A DNA stretch of 52,119 nucleotides, taken from NCBI GenBank assembly GCA_007693585.1, contig REDH01000101.1, forward strand, positions 1 through 52,119. The letters run 5' to 3'. The DNA is from Deltaproteobacteria bacterium (GTDB lineage: Bacteria > Myxococcota_A > Bradymonadia > REDH01). The notes under the pieces were generated by a model, which ran no database searches, had not been told where the DNA came from, and saw nothing but the letters and a program-made list of their open reading frames with translations. How positions within the stretch are numbered: the first letter of the stretch is position 1; every line of letters starts with the position of its first letter. Position numbers and translations under genes: made by a program. Positions 1-52,119 of the stretch are shown one piece after another.

Positions 1-246
1 CTGCCCGACCCCCAGCGCACTCCGGTCCGCCAGGACGGTGCACGCCCGCCGACCACCACCGTGGCGCCCACCACCGTGGCGCCCACCACCACCGCACCGT
101 CGCGCTCCTCCACCAGCCGCTCGGACACGCGGCGGCAGCCTCAGCGCACCACCGCGCCCACGCGAACCCAGCCCACCCGCGTGCGGGAAGCACCGACCAG
201 CGCCCCCCGAAACGCCACGCCCATGCGCGTCGCCCCGGTCGAGTAG
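1..246 (+). CDS. C-terminal end of an unknown protein with a Pro/Thr/Arg-rich tail (5' truncated)
   Basis: The frame is open from the first base of the window to a TAG at 244-246, giving 81 residues with no need for an internal start. The visible part is low complexity. A T-x-A-P-T-T motif is repeated around residues 18-33, followed by a basic stretch rich in Arg, Thr and Ser. Such tails are common as flexible, often extracytoplasmic or linker segments, but nothing here identifies the family because the folded part lies left of the window. A GTG at 61 could act as a start, but it has no good ribosome site and would sit inside the repeat. The downstream gene begins 96 bases later on the same strand. 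Confidence 0.55.
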   Translation: MPDPQRTPVRQDGARPPTTTVAPTTVAPTTTAPSRSSTSRSDTRRQPQRTTAPTRTQPTRVREAPTSAPRNATPMRVAPVE

Positions 247-342
247 GTCTGACCGCCACGGACACCGCCGTTGCCGGACTGCGCCGAGCGCGCTAGGCGT
301 TCCCTCATCCGGGGACCGCCGAGCGCGCTTCACGTGGAGAAC

Positions 343-2373
343 ATGAGTCCCGAGCCGAATCCAGCCAGCGCCGGCAGCACCGTCCGCTTCTACCTCGTGG
401 TGGGCGCGATGATGGGGCTCATCGTCGGCTTCCTCCTGCTCGACCGCTTCGCCATCCAGGGCGCCACCCTGCGCTTCGTGCTGCTGCTGCTCGTCGCCAT
501 CACCGGAGGCCTGACCGGCGTCCTCCTTCTCCGCCTGCAGGAGCCCACGGACGAACCGGCTCCGGACAGGGATCCTCCGCGGATGCCGGACGACCCCGCA
601 GACGACGACGAGGACCTCGAGCGGGTCGAAGAGGACACGCGCGAAGGCGGCACCTCGAGAATGCGGTTCTTCGCCGTCGCCAGCGACCGCCGGTCCTCCT
701 CGGACCTCCGGACCGTCCGGATCCGACCCCACCGCGCCCCGTTCGCCCCCCCGGCATGCCAGCTGCGCCTGATGATCGAGCAGTACGACGCGTCTGCACG
801 CGTGCCCGTGGCCGAGGGCGTGCTGGAGAAGCTGCCCGTCGCCGAACTGCTTCAACGGGTCAGAGTGGAAGCGCGTGCCCGGTGCCCCCGCAACGCGGAT
901 GATGTGCAGTTCAGGCTGGTGGCCTACCGGGCCGAGGGACCGCTTGGCCCGGACGGGCGCTGCACCGACGGGTGGACCTTCTCGTTCGTCGACGGAGAGA
1001 TCGGACTCGCCTGCCTCGCCATCACCACCCGCCACGAGATCTCCCTCCACTACCAGACCACCGCGTCCTACTGGCGCCCGGTCGACGACGCGCCGATCGA
1101 CCCCGCGCAGGCGATGGAGACCCTCTTCGACGAGCTTCCCGACTGGCGCGACCGCGAGGTGTGGGGACGGTTCAACCTGCCCGGGGAGTGCCTGCTCTAC
1201 CTCCGGGACCCACTCGTGATCGCGGACGTCGATGTGGCGGCCGGCAGCGTCCGCAACAAGTCCGCGCTGGAGCGCGCCGCGCAGGCCCGCGAGCGCACCG
1301 CGTTCCCCATGGAGCGCTTCGAGCTGGAAGATCTCGAGGCCTTTCTGCGCGGCGAGGGCGACGCCGAAAGCCCCGCGTTCCGGGAAGCCGTCCGGGATCA
1401 GGCCTTCGCCAATGGCCTGCGGACCCTCCAGCCCGAATCACTGCGCCGGTTCGCCTCCGGCCTGCAGCTGAAGGGACTCCCCGAGCGCCTCGCCGAGCGA
1501 ATCCGCGCCGCGGAAGACACCGAGGACCGGCGCATGCTGCTCTTCCTCATGGCCCACGTTCCTTCCGGACTCACCCCGGCCATCCTGCAGCGCGTCGCCG
1601 CCACCGACCGCGATCCGGCGATCAAGGCCCTGGCCGAGACCCTCGCCTCCGAGCGCAGGGACGGCCTCCGCACGACCCCGGCCGATCCGCTCGACACCCT
1701 CGACTTCGCACAGTCCCGCGAGGCCATGGGCAAGGGCGACGTTCGCGCCGTGCCCCTTCGCTCCGTCTACGAGGTGGAGGACGAGCTGCTCGCCCCGCTG
1801 GCCGAGCTGGGCCTCCTCGTCCGTCGGCGACAGCTCCTCTCCGGGAGCCAGCCACTCCTGCTCGGCGTGAGCCTCCGGCCGGCTCGCGGGGACACCGAGG
1901 CCCTCATCGCATCCAATCCGCTGCCGATGCCGTGCCACGTCCTCCACGTGGTGGGCGGAGCGTCCGAAGCCTTCATCGATCGCGTCGAGGCCGCAGGCCT
2001 GGTCTATCACGACGAGGAGATGCGCCGGGATGCCCTCAGCGACCGACTCCACGACGTCTTCCGCGCGGCGCTGTACCTCGCGGCGATGAAGCGCCCCGCA
2101 CCGGAGGACGGAAGAGCGCTCGTCGCCGCCTTCGCCCGGTCCCGGGCGGACCGCAACCTTCGCCGGGCGGTCCTGCTCGGTCTCGAGCACACGCCCGCCC
2201 CCACCGTCACGGCCTTCCTCGAACGCATCCGGGACGAGGACGAGGGTGCGGCAGCGGAGATCGCAGCCGCAGTGCTGGGCCGGCGACGCACCCGCCAGGG
2301 CGGAGCCTTCGTGACGGGCGGGTTCGCGTCGGTGGCCCGCAGCGAAGAACCGGGGACACCGGACGCATCGTGA
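343..2373 (+). CDS. Unknown protein with two N-terminal membrane helices and a large soluble region
   Basis: 676 residues. I do not recognise the family. The ATG at 343 is chosen because a GGAGA lies 3-8 bases upstream; an upstream TTG at 271 has no such support. Two hydrophobic segments (about residues 14-36 and 43-64) form a membrane hairpin. An Asp/Glu-rich linker follows at about 70-100, then roughly 570 soluble residues. The middle part (about 320-450) is rich in Leu, Arg and Glu, and short helical units resemble HEAT-type repeats, but this is only an impression. The last 20 residues are disordered-looking. The soluble part is probably cytoplasmic, from the short N-terminus before the hairpin. 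The heavy-metal lipoprotein gene follows 89 bases downstream on the same strand. Confidence 0.75.
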   Translation: MSPEPNPASAGSTVRFYLVVGAMMGLIVGFLLLDRFAIQGATLRFVLLLLVAITGGLTGVLLLRLQEPTDEPAPDRDPPRMPDDPADDDEDLERVEEDTREGGTSRMRFFAVASDRRSSSDLRTVRIRPHRAPFAPPACQLRLMIEQYDASARVPVAEGVLEKLPVAELLQRVRVEARARCPRNADDVQFRLVAYRAEGPLGPDGRCTDGWTFSFVDGEIGLACLAITTRHEISLHYQTTASYWRPVDDAPIDPAQAMETLFDELPDWRDREVWGRFNLPGECLLYLRDPLVIADVDVAAGSVRNKSALERAAQARERTAFPMERFELEDLEAFLRGEGDAESPAFREAVRDQAFANGLRTLQPESLRRFASGLQLKGLPERLAERIRAAEDTEDRRMLLFLMAHVPSGLTPAILQRVAATDRDPAIKALAETLASERRDGLRTTPADPLDTLDFAQSREAMGKGDVRAVPLRSVYEVEDELLAPLAELGLLVRRRQLLSGSQPLLLGVSLRPARGDTEALIASNPLPMPCHVLHVVGGASEAFIDRVEAAGLVYHDEEMRRDALSDRLHDVFRAALYLAAMKRPAPEDGRALVAAFARSRADRNLRRAVLLGLEHTPAPTVTAFLERIRDEDEGAAAEIAAAVLGRRRTRQGGAFVTGGFASVARSEEPGTPDAS

Positions 2374-2462
2374 CCCCCCGGGACTTGCGGCGTCGCGCGG
2401 GGTGCCCACCCCTTCCGCATGTGGGGAGCGTATGCCCCCCTCGCACGGCCACGGAGCACACG

Positions 2463-2825
2463 ATGCAGACGAACACGAAGCCCCTGCCCCTGCCCCTCCT
2501 GCTCCTGATCATCGCAGGCGCGCTCCTCGTTGCGGTGGGGTGTTCACCGGACGGGAGCGCAGGAACGACCGCACCCCAGGGAGAATCGACCATGACCAGC
2601 ACGCTCGAGATCGACGGAATGACCTGCATGTCCTGTGTAGGCGGCGTGGAAGGCGCCCTCCGCAGGATGGACGGTGTGACGGCCGCCGCCGTCACCCTCG
2701 AGCCGCCGGAAGCGGTGGTGTCCTGGGACGCACGGGTGACGTCGGTGGAAGCGATCCGCTCCGGGGTGGAGGAGATCGGGTACACGGTACTCGCCGTGCG
2801 CGAAGGAGCCGAATCGTCCGAGTAG
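2463..2825 (+). CDS. Heavy-metal-associated (HMA) domain lipoprotein
   Basis: 120 residues. A signal peptide with a long Leu/Ile core ends in a lipobox (A-V-G-C, Cys27), so the mature protein should be lipid-anchored outside the cytoplasmic membrane. The rest is a single HMA fold, starting at about residue 46, with the metal-binding motif GMTCMSC at 52-58. In this family the two Cys bind Cu(I), Hg(II) or similar ions, as in MerP, CopZ and ATPase N-terminal domains. GGAG at 2453-2456 is well spaced from the ATG at 2463. There is a second in-frame ATG at 2592 (Met44), directly before the HMA domain, with its own GGGAGA seven bases upstream. A 77-residue cytoplasmic chaperone form is therefore possible. 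No metal ATPase or efflux gene is adjacent. The metal cannot be told from sequence. Confidence 0.85.
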   Translation: MQTNTKPLPLPLLLLIIAGALLVAVGCSPDGSAGTTAPQGESTMTSTLEIDGMTCMSCVGGVEGALRRMDGVTAAAVTLEPPEAVVSWDARVTSVEAIRSGVEEIGYTVLAVREGAESSE

Positions 2826-2839
2826 CGGGTGGGCTCGCT

Positions 2840-3760
2840 TCAGAGGACGACGCGGTTTCGGCCGAGTTCCTTGGCCGTGTAGAGCTTCTCGTCGGCGATG
2901 CGGATGAACTGGTTGACGAGCTCGGGCGTGGCCGTGCGGGCGTTCTGAAGGTCATGCCGCTCCCGGAATTCCGCGATATCCGCGACCCCGAGCGAGACCG
3001 TGACGTCGAGCTTCCACGAGTCGACCGGGAAAGGCTTCTCGGCGATCGCGATGCGGATCCGTCGGGCCAGTGAGCCCGCGGCGCGCTGCTCGGTCTCCGG
3101 GAGCAGGAGCGCGAACTCCTCCCCACCGTACCGGGCGAACAGGTCCTCTTCCCGGCAGAGGCTGCTCACGCGCTCGGCGACCTGGGTGAGCACTGCGTCG
3201 CCGGCGGTGTGGCCATAGGTGTCGTTGAGCAACTTGAAGCGATCGATGTCGAACATCACGATGGCGAGGTCCCGGTCGTGCCTCAGCGACCGGGAGAGTT
3301 CGCGTTCGAAGGTGGTGAAGAAGTGCCTCCGGTTGGCGATCCGGGTCAGGTCGTCGATCGTGGTGAGGCGGTAGATCTCGTCGTAGTACGCACTCTCGAG
3401 GTTGTTGCGCTCGAGGAACTTGAAGACGGCCTTGCCGATGCGGACCGTGTCTCCGTCCTCGAGCCGCTGCTCGCGCACGGAGACCCCGTTGACGACGGTC
3501 CCGTTGGTGGACTCCAGGTCGCGGATGACGGTGCCGTTGTGCTTCCGGAGCACGCAGGCATGAAGCCGCGAAACCCCCTGCTCCTCGACGACGATGTCCG
3601 CATTGGGGGATCGTCCGAGCCGGGTCTCGACGTTGTGCAGGCGATAGCGACGGCCGATCTCGCCGCCGGAGACGGCCACGAGGCACGCCTCCGCCCCGGC
3701 AGGCGCGCCGACATCGGTGCGGACGACCTGGGTCTTTTCCTGGCTGTCGGTATCGTCCAT
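2840..3760 (-). CDS. FHA-GGDEF diguanylate cyclase
   Basis: 306 residues. An FHA domain (about 40-117) carries the phosphothreonine-binding signature residues G-R-S (49-51), S-R-L-H (64-67) and T-N-G (85-87). A GGDEF domain follows (about 125-305) with active-site GGEEF at 212-216 and an upstream R-x-x-D (203-206), which matches the inhibitory c-di-GMP site. The enzyme should make c-di-GMP from two GTP in the cytoplasm, subject to product inhibition. The FHA domain probably ties its activity or location to a phosphorylated partner; no Ser/Thr kinase is in the window. The ATG at 3758-3760 is preferred over the adjacent TTG at 3763, with AAAGG five bases upstream. It is convergent with the HMA lipoprotein gene, 14 bases apart. 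Confidence 0.93.
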   Translation of the reverse strand: MDDTDSQEKTQVVRTDVGAPAGAEACLVAVSGGEIGRRYRLHNVETRLGRSPNADIVVEEQGVSRLHACVLRKHNGTVIRDLESTNGTVVNGVSVREQRLEDGDTVRIGKAVFKFLERNNLESAYYDEIYRLTTIDDLTRIANRRHFFTTFERELSRSLRHDRDLAIVMFDIDRFKLLNDTYGHTAGDAVLTQVAERVSSLCREEDLFARYGGEEFALLLPETEQRAAGSLARRIRIAIAEKPFPVDSWKLDVTVSLGVADIAEFRERHDLQNARTATPELVNQFIRIADEKLYTAKELGRNRVVL

Positions 3761-3930
3761 CAAGGCCTTTTCCCAGTTCGCACGGGCCGGTCCGCCTCGG
3801 TGTGCCCTGCGCAGGTGGCGCCCCAGTACCTCACCTGTCCCGATGCGGGGATGGCCGGTTTACTGGTTTCCATCGGCCAGCTTTCCCTTCTCGGGGAAGG
3901 AAGTCAAGGGACACGTTGGCCGAGGGAAGC

Positions 3931-4242
3931 TCAGACTTCCCCCCGCTTCGCCTTCTGCACCCACTCCTCGATCTCCTCCTCCACGACCTTCACGGCGCGC
4001 CCCTGAAAGGGTCGCAGAAGAAACGGCACGTCCAGATTCATCTCGATCTCTCCCGGCCGCAGTACGAAGTCGCCCTTCAGGGTCAACCCCTTGGCCGAGA
4101 AGCTCACCTTGGCGTGATCCTCCTTCACCCAGTCCGCCTTCGGGTTGTAGTCCGCAAAGCGCTTCGCGTACGCGTCGAATGCGCTCTGCGTGGCCTTGCG
4201 TGCCAGCTCCGGATTGAGATCATGCTTGATCACGTGCTTCAT
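3931..4242 (-). CDS. Polyhydroxyalkanoic acid system family protein (PHA granule-region type)
   Basis: 103 residues, the usual size for this family (PHA_gran_rgn, PF09650). The sequence opens M-K-H-V-I-K-H-D-L, then shows an Ala-rich amphipathic helix with A-x-x-A-F-x-A-Y-A-x-R. A beta region follows containing K-G-L-T-L-K-G-D-F-V and E-I-E-M-N-L-D-V-P, ending in a Glu/Lys-rich helix. Members are annotated from genes near PHA synthase, but this one has no PHA synthesis genes around it, and the molecular role of the family is poorly known. A strong ribosome site (AAGGAGA) precedes the ATG at 4240-4242. A perfect 16-bp palindrome sits about 40 bases upstream. It follows the FHA-GGDEF gene's upstream region on the same strand. 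Confidence 0.8.
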   Translation of the reverse strand: MKHVIKHDLNPELARKATQSAFDAYAKRFADYNPKADWVKEDHAKVSFSAKGLTLKGDFVLRPGEIEMNLDVPFLLRPFQGRAVKVVEEEIEEWVQKAKRGEV

Positions 4243-4280
4243 CGGACAGTCTCCTTCGATTCGGGGAAGAAAGCGAAATG

Positions 4281-4296
4281 CCGGTCCGCGGACCGG
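4281..4296. repeat. Perfect 16-bp palindrome in a divergent intergenic region
   Basis: CCGGTCCGCGGACCGG is identical to its own reverse complement. It lies in the 317-base gap between the minus-strand PHA-system gene (start 4242) and the plus-strand lipoprotein operon (start 4560). It is 38 bases upstream of the minus gene's start, so it could be an operator or a hairpin in that gene's leader. High GC makes chance palindromes more likely, so this is only a candidate. The rest of the gap (4297-4559) holds the promoter listed at 4461-4490 and nothing else I can identify. Confidence 0.4.
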
Positions 4297-4460
4297 GGAG
4301 GAACTCGGGTCGACAGGCCCTCTCCTCGGCTGCGCCGCGCCACGGCTGCTCCTGCCGTGCAACCGGGTCGCGGCGCGCGCAAGTCCGATTCCAACGCCTT
4401 GCGCGGGGAAGGACGCGCACGCAAGCCGCTCGCGCTGACGCGTCGCGGCACCGTCCCATC

Positions 4461-4490
4461 TTGAGACACCCGTCGGCTCTCGACTACACT
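4461..4490 (+). promoter_or_regulatory. Candidate sigma70-type promoter for the lipoprotein/FadL operon
   Basis: TTGAGA (4461-4466) and TACACT (4485-4490) are separated by 18 bases. The predicted transcript start is near 4497, giving a leader of about 60 bases before the ATG at 4560. The -10 shares the T-A-x-x-x-T pattern seen at 15284 and 52088. Confidence 0.5.
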
Positions 4491-4559
4491 GGCGACTCCG
4501 CCATGCGGGCCGAACACGTCGACCCGGTGGCCATCGGCCAGGGACCCGTGCGCGCCTCC

Positions 4560-7376
4560 ATGCCCCCCCGCACCACAATCTTCCGCACCCTAGGCCTCGT
4601 CGTGGCGATCGGGATCGGCGCCGCCTGTGGCGACGACATCGCCCTCCACACTCCCGAAGCTCCCCCGGCGCCCACGACCGAAGCCGATCCGGCCAGCGCC
4701 GCGAGCGGCGACAGCGCCGGAACGTCCACACCCTCGTCCCGGCCGCCGGCCCACCCCCCCTCCGTGGAGATCGACGACGGCATCGATGGCGCCCGGCTGC
4801 CCGCGAACACCCGCACCATCAGGGTGTCCGGCACCGCACGGGCCGACACCGCCGTCGCCGCCGTCTTCGCCCGTTCCGGCCCCAACACCCCCCGCCCGGC
4901 CGCCTCCGACGACGGCTTCCGCACCTTCACCGTCGAGCTCCCCCTGATCGACGGGGAAAACACCCTCGAACTCCACGCTGTCGACACCGAAGGGCGAGTC
5001 ACCGATCCCCCCCTGCGGGCCCGCGTGGAGGTGGACCCCCAGCCCCACGGAACCGCCGCGCCCCGCCTCACCATCCTCGCCCCCGTCGACGACGCGCGCC
5101 AGCTCGATCCCCTCACCCTCGTCCGCGGAAGCACCGAAAGCGACGTGCCCATCGTCCGCGTCGAGATCTCCCGCGACGGGACCGTCCTCGACGAACGCCC
5201 CGTCCTCACCGACGACCACTTCCGCACCTTCAGCCGACACGTGCCCCTCGTCCCCGGCGAAACCCACACCCTCGCCGTCCGCATCGTCGACGCCGCCGGA
5301 CGCGAGGACCGCGTCGTCCGCACCGTCTCCGCCCGCGCCGTCGCCAGCTCCGGCCCGCCCGACCTGATCCTGATCTCCCCACGGGACGGCGAGGACATCC
5401 AGGGCCCGCAATTCACCGTCCGTGGACGCGCACAGGACCGCGACGGCGTGCGCGAGGTCCGCGTCCGCACCGGCGTCCCCCACCCGGATGCACCCGACGA
5501 CGTACGCTGGAGCCCGTGGCAGCACGCCGCCTCCACCGACGGCTACCGCTCCTTCACCGCCCCCCTCGATGCCCACGCCGGAGACTTCACCCTCGAGGCC
5601 CGCGCCATCGACATCACCGGCGTCGCCGCGTCGCAGCGCGTCGCGCTCCGCAACTCCTGGACCCCCGAGCTCGGACCCGCCACCACCGTCCCGCTCCGCG
5701 TGCGACCCCACAACCCGCCACTCCTCCTCTTCGACCTCGACGAGGACGGCATCAACGCCATCATCCCCCCCGACATCCAGCGCCAGATCCGCCTCGCTCC
5801 CCTCGAGTCCACCCCCCTCCTCGTCAACCTCCTCGAACGCGTCCGCAACGCCTGCGGCACCGACTGGCAACGCGACCACCCGAACCCCCGGCACGACTGC
5901 TCACTCACCCCGCTCGGACAGACCTTCGTCGGCGACGACGGCACCTGGCGATCCAGCCCCGAATACGCCCTCGTCCGCCTGCTCACCATGACCCCCGCCA
6001 ACGTCTCCGTCGACGGCACCTCCATCGCAGGACTCCAGGAGCTCGCCGACGGCGGCTTCTTCGGCATCACCATCGGCGGCGGCTTCAGCCAGATCCTCGC
6101 CGACGCCCTGGGCATCGCCCGGACCGACAGCATCGTCTCCATCGACAGCGCCGCCGCCGCCTTCCGCGACCGGTTCGTCGCAAGCCACCCCGAGGTGGAC
6201 GAGGACGGAGCCCTCCGCGTCAGCCTCTACGACGCCCTCCGTGAACTCTCCCCCGTCGGCGACCGACTCGGACCCGCCGGAGGCCACCCCGGGATCTTCG
6301 ATCCCTCGTTCACCCCACGCGCCGCCCTCAAGGGCCCGGACTTCCAGATGCGACTCGGCGCGACCTCCAACCTCCGCTGGGTCGAAGGTCTCCGCCTCGG
6401 CGCCTCCAAGACCTGGATGGCCGTCGTGGACCACCCCACCCTCGGCGCCGATGGCCCCATCCTCTCCTTCGACTTCTTCGACCCCGACCTCTTCGACTTC
6501 CTCGACCTCATCGACGAACCCCGCGCCGACCTGCGCTTCTCCGTCGTCGAGAACCCACGCTTCGTCGACTCCTGCTCCGGCGACAACGCCTGCATGGACA
6601 ATCTCCCGGACCAACCGCTCGACCCCTCGTCCATCTGGGCCACCGAACCCTGGGAGATCGAACACATCATCGCCTACGCCGCCTGGTTGCAATACCGCGA
6701 TCGGACCTTCAGCCGCTGCTACATCCGCACCATCGGATGCCAGGCCCGCGTCACCGTCGGCGATGGCGACGATCCCCCCGGATGGACCCGCTTCAACGTG
6801 CTGTTCAACATGGGCAACCCGCCACGGGATCAGTACATCTGGGAACTCATCGCCGAGGTCGCCCAGGTCGCCCTGCACCGCTTCGGGGATACCGTCGTCG
6901 AGGAGGGGGACCTCCAGGTCGCCTTCACCATCGAGGACGTCCCCGTCGGCACCACCGCCGACGAACTCCGCGAAGCCATCCGGCCCGTCATGCAGGAACA
7001 GGCCGACGATCTCGCCCACCTCCTGCTGGGCGACTTCCGCACCAACAACGATGACCCCGACATCCTGCTGCGAAGATCCCTCGACGGCGAGCTCGTGCTC
7101 GTCTTCGCCTCCACCCACGACCCCCGCCCCGACGACGACGACCCTTGGCCCACGCCCGGCTTCTTCGCCCAGCCCGACCTCCGCCCCGACACCCTCCTCT
7201 CCTCCACCAACGACCAAACCTCCGGGTTCCCCGGACGACACGTGCTGCGGCCGAACGGGGCGGAAGACATCGTCTGGGTCGCCGACCGAGAGGGACGCCC
7301 CTGGCGACTGACCGTCGACTGGATGCCCGATTCCCCCGACGAGATCCGCCTCCATGCGCAGCGCCGGCTCCGATAA
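4560..7376 (+). CDS. Large lipoprotein with three Ig-like domains and an unassigned C-terminal domain (paralog 1)
   Basis: 938 residues. A signal peptide ends in a lipobox-like I-G-A-A-C (Cys23). Three Ig/cadherin-like beta domains follow at about 66-160, 167-265 and 267-375. Each has the pattern of an opening proline plus hydrophobic strand, then 'F-R-T-F' or 'Y-R-S-F', then 'G-x-x-x-L-x-x-x-A-x-D'. From about 387 to the end is a roughly 550-residue region that I cannot assign. It is shared with the next two genes: key pieces are L-L-T-M-T-P-A-N, L-G-P-A-G-x-H-P-G-I, W-E-L-I-A-E-V-A-Q-V and a P-V-G turn. This copy has extra Cys absent from the other two. The ATG at 4560 is chosen because it gives a clean signal peptide; an ATG at 4503 is an alternative start. 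The coding strand is notably C-rich. Its stop overlaps the next start by 23 bases. Confidence 0.85.
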   Translation: MPPRTTIFRTLGLVVAIGIGAACGDDIALHTPEAPPAPTTEADPASAASGDSAGTSTPSSRPPAHPPSVEIDDGIDGARLPANTRTIRVSGTARADTAVAAVFARSGPNTPRPAASDDGFRTFTVELPLIDGENTLELHAVDTEGRVTDPPLRARVEVDPQPHGTAAPRLTILAPVDDARQLDPLTLVRGSTESDVPIVRVEISRDGTVLDERPVLTDDHFRTFSRHVPLVPGETHTLAVRIVDAAGREDRVVRTVSARAVASSGPPDLILISPRDGEDIQGPQFTVRGRAQDRDGVREVRVRTGVPHPDAPDDVRWSPWQHAASTDGYRSFTAPLDAHAGDFTLEARAIDITGVAASQRVALRNSWTPELGPATTVPLRVRPHNPPLLLFDLDEDGINAIIPPDIQRQIRLAPLESTPLLVNLLERVRNACGTDWQRDHPNPRHDCSLTPLGQTFVGDDGTWRSSPEYALVRLLTMTPANVSVDGTSIAGLQELADGGFFGITIGGGFSQILADALGIARTDSIVSIDSAAAAFRDRFVASHPEVDEDGALRVSLYDALRELSPVGDRLGPAGGHPGIFDPSFTPRAALKGPDFQMRLGATSNLRWVEGLRLGASKTWMAVVDHPTLGADGPILSFDFFDPDLFDFLDLIDEPRADLRFSVVENPRFVDSCSGDNACMDNLPDQPLDPSSIWATEPWEIEHIIAYAAWLQYRDRTFSRCYIRTIGCQARVTVGDGDDPPGWTRFNVLFNMGNPPRDQYIWELIAEVAQVALHRFGDTVVEEGDLQVAFTIEDVPVGTTADELREAIRPVMQEQADDLAHLLLGDFRTNNDDPDILLRRSLDGELVLVFASTHDPRPDDDDPWPTPGFFAQPDLRPDTLLSSTNDQTSGFPGRHVLRPNGAEDIVWVADREGRPWRLTVDWMPDSPDEIRLHAQRRLR

Positions 7377-9900
7377 CAGGCCCTTGCGGCACCTCCTGCG
7401 CGCAACCCTCGCGGCTGCGGTGCTCGCGCTGTGCGCCTGCGACGGACCCCTGCCGCCCGCCGACTACGGAGACCCGACGCTCCCCACCGCCCCGGACGAG
7501 GCCAACGGCATCCACGTGCAGGTCCTCGCCCCCGGTGCGCTCCACCCCATCCCGTCCGCGGAGGTCGAGGTACGGCTCCGGGCCTTCACCGACGACGGCG
7601 CGCCGCTCCTCGTCCACGCCGAGGACCACCCGCAGCGCCTCGCCACCCCCGCCGGCGACCCGGCCGGCGAGGAGTTCGCCCTCGCCCTGCCGCTCGTGCA
7701 CGGCACCAATCGGCTCCGCCTGCGCGTCCGCGAGGCTCACGGAACCCGCTCCCGCACCGTCGAGGTCCGCGTGCGCTATGACGGGGACCTCCCCGGGGTC
7801 CGGCCGATCGGCCTCGGCCTCGACGAGGACTGCGGGCTGGCCCGACCGCGCGCCACCGTGCGGGAGACCGCGGTCTGCCTCGCCGCCGAAGCGAGCACCC
7901 GCTCCGGTGCAAGCCCCCACGTGCGCGTCGCAGGCGCCGCCAGCGGACCCGTCGAAGCCCGCGAGGTGGCGCCAGGTCGCTTCGTGGCACAGGTCACGCT
8001 CGCCGAGGAGAGCGACGCCGTCCTCACCCTGTCCGCCACCGACGAGACCGGGCGGTCGGCCGAGGCCACCCTGAGGGTGCGACACACCCGGATGCCCCCG
8101 GGGATCCGCATCGACGACCCCGCGGTGGACGTCGTGCTCGACGACGCGTCCGTGCGCCTCGCCGGGCGGGCCGAGGCCGCCGGCGCCATCCGCAACATCA
8201 CCGTGCGTCGCGGAAGCCGCGCCGTTGCGATGTTCGAGGGGCAGGAGGACTTCGACCTGCACGTCCCGCTGCAGCCGGGGACCAACCTCCTCACCGTGGT
8301 CGCCGTCGACGACGCGGGAAACGAGGCCACCGAGACGAGGCGGGTCTTCCGCGATCGACCCATCACCCTGCGCGGCGGCGGGCGGGTGGACGGCCCGGTC
8401 ATGCTCGACCTCGACCGCGAGGCCCTCGGCGCCCTCGTGCCGGAGGAGGAGCAGCGGCGCATCACCCTCGTCGAGCTTGAGCTCCGGCCGCTCGTGCGCG
8501 AGGCGCTGCGCGCCATCCGCGACCCCGCCGCCACGGGGATCGACCCGGACGAGCTCGGCCCCGCCGAGCGCAACCTCCGGCGCCTGCTCGCCATGGACCT
8601 CGACACCGCCGATCTCGCCGGGACCCGCCTCGAGAACCTCCTGACCGTCGCCGAGGGCATCGGACTGCCGGCACCGCGGGTGCTCGCCGAACTCCTCGAC
8701 CTCTCGCCTCTCGAACCGATCGCCGACCTCGACATCGTCACCGACGTCACCCTCGAGCGGCTCGTCGGCGCGCACCCGGAGGTCCGCATCGAGCGCGGCG
8801 AGGCGCTGCTCGCCATCTCCCTGCATGACGCCCTCCGTGACCTCGGGCCGCTCGCGGAGCGGCTCGGGCCCGCCGGGGAACACCCGGGCATTGTCGACGG
8901 TCCCGTGCGCGCCGACCTCTTCGAACCGGGCTTCCGGATGCGTGTCCGCGCCCGCTCGCGCCTCGAACGGTTCGAGGGGGTGGACGTCTCGATGGGCCGG
9001 AAGGACTACAGCCAGCGACGGCCGGACGGCCCGCTCGCGGAGGTCGACTTCCTCGACCCGGACGCCTTCGACGTGATCGGGCTCGTCGACGAGCCCACGG
9101 CGGACATGCGGCTGCGGATCCTCGAGGCGCCGGTGTTCTTCGTGGCGGGGACCGGGCGCCGCGAGAACCCCGTGCCCGATCGCCCGGGCTTCTTCCGGGG
9201 AGGAAGCAGCGTCTGGGACGAACCACCCTGGGTGCTCGAGGGGCTCATCGCCGAGACCGCCTATCGCATCTTCTCCCACCGGTTCGCCGGTCAGGGCTGG
9301 CAGCGGACCCTGCGTTACGACGCCGGTGCCATCCGGGACGCCGCCGTGCTGGACTGGGACCGCGGCTGGCTGACCATCGAGACCGCCGGCGGGGTCGGAC
9401 AGCCCCCTCCGCCCGGCTACGTCTGGGAGTTCCTCACCGAGGTGTTCCAGGTCCGCCTGCACGACGGGGGCATCCCCGAGGGCGAGGCACACGTGGCCTT
9501 CACCCTGCGCGGGGTGCACGTCGGCATCGACGCCGATACCCTCGTCGAGCGCCTGCGCACCCCGCTCCAGGAGCAGGCCGACCAGCTCCTGGAGGCGATC
9601 CTCGGAACCGAGCCGCTCTACCCGGACACCACCGACTTTCACTTCGTCCCGGCCGGGATCGACGGCAGTCCCCCCTCGCTGCGCCGGCTCCCGGACGCCG
9701 GAGGGTTCTACCGCGACGAGGCGCTGAGCGTGCCCGCGACCGGCGTGGAGCGATCGAGCGACCCGAGGCGGGTCCGCGCCGTGGAGGGCGAAGCGCTGCA
9801 CTTCCGGGCCCGCAACGGCGAACCCTGGACCGTCCTCGTGCTCGCCGTCTCGGACGACGAGGTCAGCGTGCGCGTGTTTCCGGCCGGAGGGATGCCATGA
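7354..9900 (+). CDS. Large lipoprotein with Ig-like domains and the same unassigned C-terminal domain (paralog 2)
   Basis: 848 residues. A signal peptide with Arg-rich start and Ala/Leu core ends in L-A-L-C-A-C (acylation most likely on Cys29). Ig-like beta segments run from about 50 to 335, ending with a clear repeat (P-G-I-R-I-D-D to V-D-D-A-G-N). The shared C-terminal domain begins near 348 (P-V-M-L-D-L-D) and matches paralogs 1 and 3 along its length: N-L-R-R-L-L-A-M, R-V-L-A-E-L-L-D, L-G-P-A-G-E-H-P-G-I, W-E-F-L-T-E-V-F-Q-V, then L-H-D-G-G-I-P-E-G-E-A-H-V. No enzymatic motif is evident. The start at 7354 overlaps the upstream gene by 23 bases and its stop overlaps the next start in ATGA, so translation is very likely coupled. 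Probably surface- or periplasm-exposed. Confidence 0.85.
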   Translation: MRSAGSDNRPLRHLLRATLAAAVLALCACDGPLPPADYGDPTLPTAPDEANGIHVQVLAPGALHPIPSAEVEVRLRAFTDDGAPLLVHAEDHPQRLATPAGDPAGEEFALALPLVHGTNRLRLRVREAHGTRSRTVEVRVRYDGDLPGVRPIGLGLDEDCGLARPRATVRETAVCLAAEASTRSGASPHVRVAGAASGPVEAREVAPGRFVAQVTLAEESDAVLTLSATDETGRSAEATLRVRHTRMPPGIRIDDPAVDVVLDDASVRLAGRAEAAGAIRNITVRRGSRAVAMFEGQEDFDLHVPLQPGTNLLTVVAVDDAGNEATETRRVFRDRPITLRGGGRVDGPVMLDLDREALGALVPEEEQRRITLVELELRPLVREALRAIRDPAATGIDPDELGPAERNLRRLLAMDLDTADLAGTRLENLLTVAEGIGLPAPRVLAELLDLSPLEPIADLDIVTDVTLERLVGAHPEVRIERGEALLAISLHDALRDLGPLAERLGPAGEHPGIVDGPVRADLFEPGFRMRVRARSRLERFEGVDVSMGRKDYSQRRPDGPLAEVDFLDPDAFDVIGLVDEPTADMRLRILEAPVFFVAGTGRRENPVPDRPGFFRGGSSVWDEPPWVLEGLIAETAYRIFSHRFAGQGWQRTLRYDAGAIRDAAVLDWDRGWLTIETAGGVGQPPPPGYVWEFLTEVFQVRLHDGGIPEGEAHVAFTLRGVHVGIDADTLVERLRTPLQEQADQLLEAILGTEPLYPDTTDFHFVPAGIDGSPPSLRRLPDAGGFYRDEALSVPATGVERSSDPRRVRAVEGEALHFRARNGEPWTVLVLAVSDDEVSVRVFPAGGMP

Positions 9901-11681
9901 GCCTCGACCGCCTCGCCGGTGCGCCACGCGTCCGTCCCGCCGCCCTGCTGGCGCTGCTCACCACCCTCCTGGGGGTCGCCTGCGGCGCGGACGATGCGCC
10001 CCCCGCCCCCGAGGCGCCGCAGGTGCTCGCGGTCGGGGAACAGCGGGAGGTCGAGCTGCGCGCCCTCCGGTTCGAGGTGAGCAACTTCGAGCAGACCCTG
10101 ACCCTCGATGACCTGCGGGACCTGCCGCCAGGAGTCCGCGATCGGTTGTGGCTCCTCGACCTCGACCTCGTCGGGGGACCGTCGGCACCCGGCCTGCTCG
10201 ACAACGCCCTCGTGGCCCTGAGAGAGGCGGATCCCGATGCCATGGAGCCCGCCGCCCGAAACCTGCAGCGCCTGCTCGCCATGACTCCGGCCAACGCCGA
10301 CCTCCGCGGAACCCTGCTGGAGCCGCTCGTCGAACTCTCGCCCCTCGTCGGCCTGCCGCCCGCCAGGGTGCTCGCCGACCTCCTCGGCATCGACCTCGAC
10401 GATCCCTTCCTCTCCGACGAGCTGCTCGCCGACGTTCTCGTCACCAACGTCATCCGGACCCATCCCGCCACACGGACACGCCCGGGGCCCGTCACCGACG
10501 AGCACCCGGACGGGCAGGTGCCGGTACCGCCGGGCGCGATCCCCATCACCCTCGCCGATGCCGTCGACAATTTCGCGTCGCTCGCCGAGCGGTTCGGACC
10601 GTCCCGCGAGCCGGGGGCGATGCACCCCGGGTTCCTGGCCGGTGACGTCGCCGCCGAGGTCTTCACCGACGACTTCGCCATGACGGTGCGGGCCAACGCC
10701 AACGCGCTGCCGTACCGGGGCGTCGAGCTGCGCACGGCCAGCCCCGCCAGCGTCGGGAGCATCGCCTCGCAGATCGACCGCCTCTTCGACTTCGAGGACC
10801 CGGACTGGCTGCGCATCGAGGGCCTCGTCCCCGGCCAGCCCGTCCTGCGCCGGATGGCGCTGCAGGTCCTCGAACACGACGGATTCGTCCCGGGCGGAAC
10901 GAGTCCGGAACCCCGGCCGTTCGGCAACTCCCCGGGCTGGAGCCTGCCCGCCTGGACCCTCGAGCGGATCCTCCTCGACGCGGCCCTCCTCGCCTGGAAG
11001 GACCACTCCACCGCGCTCGCCTGGGGGGAACCGGGGGAGGACGGCCTGCCGCTGTTCGCCGCGGAGGTCGCCAGCGGATGGGTCGAGATGCAGACCCGCG
11101 GTGGGGTCGGCAACCCTCCCGCACCCGCCTGGCTCTGGGATATCCTGCTCGAGGTCGCCCAGGTGCGGTTGCACGACGGCGGAATTCCCCAGGGAGAGGC
11201 TCACGTGCGCATCGTGCTGGAGGACATCCCCATCGGCCTGACCTCCGAGGACATCGTCCGCACGATCCGCGAGAACCTCGCCGCCGATCCCGCCCTGCTC
11301 ACCGACGTGGTCCGCCAGCTCATCGACCACTCCGAGGGCGACGCCGACTTCTACTACCTCCGTCCCGGCCCGGGCACACCCGCGGCCCTCGAGGGAGACT
11401 GGCTCGTGTTCGTCGGGGAGGAGGACATCCGGAGGGATGACGCAGGGGAACCCGTCCGGGCCTGGACCTACTCACGGCCGGGCTTCTTCGCCGACGAAGC
11501 CCTCGAGCAGCGGGTGTCCAGCCCCGTTCTCCTCGAGGGGGATGCGCGCCGCCAGAAGGTCCGCGTCGCCCCGGGCGACACGCTCTACGCCCAGGCGGCG
11601 GACGACGGTGTCCACCGCATCCGGGTCCGGGAGAAGCCCGCCGTCCACCGCCTGCGCCTGGAGATCACGCGTGTGCGGTGA
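9897..11681 (+). CDS. Lipoprotein consisting mainly of the unassigned domain (paralog 3, no Ig domains)
   Basis: 594 residues. The signal peptide ends in L-L-G-V-A-C (Cys29). After a short Ala/Pro linker the protein goes directly into the shared domain, so this is the minimal member of the trio. Conserved pieces include N-L-Q-R-L-L-A-M-T-P-A-N, P-A-R-V-L-A-D-L-L-G-I, W-D-I-L-L-E-V-A-Q-V-R and L-H-D-G-G-I-P-Q-G-E-A-H-V. The 'L-H-D-G-G-I-P-x-G-E-A-H-V' string is almost identical to paralog 2 and is the strongest family signature. GGAGG at 9886-9890 precedes the ATG of the ATGA overlap. Translation of the FadL-like gene begins inside its last codons. Confidence 0.85.
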   Translation: MSLDRLAGAPRVRPAALLALLTTLLGVACGADDAPPAPEAPQVLAVGEQREVELRALRFEVSNFEQTLTLDDLRDLPPGVRDRLWLLDLDLVGGPSAPGLLDNALVALREADPDAMEPAARNLQRLLAMTPANADLRGTLLEPLVELSPLVGLPPARVLADLLGIDLDDPFLSDELLADVLVTNVIRTHPATRTRPGPVTDEHPDGQVPVPPGAIPITLADAVDNFASLAERFGPSREPGAMHPGFLAGDVAAEVFTDDFAMTVRANANALPYRGVELRTASPASVGSIASQIDRLFDFEDPDWLRIEGLVPGQPVLRRMALQVLEHDGFVPGGTSPEPRPFGNSPGWSLPAWTLERILLDAALLAWKDHSTALAWGEPGEDGLPLFAAEVASGWVEMQTRGGVGNPPAPAWLWDILLEVAQVRLHDGGIPQGEAHVRIVLEDIPIGLTSEDIVRTIRENLAADPALLTDVVRQLIDHSEGDADFYYLRPGPGTPAALEGDWLVFVGEEDIRRDDAGEPVRAWTYSRPGFFADEALEQRVSSPVLLEGDARRQKVRVAPGDTLYAQAADDGVHRIRVREKPAVHRLRLEITRVR

Positions 11682-13188
11682 TGCCTCGGCCCGGACATCC
11701 GTCCCGCGGTTCACCGCCCCCCGGCTTCCGCGCTGCGCGGGGGCGGTCGCGCTGGCCCTCGCCCTGCTGCTCGGCGCAGGGATACGGCCTCTGCCCGCGC
11801 TGGCGTCCGGGCTGCAGGTCCCCGCGGTTGGCACCCTCGGCTCGGGTCCCCTCGCCGAGGATGCCGCATCGCTCCACTGGAACCCGGCCCAGCTCGCGGC
11901 CCTCGATCAGCCGCAGCTCCTTGTCGGCGGACACCTCATCGCGGGGGATCTCCGCTACCGGCGCGAGCGCCGCGCCGCCTACCAGCGCGAGGACGCCTTC
12001 CACTTCCGGCTCCCCATTCCGGCCGACGCCATCGACCCCTCCCGCACCGGCAGCGAGCCCACCGTGCGCGCCAATCCGCTCGGACTCGCACCGTCCATCT
12101 TCCTCGCCATGCCGCTGGGCACCGCGCGCCCCGCCACGGCGGCGATCGGCGTCTATGCCCCGTATGCTGCCCTCGTCTCCCTGCCCGACGACGGACCGCA
12201 GCGCTTCGCCGTGCAGGAGGCCACCATCGCAGCCGTCCACACCACGGTATCCCTTGGCGTCGAACCCGTCGCGGGCCTGCGCCTGGGCGGCGGGGCCTCC
12301 CTGGTCCTCGGCTACGCCGACATCCGCCGGGTGCAGGACTTCGCGGCCCTCTCCGAACTCGGCGATGCCCTCGCCGGACCCGCGATCAACCAGCCGAACG
12401 ACTTCGGGCCCGATGCCCCGCCGGCCGTTCGCGAGCTGGAGGCCCTCGCGCGCCCCATCCACCTCCGGGACGCCACCGGCGCCGGGGTGACCTTCCAGCT
12501 CGGCGCATCCGCCGACCTCGGCGCGGACTGGCAGCTCGGCGCGAGCTGGCAGCACGGGGTCCCGCTGACCCTGCGCGGCCGCTTCGTCCTCGACATGGAC
12601 GACCCCTTCTTCACCGGCGACCTCGCAGCCCAGGGACTCGAGTACGCGCCGCGGATCGAAGGCCGAGCCCAGCTCGGCATCCGGCTTCCGGGATCCCTGC
12701 ACGCCGGCGTGCGATGGCGCGGGCACCCCGCCTGGACCGTGGACGCGTGGGGAACCCTGACCCGCTGGTCCACCCTCGAGGCCTTCGACGTTCGCGTGCG
12801 GAGCGCCGGCCTCGCCCAGCCCGAGCTCGGTGTCGGGGATGCCTCCAGCCTGCGCATCGAGCGCCAGTGGCGAGACACCGTCGGTGCCGAGAGCGTCGTG
12901 CACCACAGCCCTCGAGACACCTGGACAATACGCGGACGCGGGGGTCTGCGCACCGGCGCAAGCCCCGACGAGACCGTCGACATGAGCAGCCCCGACGGAA
13001 CCCGCATCATCGCCGGGGCCGGGATCGAGCAGCCGCTCACCTCGGCGCTGAGCCTTCACGGGGATCTGCTGGTTCACCACGTGCTTCGCCGAACCGTCGC
13101 GGCGTCGCGGCATGACCTCGCCAACGGCACCTACCGGTTCACGCTGCTCTCCGCCGGACTGTTTCTGACGCTCACACCGCGCGGATGA
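11671..13188 (+). CDS. OmpP1/FadL/TodX-family outer-membrane protein
   Basis: 505 residues from a GTG at 11671, which overlaps the stop of the previous gene by 11 bases and has GGAG seven bases upstream. The signal peptide has an Ala/Leu core and ends near A-L-A-S. The mature N-terminus (G-L-Q-V-P, then A-A-S-L-H-W-N-P-A-Q-L) matches the N-terminal hatch region of FadL-type proteins, where an 'A-x-x-x-x-x-N-P-A' motif is typical. The remainder is alternating beta-strand sequence, as expected for a 14-strand barrel. Family members take up hydrophobic compounds such as fatty acids or aromatics across the outer membrane. The substrate here is unknown, and the coupled lipoproteins may be its partners. 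An ATG at 11678 is in another frame and does not give this protein. Confidence 0.85.
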   Translation: MCGDASARTSVPRFTAPRLPRCAGAVALALALLLGAGIRPLPALASGLQVPAVGTLGSGPLAEDAASLHWNPAQLAALDQPQLLVGGHLIAGDLRYRRERRAAYQREDAFHFRLPIPADAIDPSRTGSEPTVRANPLGLAPSIFLAMPLGTARPATAAIGVYAPYAALVSLPDDGPQRFAVQEATIAAVHTTVSLGVEPVAGLRLGGGASLVLGYADIRRVQDFAALSELGDALAGPAINQPNDFGPDAPPAVRELEALARPIHLRDATGAGVTFQLGASADLGADWQLGASWQHGVPLTLRGRFVLDMDDPFFTGDLAAQGLEYAPRIEGRAQLGIRLPGSLHAGVRWRGHPAWTVDAWGTLTRWSTLEAFDVRVRSAGLAQPELGVGDASSLRIERQWRDTVGAESVVHHSPRDTWTIRGRGGLRTGASPDETVDMSSPDGTRIIAGAGIEQPLTSALSLHGDLLVHHVLRRTVAASRHDLANGTYRFTLLSAGLFLTLTPRG

Positions 13189-13195
13189 GGCCGCT

Positions 13196-13218
13196 GTCCG
13201 GCGGTACGCACACCGGAC
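13196..13218 (+). terminator. Weak hairpin after the lipoprotein/FadL operon
   Basis: GTCCGG (13196-13201) can pair with CCGGAC (13213-13218) around an 11-base loop, 8 bases after the FadL stop. There is no T-tract, so at most it is a weak or Rho-assisted stop. The remaining gap up to 13429 shows no gene; the nearest promoter-like element (TTGCCG at 13293, TACGGA at 13316) is poor. Confidence 0.25.
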
Positions 13219-13429
13219 CATCACCGAGGCTGCTCGTGACGGCTGCGGGGACGACGTCTCCCGGACGCCGGGAAAAATTCGTGGCTGATTCGTTGCCGCG
13301 CTGCGACAAGCTGACTACGGACCGCCGATGGGGCGGGGTACCCGTGACTCCGCTCGCCCCCGTGCCCGCCACCCTCTCCCCACACGAACGGCGAGCCGCG
13401 GCTGCTTCGAGAAGACACAGGATGTCAGG

Positions 13430-15181
13430 ATGGAATTGAATCGAATGACCCCGCTGCTGTCCGCGGCCCTACTGCTCCTCACCGCAATCGCGACCCCCGC
13501 GTGCAGCTCCGACGACGACGGCGTGGAGCCGCCCGGCACCATCGAACCCACCATGCCCGGGGATGTCACGGACGGCCCGTCCGATCCCGGGGACGTTGGC
13601 TCGGAGCCGGGGGACACCTCCCAGGTCGAGTTCGAGTGCATCCTGGATGTGGACTGCACCGGCGAGCGGCAGATCTGCGTCAACGCCGAGTGCGTGGACG
13701 GTTGCCGCGAGGACGAGGACTGTGTGGATGACAACATCTGCACGACGAACGTCTGCAGGAATTCGCGGTGCGAGGCGATCACCACCGACCGTCTGCTGCC
13801 CGACGAAACCCCGGGCGACTGCAAGCGGCCCGCGTGCGAGAACGGGGTGCTGATCGAGGTGGCGAGCCCCGCAGACCTGCCTCCCCGCTCCGACGACACC
13901 TTCTGCGTGGAGCCCCGCTGCCAGGGCACAACCCCGGTCCAGTTCCCCAACAACGAGCTGTGCCGAAGCGACGATCCCCTCGACGCCGACAACCTCTGTG
14001 TTCCGGGCCAGGGATGCGTGGTGCCCGAAGACCTCCCCGACTGGGTCTGCGAGCCCTTCGACCCGGGCTACCTCGATCAGGAGGTCTGCGGAGACGGTCA
14101 GGACAACAACGGCGACGGTCGCGCCGACGGCGACTGCCCCTGCGAATTCGGCACGGTGCAGCGTTGCTTCATCGGGCCGCCCAATGCGCGCGGCGTCGGC
14201 CAGTGTACCGACGGCATCCAGCAGTGCGTGAACCGGGACAACCCCACCTGGGGGCCCTGCACCGGCGGCATCCTTCCCAGCCCCGAGGTCTGCAACGGCC
14301 GCGACAACTCCTGCAACGGCTGCGTCGATGACCTCCCGGACTGCACCGGCGTTCTCCAGTGCCCCGAGAACCAGGTCACCCAGCCGTTCCGCGAGTACGT
14401 GCTCGACGCCAGCGCCTTCGTGGACGCCACCGTCGAGTCCTACGAGTGGGTCGTCATCCCGCCGGCCAACTCCAACGCCGGCGTGCCCAACAATCCCAAC
14501 TCCCCCGTGACCAGCATGTTCATGGACGTGTCCGGGGACTACCTCGTCTCCCTCACCGTCACCGACGACAAGCAGGACACCTTCGGCTGCTCCTGGATCG
14601 TGTCCGCACAGGGCTCCGGACTCCGTGGCGAGCTGGTGTGGGACACCTTCGGGAGCGTCGATCTCGACCTCCACCTCGCCCTCCTCGGCACCAGCACGAG
14701 GTTCTGTGACAACTCCTCGTGCTACTACGCCAACTGCCGCGCAGGACGCGGCACCGGCGGCGTCAACTGGGGCTACGATCCGTCCCCCGGCGAGGCCTGC
14801 GGCCGCGGCGCAGGGCAGACCTGCCCGAATCCCCGCCTCGACATCGACAACATCCGCGGGCAGGACCCGGAGAACATCAACGTCGACAACCCGAACAACG
14901 GCGACGTGTTCCGGTTCATGATCCACAAGTTCAGCGGCGCGGCGCCCACCCGCCCCGTCCTCTCCGTCTACTGCGGCGGAGGACTCGCCGCCGTCGTCGG
15001 CGAAGCCCCCGATACCGTTACCCTCACCCAGGCCGGCGGCGGCTGCGGCGGACAGACCTGGCGCGTCGCCGACGTCAACATGATCGTCGACCCCGACACC
15101 GGGGCCACCGCCTGCACCGTGGACATCCTCACCGGGTCCTCCGGCGGGTTCGACGTCCGCACCAGCTCCAGCGAGCTCTGA
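13430..15181 (+). CDS. Cys-rich lipoprotein with MopE-like, PKD-like and D-x-D-L-H domains (duplicate 1)
   Basis: 583 residues. A signal peptide ends in A-T-P-A-C (Cys25), then an acidic Asp/Gly/Pro linker. Residues about 65-290 are Cys-rich with C-x5-C-type spacing as in EGF/Dickkopf-like bacterial lipoproteins. They include C-N-G-R-D-N-S-C-N-G-C, a variant of the MopE-type C-D-G-x-D-N-D-C-D-G metal-binding motif. A PKD-like beta domain (about 308-398) contains D-V-S-G-D-Y-L-V. The final ~185 residues begin L-V-W-D-T-F-G-S-V-D-L-D-L-H-L, resembling the DUF2135/YfaP-type beta domain, and carry extra Cys. The next gene is a close relative. Predicted to be displayed on the outer membrane; no enzymatic motif is seen. 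AGGA lies seven bases before the ATG. Confidence 0.82.
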   Translation: MELNRMTPLLSAALLLLTAIATPACSSDDDGVEPPGTIEPTMPGDVTDGPSDPGDVGSEPGDTSQVEFECILDVDCTGERQICVNAECVDGCREDEDCVDDNICTTNVCRNSRCEAITTDRLLPDETPGDCKRPACENGVLIEVASPADLPPRSDDTFCVEPRCQGTTPVQFPNNELCRSDDPLDADNLCVPGQGCVVPEDLPDWVCEPFDPGYLDQEVCGDGQDNNGDGRADGDCPCEFGTVQRCFIGPPNARGVGQCTDGIQQCVNRDNPTWGPCTGGILPSPEVCNGRDNSCNGCVDDLPDCTGVLQCPENQVTQPFREYVLDASAFVDATVESYEWVVIPPANSNAGVPNNPNSPVTSMFMDVSGDYLVSLTVTDDKQDTFGCSWIVSAQGSGLRGELVWDTFGSVDLDLHLALLGTSTRFCDNSSCYYANCRAGRGTGGVNWGYDPSPGEACGRGAGQTCPNPRLDIDNIRGQDPENINVDNPNNGDVFRFMIHKFSGAAPTRPVLSVYCGGGLAAVVGEAPDTVTLTQAGGGCGGQTWRVADVNMIVDPDTGATACTVDILTGSSGGFDVRTSSSEL

Positions 15182-15260
15182 GCAGGGCCCGGATCGTCGG
15201 GAATCAGGTCGGGCCTGCAGGCACCCGCAAGACAGCCGCGTGGCAAATGCGCACCGATCC

Positions 15261-15289
15261 TTGGCGCGCTGCGCCATGTCGGCTAGAAT
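15261..15289 (+). promoter_or_regulatory. Good sigma70-type promoter for the second Cys-rich lipoprotein
   Basis: TTGGCG (15261-15266) and TAGAAT (15284-15289) with a 17-base spacer. The predicted start is near 15296, about 60 bases before the ATG at 15355. The second duplicate therefore has its own promoter and need not be co-transcribed with the first. Confidence 0.6.
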
Positions 15290-15354
15290 CCCGGATCGCG
15301 CGCCCGGTGTCCCGGCGCGCCCCCGACCGCGACCGCCTGCAGCCCCGGACCACG

Positions 15355-17460
15355 ATGCTCCTCCGATCCCTTGCGCTCGCCCTCCTGATCCCGGCAGCCC
15401 TGGTACTGGCCCTGGCCGGATGCGCCGACGAAACCCAGGGCGGAGGCGGCGCCGGCGACGACGACCGCGGCGGACGCTTCGGTCCGCCCCCCTCCGGAGA
15501 AGTCCCGGGCCAGCCCGGCAGCGGATGCGAGACGAACGCCGAGTGCGCGGGAACCCTCGAGTGCATCGACGGCCGCTGCGCCGCGACGTGCGGCGGGGAA
15601 ACCTGCGAAGCACCCACCCCCCTGTGCGACGAAGTCGCCGAGCGATGCGTCGAGTGCCTTCGGGACACCCAGTGCGACGATGGGTTCGTGTGCGATGACG
15701 GCGTGTGCTTCCCCCGATGCGCCCTCGACGGGTGCGAGGACGGCGAGGTGTGCGATCCCGAGACCGGCGCCTGCCTCTCCGCCGACTGCAGCGCCTATCC
15801 ACCCTGTCCCGACAACACCTGCGACGGGAACCTGCTCGTGCGCTGCGAGCCCAACGCTGCCGGCTGCCCCGTCCGCGTCGACCGCGACTGCGGCGCCGAA
15901 GGCGGTGCGTGTCAGCAGACCGCGGCCGGAGCCGAGTGTCGCATTCCCTGCGCCACCGATGGGGACTGCGCCGAGGGAGAATCCTGCCAGGGTGGCTTCT
16001 GCCAGCCCTCCTGCCGCACCGACGCGGACTGCAGCGACGGAAACCCCTGCACCCTCAACCGCTGCGAGGCCGGCTCGTGCACGGTGGCAGAGGTCCAGGA
16101 CCGCGATGACGCCCCCGATGATCGCGCAGGCGATTGCCGCAGGCCCGTCTGCGAAGCGGGAGAGGTGCGCTACATCCCCGACAACGAGGACCGCCCGCCG
16201 GACGACGGAATCGCCTGCACCGTGCCCGCCTGCGACGATGGCACGCCGATCTACCGGCCCGACAACGCCCGCTGCGATGGCGACGATGTCTGCTTCGTCC
16301 AGGGCGGAGGGTGCGTGCCGCGCGACGAGGTGCCCGACAACGTCTGCATCCCCACCCAGCATGACTATGACTACTTCCTCGATCCACAGTGTGGGGACGG
16401 GATCGCCGACCAGGACTGCCCGTGCGAGTTCGGCAGCGTACAGCGCTGCTTCATGGGCCCGCCAACCGCCCGCGGCGTCGGAGCCTGCGCCGACGGCACC
16501 CAGATCTGCCAGAACCGCCTCGACCCCCGCTGGGGACCCTGCTCCGGCAGCCTCACCCCGCAGCCCGAAGTCTGTGACGGCCGCGACAACGCCTGCGACG
16601 GATGCGTCGACAACATTCCCAACTGCGCACCCGTCGTGAACTGCCCCGACAACGAGGTCACCCAGCCCTTCCGCCACTACGAACTCGACGCCCAGAGCTT
16701 CTTCGACGATGTCATCACCGAGGTGAACTGGATCGTGCGACCGCCCCCGAACTCCAACGCCGGCGTCCCCGAGAACCCCACCAGCCCCCAGACCCGCTTC
16801 TACATGGATGTCTCCGGGGACTATCTCGTCACCATCCAGATCACCGACGACAAGAACACCACCTTCGCCTGCTCCTGGATCGTGTCTGCCGAAGGCGAGG
16901 GACTCCGCGTGGAGCTGGTGTGGGATACCTTCGGCAGCGTCGACATGGACCTCCACCTGCTGCGGGACGTGCCGGGCGCCACCTTCTGTACCGCAAACGA
17001 TTGCTACTACGCCAATTGCCGCGCGGGCCGCGGCACCGGCGGCGCCAACTGGGGCTACGCGCCCTCCCCGGGCGAAGCGTGCAACCGAGGTGCCGGACAG
17101 ACCTGCCCGAACCCCCGCCTCGACATCGACAACATCCGCGGACAGGACCCGGAGAACATCAACGTCGACAACCCCAACGATGGAGACTCCTTCCGCGTCA
17201 TGGTCCACATGTTCTCCGGCACGCGAACCACCCGAAACACCGTCTCCATCTACTGCGGCGGCAGCCTGCGCGCCGTCTTCGGCGAGGCCCCGGACTTCGC
17301 CATCACCAACCGCTCGGGCAGTGGCTGCGGTGGGCACACCTGGCGGGTCGCCGACGTCATCATGCGCGTGGATCCGGGCACCGGAGCGACCTCCTGCGAT
17401 ATCGTGCCTCTCGCCGGACCCGACGGCTACGACATCCGGCTGAACACCAGCGCGCGCTGA
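15355..17460 (+). CDS. Cys-rich lipoprotein with MopE-like, PKD-like and D-x-D-L-H domains (duplicate 2)
   Basis: 701 residues. The signal peptide ends in a strong lipobox (A-L-A-G-C, Cys23), followed by a Gly/Asp linker. The Cys-rich region is longer than in duplicate 1 (about 55-420) and contains several C-x-x-D-x-x-C-x-x-G units plus C-D-G-R-D-N-A-C-D-G-C. A PKD-like domain (about 429-517) and the D-M-D-L-H-L domain (about 519-701) match duplicate 1 almost residue for residue in places. One example is the 19-residue run starting R-L-D-I-D-N-I-R-G-Q, identical in both. DNA in that stretch differs only at third codon positions, which points to recent duplication or gene conversion. The ribosome site is weak. 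No function can be assigned beyond probable surface binding or adhesion. Confidence 0.82.
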   Translation: MLLRSLALALLIPAALVLALAGCADETQGGGGAGDDDRGGRFGPPPSGEVPGQPGSGCETNAECAGTLECIDGRCAATCGGETCEAPTPLCDEVAERCVECLRDTQCDDGFVCDDGVCFPRCALDGCEDGEVCDPETGACLSADCSAYPPCPDNTCDGNLLVRCEPNAAGCPVRVDRDCGAEGGACQQTAAGAECRIPCATDGDCAEGESCQGGFCQPSCRTDADCSDGNPCTLNRCEAGSCTVAEVQDRDDAPDDRAGDCRRPVCEAGEVRYIPDNEDRPPDDGIACTVPACDDGTPIYRPDNARCDGDDVCFVQGGGCVPRDEVPDNVCIPTQHDYDYFLDPQCGDGIADQDCPCEFGSVQRCFMGPPTARGVGACADGTQICQNRLDPRWGPCSGSLTPQPEVCDGRDNACDGCVDNIPNCAPVVNCPDNEVTQPFRHYELDAQSFFDDVITEVNWIVRPPPNSNAGVPENPTSPQTRFYMDVSGDYLVTIQITDDKNTTFACSWIVSAEGEGLRVELVWDTFGSVDMDLHLLRDVPGATFCTANDCYYANCRAGRGTGGANWGYAPSPGEACNRGAGQTCPNPRLDIDNIRGQDPENINVDNPNDGDSFRVMVHMFSGTRTTRNTVSIYCGGSLRAVFGEAPDFAITNRSGSGCGGHTWRVADVIMRVDPGTGATSCDIVPLAGPDGYDIRLNTSAR

Positions 17461-17520
17461 GCGCCTCACAGGTGACGCGCAGGACCCGGACAGGTGAGCG
17501 GTGAGCACTGCCGCATGCCG

Positions 17521-17555
17521 AAAAGGGGAGGCGGGTGAGAGCGTTTGCCTCCCCT
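17521..17555 (-). terminator. Rho-independent terminator for the minus-strand amidohydrolase operon
   Basis: On the minus strand, AGGGGAGGC (17555-17547) pairs with GCCTCCCCT (17532-17524) in a 9-bp stem with a 14-base loop, followed directly by TTTT (17524-17521). The stem starts at the stop codon of the minus gene. In the plus direction no T-run follows, so it should act mainly on minus-strand transcripts. Confidence 0.7.
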
Positions 17556-18904
17556 CAGTCGTACACCCCCCGCTCCCGGTGACGCTCGCGAAGCGCGTCC
17601 TGCCGATGCTCCAGAGGAAGAGCCTCTCCGCGCACCCAGACCGCCACCGGGCGGCTCGAGAACTCGAACGGGTCGCCGCTCCACAGCACCAGGTTGGCCA
17701 CCCGCCCGACCTCGATCGCGCCGTGGGTGTCGCCCACCCCGGCCAGCATCGCCGGATGCAGCGTCACCGCCCGCAGCGCGCTCTCCGCGCTCATCCCGGC
17801 ACGCACCGCATTGCCGGCGATGAACCGAAGGTTGCGGCCGTTGTGCGTCGTGCCGGTCGTCAGGATCACCGGCACGCCAGCCTCGTCGAGCAGCGCGGCG
17901 GCGTCCTCCCGCGCGCCCAGCTCGTCAAACTGCGCCGGCAGGTTGCGCATGGGATGCACCATCACGAACGCGCCCGCCTCCGCCAGCTCGGGCGCGATCC
18001 GCCAGCCGTCGGCCAGACCCGTGAACGCCGGCCGGAGGCCATGCCGCTCCGCCAGCGCGAGCAGCGCCCGGGCATCCGCCACGCGCTGGGCCTGGAACAG
18101 CACCGGCGTTCCCGCCACGCGAACCTCCTCGAGCGCGATCAGATCCAGCCGGTGCGCCGCGAGATCCCGCATCCGCCGCTCCTCGAACGCCTCCGGGTTC
18201 CCGGCGCGCACCCTGGCGTCGTCGAAGACCTCGTCGAGCCGGGCGAGTCGCCGGCTGCGGGCATCCTCGCGGAGCGCACGACCGGTGAACGGCACCACCA
18301 GATACGCCGACTCGCGGACGACGAGGTCCGTGGCGTCCGCAGGGCCGAGATCCCACAGGGCCGCCTGTCCGGAGATGAGGCCGCCCCCGGGAGCGCTGAC
18401 CACCGAAGTCACCCCCCCGGACCGCGTGATCGGCACCACCATGGAGAACGGGTTGAGTCCGGGCGCGACCCGGAACGCTGCGCGGATCTCATGGTCGGTA
18501 GACGCGTCCGCATCCCGCGTCTCCGGGACCGCGTTCACCTCGAGGAGGCCGAGCTGGCTCTGCGCGTCGATCAGGCCTGGCGTGAGCACCGCACCGCGGC
18601 CGTCGACCACCACGGCGCCCGCCGGTGCCGGCGCGTTGCGCACCGAGGTGATCGTGCCGTTCTCCATGCAGACCGTCGCATACGCGGGTGCCGCCACCAC
18701 CGCGTGCACCCGCGCACCGACGATGCACACGGGGCCGTCGGCGGGTGACGGGGCGCTCCCTGCGGGAGTCATGGAATCGGGCTCCGACGGGGCGCTTCCG
18801 TCTGCGGAGGGACCCTCGTCGGCCAGCGCCGCAGCGGACAGGCTTGCGAGGGCGAGGAGCAGGACGAGACGCCGGAGTGAGGAAATGGGCCGTGGACATC
18901 TCAT
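17555..18904 (-). CDS. Amidohydrolase-like protein lacking metal ligands (probable pseudoenzyme)
   Basis: 449 residues with an N-terminal signal peptide (Leu/Ala core to about residue 28) and an amidohydrolase/imidazolonepropionase-like fold: T-P-G-L-I-D at about 108-113, and G-A-I-E-V-G-R-V-A-N-L-V-L-W near the C-terminus. The metal-binding residues of the family are replaced throughout. The H-x-H after L-I-D-A is Q115-S-Q117. The segment matching the partner's V-H-C-Y-R-A-D-E reads F-Q-A-Q-R-V-A-D. The position of the partner's F-H-H has no His, and the H-S-D position reads T-T-G. It is therefore unlikely to hydrolyse anything by the family mechanism. The start at 18904 forms an ATGA overlap with the stop of the upstream active homologue, with GAGG upstream. 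A structural or regulatory partner role is inferred. A terminator follows at once. Confidence 0.88.
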   Translation of the reverse strand: MRCPRPISSLRRLVLLLALASLSAAALADEGPSADGSAPSEPDSMTPAGSAPSPADGPVCIVGARVHAVVAAPAYATVCMENGTITSVRNAPAPAGAVVVDGRGAVLTPGLIDAQSQLGLLEVNAVPETRDADASTDHEIRAAFRVAPGLNPFSMVVPITRSGGVTSVVSAPGGGLISGQAALWDLGPADATDLVVRESAYLVVPFTGRALREDARSRRLARLDEVFDDARVRAGNPEAFEERRMRDLAAHRLDLIALEEVRVAGTPVLFQAQRVADARALLALAERHGLRPAFTGLADGWRIAPELAEAGAFVMVHPMRNLPAQFDELGAREDAAALLDEAGVPVILTTGTTHNGRNLRFIAGNAVRAGMSAESALRAVTLHPAMLAGVGDTHGAIEVGRVANLVLWSGDPFEFSSRPVAVWVRGEALPLEHRQDALRERHRERGVYD

Positions 18905-20388
18905 GGCTGCACCTCGTTGGGCCACTGGCCGAGCTCGAAGTCACTCCACGGGTGCTCCGCCTCGCCGCGCACCGTCTGGGCGATGCCGTCCACGAACACG
19001 TAGTCCGCGCGGGCGTACACGCTGAAGGGATGCTGGGACCAGAGCACGACGTCGGCGCGCAGGCCCGGGGCGAGGCGGCCTGTGAGGTGATCGATGCCGA
19101 GCACCCAGGCGGCGTTGGCGGTGATCCATCGAAGGGCGTCGTCCTCGGTGAGCTCCAGGCCGGCAGCGAGGCCGGCGAAGTAGGCCTTCGCGGCCTCCTG
19201 GTTGAGCCGCTGGATGTCGTAGGCGGAGTCGGAGTGGATCACCGCGCGCGCGCCGGCCACCGTGAGCAGGGCGGCGTTCTCGAGCACGGCGTCGAGGGCC
19301 TCGAGCTTGAAGCCCCACCAGTCGGCCCAGGTCGCCGTGGCCACCTCGCGTACGGCCAGCTCATCGGCGATCTTGTAGGCCTCCACCGCATGGTGGAAGG
19401 CGCGGATGCTGAAGCCGAACTCCTCGGCGAGGTCGAGCATGACGCGCATCTCGTCGGCGCGGTAGCAGTGCACCTGTGGAAGGAGCTCGCCCCGAAGCAG
19501 GCGGGCGAGGGTCTCGCGCTGCAGGTTGCGCGCCGGCGGCTCGGGAGCGTCCCCGCGCGCGCCGTCCTCGCACCAGGTGCGAAGCTCCTCCTCGTGCGCC
19601 TCCAGCTCGCGCAGCGTGGTCCGGGCGTCGTACAGCGCCTGGCGGAGCACCGCCACGTTGCCCATCCGGGTGGCCGGGGAGCGGTTGCGGCTCCCGTACA
19701 CGCGCTTCGGGTTCTCGCCGCAGGCCATCTTCACCCCCTCGGGGGCGCCGGGGAAGAGCAGGTCCGAGGCGGCCATGGCCCCCCGGCGGACCCGGAGGGT
19801 CACGCTGCGCCCGCCGACGAGATTCGCCGAGCCCGGCAGCACGTGGATCGTCGTGACCCCGCCGGCCGAGGCCCGCTGCAGACCCGGATCCTGAGGCCAG
19901 AAGCTGTGCAGCGCGTTGACCTCGGCCGTGATCGGCGCGGTGGCCTCGTTGCCGTCGGAGTGCGCGTCCACCCCCGGGGTGGCGTACACGCCGAGGTGAC
20001 TGTGGGCGTCGATGATGCCGGGAGTCACCCACCGGCCGGCCGCGTCCAGGCGCACCGTGTCGTCCGGGACCTCGGAGGCCGTGCCCGGCCCCACCGAGAC
20101 GATGCGCCCCTCGGCGAACAGCACATGGCCCGGGTCGTGCCGGTCGCCGTCCGCGGTCAGGACCCGCGCGTTCTCGATCAGCACGGGCGCGGGCTGCATC
20201 GACACCCGGAAGGACTCGACCGAGTCCTCGTCGTCGCCCAGCATGGCGCAGACCGCCGGAGGCTCGGCCGGGGCCGGGGGGGCGCTGCCGCCGCACGACT
20301 GGGCCGCCCACGCCAGCAGGAGCAGGGCGACGGACAGGCACCGGGCCGCGCGCGGCGCAGGGACAGGGCGAGAAGGGGGCGTTCGCAT
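18901..20388 (-). CDS. Amidohydrolase lipoprotein with complete metal site
   Basis: 495 residues from the ATG at 20386-20388. The signal peptide ends at A-A-Q-S-C (Cys32), so the enzyme is probably lipid-anchored in the envelope. The amidohydrolase fold is intact: T-P-G-I-I-D-A-H129-S-H131-L-G, then V-H-C-Y-R-A-D-E, A-F-H-H and I-H-S-D-S, which supply the usual His and Asp ligands of the imidazolonepropionase/dipeptidase-like branch. Family members cleave cyclic amides, dipeptides or similar C-N bonds using one or two metal ions; the substrate here is unknown. It is the first gene of a two-gene operon, overlapping the degenerate homologue by ATGA. No clear ribosome site precedes the chosen start. 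Longer in-frame starts exist upstream but would spoil the signal peptide. Confidence 0.9.
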   Translation of the reverse strand: MRTPPSRPVPAPRAARCLSVALLLLAWAAQSCGGSAPPAPAEPPAVCAMLGDDEDSVESFRVSMQPAPVLIENARVLTADGDRHDPGHVLFAEGRIVSVGPGTASEVPDDTVRLDAAGRWVTPGIIDAHSHLGVYATPGVDAHSDGNEATAPITAEVNALHSFWPQDPGLQRASAGGVTTIHVLPGSANLVGGRSVTLRVRRGAMAASDLLFPGAPEGVKMACGENPKRVYGSRNRSPATRMGNVAVLRQALYDARTTLRELEAHEEELRTWCEDGARGDAPEPPARNLQRETLARLLRGELLPQVHCYRADEMRVMLDLAEEFGFSIRAFHHAVEAYKIADELAVREVATATWADWWGFKLEALDAVLENAALLTVAGARAVIHSDSAYDIQRLNQEAAKAYFAGLAAGLELTEDDALRWITANAAWVLGIDHLTGRLAPGLRADVVLWSQHPFSVYARADYVFVDGIAQTVRGEAEHPWSDFELGQWPNEVQP

Positions 20389-20493
20389 GGGGCCGGGAGG
20401 GATGCACGGAGAGGGAACGACGGCGCGGAGCCACCCGGAGGCCCGGGCGTCGCCGGACCGGGCGGGGACCGCCCGCGCGCCGACCACCCTATG

Positions 20494-20621
20494 CCCGAAC
20501 GCGGAAGCTGTCACCCTTGTGGCCCCTCCCCGGCAGCCCTATCCGAATCCCGGCGCCCACCCCGTCCCGCGTTCGCGATCGGAGTGGCCTGCCGCTCCGC
20601 CGCCCCGTCCCGCGTTCGCGA
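20494..20621. promoter_or_regulatory. Repeated CCGCGTTCG sites in a divergent intergenic region
   Basis: The 282-base gap between the amidohydrolase operon (minus, 20388) and the aldehyde dehydrogenase (plus, 20671) has no gene. It contains two exact 19-base direct copies of CCCCGTCCCGCGTTCGCGA at 20560-20578 and 20603-20621, 43 bases apart (about four helical turns). The inverted core CGAACGCGG is at 20496-20504. The arrangement suggests binding sites of a regulator shared by both directions, but no protein can be named. I do not see a convincing promoter in the gap. Confidence 0.4.
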
Positions 20622-20670
20622 CCGGCGCGACCCCCGTCATTCTTCATCCGACCGCTGTCCCGGAGGCACG

Positions 20671-22029
20671 ATGTTCAGGGCGATCAACCCGCTGACCGGT
20701 GAGACCGTCCGGGCGCTTCCCCTGCACGGCGAGGAGGAGGTCGAACGGCGTCTGGACGCCGCACGCCACGCCGCGATCGGATGGGCGGACTCCGGCGCCG
20801 CCGAGCGCGCCGCGCTTCTGTTGGCCGTCGCCGGGGTACTCGACCGCCGGCGCGAGGAGCTCGCGCAGCTCGCCGTGGAGGAGATGGGCAAGCCCGTCAC
20901 CCAGGCCCGCGCCGAGGTCGAGAAGTGCGCGCTCGTCTGCCGGTACTACGCCGAGCATGCGGCCGACTGGCTCCGGGACGAGACCATCCCGACCGACGCC
21001 CGCCGCAGCGGCGTGCACCACGCGCCGCTCGGTGTCGTTCTCGCCATCATGCCGTGGAACTTCCCGTGGTGGCAGCTCTTTCGCTGCGCCGCCCCCGCCA
21101 TCGCCGCCGGCAACGCCGTCCTCCTCAAGCACGCCCCGAACGTCCCCGGCTGTGCGCTCGCCATCGAGGACATCCTCCGCGACGCCGGCGCCCCGCACGG
21201 ACTGCTCGCCACCCTCCTCGTCGACACCGACACCGTCGCCCGCTGCATCGCCGACGACCGGGTGGCCGCCGTCACCCTCACCGGCTCCGAGCGCGCGGGC
21301 CGCTCCGTCGCCCGCAGCGCAGGGGAGGCCCTCAAGCCCTGCGTCCTCGAGCTCGGCGGCAGCGACCCCTTTCTCGTCCTCGAAGGCGCCGATCTCGACG
21401 CGGCCCTCGACACCGCCGTGCAGAGCCGAACCCAGAACAACGGCCAGTCCTGCATCGCCGCCAAGCGCTTCCTCGTGCACGAAGACCTCCACGAGGCCTT
21501 CCTCGACGGGCTCGTGCAGCGCATGGACGCCCTCGTCGTCGGCGACCCCGCCCGGGAGGACACCGACATCGGCCCCCTCGTCCACCGCAAGGCCGTCGAC
21601 ACCCTGCTCGATCAGGTCCGGCGCTCCGTCGCCGCCGGTGCCCGGCTCCGGCTCGGCGGCGAGCCCCCCGGCGGCCCCGCGGCCTTCTTCCCCCCCACCG
21701 TGCTCGACCACGTGCAACCGGGTATGCCCGCCTTCGACGAGGAGCTGTTCGGACCCGTGGCCCCCGTCACCCCCGTGCGCGACACCGAACACGCCGTGCA
21801 GCTCGCCAACCGGTCCCGGTACGGGCTCGGCGCCACCGTCTTCGCCGCTCCCGGCGCGGGCGAGGCACTCATCCCCCGCCTGCGCTGCGGACACGTGTCC
21901 GTCGGCGGCATGGTCAAGTCCGATCCCCGCCTGCCCTTCGGCGGCGTCGGCGCCTCCGGCTTCGGCCGCGAACTCGCCCGCGACGGGCTCCTCGCCTTCG
22001 TCAACCGAAAGGCCTTCCGGGTGGACTGA
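20671..22029 (+). CDS. Aldehyde dehydrogenase, succinate-semialdehyde dehydrogenase-like
   Basis: 452 residues, matching the short NAD(P)-dependent SSADH/Sad subgroup (about 455). Landmarks are P-W-N130-F-P in the cofactor/oxyanion region, L-E227-L-G-G-S-D-P-F carrying the general base, N-G-Q-S-C261-I-A-A-K-R with the catalytic cysteine, and G-P-V-A-P-V near the C-terminal third. The enzyme oxidises an aldehyde to an acid in the cytoplasm. Succinate semialdehyde is the commonest substrate for this subgroup, which would fit with putrescine/GABA breakdown given the agmatine genes 4 kb away, but that link is inference. GGAGG at 20662-20666 precedes the ATG. The following helical protein starts five bases after the stop. 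Confidence 0.92.
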   Translation: MFRAINPLTGETVRALPLHGEEEVERRLDAARHAAIGWADSGAAERAALLLAVAGVLDRRREELAQLAVEEMGKPVTQARAEVEKCALVCRYYAEHAADWLRDETIPTDARRSGVHHAPLGVVLAIMPWNFPWWQLFRCAAPAIAAGNAVLLKHAPNVPGCALAIEDILRDAGAPHGLLATLLVDTDTVARCIADDRVAAVTLTGSERAGRSVARSAGEALKPCVLELGGSDPFLVLEGADLDAALDTAVQSRTQNNGQSCIAAKRFLVHEDLHEAFLDGLVQRMDALVVGDPAREDTDIGPLVHRKAVDTLLDQVRRSVAAGARLRLGGEPPGGPAAFFPPTVLDHVQPGMPAFDEELFGPVAPVTPVRDTEHAVQLANRSRYGLGATVFAAPGAGEALIPRLRCGHVSVGGMVKSDPRLPFGGVGASGFGRELARDGLLAFVNRKAFRVD

Positions 22030-22034
22030 ACACC

Positions 22035-22979
22035 ATGCCCGTCCCGGACCCCCTCGACCGCGAAATCCGGCGACTCGACTCCGTCGTCACCGCCCTCGAA
22101 CACATCCGGCGCCGCGAGGAACAGGGACACGGCCAACTCGACCCCCTCGACATCCAGATCGCCCGCGTCCGCACCGCCATCGACCGCCTCGCTCGGCGCA
22201 TCGACGCCCTCGCCAGACCCACCACCACCGAGGACCACGCCACCGCCCGCGAGCTCCTCCGGCAGGAACACGACCTCCACGCCAGGATCACCCGCCTCAC
22301 CCTCGCCCGCCTCGATGCCCGACGCCTCCCCAGACCCCCCAACAGCCGAGGCGCCCACAGCCACCTCCACGCCTGCCTGTTGCTCGCCGTCGACGCCCTG
22401 CGCTGCGACCCCACCACCCCCGCCCGCGACCTCCATCGCGTTCGCCGCCGCCTCGTCCACCTCGTCCGCCACCGCCGCGCCCGCATCGACACCCTCGCCA
22501 GCCGCGTCCTCGACGCCCGCACCGCCGCCGTCGACCTCGCCACCGCCCTGGAGCAGGCGGGCCAGCGTCCACCCGACGCGCAGTCCGCTGATGCCAGGCC
22601 CCCCGGCGCGCAGCCTCCCGGAACCCGGACCCCCGCCGCCGTGTCCCCAGCCAGCTCCTGTTCCCTCCAGCGCACCCGCGCCCGGTCGATCGAGCGCCTC
22701 GCGGCCATCGACGCCCTCGACCTCGCCCTCCTCAAGGCCCGCCATGCCGGACAGGACCTCCTCCACGAGTGGCCCGAACTCGCTCCCCTCCTCGGCACGC
22801 TCCCCGGCTCCCCCAGCCTCCTCGACGACCTCCGCCTCCTGACCGCCGACCCCGACGTTCCGGACTCTCGCGACGCATTCGCCCCCGCACGCGCCGCCGT
22901 GCGCCACCTCGCCCTCGCGCTCGATACCACCGCCCGCCGCGCCGTTACCCTGCCCGCGCCCGGCACCAGCGGCCCGTGA
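22035..22979 (+). CDS. Unknown Arg/Leu/Asp-rich helical protein
   Basis: 314 residues. I do not recognise the family. The protein is almost wholly predicted helix, with heptad-like spacing of Leu, Ala and Arg. It has two halves (about 1-180 and 215-314) joined by a Pro/Ala/Gly linker at about 183-212. It has no signal peptide and no membrane segment, so it should be cytoplasmic. The coding strand is extremely C-rich at third positions, more so than its neighbours. It starts five bases after the aldehyde dehydrogenase stop, so it is very likely in the same transcript, although no strong ribosome site is visible. It could be a coiled-coil structural or regulatory protein. It ends convergently 66 bases from the barrel gene at 23046. 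Confidence 0.6.
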   Translation: MPVPDPLDREIRRLDSVVTALEHIRRREEQGHGQLDPLDIQIARVRTAIDRLARRIDALARPTTTEDHATARELLRQEHDLHARITRLTLARLDARRLPRPPNSRGAHSHLHACLLLAVDALRCDPTTPARDLHRVRRRLVHLVRHRRARIDTLASRVLDARTAAVDLATALEQAGQRPPDAQSADARPPGAQPPGTRTPAAVSPASSCSLQRTRARSIERLAAIDALDLALLKARHAGQDLLHEWPELAPLLGTLPGSPSLLDDLRLLTADPDVPDSRDAFAPARAAVRHLALALDTTARRAVTLPAPGTSGP

Positions 22980-23045
22980 CGCGAATCGCCCCCGGCGCCG
23001 TCCGTCTGCCGCATCGCGCATCATCGCACGAACCCGCCACACGAC

Positions 23046-24458
23046 TCAGTAGCGCCAGCTCCGCGTCCCCGAGAACCCCAGCTCCAGCCCCGTGATCGTC
23101 GTCAGCTCCAGCCGCCGCTGCGACGGCAGCGCCCCCCGGAACAGGTACCCGCTCACGAACACCCCCGAGCGCACCCCGCCCACCAGCGGCACGCTCACCG
23201 CCGACCGACCGTCCATCGTGAACCGCAGGTCCGTCGCCCCGTCCCCCGACGACGGCACATACCAGTCCACCTCCAGCGTGTTGCGCCACCGCGCCTCCCC
23301 CCCCAGCCGCTCGAGCGCGCGCTCGTGCAGCACGCTCCCCGCCAGCCCGCTCACCTCCCGTCCCCGGATCGCCGCCAGATCCCGCTCCACGAACACCGTC
23401 CCCCGAACCTCCCGCACGTCCCCCGGCAACCGCGCCACCGCTCCCATGCTCCCGCGCAGCACGCTCCGACGCGTCCGCCCCAGCACCTCCCCCGTGTCCG
23501 GAGCCCGAACCTCCGTCCGCGTGAACGCCGTCGTGTACCGCAGCGCCACCGTCGGCATCAGCGACGTGTCCGGCCCGAGCAGCCGCGACTCGTACCCCCG
23601 CACGTCCGTCGACCCCTCCAGCCGAACCAGATCCTCCAGCACCACCGGCTCATCCGCATCCCGCAACGACTGCCGCCGGAACACCGCCAGCACATGCAGC
23701 GACGTCAGCGCAGGATCCGTCTCGTGCGTCAGCCGCCCGTCCATCCGCAGCCCGAACGTCGTGTTGTCCGCCTGACGCACCCGGTCGTTTCGCACCCCCG
23801 CGTACCCCTCCCTCGCGCTCGTGCTCCCGAACTGCTCCCACCCCACCTTCAGCGCCGGCACCTCCAGCACCAGCCTCCGATAGTCCGGCGTCGGCCCCAG
23901 CGCACCATCGATGTCCGACCGGATCCGCGCGGCCTCCGGATGCGGCGGAAACTTCAGCACCTCCTGCTCCTCCTCCCCTTCCAGCTGCAGCCGCGGCTGC
24001 CGCGTCAGCGTGCGAACCTCAGGTCCTGCATCCTCTTCCGCCGCGTGCTCCGGGCTCGCGTCCTGCTCGACGTCCTCGCCCTCCCGTTCCGCCGCGTCGT
24101 CCACCACCTCCGGGTCGTCCGAGCCGTCCAGGCTCGGCGACGGCCGCTCCTGCGCGCGCTCGCCTCCCCCGGGCGCGTCCGGCTCGACCTCCGCCGGCGG
24201 GTTCCCCGTTTCGCTCCCTCCTTCAGGACTCCCCCGCTCGTGTTCCTCCACCCTTGTCGCCGCCTCCCCGTCCCCGTCCGTCCCCGCCTGCTCGGCCCAC
24301 GTGGACCCGCCCGCGAGAAGGACCCCCGCGGCGACCAGCCACGCCATGGTACCCCGGGACCATGCACGCACCCTGCCCTTCCGCATCCTCCGGGACAGGT
24401 GCACCGGACGTACTGCGGGCCGCGCATCACGCTCCGCCGTCGCTCCCGCACCGCTCAT
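23046..24458 (-). CDS. Predicted outer-membrane beta-barrel protein with long acidic linker
   Basis: 470 residues. The start at 24456-24458 forms an ATGA overlap with the upstream PLP enzyme. A shorter start at 24386 would give a more standard signal peptide, but its GGAGG touches the ATG. A signal-like core lies at about 38-55. Residues about 57-150 are a Glu/Asp/Gly/Pro-rich, disordered-looking linker. From about 190 to the end the sequence alternates polar and hydrophobic residues in barrel-like strands and finishes in Arg-Tyr, the aromatic C-terminus typical of outer-membrane barrels. I do not recognise the family. It is the last gene of the agmatine operon, so a role in uptake or export related to that pathway is possible but unproven. 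Confidence 0.65.
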   Translation of the reverse strand: MSGAGATAERDARPAVRPVHLSRRMRKGRVRAWSRGTMAWLVAAGVLLAGGSTWAEQAGTDGDGEAATRVEEHERGSPEGGSETGNPPAEVEPDAPGGGERAQERPSPSLDGSDDPEVVDDAAEREGEDVEQDASPEHAAEEDAGPEVRTLTRQPRLQLEGEEEQEVLKFPPHPEAARIRSDIDGALGPTPDYRRLVLEVPALKVGWEQFGSTSAREGYAGVRNDRVRQADNTTFGLRMDGRLTHETDPALTSLHVLAVFRRQSLRDADEPVVLEDLVRLEGSTDVRGYESRLLGPDTSLMPTVALRYTTAFTRTEVRAPDTGEVLGRTRRSVLRGSMGAVARLPGDVREVRGTVFVERDLAAIRGREVSGLAGSVLHERALERLGGEARWRNTLEVDWYVPSSGDGATDLRFTMDGRSAVSVPLVGGVRSGVFVSGYLFRGALPSQRRLELTTITGLELGFSGTRSWRY

Positions 24459-25441
24459 TCGTGGGCCAGCGAGGGGTACGGGATACGCTGCGCTACACCG
24501 AAGAGGTTGAGCTGCCCCCCGGTGTGCACCACCACCGTGTGGCGCAGGTGCCGGCTCGAGAACGATGCCGGGAACTGCCAGGCCGCCCACGTGTAGAGCG
24601 GGTCGAAGAGCACGCCGGTTCGCCTGGCCGTGCGGATACAGCCCTCCAGGTCCGCCGGGTCCGCCTGGCCGAAGCGTCGCGCGGGAGCCCGCTCCGCCCA
24701 CAGCACCGACGGCCTTCGCGGCAGCGCGCCATGGCGCGCCTCGAAGGCCAGCACCAGCTCCTGCTCCGTGCGCCGAAGCTCGTCCTCGGTGTCCTGCACC
24801 AGCCGCACCCCGTAGATCTCCCACGGCAGATCGAGCAACGCCGCACCGATCGCCAGCCCCGTCGCCGTCGTCCCCGTGCCGGAGTCCACCACGACTCGCC
24901 AGGGAGTGCGGTGCGGGCGGTCCAGCGTCAGGGCGAGGCCCCACACCAGCCGGATGAGCCCCGGGAGCGCGTCCACACAGCGTGCTCCCTCCGGAATCAC
25001 GGCCACGCGGCGCCCCCCCGCGGCGAGTCGCGCGCGATGGTGCTCCAGCATGCCCTCCCGATCCGCGTACCGGTCTCGATCCACCCACGTGACCTCGCCG
25101 AACGTCATCGACAGCAGCGTGTAGCCGGTGACCGTCTCCGGGGGCTCTCCGCGAAGGAGCAGGTGGGCGCGCATCCCGCAACCGGCCGCCAGCGCCGCCG
25201 TGGCCGCGCAGTGCGACGATTGCGCCCCGCCGCAGGTCACCACATCCGTCACCCCGGCGGCCTGCAGGGCGGGCAGCAGCGCATCGAGCTTGCGCGCCTT
25301 GTTCCCACCCGCCACCGGGTGCAGCAGGTCGTCGCGCACCAGGCGCACCCGCTCCGACGCGCTCCACTGCACCTCGTCCACCCGCACTGCGTGGTGGGGC
25401 AACAGGAACGTCGTGTTCTCGATCAGGGCGGGGGTGGGCAT
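24455..25441 (-). CDS. PLP-dependent D-cysteine desulfhydrase / ACC deaminase-family enzyme
   Basis: 328 residues, the normal family length. The PLP lysine motif G-G-N-K48-A-R-K-L-D and the following T-C-G-G-A-Q-S-S-H (69-77) are typical of the branch containing D-cysteine desulfhydrase and 1-aminocyclopropane-1-carboxylate deaminase. A G-T-G-T-T phosphate-binding loop is present in the middle, and T-G-G near the C-terminus. Reactions in this family are beta-elimination or ring opening of small D- or cyclopropyl amino acids, releasing ammonia and a keto acid. Which one applies here cannot be told by eye. GGAGA precedes the ATG. It starts 13 bases after the stop of the two-TM protein and overlaps the barrel gene by ATGA. 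Its place in an agmatine operon is unusual. Confidence 0.85.
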   Translation of the reverse strand: MPTPALIENTTFLLPHHAVRVDEVQWSASERVRLVRDDLLHPVAGGNKARKLDALLPALQAAGVTDVVTCGGAQSSHCAATAALAAGCGMRAHLLLRGEPPETVTGYTLLSMTFGEVTWVDRDRYADREGMLEHHRARLAAGGRRVAVIPEGARCVDALPGLIRLVWGLALTLDRPHRTPWRVVVDSGTGTTATGLAIGAALLDLPWEIYGVRLVQDTEDELRRTEQELVLAFEARHGALPRRPSVLWAERAPARRFGQADPADLEGCIRTARRTGVLFDPLYTWAAWQFPASFSSRHLRHTVVVHTGGQLNLFGVAQRIPYPSLAHE

Positions 25442-25454
25442 CGTCGTCTCCGTT

Positions 25455-26108
25455 TCAGGGAAGGGCTTCGAGGGCTTCGCGCATGCGGCGGGTCCACGCG
25501 TCCGGGTCCCCCATGCGCAGGGCCTCCTCCGGGCTCTCGCCGGCGCTGGCGCGTACGCCGGACTCCTCGATACCCAGCAGGCGAGAGGGGTTCTCCTCCA
25601 CCACGAACCCTGCGCTCCGCAGGGAGCGCAGCACCGCCGATCGAAGCTCGTGCATGGTCGCCGTGTGACGGCCGGGGCCCTCCGTGCCACGCTCCCGGGC
25701 GGCGCGCCACGTCCACCACGACACCACCGTCGACAGCGCGAGCCCCACCACGAAGCCCGCCGCGATGCCCACCGCCGTTCCGAACAGGACCCAGGAGGCG
25801 AGCAGGCACACCAGCAACCCCGTCGGGAACACCATCGCCGCGAGCCGCGCGGGGAACGGGCTCTCGCATTCGAGGCGCACCACCAGGCACGCATCCGCCG
25901 GCGCGTAGGCGCAGACCACCGTGAGCGGCATGGCGTCCACCTGCGCCGTGAACACCGCCGCGCCCCGCGCTGCCGAGCGCCGCAGGACCTTGCCCCCGAC
26001 CGCGCCGAGGCCCTGGCGCAGGCGCCCCATCACGTGGGGCGGGAGCGCCCACGCCGGCGCGTCGTCCGGGGCCTGCACCCGCAGGTCCGCGCGGGCCACG
26101 CTGCTCAT
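25455..26108 (-). CDS. Unknown two-transmembrane protein in the agmatine operon
   Basis: 217 residues, starting at an ATGA overlap with agmatine deiminase. About 85 soluble residues are followed by two hydrophobic helices (about 90-110 and 112-133), ending in a Trp/Arg-rich boundary. A C-terminal soluble part of about 80 residues then ends in an amphipathic helix. The two soluble parts should lie on the same side of the membrane, probably the cytoplasm. I do not recognise the family and see no catalytic motif. Coupling to aguA, with the PLP gene 13 bases downstream, says it is made with these enzymes, perhaps as a membrane anchor or regulator. Confidence 0.72.
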   Translation of the reverse strand: MSSVARADLRVQAPDDAPAWALPPHVMGRLRQGLGAVGGKVLRRSAARGAAVFTAQVDAMPLTVVCAYAPADACLVVRLECESPFPARLAAMVFPTGLLVCLLASWVLFGTAVGIAAGFVVGLALSTVVSWWTWRAARERGTEGPGRHTATMHELRSAVLRSLRSAGFVVEENPSRLLGIEESGVRASAGESPEEALRMGDPDAWTRRMREALEALP

Positions 26109-27162
26109 CGGGCCCCTTCGGCGGGAAGCTGCTGCGTCACGCAGTGCACCGCGCCGCTCTGGGTGATCAGCGCACGGGCGTCCAGCCCCACCACGTCGCG
26201 GCCGGGAAAGCACTCCCGCAGGATGCCGAGCGCGCGGTCATCGGCCGGCTGGGCAAAGGTGGGCACGATCACCCGCCCGTTGGCGATGGCGAAGTTCGCG
26301 TAGCTGGCGGGCAGCATCTGCCCGTCCACGGCCACCGGATCGGGGGCCGGCAGATCCACCAGGGTGAACGGCCGGCCACCGGGTCCGCGCGACGCTTCGA
26401 GGATCGCCCGGTTGCGCCGCATGGTCGCGTGGTCCGGATGCGCCGCGTCCGCAGGCTGCACCAGCACCACCGTGCACGGGTCCACGAAGCGGGCGATGTC
26501 GTCCACGTGCCCGTCCGTGTCGTCCCCCTCCAGCCCCTCGTCGAGCCAGATCACCCGTTCCACGCCCAGGGCCTCGCGGAGGGTCTCCTCGGCCTGCGCC
26601 GGATCGCCGCTGCCCCCACGGTTGGCGTTGAGGAGCACGGCCCGGGTGGTGATCAGATCGCCTTCGCCGTTGACCTCGATGGCCCCGCCCTCCAGCACCA
26701 TCTCCATCCGCCGGCAGGGCAGCCCGAGCCGCTCGGCCATGGCCGCCGCCACCCGGTCGTCGCGCTCGTGGGGGAACTTCGCCCCCCATGCGTTGAACCG
26801 CCAGTCCAGCAGCAGCCGCGGCGGCTGGCCGGGCGCCGGCACGCCGAGCGGCACCACGGCGATGGGACCGTGGTCGCGGGCCCAGACATCGTCGCTGTCC
26901 ACCGGATGAAGCGTCACGCGCGCAGCGTCGGCGCCGGCGCCGCGCAGCGCCTCGTCCACGCGCCCGTGCCACGCGGCCGGGGCGGCGATGTGCACGTCCT
27001 CGACCTCCGCGAGGAGGGCGGCGAGGCGCGCGAACGTCCCCTGGATGTCCGGCATGAGGCGGCCCCAGATGCCCGCGTCGTGGGGCCACGTGAGCAGGGT
27101 GGCCTCGTGGGGCATCCACTCGGCGGGCATCCGCCAGCGGCCGGGGGTCTCGCGGGGAGCGC

Positions 27163-27166
<4 letters not shown>
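26105..27166 (-). CDS. aguA: Agmatine deiminase
   Basis: 353 residues. The sequence matches the peptidyl-arginine-deiminase-like agmatine deiminase family. It opens with the M-P-A-E-W-x-P-H-x-A-T-x-x-x-W-P signature (13-28). It has D-V-W-A-R-D-H-G-P (around 93-101), E-G-G-A-I-E-V-N, D-D-T-D-G-H-V-D-D carrying the catalytic His/Asp, and a C-terminal nucleophile in V-H-C342-V-T-Q-Q. It converts agmatine to N-carbamoylputrescine and ammonia in the cytoplasm. The next step is catalysed by the product of the gene immediately upstream in the operon, which overlaps it by ATGA. Together they make putrescine from arginine-derived agmatine; no arginine decarboxylase is in the window. Confidence 0.95.
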
Positions 27167-28113
<947 letters not shown>

Positions 28114-28322
28114 CCTTCCGCGGCGCGGTGCAACGGCATCTTGCACGGGCGGGGATGCTCAACCGTCATCGGTGTTCATGCCGCGTTTCCGTCCTTCCGG
28201 GGACGTTCCTGGTTTCCGTGGAGACGAGCTGGGGTCCGGCACCTGCTCGCCCGCTTCACCACAGCTGCGTGGTTGCTCCAGGAGACCACTTGACGCCTTG
28301 AATCGGCATCACCTTCGGTCGG

Positions 28323-28346
28323 GGGGATGAGGCTACTGTCATCCCC
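28323..28346. repeat. 8-bp perfect inverted repeat (operator or hairpin)
   Basis: GGGGATGA (28323-28330) and TCATCCCC (28339-28346) are perfect inverse copies separated by 8 bases. It lies 210 bases upstream of aguB and 268 upstream of the repeat lipoprotein. No T-run follows on either strand, so an operator is as likely as a hairpin. Confidence 0.4.
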
Positions 28347-28534
28347 AGACTCCGGAAGAGCCGTCTGTGAACGGGCACCTGAAGGGGGTGCGTCCGAAAC
28401 GCGATGTCATCGCAGGCCCGGAACCCTCTCCTGCAGCCTGGATGAGGGGTCGGGTCAGTGAGGCTGTGGAGCCGGCACGGCCGCTCCATGGACCCGGTGC
28501 GTCGAGGGTTGATCTTTCATTCGTGCGGCAAGTT

Positions 28535-28542
28535 GCTAGTCT
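28535..28542 (+). promoter_or_regulatory. Possible extended -10 element for the repeat lipoprotein
   Basis: TAGTCT (28537-28542) is preceded by G-C one base after a T (TTGCTAGTCT), resembling an extended -10. The only -35-like hexamer at a permitted distance is TTTCAT (28515-28520, 16-base spacer), which is weak. The predicted start near 28549 leaves a leader of about 65 bases. Confidence 0.3.
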
Positions 28543-28613
28543 GGAGGGCGTGTTGATCCCGGGTCGCTCGAGCTCCCCTCGCGGGAGCGGCCTCCCTTCA
28601 TGGAGCCGAGACA

Positions 28614-31600
28614 ATGATTCGACCGAATGCGCGTTCCGCTCGATCTGCCGGGTCGCTGGGCGTCCATGTGCTGCTCACGCTCGCCTGGCTGCTGGTGGCG
28701 GGGTGTCAGTCCCTGCCCTCGCTCGGGGAGCCCTGCGAGGTCGACGGCGACTGCGCCGGGGAAGGCGAGGTCTGCGCCCGGGGCCTGTGCGTGCCCCTCG
28801 ATGATGTGGACGAGCGCTGGCCCGACGGGCCCGAGCCGACGTCTCAGACCCCGGGCACCAGCGGCGGCAGCTCGAGCGATGGCGGCGGCTCGAGTAGTGG
28901 CGGCGGCTCGACGACCACGGACACCCTCGGCGGCTGCCTTCGCGCCGAGGAGAGCCACTTCGACTTCGGGCGGGTGCTCGTCGGCGGCTCCGCCGATGTC
29001 GTTCTGACCCTGCGCAACTGCGGCGAGGTGCCCCTGGACCCGTTGCCCCCCGTGGTGATCGAGCCGGCGTTCGAGGCCACGATCGTGGTCGGCGGCGATG
29101 GGCGCCTCCAGCCCGGGGACGCGCTGCTCGTCGAGGTGACCTTCACCCCGTTCAGCGAGCGCCTGTATACCGACCTCCTCCTCGCCCGGGCGGACACCGG
29201 CCGGCAGGTGATCGAGGTGTCCGTACCGCTGCTGGGCACCGGCGCGGAGCCCGACGAAGCCCGCGAGCGCTGCCTGCGCTTCACGCCGAGCGAGGTCGAC
29301 TTCGGAACACTCGAAGCCGATGACCCCGTCCCGACCACCCGCGTCGGTGTCGAGAACTGCGGACGCGTGCCGCTGCCCATGGACCCGGCCTCGGAGCGCA
29401 ACACCCCCGGCTTCGCCCTCGACACGCCCGATCCCCTGCCCCCGACGCTGTTGCCCGGCGAGACGGCATCGGTCGTGGTCAGCTTCGATCCGGCGGTGGG
29501 CGAAGGCGCATGGAGCGACGTCTTCCGGTTCACCCCCTTCCCGGACACCGGCCGCCTGCCCCTCGTCGCGCGCGTCGCGCCCGTCCCCGGTCCCTCCACC
29601 GATCTTCCCCCCGACGTGGCCTGCATCGAGGCCCTGCCGGAAGTGATCAACCTGGGCACGATCGCCAGGGACACCGACTTCCTCGGCACGACGCCGATCG
29701 CCCTGCGCAACTGCGGCACCGTCACCCTCTCGGGCCTTCGGCACTTCCTCGAAGTGGGGGAGGGCTCCCTGGTGGCCGAACTGCGCCAGCCCGTGCCCGC
29801 GTCCTTCGCCGCCGGGGACGCGCAGATCATCAACTACCGGCTCAGCGACATCGCGCCCGGCCCCTTCGTCCTGCGCTACGGTGTCGAGGACGCCGAAGAA
29901 GGCGTGTCCGCCACCCTGACCATCCGCGGGCAAGGCGCCCCGGACTCCACCGACCCTCCCCTCGGCGAGCTCCTCGTCTTCCCGCCCCTCGCGGACCTCG
30001 GCGAAGTGCCCGAGGACGGCGGACGGGTCTTCCGCGAGATCCAGGTCGACAACCGCTTCCCCGAGGCCGTGCCCGCCGCGGTCGAGCGCATCGGAGGATC
30101 GCCAGCCTTCACCCTGGTGGACGTGCCCGCAGCCTTTCCCCCCGGAGAGAGCACCATCGTCCTGCAGCTCGATCCCGCCGGCCTCTCGGCAGGGCCGGTC
30201 AGCGCCACCTTCCGGCTCGTGGACCGGGAGCCGGCCCGGAACGTCACCGCCCGCGCCGACATCCTCGTCGAGCCGGAACCGACCGAACCAACGGAGCCGA
30301 CCGAACCGACCGAACCCGAACCGTGCCTGGTCTACGGCCCGAGCGGCGAGATCGCCTTCGGTGACATCCCCCTGGGGGAGACCGCCACCCGCCCTCTCGG
30401 GCTGGAGAACTGCGGAAACGTGCCCCTGACCGTCGGAGGCCGCCTCGCGGGCACGCCGGGGTTCGAGCTGGTCCGGTTCGAACAGCAGCCGGGTCCGCAA
30501 CCTGTGACCCTCGCTCCCGGCGAGTCCGTGCAGTACGAGATACGGGTCAGCGGCCTCGGGCTGCCGGTGGAATTCTCGGCGTCGTTCATCCTCTTCGGTG
30601 TCTCCGATTCGGGGGCCGAGGAGATCCTGGCGGAGGTGCCGATCACGGGACGGTTCGTGGCTGACCTCCCACCGGATGCGTGCGTCGAGATGCCGCCGGA
30701 GACCCCGGTCCTGACGACCGAGGTGGGGGAGCTGCTGAACTTCGCCGTCCCCGTGCGGAGCTGCAGCGAGGAGAGCATGTTCGGGCTGCGCGCCGTCATC
30801 GAGGCCGAGCCCGACGGGGTCATCACCAGCCGGCGCGCCGCGGATGTGAGCGGGTTCCTCCTCTCCGCCGGCGAGACGCGCCGCCTCCTGCTCCGCCTCA
30901 ACGGCGTGGCGCCGGTACCGGCCGGCACCACGGGGCTCCTGCGCGTTGTCGACGAGGACGGCAACACGCTCGCCTCCACCGTCCTGCGCTACACCGTGAC
31001 CAGCGACGAACCGCCGCCCCCGGAACCCTGCGCCGAGGTGATACCCGACGGGACGCCCCTGGACTTCGGGCGCGTGGACGTGGGCGAGAGCGCCACGCGC
31101 CCGCTGCGCATCCGCAACTGCGGAGACGTGGAGCTGCGCTACGCCGCGCCGATACTGTCCCCCGCCACGGCGCCGTTTTCCGTGCCGGACGGCGCCCGGA
31201 CCATCCCCCCGGGACAGGCCGAGCGCGTGGACGTGACGTTCACCCCGACCCTCGCCGGCATGGCCGTGGCGGGGCTCATCCTCGAACCGGCCGCGGACGC
31301 CGCCGCGGGCACCCCGGGGATCGCCCTGCGCGTGATGGGCGAAGGCATGGACACCACGCCCCCCCTGCAGTGCCTGCAGGTCCTCCCCGAGGTCCTCGAG
31401 TTCGGCACGGTCCCGCTCCAGAGCCCGCGCGAGCTCCCGGTCTCCGTGCGCAACTGCGGCGACGAGGTCCTCCAGGTGAGCGATCCCGAGATCCGCCCCG
31501 GCGATTCGCCCTTCAATGTGGTGCTCCAGCCCGGCGACGCCGGCCTTGCCGGCGTCTACGGCCCAGGCGAGGAGCGCTCGGCCACCATCCGTTTCGTGGG

Positions 31601-32540
31601 CATCACCCCGGGATCCTTCGAAGCCACCGTGCAGTTCTCGGCCTCCGGACCGCAGGACGCCGAGATCGTCGAGAGCGCCCTGCTGCGCGCAACCGCCTTC
31701 GACGACGATACGAGCCCCGTCTGCCGCGAGCCCGCCCCGCGGGCCACCCGGAGCATCAACGGCTCCGACGGCCCCTGGGGCGCACCGATCCACGTGCGCA
31801 TCAACCAGGAGATCCTGCTCGAGCCCGACTTCGACGCCCCCCTCGCACCCGGCGAGACCGTGACCTGGAGCCTCACGCGCGGGCCCGCGGGTGCTGCCAC
31901 CCTCTTCCGGCCCGAGAACGACCGCGGCCGTGTGGCCTACACCCCCACCGTGCCCGGAGAGTACCGCTTCCGCGCCCGATACCGCCTCGGCGACTGCATC
32001 ACCGACCGCACCCTCGACGCCATCGTCACCAGCCGGCCGAACGTGGGGCAGGGCCTGCGCGTGGTCATCACCTGGCGCACCCCCGGAGACCCTGACGAGA
32101 CCCAGCCGCCCGGCTCCGACCTCGACCTCCACTTCCTGCGGGTGACCGCCGATGGTCGAGCCTTCTGGAACCGCAGCGGCGACGACATCTACTACGCCGC
32201 ACGGACCGCCGACTGGGGCGCACCGGGGCCCGCCAACGATCCCGAGCTCCTGCGCGACGAGACCCAGGGACTCGGGCCGGAGATCATCGTGCTCCCCGAT
32301 CCCTTCCGATCCGAGCGCTTCCTCGTCGGCATCTACTACTGGTCCGACCGCGGGTTCGGTGCCTCCGACGTCACCTTGCGGATCTTCCGCGACAACGTCC
32401 AGCTCGTCAGCACCACCCGCCGCCTCAACCGGACACGCGACTTCTGGATGGGCGCCGACATCACCCTCGAGGGCGAGTTCATCCGCATGCTCGACCTGCC
32501 GCTCTTCGACGGCTTCCCGGCCCCGACCGTCGTGCCCTGA
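28614..32540 (+). CDS. Giant lipoprotein with eight ASH-like (choice-of-anchor D) repeats and a C-terminal D-x-D-L-H domain
   Basis: 1308 residues; GGAG is eight bases before the ATG. The lipobox is L-V-A-G-C (Cys31). A short Cys-rich unit (about 36-60) and a Ser/Gly linker precede eight beta-sandwich repeats of about 114 residues, starting near 108, 220, 337, 453, 571, 688, 806 and 920. These resemble ASPM/SPD-2/Hydin-type domains. Most open with a Cys (C-L-R or similar), then D-F-G-x-V, then an R-N-C-G-x-V-P-L strand. Repeat 4 lacks both Cys, which supports an intra-repeat disulfide. A T-E-P repeat linker separates repeats 4 and 5. A PKD-like segment (about 1040-1145) and a domain with S-D-L-D-L-H-F (about 1146-1308) close the protein. 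Probably a long surface adhesin or scaffold; no enzymatic motif is seen. Confidence 0.88.
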   Translation: MIRPNARSARSAGSLGVHVLLTLAWLLVAGCQSLPSLGEPCEVDGDCAGEGEVCARGLCVPLDDVDERWPDGPEPTSQTPGTSGGSSSDGGGSSSGGGSTTTDTLGGCLRAEESHFDFGRVLVGGSADVVLTLRNCGEVPLDPLPPVVIEPAFEATIVVGGDGRLQPGDALLVEVTFTPFSERLYTDLLLARADTGRQVIEVSVPLLGTGAEPDEARERCLRFTPSEVDFGTLEADDPVPTTRVGVENCGRVPLPMDPASERNTPGFALDTPDPLPPTLLPGETASVVVSFDPAVGEGAWSDVFRFTPFPDTGRLPLVARVAPVPGPSTDLPPDVACIEALPEVINLGTIARDTDFLGTTPIALRNCGTVTLSGLRHFLEVGEGSLVAELRQPVPASFAAGDAQIINYRLSDIAPGPFVLRYGVEDAEEGVSATLTIRGQGAPDSTDPPLGELLVFPPLADLGEVPEDGGRVFREIQVDNRFPEAVPAAVERIGGSPAFTLVDVPAAFPPGESTIVLQLDPAGLSAGPVSATFRLVDREPARNVTARADILVEPEPTEPTEPTEPTEPEPCLVYGPSGEIAFGDIPLGETATRPLGLENCGNVPLTVGGRLAGTPGFELVRFEQQPGPQPVTLAPGESVQYEIRVSGLGLPVEFSASFILFGVSDSGAEEILAEVPITGRFVADLPPDACVEMPPETPVLTTEVGELLNFAVPVRSCSEESMFGLRAVIEAEPDGVITSRRAADVSGFLLSAGETRRLLLRLNGVAPVPAGTTGLLRVVDEDGNTLASTVLRYTVTSDEPPPPEPCAEVIPDGTPLDFGRVDVGESATRPLRIRNCGDVELRYAAPILSPATAPFSVPDGARTIPPGQAERVDVTFTPTLAGMAVAGLILEPAADAAAGTPGIALRVMGEGMDTTPPLQCLQVLPEVLEFGTVPLQSPRELPVSVRNCGDEVLQVSDPEIRPGDSPFNVVLQPGDAGLAGVYGPGEERSATIRFVGITPGSFEATVQFSASGPQDAEIVESALLRATAFDDDTSPVCREPAPRATRSINGSDGPWGAPIHVRINQEILLEPDFDAPLAPGETVTWSLTRGPAGAATLFRPENDRGRVAYTPTVPGEYRFRARYRLGDCITDRTLDAIVTSRPNVGQGLRVVITWRTPGDPDETQPPGSDLDLHFLRVTADGRAFWNRSGDDIYYAARTADWGAPGPANDPELLRDETQGLGPEIIVLPDPFRSERFLVGIYYWSDRGFGASDVTLRIFRDNVQLVSTTRRLNRTRDFWMGADITLEGEFIRMLDLPLFDGFPAPTVVP

Positions 32541-32681
32541 ACGACGGGCGGTCCCGACGGTCTGGTCCCGGATACGGACGCCGTGGTGCCGCAACGAACA
32601 GGTGTTCCCAGCGGGCTGGTCCGGCGCACTCGTCGAGGAGGCAGGAGCCCGGGCGCCGCAACGACTGCTCTTCCGTGCCTT

Positions 32682-33455
32682 CTACTCGAGGACGCAGAAT
32701 CCGTCGGCGCAACGCACCCCCGGGGGCTCGCCCGCGCAGCGCGTCGCCGGCTCGCACTGCAGCGCCTCCTGCACTTCGGCGCAGCTTGGGGCGTGGGTGT
32801 CCAGCCAGTCCTCCAGAGCCCCGACCGTCTCCCGCGCGAGCGCATGCCACGGGCTGTCGCAGCCGCCGGCGCAGCAGCGGCCCCGACTCGAGAGGGCGAT
32901 GCCGTGCACGGCCACGCAGTCGCTCCCCACGCTGCACGTCTGGGCCTCGTCGGCCACGACCGGCCATGGGTCGGGGAGCGCCAGCGCACAACGGCCATCC
33001 ACGCAGCGCGTGGGCGGAGGGCTCGTGTCGAACGGGCACGCCGGCGGATTGATCGCGCACGAGCCACTCTCGTGCAGCTCTTCCGAGCAGTCCACCGGGT
33101 TGGCCTCGCGCCAGGCCCGCAGCAGCGCCCACTGATCGGTGTGGAGGGCCTCGAAGTCGAGCCCGCAGCCGAACTCGTAGCAGCACTCCACCCGCGGGCC
33201 CCACGCGCTGGGCCGCCACGCCCGGCACTGCCCGTCGTCCGCGCAGGCGACGGTGTCCGGCTCCGGGAGCGGGGCGGGGATGCCGTGCAGCGCCGCCGCG
33301 TCCGGGATCTCGAGCTGTGTGGGCAGGGTGTGCACGGCGTCGTCGCTCGCAGCGCGGTCGCGGTCGCAGGCGCCGAGGGCCGGGAGCAGGAGCGCCACGA
33401 ACAGCACCGTCGGCGAAGCGGCGAGGGGCCGGAGGGGGAGGGCCAGACGGAGCAT
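32682..33455 (-). CDS. Cys-rich lipoprotein of unknown function
   Basis: 257 residues from the ATG at 33453-33455. The signal peptide has a Leu/Ala core and ends in A-L-G-A-C (Cys30). The mature part holds about 18 Cys arranged in pairs such as E-C-C-Y-E-F-G-C and R-C-C-A-G-G-C, together with C-x-D-G-x-C units, so several disulfides are expected outside the cytoplasm. Two halves look like an internal duplication: 'A-D-D-G-Q-C' to 'C-C-x-x-x-C', then 'G-S-D-C' to 'C-C-A-G-G-C'. I do not recognise the family. No ribosome site is visible before the start, and a longer in-frame start lies upstream at 33539. It ends convergently, 141 bases from the giant repeat lipoprotein. That gap (32541-32681) shows no clear terminator. 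Confidence 0.75.
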   Translation of the reverse strand: MLRLALPLRPLAASPTVLFVALLLPALGACDRDRAASDDAVHTLPTQLEIPDAAALHGIPAPLPEPDTVACADDGQCRAWRPSAWGPRVECCYEFGCGLDFEALHTDQWALLRAWREANPVDCSEELHESGSCAINPPACPFDTSPPPTRCVDGRCALALPDPWPVVADEAQTCSVGSDCVAVHGIALSSRGRCCAGGCDSPWHALARETVGALEDWLDTHAPSCAEVQEALQCEPATRCAGEPPGVRCADGFCVLE

Positions 33456-33634
33456 CGGGAAACCGGGAGGTCGGGGTGGGGAAGGTGCGGCGCGGTTGCG
33501 GGGCGCCGCGCACCTGACACGGAAGGGTTGCAGAGCCATCGTCCGCCGTCAAAAAGGGGCACTGCGCCCGCGGAGGTCCCGACGGGGAGCGTGGCGCGCG
33601 GGCAGACCGGTCCCGGGACACGACGGAGAAGGCG

Positions 33635-34066
33635 ATGGACACGCAGAGGGACGGGTTTCCCGCGCCGCCGGACGGCGCTCGGCTGGCGGCGCTCGACGCC
33701 CGGCGGCGATGGCTCGGCGACGTGGAGGTGGCGCAGTCCCTGCCGCCGAGCGGGATGCTCTGGATGCCGGATCCGCAGCAGGCGTGGCCGCAGGTGGTGG
33801 TGGAGGGTCCCAGCGGGTTGTGGGCGCGAGCGGACATGGACCGGGGCCGCAGGGTGTCGCTGCCCCCTGCGGTTCGCGAGGCGGTGTGCGCCCTGTGGCC
33901 TGCGCTGTGGCTGGCCCCCGCGGCGACGTCCGACGCGGAGGGCCGGCTTCTGCTGGTGCACCGCGGGCTGTTCCGCGAGGTGGCGGGACCGCCGGTGGCG
34001 GAGCTGGCGGCGATCCTCGCCCCGGCGCTCAGAGCAGGCTCTGCTGCGGGGTCGGGGTCGGGGTGA
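33635..34066 (+). CDS. Small unknown protein
   Basis: 143 residues, no recognised family. The ATG at 33635 has GGAGAAGG upstream, the best evidence that it is real. Composition is rich in Ala, Pro, Leu and Trp. It has no signal peptide or membrane helix, so it should be cytoplasmic. The middle part (G-P-S-G-L-W-A-R-A-D-M and A-L-W-P-A-L-W-L-A-P) looks like a small folded domain. Its 3' end overlaps the 3' end of the HD-domain gene on the other strand by 38 bases, and the last 10 residues are Ala/Gly/Ser-rich. It may stand alone, since the gene to its left is divergent. Confidence 0.55.
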   Translation: MDTQRDGFPAPPDGARLAALDARRRWLGDVEVAQSLPPSGMLWMPDPQQAWPQVVVEGPSGLWARADMDRGRRVSLPPAVREAVCALWPALWLAPAATSDAEGRLLLVHRGLFREVAGPPVAELAAILAPALRAGSAAGSGSG

Positions 34067-35552
34067 AGGCGAGGATGCAGTCGAGGAGCCCCTCGCGGAC
34101 CTCGTCGTCGGAGCGGTGGCGCCGGAGGGCGTCTCGGACGGCGGGGGCGGCGAAGACGCGGATCTTCTTCACGACCTTGATGAAGTCGGTGGCGATGCCC
34201 TGCACGACCTTGGACTGCTCCTCGAGGCGGTAGGATCGCCGCCCTTCGGGGGTGTCGTAGACCACGTCCACGGTCTCGATGCGGTCCTTGTCGCGGGGCG
34301 GGGTGTCGATCAGGAGGTCTTCCGCGGCGACCGGGGCACCGATCCAGGCGGACACCCGATCGCGAAGCAGCTCCTCGAGGGCGAGGAACGCGCTGCGGTC
34401 GAGGTGGTAGATTCGCTCGTATGCGGTGACCCGGCGTTCGTCGGCGACCACGCGGCTGAGGGTGAGCAGGCGCTTGTGGAGGTGGCGCTGCCCGGTGCGG
34501 AAGCGGGCGAGCAGGCGGGCGGTGGGCGAGCCCTCGGGGGCGCGGTCGAGGAACCAGTCGAGGAGGGCGTCGTCGGAGCGCGCGAGCATCTCGCGGGCGA
34601 GGTCCTCGGTGTCCGGGGCCTCCCGCTCGTGAATGTCGGCCATGGCGCGCTCCATCATCGCGCTGACCGAGCGCACGGTGTGGTGCCAGTAGGCCTCGGA
34701 GAACATGGTGTAGCGGCAGAAGACGAACATCTCGCAGGACACGCGGCCCTTCGCGGTCACGGCGATGCGGTCGCCGTCGAGGTTGGGGCACAGGCTCTCG
34801 AGGAGCCGGGCGCGGTCGTAGTTGCGTCCGTAGGAGACGCCCATGTGGATCGAGTCCCGCTCGAGGTAATCGCTCTTGTCGGCGTCGATGCCGGACGACA
34901 GGACGGACGCGACGAGTCGTCGTTCCGCACGCTCGTGGCTGCGCGAGGATCGCGTGATGAGCGCGATGACCTCCTCGGGATCGATGCCGAAGCGATCGCG
35001 GATGATGTCGGCGATGGGCCGCTCCCCGCGCAGGGCTGGGATCTCGCCGCGCAGGATGCGACCGGAGAGGTCCTCGTGTCGCGGCGTGTCGCGGCCCTTG
35101 TGGTGGAGGGCCTCGAGGGAGTGGGCGAAGGGGTAGTGTCCGAGGTCGTGGAGCAGGGCGCCGAGGAGTGCGGTGACGAGGTCGTCGCGGGTCAGGGACT
35201 CGGCGACCTCGGGAAAGCGCAGGAGGGCGAGGAGGTACTGGCGGGCGAGGTCGAAGACGCCGAGGGAGTGCTCGAAGCGCGTGTGGACCGCTCCGGGGTA
35301 GACGAGGCAGGTGGGCCCGAGCTGCCGCACCATGCGCAGCCGCTGAAAGGCGGGGTGGTCGATGATCTCCGCCACACGGTCCGTGAGGGGCACATTGCGA
35401 AGCTCGGGAATGCGCACGGAGCCGCGCACGCGCTGAAGCTCCTCGGGGAGCGCGAAGGGAGGGGCCGTCACGGGGTCTGCCGGGGTGTGGGGAGGGGGGG
35501 CGAGCGCGGCATCGGGAGGGGAGGGCTTGCGCCGGCTCCGGGTCGTCGGCAT
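34029..35552 (-). CDS. HD-domain phosphohydrolase (dNTPase/SAMHD1-like)
   Basis: 507 residues from the ATG at 35550-35552. The first 35 residues are Pro/Arg-rich. The HD fold follows with H90-T-R-F-E-H-S-L-G-V, H135-D-L-G-H-Y-P-F-A-H-S, and S-G-I-D-A-D-K-S-D-Y-L-x-R-D-S, which supplies the later Asp of the metal site. This arrangement matches the COG1078-type branch related to deoxynucleoside triphosphate triphosphohydrolases and SAMHD1. Such enzymes remove triphosphate from dNTPs or act on related nucleotides in the cytoplasm. The C-terminal 200 residues lack a recognised motif. It is divergent from the hemerythrin gene with 41 bases between starts, so they probably share a control region. 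Confidence 0.88.
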   Translation of the reverse strand: MPTTRSRRKPSPPDAALAPPPHTPADPVTAPPFALPEELQRVRGSVRIPELRNVPLTDRVAEIIDHPAFQRLRMVRQLGPTCLVYPGAVHTRFEHSLGVFDLARQYLLALLRFPEVAESLTRDDLVTALLGALLHDLGHYPFAHSLEALHHKGRDTPRHEDLSGRILRGEIPALRGERPIADIIRDRFGIDPEEVIALITRSSRSHERAERRLVASVLSSGIDADKSDYLERDSIHMGVSYGRNYDRARLLESLCPNLDGDRIAVTAKGRVSCEMFVFCRYTMFSEAYWHHTVRSVSAMMERAMADIHEREAPDTEDLAREMLARSDDALLDWFLDRAPEGSPTARLLARFRTGQRHLHKRLLTLSRVVADERRVTAYERIYHLDRSAFLALEELLRDRVSAWIGAPVAAEDLLIDTPPRDKDRIETVDVVYDTPEGRRSYRLEEQSKVVQGIATDFIKVVKKIRVFAAPAVRDALRRHRSDDEVREGLLDCILAFTPTPTPQQSLL

Positions 35553-35593
35553 TATCGCAGCCGACTGGGACGGCCAAGCCCGGAGCAATCCCC

Positions 35594-36097
35594 ATGAGCC
35601 CTTCGCCCACCGCACCGCAGACCGATTCGGTCGAACAGCTCGAGCACGACCACCGCCACCTCTCCCGGCTCGTGGACGGCATGCGCGAGTCGCTGCGCGA
35701 GGCCATCCGGGGCGAGCGCAGCGCGGAGGACCTGCGCGCCGACCTCAACGAGTTCGTGGCGCTGGTGCAGGAAGAGCTGTTCGAGCACTTCGGCAAGGAG
35801 GAGGAGGGCCTCTTCCCGTGGCTGATCGAGCGCCTGCCCGACACGCGGGACCGGGTTGCGTCCCTCGAGCGCGGCCACGATCGCATCTGCGGCGTGGCCA
35901 GCCGGCTCCAGTACATCGCCGGGGACAGCGCCGTGGATCTCGGCGCCCAGCTCGACACCCTCGTCACACTCTTCGCGCGCTTCGACGCCTACTTCACCAA
36001 GCATGCCCGCGACGAGTGGGAGCTCCTCATGGAGGTGAAGCAGCGTCTCGAACCGGACCAGCGCAAGGAACTCGGTCGACTCCTCGACGAGATCTGA
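35594..36097 (+). CDS. Hemerythrin HHE-domain protein
   Basis: 167 residues. A four-helix HHE cation-binding domain is evident from L-E-H18-D-H-x-H, F-E-H-F-G-K-E-E-E-G-L-F-P-W, E-R-G-H-D-R-I and F-T-K-H-A-R-D-E-W-E, which provide the His and Glu ligands of a di-iron centre. Family members bind O2 or NO, or sense iron or oxygen, in the cytoplasm. GGAG is eight bases before the ATG at 35594. There is no fused output domain, so it is more likely a binding or storage protein than a sensor. It is divergent from the HD-domain gene and convergent with the FMN reductase. Confidence 0.9.
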   Translation: MSPSPTAPQTDSVEQLEHDHRHLSRLVDGMRESLREAIRGERSAEDLRADLNEFVALVQEELFEHFGKEEEGLFPWLIERLPDTRDRVASLERGHDRICGVASRLQYIAGDSAVDLGAQLDTLVTLFARFDAYFTKHARDEWELLMEVKQRLEPDQRKELGRLLDEI

Positions 36098-36214
36098 GCC
36101 CCGCCGATCTGCGCACGAAGGCGTGTCGATCGGGCGGACGACGACGGGTCACGCCAGGGGGGCCTCCGCCGTCATCGGCGCTCGTCCGCCACGGCGATCA
36201 TGACTCGTCCGTCA

Positions 36215-36244
36215 CGTGCCTCAGCCGTCGCGTGCCTCAGCCGT
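36215..36244. repeat. Two tandem copies of CGTGCCTCAGCCGT (period 16) across a stop codon
   Basis: Copies at 36215-36228 and 36231-36244 are identical and span the stop codon of the minus-strand FMN reductase (36237-36239). They are probably the product of a small slippage duplication. The rest of the 139-base convergent gap holds nothing I can identify. Confidence 0.6.
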
Positions 36245-36794
36245 TGAGCGCCGAGGCATAGGCGATGAACCCGCCGAGCATGTCGCGCAGCATCTTGTGC
36301 AGCTTCTCGTCCCGGAGCGAGCCATCGTCGGCGAAGGCCTCGTGCGCCTGGGAGAGCGCGAACATCGGCGAGTGCACGTGGGCGAAGTTGCCCTCGAGCG
36401 GGATCCGGAGCTGCCACAGCCCGCGGATGCCCCCGGGGCCGGCCGGGGAAGCGGAGCAGAGCAGGATCGGGCGCTCCTTCCACGCGTTGGTCGGCCGCTC
36501 TCGGCTCACCCAGTCGATGGCGTTCTTGAGCACCCCGGGGATCGAGTAGTTGTACTCCGGGGAGACGAGGACGAGCGCGTCGTGTGCCCGGAGATCGGCG
36601 GCGAGCTTCTTCGCGCCGTCGGGCAGTCCGGAGGACTGTTCGAGGTCCCCGTCGTAGAGGGGCATGGCGTAGTCGTGGAAGTCGGCGAGGGTGGCCTTGG
36701 CGCCCCTGGCCTCGAGCTCGTGCCGGATCAGCGTTCCGAGCCGGCGGTTGAGGGAGTCCTTGCGAAGCGACGCGGGCAGGATCAGGATCTTCAT
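36237..36794 (-). CDS. NADPH-dependent FMN reductase
   Basis: 185 residues, flavodoxin-like fold. The phosphate-binding loop is P-A-S-L-R-K-D-S-L-N-R-R-L (7-19). The flavin-ring region reads V-S-P-E-Y-N-Y-S-I-P-G-V-L-K-N-A-I-D-W, a hallmark of the NADPH-dependent FMN reductase/azoreductase family (FMN_red, PF03358). These enzymes use NADPH to reduce FMN, quinones, azo dyes or chromate in the cytoplasm. The true substrate is unknown. A GGAGAG ribosome site precedes the ATG at 36792-36794. It is divergent from the DUF58 gene, with 208 bases between starts that hold no recognisable element. Confidence 0.92.
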   Translation of the reverse strand: MKILILPASLRKDSLNRRLGTLIRHELEARGAKATLADFHDYAMPLYDGDLEQSSGLPDGAKKLAADLRAHDALVLVSPEYNYSIPGVLKNAIDWVSRERPTNAWKERPILLCSASPAGPGGIRGLWQLRIPLEGNFAHVHSPMFALSQAHEAFADDGSLRDEKLHKMLRDMLGGFIAYASALNG

Positions 36795-37002
36795 GGTGTC
36801 TCTCCGTGGTTCGGGGGGATGCGCGAGCTTGACCGCGGTGCGGTGCTCTGCACCTTGCCCGCCGCCGGCGCAAGGGGGGGCGGCCGCACCGCGGGAACGA
36901 ACCCGTGCATCCCGAGCGTTGTGAACACGCGGAGCATCGCCTCCATGCCCGTCCGTGGCCTCGTCGCCCTCGTCCCCCCCTTCCCCCAGCACCGGACCCC
37001 GC

Positions 37003-38223
37003 ATGCCGTCCCGTCTGCGCCGCGCCCTGCGCGCGCCGCGCCGCCTGCAGTTCACCACCGAAGGCCGATGGTTCGTGTTCATGACCATCGCCGTCGGCGC
37101 CGGTGCCATCAACACCGCCAACAACCTGCTCTATCTGCTGCTGGGCATGATGCTCGGGCTCGTCGTGCTCAGCGGCGTGCTCAGCGAGTGGATGCTGCGC
37201 GGGATGCTGGTGAAGCGCATCGCCCCCGGCAACCTCTTCGCTGGACAACCGGCCGTCCTGAGCTGGGAGCTGCGCAACACCAAGCGCGTCGTGCCCTCGC
37301 TGAGCATCGAGGTCGCCGAGCACGAGTCCCGAGCCACCCGGTCCCGGCGCCGCACCGCCATCGGGCTCGCGCCCGAACCCCGGCGCAAGCGCTTCGGGGC
37401 TGGCGTCGTCGACGATGGTGACCCGGGCGGGCCCAAGGGGCTCGCCCTGCGCGTGCCCGCCGGCGGCAAGGCCTGGGCCACCGGAGAGGTCACCTTTCCC
37501 ACGCGGGGACTGCAGCGCTACGTCGGCATCGACGTCGTCACCCGCTTCCCCTTCAACTTCTTCGAGAAGACCCGGCCGATCGAGGACCCGCACGAGCTCC
37601 TCGTCCTGCCCGCCATCGACCTCGATCGGGCCGCCTCCGTCCAGGTGGCCTCCCTCCAGGGGGAGATCATGCGCCGGACCGAGGGACGCGGCGGAGAGTT
37701 CTTCGGCCTGCGCGAGTTCCGCGAAGGGGACGACCGGCGCGATATCCACTGGAAGGCATCCGCACGGCGCAGCGCGCCCGTCCGCAGGCTCTACGAGCGC
37801 GAGGAGAACGAGGCCGTCTCCGTCTACCTGCACGACCACCTGCCCGCCTCGCTCGAGGGCGAGGCCCTGCGCGAGGCCGAAGCCGAGATGGAGGACGCCA
37901 TCCGCCTCGCGGCCTCCCTGTGCGCCTGGTACATCGACGCCGGCTGGCGCGTCGGACTCCACACCATCGACGGCCACGTGCACGAGAGCATCGGCGCCGG
38001 ACAGCTCCACGCGCAGCTCCGGCACCTCGCCCTGCTGGAGGTGCGCCGCGACGAGGAGCCCCCCGAGCTCCGCGGCGTCGACGTCCCCGGTGCACTCATG
38101 GTGGCCACGCGCTTTACCCCCCCGGAGGTGCGCGGAGCCGCCACGCGGGTGGTCGAGGCCCGGGAGGGGGGCGACGCCGCCCCGCCTTCCGGAGGGGACA
38201 ACCCGTCCCGGGAGGCCGCATGA
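37003..38223 (+). CDS. DUF58-domain membrane protein (first copy)
   Basis: 406 residues. The ATG at 37003 is preferred to one at 36955, which would add a Pro/Ser-rich stretch. An N-terminal membrane hairpin lies at about 23-60 (containing A-G-A-I-N-T-A-N-N-L-L-Y), typical of long DUF58 proteins. The DUF58 core motif is R-E-F-R-E-G-D-D-R-R-D-I-H-W-K-A-S-A-R-R at about 242-261. DUF58 proteins usually stand next to MoxR ATPases and transglutaminases in clusters implicated in envelope protein maturation; the biochemical role is unknown. It overlaps the transglutaminase gene by ATGA. A MoxR gene is not adjacent here but lies 9.6 kb downstream. Confidence 0.9.
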   Translation: MPSRLRRALRAPRRLQFTTEGRWFVFMTIAVGAGAINTANNLLYLLLGMMLGLVVLSGVLSEWMLRGMLVKRIAPGNLFAGQPAVLSWELRNTKRVVPSLSIEVAEHESRATRSRRRTAIGLAPEPRRKRFGAGVVDDGDPGGPKGLALRVPAGGKAWATGEVTFPTRGLQRYVGIDVVTRFPFNFFEKTRPIEDPHELLVLPAIDLDRAASVQVASLQGEIMRRTEGRGGEFFGLREFREGDDRRDIHWKASARRSAPVRRLYEREENEAVSVYLHDHLPASLEGEALREAEAEMEDAIRLAASLCAWYIDAGWRVGLHTIDGHVHESIGAGQLHAQLRHLALLEVRRDEEPPELRGVDVPGALMVATRFTPPEVRGAATRVVEAREGGDAAPPSGGDNPSREAA

Positions 38224-40748
38224 AGCTCGTACCGCTGCGCAAGGCCGTGGTCTTCGCCATGGTGCTCCTGCCCATCATGGCCTTCTCCGTCACCGCCGAG
38301 ATCGGTGTGCTGCCCCTGATGCTCGCCTGGATCGGTGCGGCGATCGCGTGGTTCTGGGAACCGCCCCGCGTCAACCTGGAACGATGGGAGGGGCCGTGGA
38401 CGGTCCTCACCGTCGCGGTGTTCGTCGCCCTCGTGCTCGCCACCCTCGCCGGGTGGATGAACTTCATCTTCACCGTCGTCTACTTCGTGCTCTTCCTCGC
38501 CGTGGCCCGCCTGTTCCAGCGCCGGAGCAACCGCGAACACATCCAGGCCATGGCGCTCTCCCTCGTGATGATCGCCGCCGCCGGCGTCTTCAACGACGGC
38601 ATCAGCTTCGGCTTCTTCTTCTCGCTCTACGCCCTCGTCGCAACCGTCGGCCTCACCACCCATCACCTCCACGTGGAGATCGGCGAACACCATCGCCGAG
38701 ACGTCACCCGCACCCGCGTCGAGGGCCGAGTGCTCGCCCTGACGGCCGCGCTCGCCGCCGTCATCCTCCTGCTCGCCTTCGTCTTCTTTCTCGCCTTCCC
38801 CCGGCTCGGCTTCGGCTTCTTCAACATCAACCCCCGCGGGGGCCTGCAGACCAGCGGTTTCAGCGAACAGGTCGAGCTCGGCAATCACGGCACCATCCGC
38901 ACGGACAGCGCCGTCGTCATGCGCGTGCGCTTCCCCGACGGCCCACCGGCTCCCCCGGCCGAGCTCTACTTCCGCGGCATGGCCCTCGACACCTTCGATG
39001 GGCGCCGGTGGTCCCACCGCGCCGAGGAGCGGATGCCCATCTCCCGCACGCCGCAGGGCATGCTCGTGGGCCCGCCCGCCCTCGACGACGAGGTGGAGGA
39101 CTTCGCCGCCGCGCTGGACGGCACGGTCGCCGCGGAGGTCTACCTGCAGCCCCTCGACACCGATGTGCTCTTCGGGGTCGGCGGACCCCTCCGCGGCCTG
39201 AGCCTGACCACCGACACCGGCCTGCCCGACATGCTCTTCGGGCGCTCCTTCACCGCCCGCTGGAGCGACCGGGTGGACCTCAGCGCGCGCTCCGAGCACG
39301 GCATCGCCTACATGGCCTTCTCCGCGTTCCAGCGCCCCGATGAGGAGCCGCTGCGCCGCAACGACTGGCTCGGCCACGGACCCTCCCTCGCCGATGCGGT
39401 CGCCGCCCGGTTCGAGGAATTCCACGACCCCGCGCTCGATCCCGAGGAGCGCCGCCAGCAGCTCCTGAGGCGCTTCGGAAACCGGACCTTCGCCGGCACC
39501 CCCGAAGGACAGGCCCTCCACGCCTGGCTCTACTACCTCCAGCTCCCGCCGGACATCGTGACGCCGCGGATGCGCGCCTTCCTCGACGAGCTCCGGGCGG
39601 AGCACCCCCACCCCGTCGACTTTGCCCGCGCCCTCGAGACCACCCTGGCCACCACCCTCGAGTGGACCGTCGACATCCCGCGCCCGAGCAGCCGGGACGC
39701 CAACGTCGTCGACGAGTTCCTGTTCAACTGGCAGCGCGGTCACTGCGAATACTTCGCCACCGCCATGGTCGTGCTGCTGCGCGCCGAAGGGATCCCCGCA
39801 CGCATCGTGAACGGCTTCCTCGGGTCGGAGCACAACCAGGTGGGGAACTACTTCACCGTGCGTCAGGCCGGGGCACACTCCTGGGTCGAGGTCCTGTTCC
39901 CGGAAGCCGGCTGGGTGCCCTTCGAACCCACGCCCGCCGGGGCGGCCGATCCCCGCTTCGCCCTCGCCCTCTGGCGCGCACTCGACGACTCCCTCGACAA
40001 CCTGCGGATGCTCTGGTTCCAGTGGGTCGTCGAGTACGACATGGAGCGCCAGTTCGCCCTCGCGCGCAGCGTGGTGGACACCCTGCGCGGTGAGGAGCGG
40101 GCGGAGCGGGGCCCCCCGGAAGTGTCCGAGGAGCTTCGCGCCCTGGGCCGGTGGATGCGGGCGCGCGGACGCGCGTTCTCCTGGATGGTGGCGATCGCGG
40201 TGGTGGCGGGTTTCCTGCTGCGACGGCGTGCGCGGCTGCGTCTGCCGTGGGGGCCCAGGGACCACGCGCTCGTGGGAGCGTGGGCGGCGCTCAGCGTCGC
40301 CGGGGCGGTGGCGCTGTGGCCGGTTTCGGCCGGCTTCCGGGTGGTCGTGGGCGCGCTCGTGCTTCCGTTCGCGGGGGCGATCTTCGCGTGGCTCGCCCGC
40401 CGGGTGCTGATGGAGGAGTCCAGTGAGGAGTCCGAACGGGGCAGGGCGCTCGCGGAGGCCGAGATCTCGCGGTGGATGCTCCGGCTGGTCCGGGAGGCGG
40501 AGCGGGCGGGGGTGGACGCCGGGTCGGATGTGAGCTGGGCGAATGTGCTGGACACGCTCGCGGTGCGGATGCCGGAGTACGCCGCCGAGCTGGGTGAGCT
40601 GCGGCGCACGTACCTGGCGGTGCGCTTCGGCGGGCGGTCGCTGTCGGAGGAGGAGCGCCGGATGTGGCGCCGCCGGATCCGGACCCTGGCCCGCGCGGCG
40701 CGGCGGTGGCGGAAGGAGGAGCGGCGTCGGGCCCGGGGCGCCGGGTGA
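38220..40748 (+). CDS. TgpA-like transglutaminase membrane protein (DUF3488/transglutaminase/DUF4129-like)
   Basis: 842 residues. Six or so membrane helices fill the first 200 residues, then a periplasmic region with a transglutaminase core: R-G-H-C509-E-Y-F-A-T-A-M, G-A-H553-S-W-V-E-V and W-V-P-F-E-P-T-P. The third triad position is Glu in place of the more usual Asp. Two further helices near 655-720 and a basic C-terminal segment (L-R-R-T-Y-L-A-V-R-F-G) resemble DUF4129, as in TgpA of Pseudomonas. Family members have a periplasmic Cys protease- or transglutaminase-like domain. The start is the ATG of an ATGA overlap with the DUF58 gene, so the two are co-translated. The 3' end is 18 bases from a convergent gene, the gap being a hairpin. 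Confidence 0.92.
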   Translation: MKLVPLRKAVVFAMVLLPIMAFSVTAEIGVLPLMLAWIGAAIAWFWEPPRVNLERWEGPWTVLTVAVFVALVLATLAGWMNFIFTVVYFVLFLAVARLFQRRSNREHIQAMALSLVMIAAAGVFNDGISFGFFFSLYALVATVGLTTHHLHVEIGEHHRRDVTRTRVEGRVLALTAALAAVILLLAFVFFLAFPRLGFGFFNINPRGGLQTSGFSEQVELGNHGTIRTDSAVVMRVRFPDGPPAPPAELYFRGMALDTFDGRRWSHRAEERMPISRTPQGMLVGPPALDDEVEDFAAALDGTVAAEVYLQPLDTDVLFGVGGPLRGLSLTTDTGLPDMLFGRSFTARWSDRVDLSARSEHGIAYMAFSAFQRPDEEPLRRNDWLGHGPSLADAVAARFEEFHDPALDPEERRQQLLRRFGNRTFAGTPEGQALHAWLYYLQLPPDIVTPRMRAFLDELRAEHPHPVDFARALETTLATTLEWTVDIPRPSSRDANVVDEFLFNWQRGHCEYFATAMVVLLRAEGIPARIVNGFLGSEHNQVGNYFTVRQAGAHSWVEVLFPEAGWVPFEPTPAGAADPRFALALWRALDDSLDNLRMLWFQWVVEYDMERQFALARSVVDTLRGEERAERGPPEVSEELRALGRWMRARGRAFSWMVAIAVVAGFLLRRRARLRLPWGPRDHALVGAWAALSVAGAVALWPVSAGFRVVVGALVLPFAGAIFAWLARRVLMEESSEESERGRALAEAEISRWMLRLVREAERAGVDAGSDVSWANVLDTLAVRMPEYAAELGELRRTYLAVRFGGRSLSEEERRMWRRRIRTLARAARRWRKEERRRARGAG

Positions 40749-40765
40749 GCGGCGTCGGGCGCCGC
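40749..40765. terminator. Hairpin filling the gap between convergent genes
   Basis: GCGGCG (40749-40754) pairs with CGCCGC (40760-40765) around a 5-base loop and occupies the whole space between the transglutaminase stop and the stop of the minus gene at 40767. There is no T-run, so termination would be inefficient or Rho-aided, but the symmetry would serve both directions. Confidence 0.4.
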
Positions 40766-40766
40766 G

Positions 40767-41213
40767 TCAGGGCCGGGCGAGGATGGCGAAGATGAGCGTG
40801 CCGTCTCCGGCAGTGGGGCCACCGACGAAGATCATGCCGCCTCGGGGCAGCACCACGGTGCTGGCGCCTCCGCGCACCGCGATGCGCACGCGGACGCCCT
40901 CGCTCTCCTCGCCGAGGTAGGTGAGCTCGAACTGGGAGCCGCTCGGGACGCTGAAGCGGTGCGCATCCCCCTCGGCGACGCGGAACGCGTGGGTGGCGGA
41001 GCGCCGAAACCGCGAGAACTGCGGGAACTGGGAGCGGAGACGGTCGGAGAGCGCCCCCAGCTCGCCGTCGATGCCCTGCCCGTTCCGATCCGCCACGATG
41101 ACCTCGACCGCGAAGGACGCATCGTCGCTCTCGCCCGCCACGGCCGGCGCCGCGAGAACGGCGAGCGCGAGGAAGGCGAGGAAGGCGAGCGGGCTGAGGC
41201 GCGGCAGGGACAT
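40767..41213 (-). CDS. Small secreted protein of the sigma/anti-sigma operon
   Basis: 148 residues. A clear signal peptide (Phe/Leu/Ala core) has a likely cleavage after A-P-A-V-A (about residue 26). The mature part is a small beta-rich protein containing V-E-V-I-V-A-D-R-N-G-Q-G-I-D and S-Q-F-P-Q-F-S-R-F, ending in A-R-P. I do not know the family by name. It is the third gene after the ECF sigma factor and the anti-sigma factor (31-base gap), suggesting an envelope component that the sigma pathway controls or monitors. No ribosome site is visible ahead of the ATG at 41211-41213, so translation may depend on the upstream gene. Confidence 0.72.
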   Translation of the reverse strand: MSLPRLSPLAFLAFLALAVLAAPAVAGESDDASFAVEVIVADRNGQGIDGELGALSDRLRSQFPQFSRFRRSATHAFRVAEGDAHRFSVPSGSQFELTYLGEESEGVRVRIAVRGGASTVVLPRGGMIFVGGPTAGDGTLIFAILARP

Positions 41214-41244
41214 GGGAGGCGTGCGGGGCAGGGGGGAGCGGAAT

Positions 41245-42072
41245 TCAGAGCGGCAGGTCGTCTTCGTCGGGTTCCTGGTCCTCCTCGGTGAACCAGATGA
41301 CCGGGACCCCTTCTCCGTTCGCCGGCATCTGGGATGTCCCGGTGAAACCGGGCTGGTAGTCGACCTGTTCGATGCGCGTCCCGGGCATGTTGCCGAGGAC
41401 GTAGGTGTGGTGGTGCACGACCTGCGGACCCACCTGTGTGTCGCCCCGGTCACGGACGCCGGGGAGCACGAGCAGGAGCGCGGCGGCGGTGACGGCCGCG
41501 CCCAGGAAGGCGCCACGCCAGGCATGCATCAGGCCACCGAGGCTCCAGCCCCCCGCCGCCGCACGGCGCGTGTTCGGGGACGGGGTCCGGGTGGTCTCCT
41601 GCTCGCCCACCGCCGCCAGGATGCGCGCTTCCAGGGCGTCGAAGTCCACCTCGTCCGCCACCCGCTCGACCGCGGTGCGGTGAGCGCTCCCGAGACGGGC
41701 GAGGCCCTCCACGGCGCGCCGCGCCTCCGGAACACGCTCGAGATAGTCGGCCACCCGGGCCGCATCCTCGTCCGTCAGCGGCTCGCCCTCGGCCTGCGCC
41801 ATCGCCAGCATCTCGAGCTCGGCGCTGCGCTCGGCGGGCCGGGACGCCCGGGCCAGCACGCGCTCGGCCAGTCCGTCGAGACCGGCCTCGTCGGCCGCGT
41901 GCTCGAACACCATGCGCGTCAGCGCACCGTGGTCCCGCACGAAGGACGCCCAGGCGGCCAACTCGGGATCATCCGCGAGCGATGCCTCGAATGAGGCGGA
42001 CTCCTGCGGATTCATCTCGCCGTCCGCCCAGCGTGCGGCCTCCAGCCACCGGTCTTCCTGTACGTTGTTCAT
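41245..42072 (-). CDS. Putative anti-sigma factor with one membrane helix
   Basis: 275 residues from the ATG at 42070-42072; starts at 42081 and 42114 are also possible. The N-terminal cytoplasmic part (about 1-170) has the helical W-A-D-G-E-M-N-P-Q-E-S-A-S-F-E opening and Leu/Glu-rich repeats seen in many anti-sigma domains. It lacks the H-x3-C-x2-C zinc motif of the zf-HC2 class. One membrane helix (about 198-220, G-A-A-V-T-A-A-A-L-L-L-V-L) is followed by a periplasmic tail of about 60 residues ending in an acidic stretch. By position it should bind and hold the ECF sigma encoded just upstream (62 bases apart) until a signal releases it. The assignment rests mainly on the context. Confidence 0.78.
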   Translation of the reverse strand: MNNVQEDRWLEAARWADGEMNPQESASFEASLADDPELAAWASFVRDHGALTRMVFEHAADEAGLDGLAERVLARASRPAERSAELEMLAMAQAEGEPLTDEDAARVADYLERVPEARRAVEGLARLGSAHRTAVERVADEVDFDALEARILAAVGEQETTRTPSPNTRRAAAGGWSLGGLMHAWRGAFLGAAVTAAALLLVLPGVRDRGDTQVGPQVVHHHTYVLGNMPGTRIEQVDYQPGFTGTSQMPANGEGVPVIWFTEEDQEPDEDDLPL

Positions 42073-42134
42073 GCTGTCCATCCGGGTCTCGGCGGTTCGC
42101 GCCACCAACGTCATCGACGAAGGGGCCGGGGCGC

Positions 42135-42755
42135 CTATTCACCCTCCAGATCGGATTCCTCGACCGCACCCTCGCGGCCCTCCAGATAGGGCGCCAGCGC
42201 CCTCTGCATCTTCTTGCGCGCATGGTGCAGGCGGCTCATCACCGTGCCGATGGAGATCTCCAGCGTGTCGGCGATCTCCTGGTACGACAGCCCCTCGACC
42301 TCGCGCAGCATCAGCACCTCGCGGTGGATGTCCCCCAGCGAGCGCGCCGCCTCGTTCAACTTGTCGACCAGCTCCCGACGGCCCGCCACCGCCGCAGGGT
42401 TGATGTTCAGCGGCCGGGCGAGAAGACCCGTGTCGTCCGCGTCGTCCCCCACCGCGACCCCGTCGTCGAAATCCACGGTCCGCTGGCGGTTCGCACGCCG
42501 AAGATGGTCGATCGACACGTTCCGGGCGATCCGGTACGTCCACGTGTAGAAGCTGCTGCTGCCCTCGAACCGATCGAGGTTCCGGTACACCCGGACGAAG
42601 GTCTCCTGCACCAGGTCCTCCGCATCGTCCCGGTTGCGCACCAGACCGAAGCAGCAGTGGAACACCCGCCGCTGGTACCGCCTCACGAGCACCTGGAACG
42701 CCCCGTCGTCCCCGTTGCGCGCCAGTTTCACCAGATTCTCGTCCGTCTCTTCCAT
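42135..42755 (-). CDS. ECF RNA polymerase sigma factor (sigma70 family, RpoE-like)
   Basis: 206 residues with only regions 2 and 4, the ECF layout. Region 2 includes R-N-R-D-D-A-E-D-L-V-Q-E-T-F-V and the F-Y-T-W-T-Y-R-I-A-R-N segment (about 38-86). Region 4 has R-E-V-L-M-L-R-E-V-E-G-L-S-Y-Q-E-I-A and the DNA-binding helix I-G-T-V-M-S-R-L-H-H-A-R (about 142-187). It should direct RNA polymerase to its own promoter class, likely including this operon. GAGG lies seven bases before the ATG at 42753-42755. The anti-sigma and secreted-protein genes follow on the same strand, and the DUF4175-like gene is divergent, 288 bases from start to start. Confidence 0.95.
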   Translation of the reverse strand: MEETDENLVKLARNGDDGAFQVLVRRYQRRVFHCCFGLVRNRDDAEDLVQETFVRVYRNLDRFEGSSSFYTWTYRIARNVSIDHLRRANRQRTVDFDDGVAVGDDADDTGLLARPLNINPAAVAGRRELVDKLNEAARSLGDIHREVLMLREVEGLSYQEIADTLEISIGTVMSRLHHARKKMQRALAPYLEGREGAVEESDLEGE

Positions 42756-42880
42756 CGAGCGCCTCGAAACCGGTTGCCCGCATCGTCCCCCGGGCCACCC
42801 GGCGGCCCGGAAACGAACACTCCCCCCATCGGACAGGCCGGACGACGCACGCCGCGACCCCGGGGGCAAGCCTCCCCGAC

Positions 42881-42910
42881 CTCCTAGCCGGGAACCGCTT
42901 CCGGTGTAAA
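42881..42910 (-). promoter_or_regulatory. Weak candidate promoter for the sigma factor operon
   Basis: On the minus strand TTTACA (42910-42905) and TAGGAG (42886-42881) are 18 bases apart. The -35 is good and the -10 poor, giving a leader of about 120 bases. I could not find an ECF-type GGAAC/GTC pair at proper spacing, so autoregulation is not shown by sequence. Confidence 0.25.
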
Positions 42911-42979
42911 GCACCGCCGGGAATATGCCCCGCCGCCCAACACCTCTCTCCTGGGCACGCGGCGCCCGACCAACCCGCG

Positions 42980-43008
42980 TTGACAGCGAATTGCCCGGGC
43001 CATACCTC
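42980..43008 (+). promoter_or_regulatory. Candidate promoter for the DUF4175-MoxR-VWA operon
   Basis: A perfect -35 TTGACA (42980-42985) is followed after 17 bases by TACCTC (43003-43008), a weak -10. CATACC at 43001 (15-base spacer) is the alternative. The start would fall near 43015, about 30 bases before the ATG at 43044. Confidence 0.4.
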
Positions 43009-43043
43009 CCCCCGGTGCGGACCCGCCCCTCGCCTCCCCGTCC

Positions 43044-46000
43044 ATGACCCCACCCCCCCGCCCCATCGAGCGCATCCGCCAACGGCTCGGCGAGGTCAGG
43101 CGAGCCCTCGTCGGGAACGCCTGGCTGCTGGCCCTGCACCGCAGTGTCGCCCTCGCCGCCTGCGGGGTTCTCCTCGCCAGCATCCTCCTGGCGTTCCTCC
43201 CGCCTCTCCCCGCACGCACCGTCCTGCTGGCCGCCCTCGCCCTCGCCGCCGCCCTCCCCGCGCTCCCGGCCCTCGCCGCCGCCCGGCGCTTCAGCGACCC
43301 CCGCGCCGTCGCTCGCGAGGCCGAAGCCGTCACCCCGGCCCTCCGCTCCGATGTCCGCACAGCCCTCGGCTTCGACGCACGGCAGGTCGCCACCACCGCC
43401 CCACACGATGACACAGGCGCCGCGCCCGACACCGAGATCCCCGACGCCGCCAACGACGCCGCCCTTCGCGATGCTCTCCGACAGCGCCTCCTGCGCCGCG
43501 TCGCCGACGAACTCGACAACCGGCACCGCGAGATCATCGCCCTCCTCCCGCGCCCTCCGATCCAGCTTCCGCTCCGAATCACCACCACCGCCACCGTGGT
43601 CCTCGCGGCCATGCTCCTCCTCGGCCCGGCTCCGCTGCGGGACGGCTTCCGCACCCTCCTCCTCGGCCCCGCCGCGCCCACCGCCACCCTCGCGGACGAC
43701 CGCCGCGCCCCCGAGCCCCTCATCGAGCCTGTCGACGTCCGCATGACCCCGCCGGCCTACACCGGACTCGGGCGGCGCAGCGTCCGCGGCACCCTCGGCG
43801 ACTTCCGCGCCATGCCGGGCACCGAGATCGAGTGGTCCTCCCGGGCCCTCCTCCCCGCCCGCGCCGCCCGCATCCGGATGGGGACCTCCGCGGACGACCC
43901 CGCCATTCCCATCGAGATCCTCGACGACGGCACCCTGCGGGCACGCTTCACCGCGATCGAGCCCGTCGAGTACACCGTGGAGCTCGACCCGGTCGACGGG
44001 AGCGAGACCCTCGTCGATCCCCGCCAGCGCAGGCTCACCATCGATCGCGACGAGCCCCCGTCCGTCGAACTCACGGAGCCCGAGGAGATGCTCTCCGTCG
44101 GTGGGCACGAGGTCGTGCGCTTCGTCTACTCCGCGTCGGACGACTTCGGGCTGCGCTCGATCCGCCTGGTCTGGCACTTCGACGGCGACGAGGAGCGCCG
44201 ACGCGAACAGTCCCTTCACGCGGGGCTCTCCGTGCGCAGCATCGAGGATGCCGCCATCCTCGACCTCGCGCCGCTCGGGCTGCAGCCGCGCGACACGATC
44301 GTGGCCTGGGTCGAGGCCCTGGACAACGACACGGTCAACGGGCCCAACGTGGGCCGATCGCGTCCGGTCACCCTCTCCGTGGCCGCTCCGGACGAGCTGA
44401 ACCTCGAGATCCTCGCTCTCAAGGAGGCCCTCTTCGAGGCTGCCCTCGCCCAGCTCGGCGCCATGCTCCCCGTCTCCCTGAACACCTGGCGCGCCGATGG
44501 CGACCGCCGCCGGCTCGTGGCGCGCGAACGGGATGTCGAGCCGGGCGAACGACCCCGGGCGCTCGGCGCCCACCTGGCCACCCGGGAGGGCTGGACGGAG
44601 ATCCTCGGAGCGTGGCGCCGCCTCGTGGATCGAATGCGCGAGGATCCCCTGAGCACGGAGCGGGACACCGAGCTGCTCGCCGCGATGCTCGGCCGGCTTG
44701 GCAACCTCGAGCGCGATCAGGCACGCATCGAGGAACGCGCCGAGTCGGCCCTCGCGGGCGAACGCGTCAGCGACGCCCTCTGGAGCGTGGGGGCCGGGCA
44801 CGACGCCGAGCACCTGCGCGCCACCGAGCGTGCGGTGCTCCTCCTCGACGACCTCCTCGCCGCCCACAGGCGCGACCTGGTGGCCCGGACCATCGAGGAA
44901 CTCGCGGCGTCCAGAGAGCGTCTGCGCGAGCTGCTGACCCGGTTGCGCGAGACCGACGACCCCGACCTGCGCGAGCAGATCCTCGACGAGATAGCCCGGC
45001 TCGAGAACCGCATGCGGGAGCTCATGCAGCGCATGCGGGACCAGATCGAGCAGGCCCCGGCCGAGCATCTGAACATGGACGCCTTCGAGCCGTCCGAGAT
45101 GGCCGAGAACCTCGCGCAGATGTCGTCCACGCTCGACAGCCTGCGCGACCTCGTCGAGGCGGGGGACATCGACGCGGCCCTCGCCGCGCTCGATGACCTG
45201 GAGCAGGGCATGGACCCCATCGCGCAGGAGATGGGGTCCCCGGGCGACCCGGGGGAGCTGTCCGAGCTTCAGCGAGCGATGGGGGAGCTCCTCGAGGAAG
45301 CGGCCAACCTGGCCGAGCTGGAGCGCGCGATCGAGACCGAGACCGCCGAGTTGCTCGACGACGCGAGGCGGGCCGGCACCGATGGGCTTCAGGAGCAGGT
45401 CGACGAGGCCGCGCGTCGGGGCAGGGGGGATCTCGACGAGCTGCGTCAGCAGCTCGATGCGCTGGACCGCCGCCTTCTGTCCCCGGACGCCCAGCAGCGC
45501 CTGGAGGAGGTGGACGCCGGGCTCGAGCGGCTCGAACAGGTGCTCCGAGACGGAGACGTGGCCGGTGCCCGGGAGGTGGCCGAGCGACAGCGGAGGGGCA
45601 TGATGGAGGCCACATGGTCGATGCAGCCGGATCCTCAGGCGCCCGCTCGCGACCAGCACCGCGCCCGCCGCGAGGCGCGGCAGGCGGAGCAGGCACTCCG
45701 GTCCGGAACCGAGGCGATGCGGCGGATCGGCGAGGAGATGAGAGACCTGCAGGAGGCCGCCCAGCCCCGGTTCGACGCCCAGGCCAGTGAACGACTCGAA
45801 CGGCTTGCGGACGATCAGGCCATCGCCCATGAACGGCTCCAGCAGCTCCAGCGCCGAGTCGAGTCGATGGATCAGGACCTTCCCGGAGTCCAGCAGGCGC
45901 TCCAGCCCTCCTTCGATCAGGCCGGACGGGCCATGCGAAGTGCGGAAGGGCAGCTCCGACGCGGCGAGGGCGAGGCCGCGCTCGGCAGCGAACGCGAAGC

Positions 46001-46223
46001 GCGCCAGCAACTCGACGCCCTGAGGGAACAGATGCAGCAGATGTCCAGCCGCCGCCCGTCGGGGCAGGGACGGCAGGTGAGCCGTGAGCGGGTCGAGGTG
46101 CCGGAGGAAGGCGAAACGGATCGTCGGGGGTTCCGACGGGAAGTGCAGGAGGCCATGCGGGAGGACCGCGTGGAGTCTTACGAACAGGATCTCCAGAGGT
46201 ATTATGAACGCCTGGTTCGCTGA
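43044..46223 (+). CDS. DUF4175-like membrane protein with long coiled-coil region
   Basis: 1059 residues. Two membrane helices (about 29-51 and 58-80) and a third (about 175-196) anchor the protein. A beta-rich, Ig-like periplasmic region follows (about 230-450). The C-terminal half (about 580-1059) is dominated by Glu, Arg, Gln and Leu in long coiled coils and ends with a basic/Gln-rich tail. This architecture matches the DUF4175 family, which sits beside MoxR/DUF58/VWA genes in several phyla; its function is unknown. No good ribosome site precedes the ATG at 43044. The stop overlaps the next start by 20 bases. A very long open frame runs antisense to it but is a GC-driven artefact. Confidence 0.82.
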   Translation: MTPPPRPIERIRQRLGEVRRALVGNAWLLALHRSVALAACGVLLASILLAFLPPLPARTVLLAALALAAALPALPALAAARRFSDPRAVAREAEAVTPALRSDVRTALGFDARQVATTAPHDDTGAAPDTEIPDAANDAALRDALRQRLLRRVADELDNRHREIIALLPRPPIQLPLRITTTATVVLAAMLLLGPAPLRDGFRTLLLGPAAPTATLADDRRAPEPLIEPVDVRMTPPAYTGLGRRSVRGTLGDFRAMPGTEIEWSSRALLPARAARIRMGTSADDPAIPIEILDDGTLRARFTAIEPVEYTVELDPVDGSETLVDPRQRRLTIDRDEPPSVELTEPEEMLSVGGHEVVRFVYSASDDFGLRSIRLVWHFDGDEERRREQSLHAGLSVRSIEDAAILDLAPLGLQPRDTIVAWVEALDNDTVNGPNVGRSRPVTLSVAAPDELNLEILALKEALFEAALAQLGAMLPVSLNTWRADGDRRRLVARERDVEPGERPRALGAHLATREGWTEILGAWRRLVDRMREDPLSTERDTELLAAMLGRLGNLERDQARIEERAESALAGERVSDALWSVGAGHDAEHLRATERAVLLLDDLLAAHRRDLVARTIEELAASRERLRELLTRLRETDDPDLREQILDEIARLENRMRELMQRMRDQIEQAPAEHLNMDAFEPSEMAENLAQMSSTLDSLRDLVEAGDIDAALAALDDLEQGMDPIAQEMGSPGDPGELSELQRAMGELLEEAANLAELERAIETETAELLDDARRAGTDGLQEQVDEAARRGRGDLDELRQQLDALDRRLLSPDAQQRLEEVDAGLERLEQVLRDGDVAGAREVAERQRRGMMEATWSMQPDPQAPARDQHRARREARQAEQALRSGTEAMRRIGEEMRDLQEAAQPRFDAQASERLERLADDQAIAHERLQQLQRRVESMDQDLPGVQQALQPSFDQAGRAMRSAEGQLRRGEGEAALGSEREARQQLDALREQMQQMSSRRPSGQGRQVSRERVEVPEEGETDRRGFRREVQEAMREDRVESYEQDLQRYYERLVR

Positions 46224-47829
46224 CGCGCTCCGTCGACGTGTCTGGCTGGCGGGGGTCTGCGCTGCATCGCTGGCCATGTTCCTGCCGGGGAACGCCGCGG
46301 CTGACGTCGTCGACCTCCGGCAGGAGATCGCCGAACTGAACCGCATGATCGACAATTGGCAGGAGCGGCACGCCGAGCCCCGGCTGCGGGCCCTGCTCGA
46401 GGAACATCCGGAGGAGCCGGCGCTCCGGTGGCTGGATGCGAAGCTGCTCTTTCATCTCCACGACTACGACGCTTCGGCCGCCGCCATCGAGCGCCTCGTC
46501 GCCGAGGGACCACCCCTGTGGCTGCAGCGTCCCCTGCAGGACCTCGAGGAGCTCGTCCGCAACACCATCGAGGCGACACGGGATCACGAGATCCACGTGA
46601 CCCGGAACGGTCTCTTCGAGATCAGCCACGATCCCCGGCGGGACGCCCTGCTGATCCCGTGGGCGGAAGAGACCCTCGAGGCCGCATGGTACGAGATCGG
46701 CTACGACCTCGGCCACTGGCCCGAGCCTCCGATCCGGGTGGAGTTCTTTTCCCGCGCCAGCGTGCTCGGTCGCGTTTCGTCGCTCTCCGAGGAGGCCGTT
46801 CGGACCACGAGCACCATCGCCCTGTGCAAGTACAACAAGCTCATGATGACCTCCCCCCGGGGTACCCTCCGGGGCTACGGGTGGCGGACGACTCTCGCCC
46901 ATGAGTACGTCCACTACGTGGTGGGCCAGTTGACCGCGGACCGGGTCCCGGTCTGGCTCCACGAGGCGATCGCGAAGCTGCTCGAGGAGCGCTGGACCGG
47001 TGAGCGACGGTTCCGGCTCGATCCTTCCCAGGAGAGCCTGCTCGCTCGACGCCTCGAAGAGGGGAACCTGCTGACATTCGACCAGATGCACCCCTCCATG
47101 GCCTACCTGCCCAGCCAGGAGGACGCCGCCACCGGGTACGCCCAGGTGTTCACGGTCGCACTGTTCATGATGGAACGCGAAGGGCCCGGTGTCCTGCGCC
47201 GGCTCATGAGGAGCATCAACGCCCACGATGACGTGCGCGACGCCATCGCCGAGGTGATGGGATCGCCGTTCGATCGTTTCCTGGACGACTGGAACGAGTG
47301 GCTGCGAGACCAGGAGCTGACGCGTCTCCCCGAGGACTTCCTCGACGAGATCGAGCTTCGGGAGGGGGCGTCCGACGACCCGGGGGACGAGGACCGACGG
47401 TTTCAGGGGGTCGAGGAGCCGCGCGCACGGGACCATCTGCGGCTCGGGGAGATGCTGCGCGCCCGCGGGATGACCGAAGCGGCCCGGCAGAGCTACGAAC
47501 GCGCCGAATCACTGCTCGGACGGCACCACCCCGAGCTGCAGAACGCGCTGGCCCGCACCCTGCTCGACCTCTCGGAGCCCGAGGCCGCACTCGAGGCTCT
47601 GCAAGAGGTGGCGGTCTGGTATCCGGGCTTCCATCGCACGCACCTGCATCGTGGCGAAGCCCTCAACCGCATGGGCCGGTTCGACGAGGCCCTCGTCGCG
47701 CTCGAGCGCGCCGCGGGCATCAACCCCTTCGACCCTGCCGTCCACCGGGAGCGCGGAACCGCCCTCGACGCCCTCGGACGCGACGAGGAGGCCTCACGCG
47801 CCCGCGAGATTGCCAGACAGCTTCGCTGA
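46204..47829 (+). CDS. Secreted peptidase_MA-like metalloprotease with TPR repeats
   Basis: 541 residues. The signal peptide (A-G-V-C-A-A-S-L-A-M-F core) likely ends near A-A-A-D (about residue 33). Residues about 180-330 form a gluzincin-like metallopeptidase: H233-E-Y-V-H237 is the zinc motif, with V-P-V-W-L-H-E254 supplying the third ligand, as in the Peptidase_MA family. The C-terminal part (about 410-541) contains three or so tetratricopeptide repeats for protein contacts. It should act in the periplasm, possibly on products of the neighbouring MoxR/VWA system. AGAGG lies just upstream of the ATG at 46204, which overlaps the DUF4175 gene by 20 bases. MoxR follows after 34 bases. Confidence 0.87.
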   Translation: MNAWFADALRRRVWLAGVCAASLAMFLPGNAAADVVDLRQEIAELNRMIDNWQERHAEPRLRALLEEHPEEPALRWLDAKLLFHLHDYDASAAAIERLVAEGPPLWLQRPLQDLEELVRNTIEATRDHEIHVTRNGLFEISHDPRRDALLIPWAEETLEAAWYEIGYDLGHWPEPPIRVEFFSRASVLGRVSSLSEEAVRTTSTIALCKYNKLMMTSPRGTLRGYGWRTTLAHEYVHYVVGQLTADRVPVWLHEAIAKLLEERWTGERRFRLDPSQESLLARRLEEGNLLTFDQMHPSMAYLPSQEDAATGYAQVFTVALFMMEREGPGVLRRLMRSINAHDDVRDAIAEVMGSPFDRFLDDWNEWLRDQELTRLPEDFLDEIELREGASDDPGDEDRRFQGVEEPRARDHLRLGEMLRARGMTEAARQSYERAESLLGRHHPELQNALARTLLDLSEPEAALEALQEVAVWYPGFHRTHLHRGEALNRMGRFDEALVALERAAGINPFDPAVHRERGTALDALGRDEEASRAREIARQLR

Positions 47830-47863
47830 CAGGACCGGACACCCCAACAGGAGACGAGACCGC

Positions 47864-48928
47864 ATGGATGACATCGACGCACGCGAAGCCCGACCGGACA
47901 ACACGGAGGGCACGGCTGCCCAGCCTGCCGGGATCGGAGGAACACGGGACGGCGTGGAGGAAATGCTCGGTCGCGCCGCCTCGGCTCGCGACCGCATCGT
48001 CGAGCAGCTCGGCCGACGGGTCTTCGGACAGGAGGAGGTCGTCGAACACCTGCTGATCAGCCTGTTCGCGCGCGGACACACCCTGATGATGGGCGTGCCC
48101 GGACTCGCGAAGACCCTGCTCGTCTCGACGCTGGCCCAGGCCCTGCGGCTGGACTTCAACCGCATCCAGTTCACGCCGGATCTCATGCCCGCGGACATCA
48201 CGGGAACCGACATCCTCGAGGTCGACGCCGACGGCAGCCGCCACATGCGGTTCCTTCAGGGACCGGTGTTCTGCAATCTGCTGCTCGCGGACGAAATCAA
48301 CCGGACCCCGCCCAAGACCCAGGCCGCCCTCCTGCAGGCGATGCAGGAGCGGCGGGTGACCGTCGGCGGACGCACCTACAGCCTCGAGCCGCCCTTCCTC
48401 GTGTTCGCCACCCAGAATCCGATCGAGCAGGAGGGAACCTATCCCCTGCCCGAAGCCCAGCTGGATCGCTTCATGTTCCACATCCATGTGGATTATCCCA
48501 GCTACGACGACGAGGTCCGCATCGCCACCGCCACCACGGGACAGGCCCAGGAGCCCGTGGAAGCCGTGCTCGGACCCGAGGAGATCCTCGAGGTGCAGCG
48601 GCTCGTGCTCGCCGCGGATGTCGATCCCGCCGTGGCCAGGCACGCCGTCGAGCTCGTCCGGGCCACCCGGCCGTCCGACGACGCCGCGCCCGCGGACATC
48701 CGCCGCTACACCGCGTTCGGCGCGGGGCCACGCGCCACACAGTTCCTGATCCTCGGCGCCAAGGCCCGCGCGGTCCTCAAGGGATACGAGGCACCGAGCG
48801 TCGAGGACGTGCGCGCCATCGCCCATCCCGTCCTCCGGCATCGCATTCTGGTGAACTTCCAGGCGGAAGCGGACGGCGTCGACGCCGATCGGCTGATCGA
48901 TACGCTGCTCGATACCTTCAGGCCCTGA
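47864..48928 (+). CDS. MoxR-family AAA+ ATPase
   Basis: 354 residues. The Walker A loop is G-V-P-G-L-A-K-T (77-84) and Walker B is L-L-A-D-E-I-N (139-146). The T-Q-N-P-I-E-Q-E-G-T-Y-P-L-P-E-A-Q-L-D-R-F run, spanning sensor 1 to the arginine finger region, is the MoxR hallmark. The first 40 residues are a poorly conserved acidic extension. MoxR ATPases act as chaperones that help assemble or activate complexes, usually with a DUF58 and a VWA protein encoded alongside, which is exactly the case here. AGGAGA lies ten bases before the ATG. The DUF58 gene starts five bases after the stop. Confidence 0.95.
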   Translation: MDDIDAREARPDNTEGTAAQPAGIGGTRDGVEEMLGRAASARDRIVEQLGRRVFGQEEVVEHLLISLFARGHTLMMGVPGLAKTLLVSTLAQALRLDFNRIQFTPDLMPADITGTDILEVDADGSRHMRFLQGPVFCNLLLADEINRTPPKTQAALLQAMQERRVTVGGRTYSLEPPFLVFATQNPIEQEGTYPLPEAQLDRFMFHIHVDYPSYDDEVRIATATTGQAQEPVEAVLGPEEILEVQRLVLAADVDPAVARHAVELVRATRPSDDAAPADIRRYTAFGAGPRATQFLILGAKARAVLKGYEAPSVEDVRAIAHPVLRHRILVNFQAEADGVDADRLIDTLLDTFRP

Positions 48929-48932
48929 CGCG

Positions 48933-49844
48933 ATGAGCACGGCCCGCTACATCACGCCCCAGAGCCTCGCCGGGATCGGGTCGACGAAGCTGCGTGCCCG
49001 CAACGTCCTCGAGGGCGTGCTGGCCGGCATGCACCGATCCCCTCACCGCGGCGCCAGCGTCGAGTTCGCCGAATACAAGGAGTACTCCCCCGGGGACGAG
49101 ATCCGCCACATCGACTGGCGCGCATGGGGCCGAACCGACCGATACTACGTCAAGCAGTACGAGGACGAGACCAACACCCGCGGCTTCCTTCTCCTCGATG
49201 GATCGGGGAGCATGGACTTCGCCAGCGAGGGCCTGCCCACGAAGTGGACCTGGGCGTCCACCCTCGTGGCCACACTCGCCTGGCTGCTGCTCCGCCAGGG
49301 AGACGCGCCGGGCCTCCTCGTCTTCGGCGAACGCCCCGGCGCCTGGCTCGTTCCCTCCTCCCGCAGAACCCAGCTCGACGACCTCTGCCGGCTGCTGGAC
49401 GCCCGCGAAGTGCGCGGCGGCACCAACACCGAGGCCGCGCTGCGACAGATCGCAGAGCGGACGCGATTCCGATCCATCGTCGTGCTCGTGTCCGACATGC
49501 TGGACCCCGCGTCCGAGGCCCTCCGCGTCGGACGAATCCTGCGCCGAAGAGGCGTCGAGGTCGCCCTCTTCCACGTGCTCGATCCGGCCGAACTCACGCT
49601 CCCGTGGGAAGGCCTGGCCCGCTTCGAAGGGCTCGAGGGCGAAGGGGATCTTCTCGTCGATCCGGACGACATCCGGCACGCCTATCTCGAAACCATGGGC
49701 CGTCACCTCGCCAGCATCGAGGAAGACTGCCGCAGAGGCGACCTCGAATACTTCCGCGTCCGCACGGACCAGCCCGTGGAGGAGGCGGTGCTCCGCTTCC
49801 TGCGCGCACGAGCCCGGGGAAGCAAGACGGGAGGGCGGCGATGA
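48933..49844 (+). CDS. DUF58-domain protein (second copy, soluble form)
   Basis: 303 residues. The DUF58 motif Y-S-P-G-D-E-I-R-H-I-D-W-R-A-W-G-R-T-D lies at 51-69. A VWA-like core follows with L-L-L-D-G-S-G-S-M (D-x-S-x-S metal-binding pattern). Unlike the copy at 37003 it has no N-terminal membrane hairpin, matching the usual short DUF58 partner of MoxR (BatB-adjacent type). It lies five bases after moxR and overlaps the next gene by ATGA. It should be cytoplasmic and act with MoxR and the VWA protein; its molecular activity is unknown. Confidence 0.93.
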   Translation: MSTARYITPQSLAGIGSTKLRARNVLEGVLAGMHRSPHRGASVEFAEYKEYSPGDEIRHIDWRAWGRTDRYYVKQYEDETNTRGFLLLDGSGSMDFASEGLPTKWTWASTLVATLAWLLLRQGDAPGLLVFGERPGAWLVPSSRRTQLDDLCRLLDAREVRGGTNTEAALRQIAERTRFRSIVVLVSDMLDPASEALRVGRILRRRGVEVALFHVLDPAELTLPWEGLARFEGLEGEGDLLVDPDDIRHAYLETMGRHLASIEEDCRRGDLEYFRVRTDQPVEEAVLRFLRARARGSKTGGRR

Positions 49845-51985
49845 CCTTCGGCGCCCCCTGGATGCTGGCGGGACTGCTCGCCATGGCCCTGCCCGTGATC
49901 GTGCACCTGATCAACCGGCGCCACGCAGTGCGGCGCCCCTTCCCGGCCATGAGGCTGCTGCTGGAATCGCGCGAACGAATCGCCCGGGGCCTGCGCGTCA
50001 AGCAGGCGCTGCTCCTCCTGCTCCGGATCCTGCTCTTCGCGGCTCTCCCCCTCGCCATGGCGCAGCCCTTCGTGGACTGCGATCGGGCCGGCACCGCGGG
50101 CGGGGACGACGAACGCCTGCCCAGCAGCGTCGTCCTCATCCTCGACGACTCCGCCAGCATGAGCCTCACCCACGCGGGACGGTCCTCCTGGGACGAGGCC
50201 CTCGCCGCAGCGAGAAGGCAGCTACGACAGCTCCGGCCCTGGGACCGCGTTCAGATCGTGAGCGCCGGGGACACCATCATCGCCCACCTGCCCGCCGAGG
50301 GTGGGTCCCGGGCCGAGGCCGAATCGGCCCTCGCGAGGATTGCGCCACGCTTCGGGGGGGGCGGGATCCCCTCGGCCCTCGCCGAGGCGCTGGAAACGCA
50401 CCGGGCGCTGATGCTTCCGGCACGGCGGACGCTCGTCTTCACGGACGACCGCGAGGCAACCTGGGAGGATGGTCGAACGCGGCCCGATGCGATCGAGGGC
50501 CTCGGCCCGTTCACGGTCATCGAGTCCGCCGTGGACGCGTCGGGACACGTGGTCATCGACTCGATCGAACTCGAGGAAGCCACCGAGATCGGCATCGGCG
50601 CATGGACCATCACCGCGCGGCTGCGCACCCACGGCGACGTGAACGACGAGGTGCGGATCCGCCTCTTCCTGGATGATGAACGTGTCGCCGAGCAGCGCGT
50701 GCCTGTGCCCGCCAGCGGACAGTCGAGCACCCGCTTCGTCGTCACGACGACCGGTCAGGATCCCGTGCACGTGCGCGCGGAGATCATAAGCGAGCCGCGG
50801 ATGACCGCCCTCGCCGAGCGACACGCCATCCTGCTCCCGCAACGCGGGGTGCGGGTGCTGCTGGTCAACGGAGATCCCCGCACCCGGGCCTGGAATGACG
50901 AGCTGTTCTACGTGAACGCCGCCATGGACGCCATGGACCCCGACCTGCGCCCCCTGCACGCGCGCGAAACCCTGCCCGCCGGGATCACCGAGGACGCCCT
51001 TGCGGACCAGGATGTCGTGCTCCTCGCGAACGTCGAGCGGCTGGATGGCGAGCAGGTGCAGCTGCTGCGAACCTTCGTCGAGAACGGCGGGGGCCTGTGG
51101 ATCACGGCGGGCGATCACCTCGATGTGGACCGCTGGAACCTGCACCTGGAGCCCCTGCTGCCCGCGAGACTGCGCACCGTGCGCACCCTGACCGACCGCC
51201 ACGACCCGGATGCCCGCATCCGGGCCACCCGGATCGCCGCCCTCGACGCGTCTCACCCGGTGCTCGCGCCGTTCAGCGGACGCGCCGCAGAGAGCCTGCG
51301 CAGCGCCACCATCTTCCGGTACGTGCTGCTCGAACCCTCCACCGGTGACAGCGTCCGGACCCTGGCCGAATTCGGCGATGGCGCTCCCGCCCTCGTCAGC
51401 CGCCGCCTCGGCCGCGGCCGGGTGCTGATGTGGACATCCACCATCGACTTCGACTGGACGGACCTCCCGATCCGAACGGCGTTCGTGCCGCTCGTCCACC
51501 GCGCCGTCATCTGGCTCTCCGGGGCTGCCGGAGGCGTCGTGGAGGAGGCGGAGGTCGGCGCGGGCTGGAACATCCGTCCGGACGGAGAAGGGGTGGCCCT
51601 CGTGGAGATTCACGACCCCATCGGCGATCGCTATCGCGAGCCCACCCGCGGTGAGGCGGTGCGTCACGAGGTCCGCCATCGGGGGCCCCATCGGGCGAGC
51701 CTGCTCGATGAGCGGGGAGAGTCGCTCGTGCCGGACCGCCGCATGGTCGCGCACCCTCCGGCCTCGGAAGCCCGACTGCGCACCCTCACCGAGGAGGAGC
51801 GACGAGCATGGCAGGAAGCGGCCGGCGGTGCGATCGTCGAATCCGGGACCGGAGCGCCGGAGGGATCGGGCCGGGGGATCTGGAGCGTGCTGCTCTTCCT
51901 CGCCGTCCTCGCGCTCTACGCGGAGAGTCTCGTGTCCCTGCGCCGCCGCCTGTGGCGTCGCCTCGCGCAACCGCTCCGCCGCTGA
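49841..51985 (+). CDS. BatA-type membrane protein with VWA domain
   Basis: 714 residues. The N-terminus M-x-F-x-x-P-W-x-L-A-G-L plus I-P/V-I-V-H-L-I-N-R-R is the BatA/aerotolerance N-terminal domain, with helices at about 5-25 and 55-76. A VWA domain starts at about 95 with D102-D-S-A-S-M-S, the metal-ion-dependent adhesion motif. About 360-560 resembles a glutamine-amidotransferase-like fold (V-L-L-V-N-G-D-P), common in this family, with no catalytic Cys obvious. A final helix at about 680-700 is followed by a basic tail. Mostly periplasmic. GGAGG lies seven bases before the ATG of the ATGA overlap. Last gene of the 43044-51985 operon. Confidence 0.9.
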   Translation: MTFGAPWMLAGLLAMALPVIVHLINRRHAVRRPFPAMRLLLESRERIARGLRVKQALLLLLRILLFAALPLAMAQPFVDCDRAGTAGGDDERLPSSVVLILDDSASMSLTHAGRSSWDEALAAARRQLRQLRPWDRVQIVSAGDTIIAHLPAEGGSRAEAESALARIAPRFGGGGIPSALAEALETHRALMLPARRTLVFTDDREATWEDGRTRPDAIEGLGPFTVIESAVDASGHVVIDSIELEEATEIGIGAWTITARLRTHGDVNDEVRIRLFLDDERVAEQRVPVPASGQSSTRFVVTTTGQDPVHVRAEIISEPRMTALAERHAILLPQRGVRVLLVNGDPRTRAWNDELFYVNAAMDAMDPDLRPLHARETLPAGITEDALADQDVVLLANVERLDGEQVQLLRTFVENGGGLWITAGDHLDVDRWNLHLEPLLPARLRTVRTLTDRHDPDARIRATRIAALDASHPVLAPFSGRAAESLRSATIFRYVLLEPSTGDSVRTLAEFGDGAPALVSRRLGRGRVLMWTSTIDFDWTDLPIRTAFVPLVHRAVIWLSGAAGGVVEEAEVGAGWNIRPDGEGVALVEIHDPIGDRYREPTRGEAVRHEVRHRGPHRASLLDERGESLVPDRRMVAHPPASEARLRTLTEEERRAWQEAAGGAIVESGTGAPEGSGRGIWSVLLFLAVLALYAESLVSLRRRLWRRLAQPLRR

Positions 51986-52051
51986 GGGCTCCTGTCGTCC
52001 CGGACACCTGGACGCCTCGCATCCCGCTCGGTGCGAATCCGACCGTCGGCC

Positions 52052-52066
52052 AGCACACAATGTGCT
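52052..52066. repeat. 15-bp palindrome abutting a -35 element
   Basis: AGCACACAATGTGCT has perfect 6-bp arms (AGCACA/TGTGCT) around CAA. Its last base is the first T of the -35 hexamer, so a protein bound here would block or contact RNA polymerase. The gap from 51986 to 52051 shows no gene or clear terminator. Confidence 0.5.
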
Positions 52067-52093
52067 TGACTCCGCGCTCGGGCTGAGTATCTT
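52066..52093 (+). promoter_or_regulatory. Strong sigma70-type promoter for a gene beyond the window
   Basis: TTGACT (52066-52071) and TATCTT (52088-52093) with a 16-base spacer. The start would fall near 52100, pointing off the right edge. It is separate from the VWA operon, which ended at 51985. Confidence 0.6.
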
Positions 52094-52119
52094 CCGCCTC
52101 CCGCTGCCGACAGGGCTCC

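Follow-up and report, generated by a model that had tools for sequence, protein, structure and literature searches.

The window, as the whole stretch of 52,119 nucleotides analysed here is called, contains an operon in which three lipoprotein genes, lip1, lip2 and lip3, are followed by a gene for a FadL-family barrel, all on the + strand (Table 1). Coordinates agree with the initial annotation that the four genes overlap by 23, 4 and 11 bases at the successive junctions, and that the first three products are paralogous lipoproteins: each starts with a signal peptide and carries a lipobox, with GAA, CA and GVA ahead of the modified Cys in lip1, lip2 and lip3, respectively, and blastp aligns lip1 with lip2 (29% identity over 754 columns, E 1e-58), lip2 with lip3 (31%, E 4e-52) and lip1 with lip3 (26%, E 2.5e-26). 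The paralogy of the three proteins is therefore far above chance, and they are the only three copies of their shared C-terminal domain, of about 520 residues, in the host genome of the window.

Table 1. Features of the lipoprotein–FadL operon, in positions of the window
Feature	Position	Strand	Basis or remark
lip1, alpha-type lipoprotein, 938 aa	4560-7376	+	ORF, lipobox
lip1 lipobox Cys	4626-4628	+	signal peptide and lipobox
lip1 Ig-like domains, three	about 4821-5468	+	Pfam
lip1 shared C-terminal domain	5691-7373	+	domain limits, alpha clade
lip2, beta-type lipoprotein, 848 aa	7354-9900	+	ORF, lipobox
lip2 lipobox Cys	7438-7440	+	lipobox
lip2 Ig-like stalk	up to about 8355	+	
lip2 shared domain	8356-9897	+	AF2 model
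lip3, gamma-type lipoprotein, 594 aa, without Ig stalk	9897-11681	+	ORF, gamma clade
lip3 lipobox Cys	9981-9983	+	lipobox
lip3 shared domain	about 10044-11648	+	
FadL-family barrel, 505 aa, GTG start, signal peptide	11671-13188	+	PF03349, AF2, clade
FadL N-P-A hatch motif	11881-11889	+	alignment of linked FadLs
FadL loop L3, model residues 183-218, predicted extracellular	12340-12447	+	unusually conserved
FadL loop L4, model residues 268-286, predicted extracellular	12595-12651	+	unusually conserved
FadL loop L6, model residues 387-403, predicted extracellular	12952-13002	+	most conserved loop
FadL loop L7, model residues 436-444, predicted extracellular	13099-13125	+	unusually conserved

Ahead of the shared domain, the three lipoproteins differ in their Ig-like domains, the number of which had been described as falling along the operon. 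This holds at both ends, since Pfam recognises three such domains in lip1 (Big_13, Glucodextran_B and Big_7) and none in lip3; for lip2, a single domain is recognised (Glucodextran_B/Big_6, residues 249-334) in a stretch of about 300 residues with space for about three.

The surroundings of the operon contain several other genes of note. Upstream and divergent from lip1 lies a gene for a small PHA_gran_rgn protein (PF09650; 3931-4299, -), which adjoins that of an FHA-GGDEF protein (2840-3763, -). On the 3' side, two adjacent paralogous genes (13328-15181 and 15619-17460, +) encode predicted secreted Cys-rich proteins that have motifs such as EVCNGRDN and a C-terminal FGSVDMDLHL-like region in common, the first of them with a weak PKD match. 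Further downstream, a frame of 1113 residues (18688-22029, +) has an aldehyde dehydrogenase domain confined to residues 662-1109, with about 660 unassigned residues ahead of it, and a protein of 1308 residues (28614-32540, +) contains HYDIN/ASH-like Ig domains, a family more familiar from eukaryotic cilia proteins.

The C-terminal domain shared by the lipoproteins is undescribed in Pfam, NCBIfam and the PDB, in line with the initial annotation, which could place the region in no family. Among 81 homologues, Pfam gave scattered weak matches only, each in at most two members; NCBIfam gave no match, and the PDB sequences returned just two designed repeat proteins, aligned across 27 positions. A confident AlphaFold2 model was obtained for the lip2 domain (pLDDT 94.2, pTM 0.88), for which no structure of the PDB and no predicted viral structure was returned by Foldseek at E <= 0.001. 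As judged against the PDB and viral models, the domain is a candidate for a new fold. A TULIP-like lipid-binding fold, prompted by the strand-helix pattern, was considered and set aside, as the sole pointer to it, a botulinum OrfX2 chain (E 0.22, probability 0.01), carries no evidential weight.

Three signature motifs had been assigned to the shared region of all three proteins, and one of them needs to be narrowed: LHDGGIPxGEAHV is common to lip2 and lip3 only, lip1 reading LHRFG..., and family-wide it is a hallmark of the beta and gamma types described below, not of the alpha type. Residues invariant in all three types are, in the numbering of the lip2 domain, H140-P141 and H176-P177-G178, with T90, G171, G242, W357 and D158 near-invariant; the core of the family can be summarised as H-P, H-P-G, a near-invariant G-T and one Trp.

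The fourth gene was correctly read at the outset as OmpP1/FadL, its product matching PF03349 at E 1.5e-23 (83.4 bits against a cut-off of 29.7) and its AlphaFold2 model having a pLDDT of 89.8 and a pTM of 0.86. The barrel and its hatch motif are retained in the FadLs linked to lipoprotein genes, among which NP is invariant (36 of 36) and NPA is found in 27 of 36. With cleavage placed after ALA, NPA starts at mature residue 26 of the window's protein, compared with residue 33 in E. coli FadL. In a tree of 47 FadLs, the 25 linked ones form a single clade with 100/100 support, separate from 21 further FadLs that these genomes encode. Gaps against unlinked FadLs hinted at an insertion near L3 specific to the linked proteins, which was discarded as E. 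coli FadL aligns through the same stretch.

The coupling of the lipoproteins to a FadL-type gene, proposed by the initial annotation from this locus, recurs elsewhere, and it thereby withstands the refuting outcome named there, namely homologues that never neighbour FadL-type genes. Homologues of the domain were found in 9 of the 57 genomes of the class and in 35 of the 379 Myxococcota genomes sampled; outside Myxococcota, the homologue search consisted of one 8-residue pattern, which divergent homologues could escape. In 32 of the 35 positive genomes, the lipoprotein genes have a PF03349 gene as a same-strand neighbour, and in the remaining three (G133, G163 and G252) the operon lies at a contig end; in G133 the matching FadL was found on a separate short contig, and it sits within the linked clade. 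In the opposite direction, a profile of the linked clade matches 33 of the 379 genomes, one match each, all of them among the 35 that carry the domain, and none of the 344 domain-negative genomes. This co-occurrence (Fisher p about 2e-45, a value that ignores relatedness) spans nine families. Cultured bacteria show the same pairing, and the named carriers include two Nannocystis species, N. exedens and N. pusilla, as well as Enhygromyxa salina, Plesiocystis pacifica and Paraliomyxa miuraensis. Besides the lipoproteins and FadL, no further partner gene recurs in the operon neighbourhoods. Genetically, the lipoprotein domain is obligately coupled to one FadL clade. At one locus, L097, an unrelated-looking gene (11719-12369, +) stands between the last lipoprotein and FadL, the widest gap observed. 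No description of the operon was found in the literature, which was covered mostly outside subscription journals.

The distribution also bears on the nature of a possible ligand. An operon serving sterols, either made by the host bacteria or taken up, would fit with the presence of squalene epoxidase (PF08491) in 16 of the 35 domain-positive genomes as compared with 43 of the 344 others, and in 10 of the 11 genomes of one positive family. However, the association, which ignores relatedness, follows two families, and squalene epoxidase is without a match in the window's genome and in the majority of the positive families. Since the window's own genome is negative and the signal is concentrated in two families, a sterol ligand is not adopted here and is considered very improbable.

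A tree of 79 domains separates an alpha type, to which lip1 belongs, from a beta type with lip2 and a gamma type with lip3; the SH-aLRT values are 98 for alpha, 93 for beta and 100 for gamma, the alpha and gamma sides being starred. The gamma type occurs in every complete operon of this tree. Many three-gene operons show the order alpha-beta-gamma-FadL, with stalks of about 330-356 residues in alpha, 125-328 in beta and 20-36 in gamma. A second gamma type takes the middle position in the three-gene operons of L081, L097 and L105, which include that of Nannocystis exedens. Two-gene operons are mostly arranged as FadL-alpha-gamma and have only 22-52 residues ahead of the domain, with no Ig stalk. 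The lipoproteins of graded reach postulated by the initial annotation are therefore found in many three-gene operons but not in the two-gene operons nor in L081, where a three-gene set has short stalks as well; for the same reason, the Ig stalks are regarded as accessory. At its smallest, the unit consists of an alpha-type and a gamma-type lipoprotein together with FadL, and it can do without both the Ig stalks and the middle lipoprotein.

Four extra alpha-type copies have no FadL neighbour, and their genomes carry the operon elsewhere. Two of these stand-alone copies (L080, 4891-6909, -; L096, 7918-9822, -) adjoin a secreted protein beginning MDRRKF..., which we take by eye to be DUF1501-like, together with a larger lipoprotein bearing a CxxCH haem motif. 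This neighbourhood is a second conserved context for the domain, free of FadL.

The linked FadLs are further distinguished by the conservation of their loops. Fourteen strands were assigned from the DSSP string and the alignment with E. coli FadL, and the sides of the loops are predictions from this assignment. Among the linked FadLs, the mean pairwise identity is 0.57 in the predicted extracellular loops and 0.39 in the strands, a ratio of 1.46, whereas the unlinked FadLs placed in the same frame gave 0.63 and 0.46. When each group is scored on its own residues, which removes the gap artefact, the loop/strand ratio is 1.32-1.47 in the linked and 0.72-0.77 in the unlinked proteins, while strand conservation is similar in both. 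The loops of outer-membrane barrels are usually their most variable part, and the inverse pattern seen here therefore suggests a constant partner or ligand on the predicted extracellular side. Such conservation of the predicted outer face of FadL is unusual and is what a dedicated partner would call for, and the conserved loops could bind a ligand instead of a protein.

This last possibility would suit an arrangement in which periplasmic lipoproteins, acting as carriers or lipid-modifying enzymes, receive the ligand from the barrel and the loops do no more than bind it. Outer-membrane lipoproteins often face the periplasm, the lipobox Cys of lip2 is directly followed by Asp, and the invariant His, Asp, Gly and Trp residues of the domain could, judging from the alignment, make a binding or active site. 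Nevertheless, a docking surface for such partners is not visible on the periplasmic side, since the linked FadLs have short periplasmic turns of low conservation, and ligand binding by itself would not obviously keep all of L3-L7 conserved. A periplasmic location of the lipoproteins is thus considered improbable.

The conserved loops are also compatible with a barrel that is no transporter and serves as a docking or anchoring platform, holding the lipoproteins at the surface or aiding their delivery. Such roles are known for the FadL family: the PorV and PorP-like barrels of the type 9 secretion system (T9SS) hold cell-surface cargo and can act as docking proteins (PMC9143113), and the Bacteroidota BamG is a FadL homologue that binds the surface lipoprotein BamH via its extracellular loops (PMC12578637), within a BAM complex also treated in PMC12611786. 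Import is thus not to be assumed for the operon FadL, as these barrels are no importers. BAM-associated FadL chains do appear among the Foldseek matches of the FadL model, yet only at E 1.7e-10, after the transport FadLs of P. aeruginosa and E. coli (E 5.6e-24, TM about 0.7) and after TbuX, CymD and TodX, to which the model is nearer. Moreover, measured against E. coli FadL, the N-terminal tail leading up to the hatch motif lacks about 7 residues, whereas that of BamG has about 10 more. A search for SprA gave no match in 12 genomes, but its control was silent as well, and the result is not taken as absence of the translocon. A platform role alone appears unlikely, although it deserves more weight than the periplasmic arrangement.

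The reading preferred here, for which we see about an even chance, is that the operon encodes one outer-membrane assembly of a FadL-type channel and two or three paralogous lipoproteins for the surface capture of a hydrophobic molecule. The core of this assembly would consist of an alpha-type lipoprotein, a gamma-type lipoprotein and the barrel. The lipoproteins would most likely lie at the cell surface, above the conserved extracellular loops of the channel, and would physically bind the barrel. There, they would capture a specific hydrophobic molecule, or free it from a larger carrier, and hand it to the channel, through which it would presumably enter by the plugged FadL pathway. The cultured and sequenced hosts, Nannocystis exedens, Plesiocystis pacifica and Enhygromyxa salina, make this idea testable.

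Several known systems can be compared with the operon. The Big_7, Big_13 and Glucodextran_B domains resemble only the stalks of lip1 and lip2, that is, an accessory part that lip3 and the two-gene operons do without. With the FadL/OmpP1/TodX proteins (PF03349), the operon FadL has in common the barrel family, the NP hatch motif and the closest solved folds; however, it belongs to a clade of its own with a long stem, its extracellular loops are more conserved than its strands, and its lipoprotein genes are obligate. In contrast to PorV and PorP-like barrels, its partners bear lipoboxes, and no PorV model matched it in an NCBIfam scan up to E 1, which returned only the FadL model PRK10716. The closest architectural precedent for the proposed complex of FadL with lipoproteins is BamG-BamH, in which a FadL homologue is likewise accompanied by lipoproteins. 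Nevertheless, the operon FadL lacks the N-terminal extension of about 10 residues of BamG, its loops are conserved whereas those of BamG that touch BamH are reported not to be, no BamA-type gene is conserved beside the operon, and its lipoproteins are of an unmatched fold. Partners of FadL-family barrels are thus already known from the Bacteroidota BAM and T9SS, and classical FadL transporters are known as lone barrels that import hydrophobic compounds unaided. If the preferred reading is true, FadL-type uptake gains accessory subunits outside those two settings. More tentatively, and as less likely than not, the lipoproteins of unsolved fold and their private FadL clade may form a multi-subunit machine of Myxococcota for taking up hydrophobic molecules at the cell surface, a capped FadL. 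SusD-type lipoproteins cap TonB-dependent barrels, and a capped FadL would place a lipoprotein over its barrel in the same manner.
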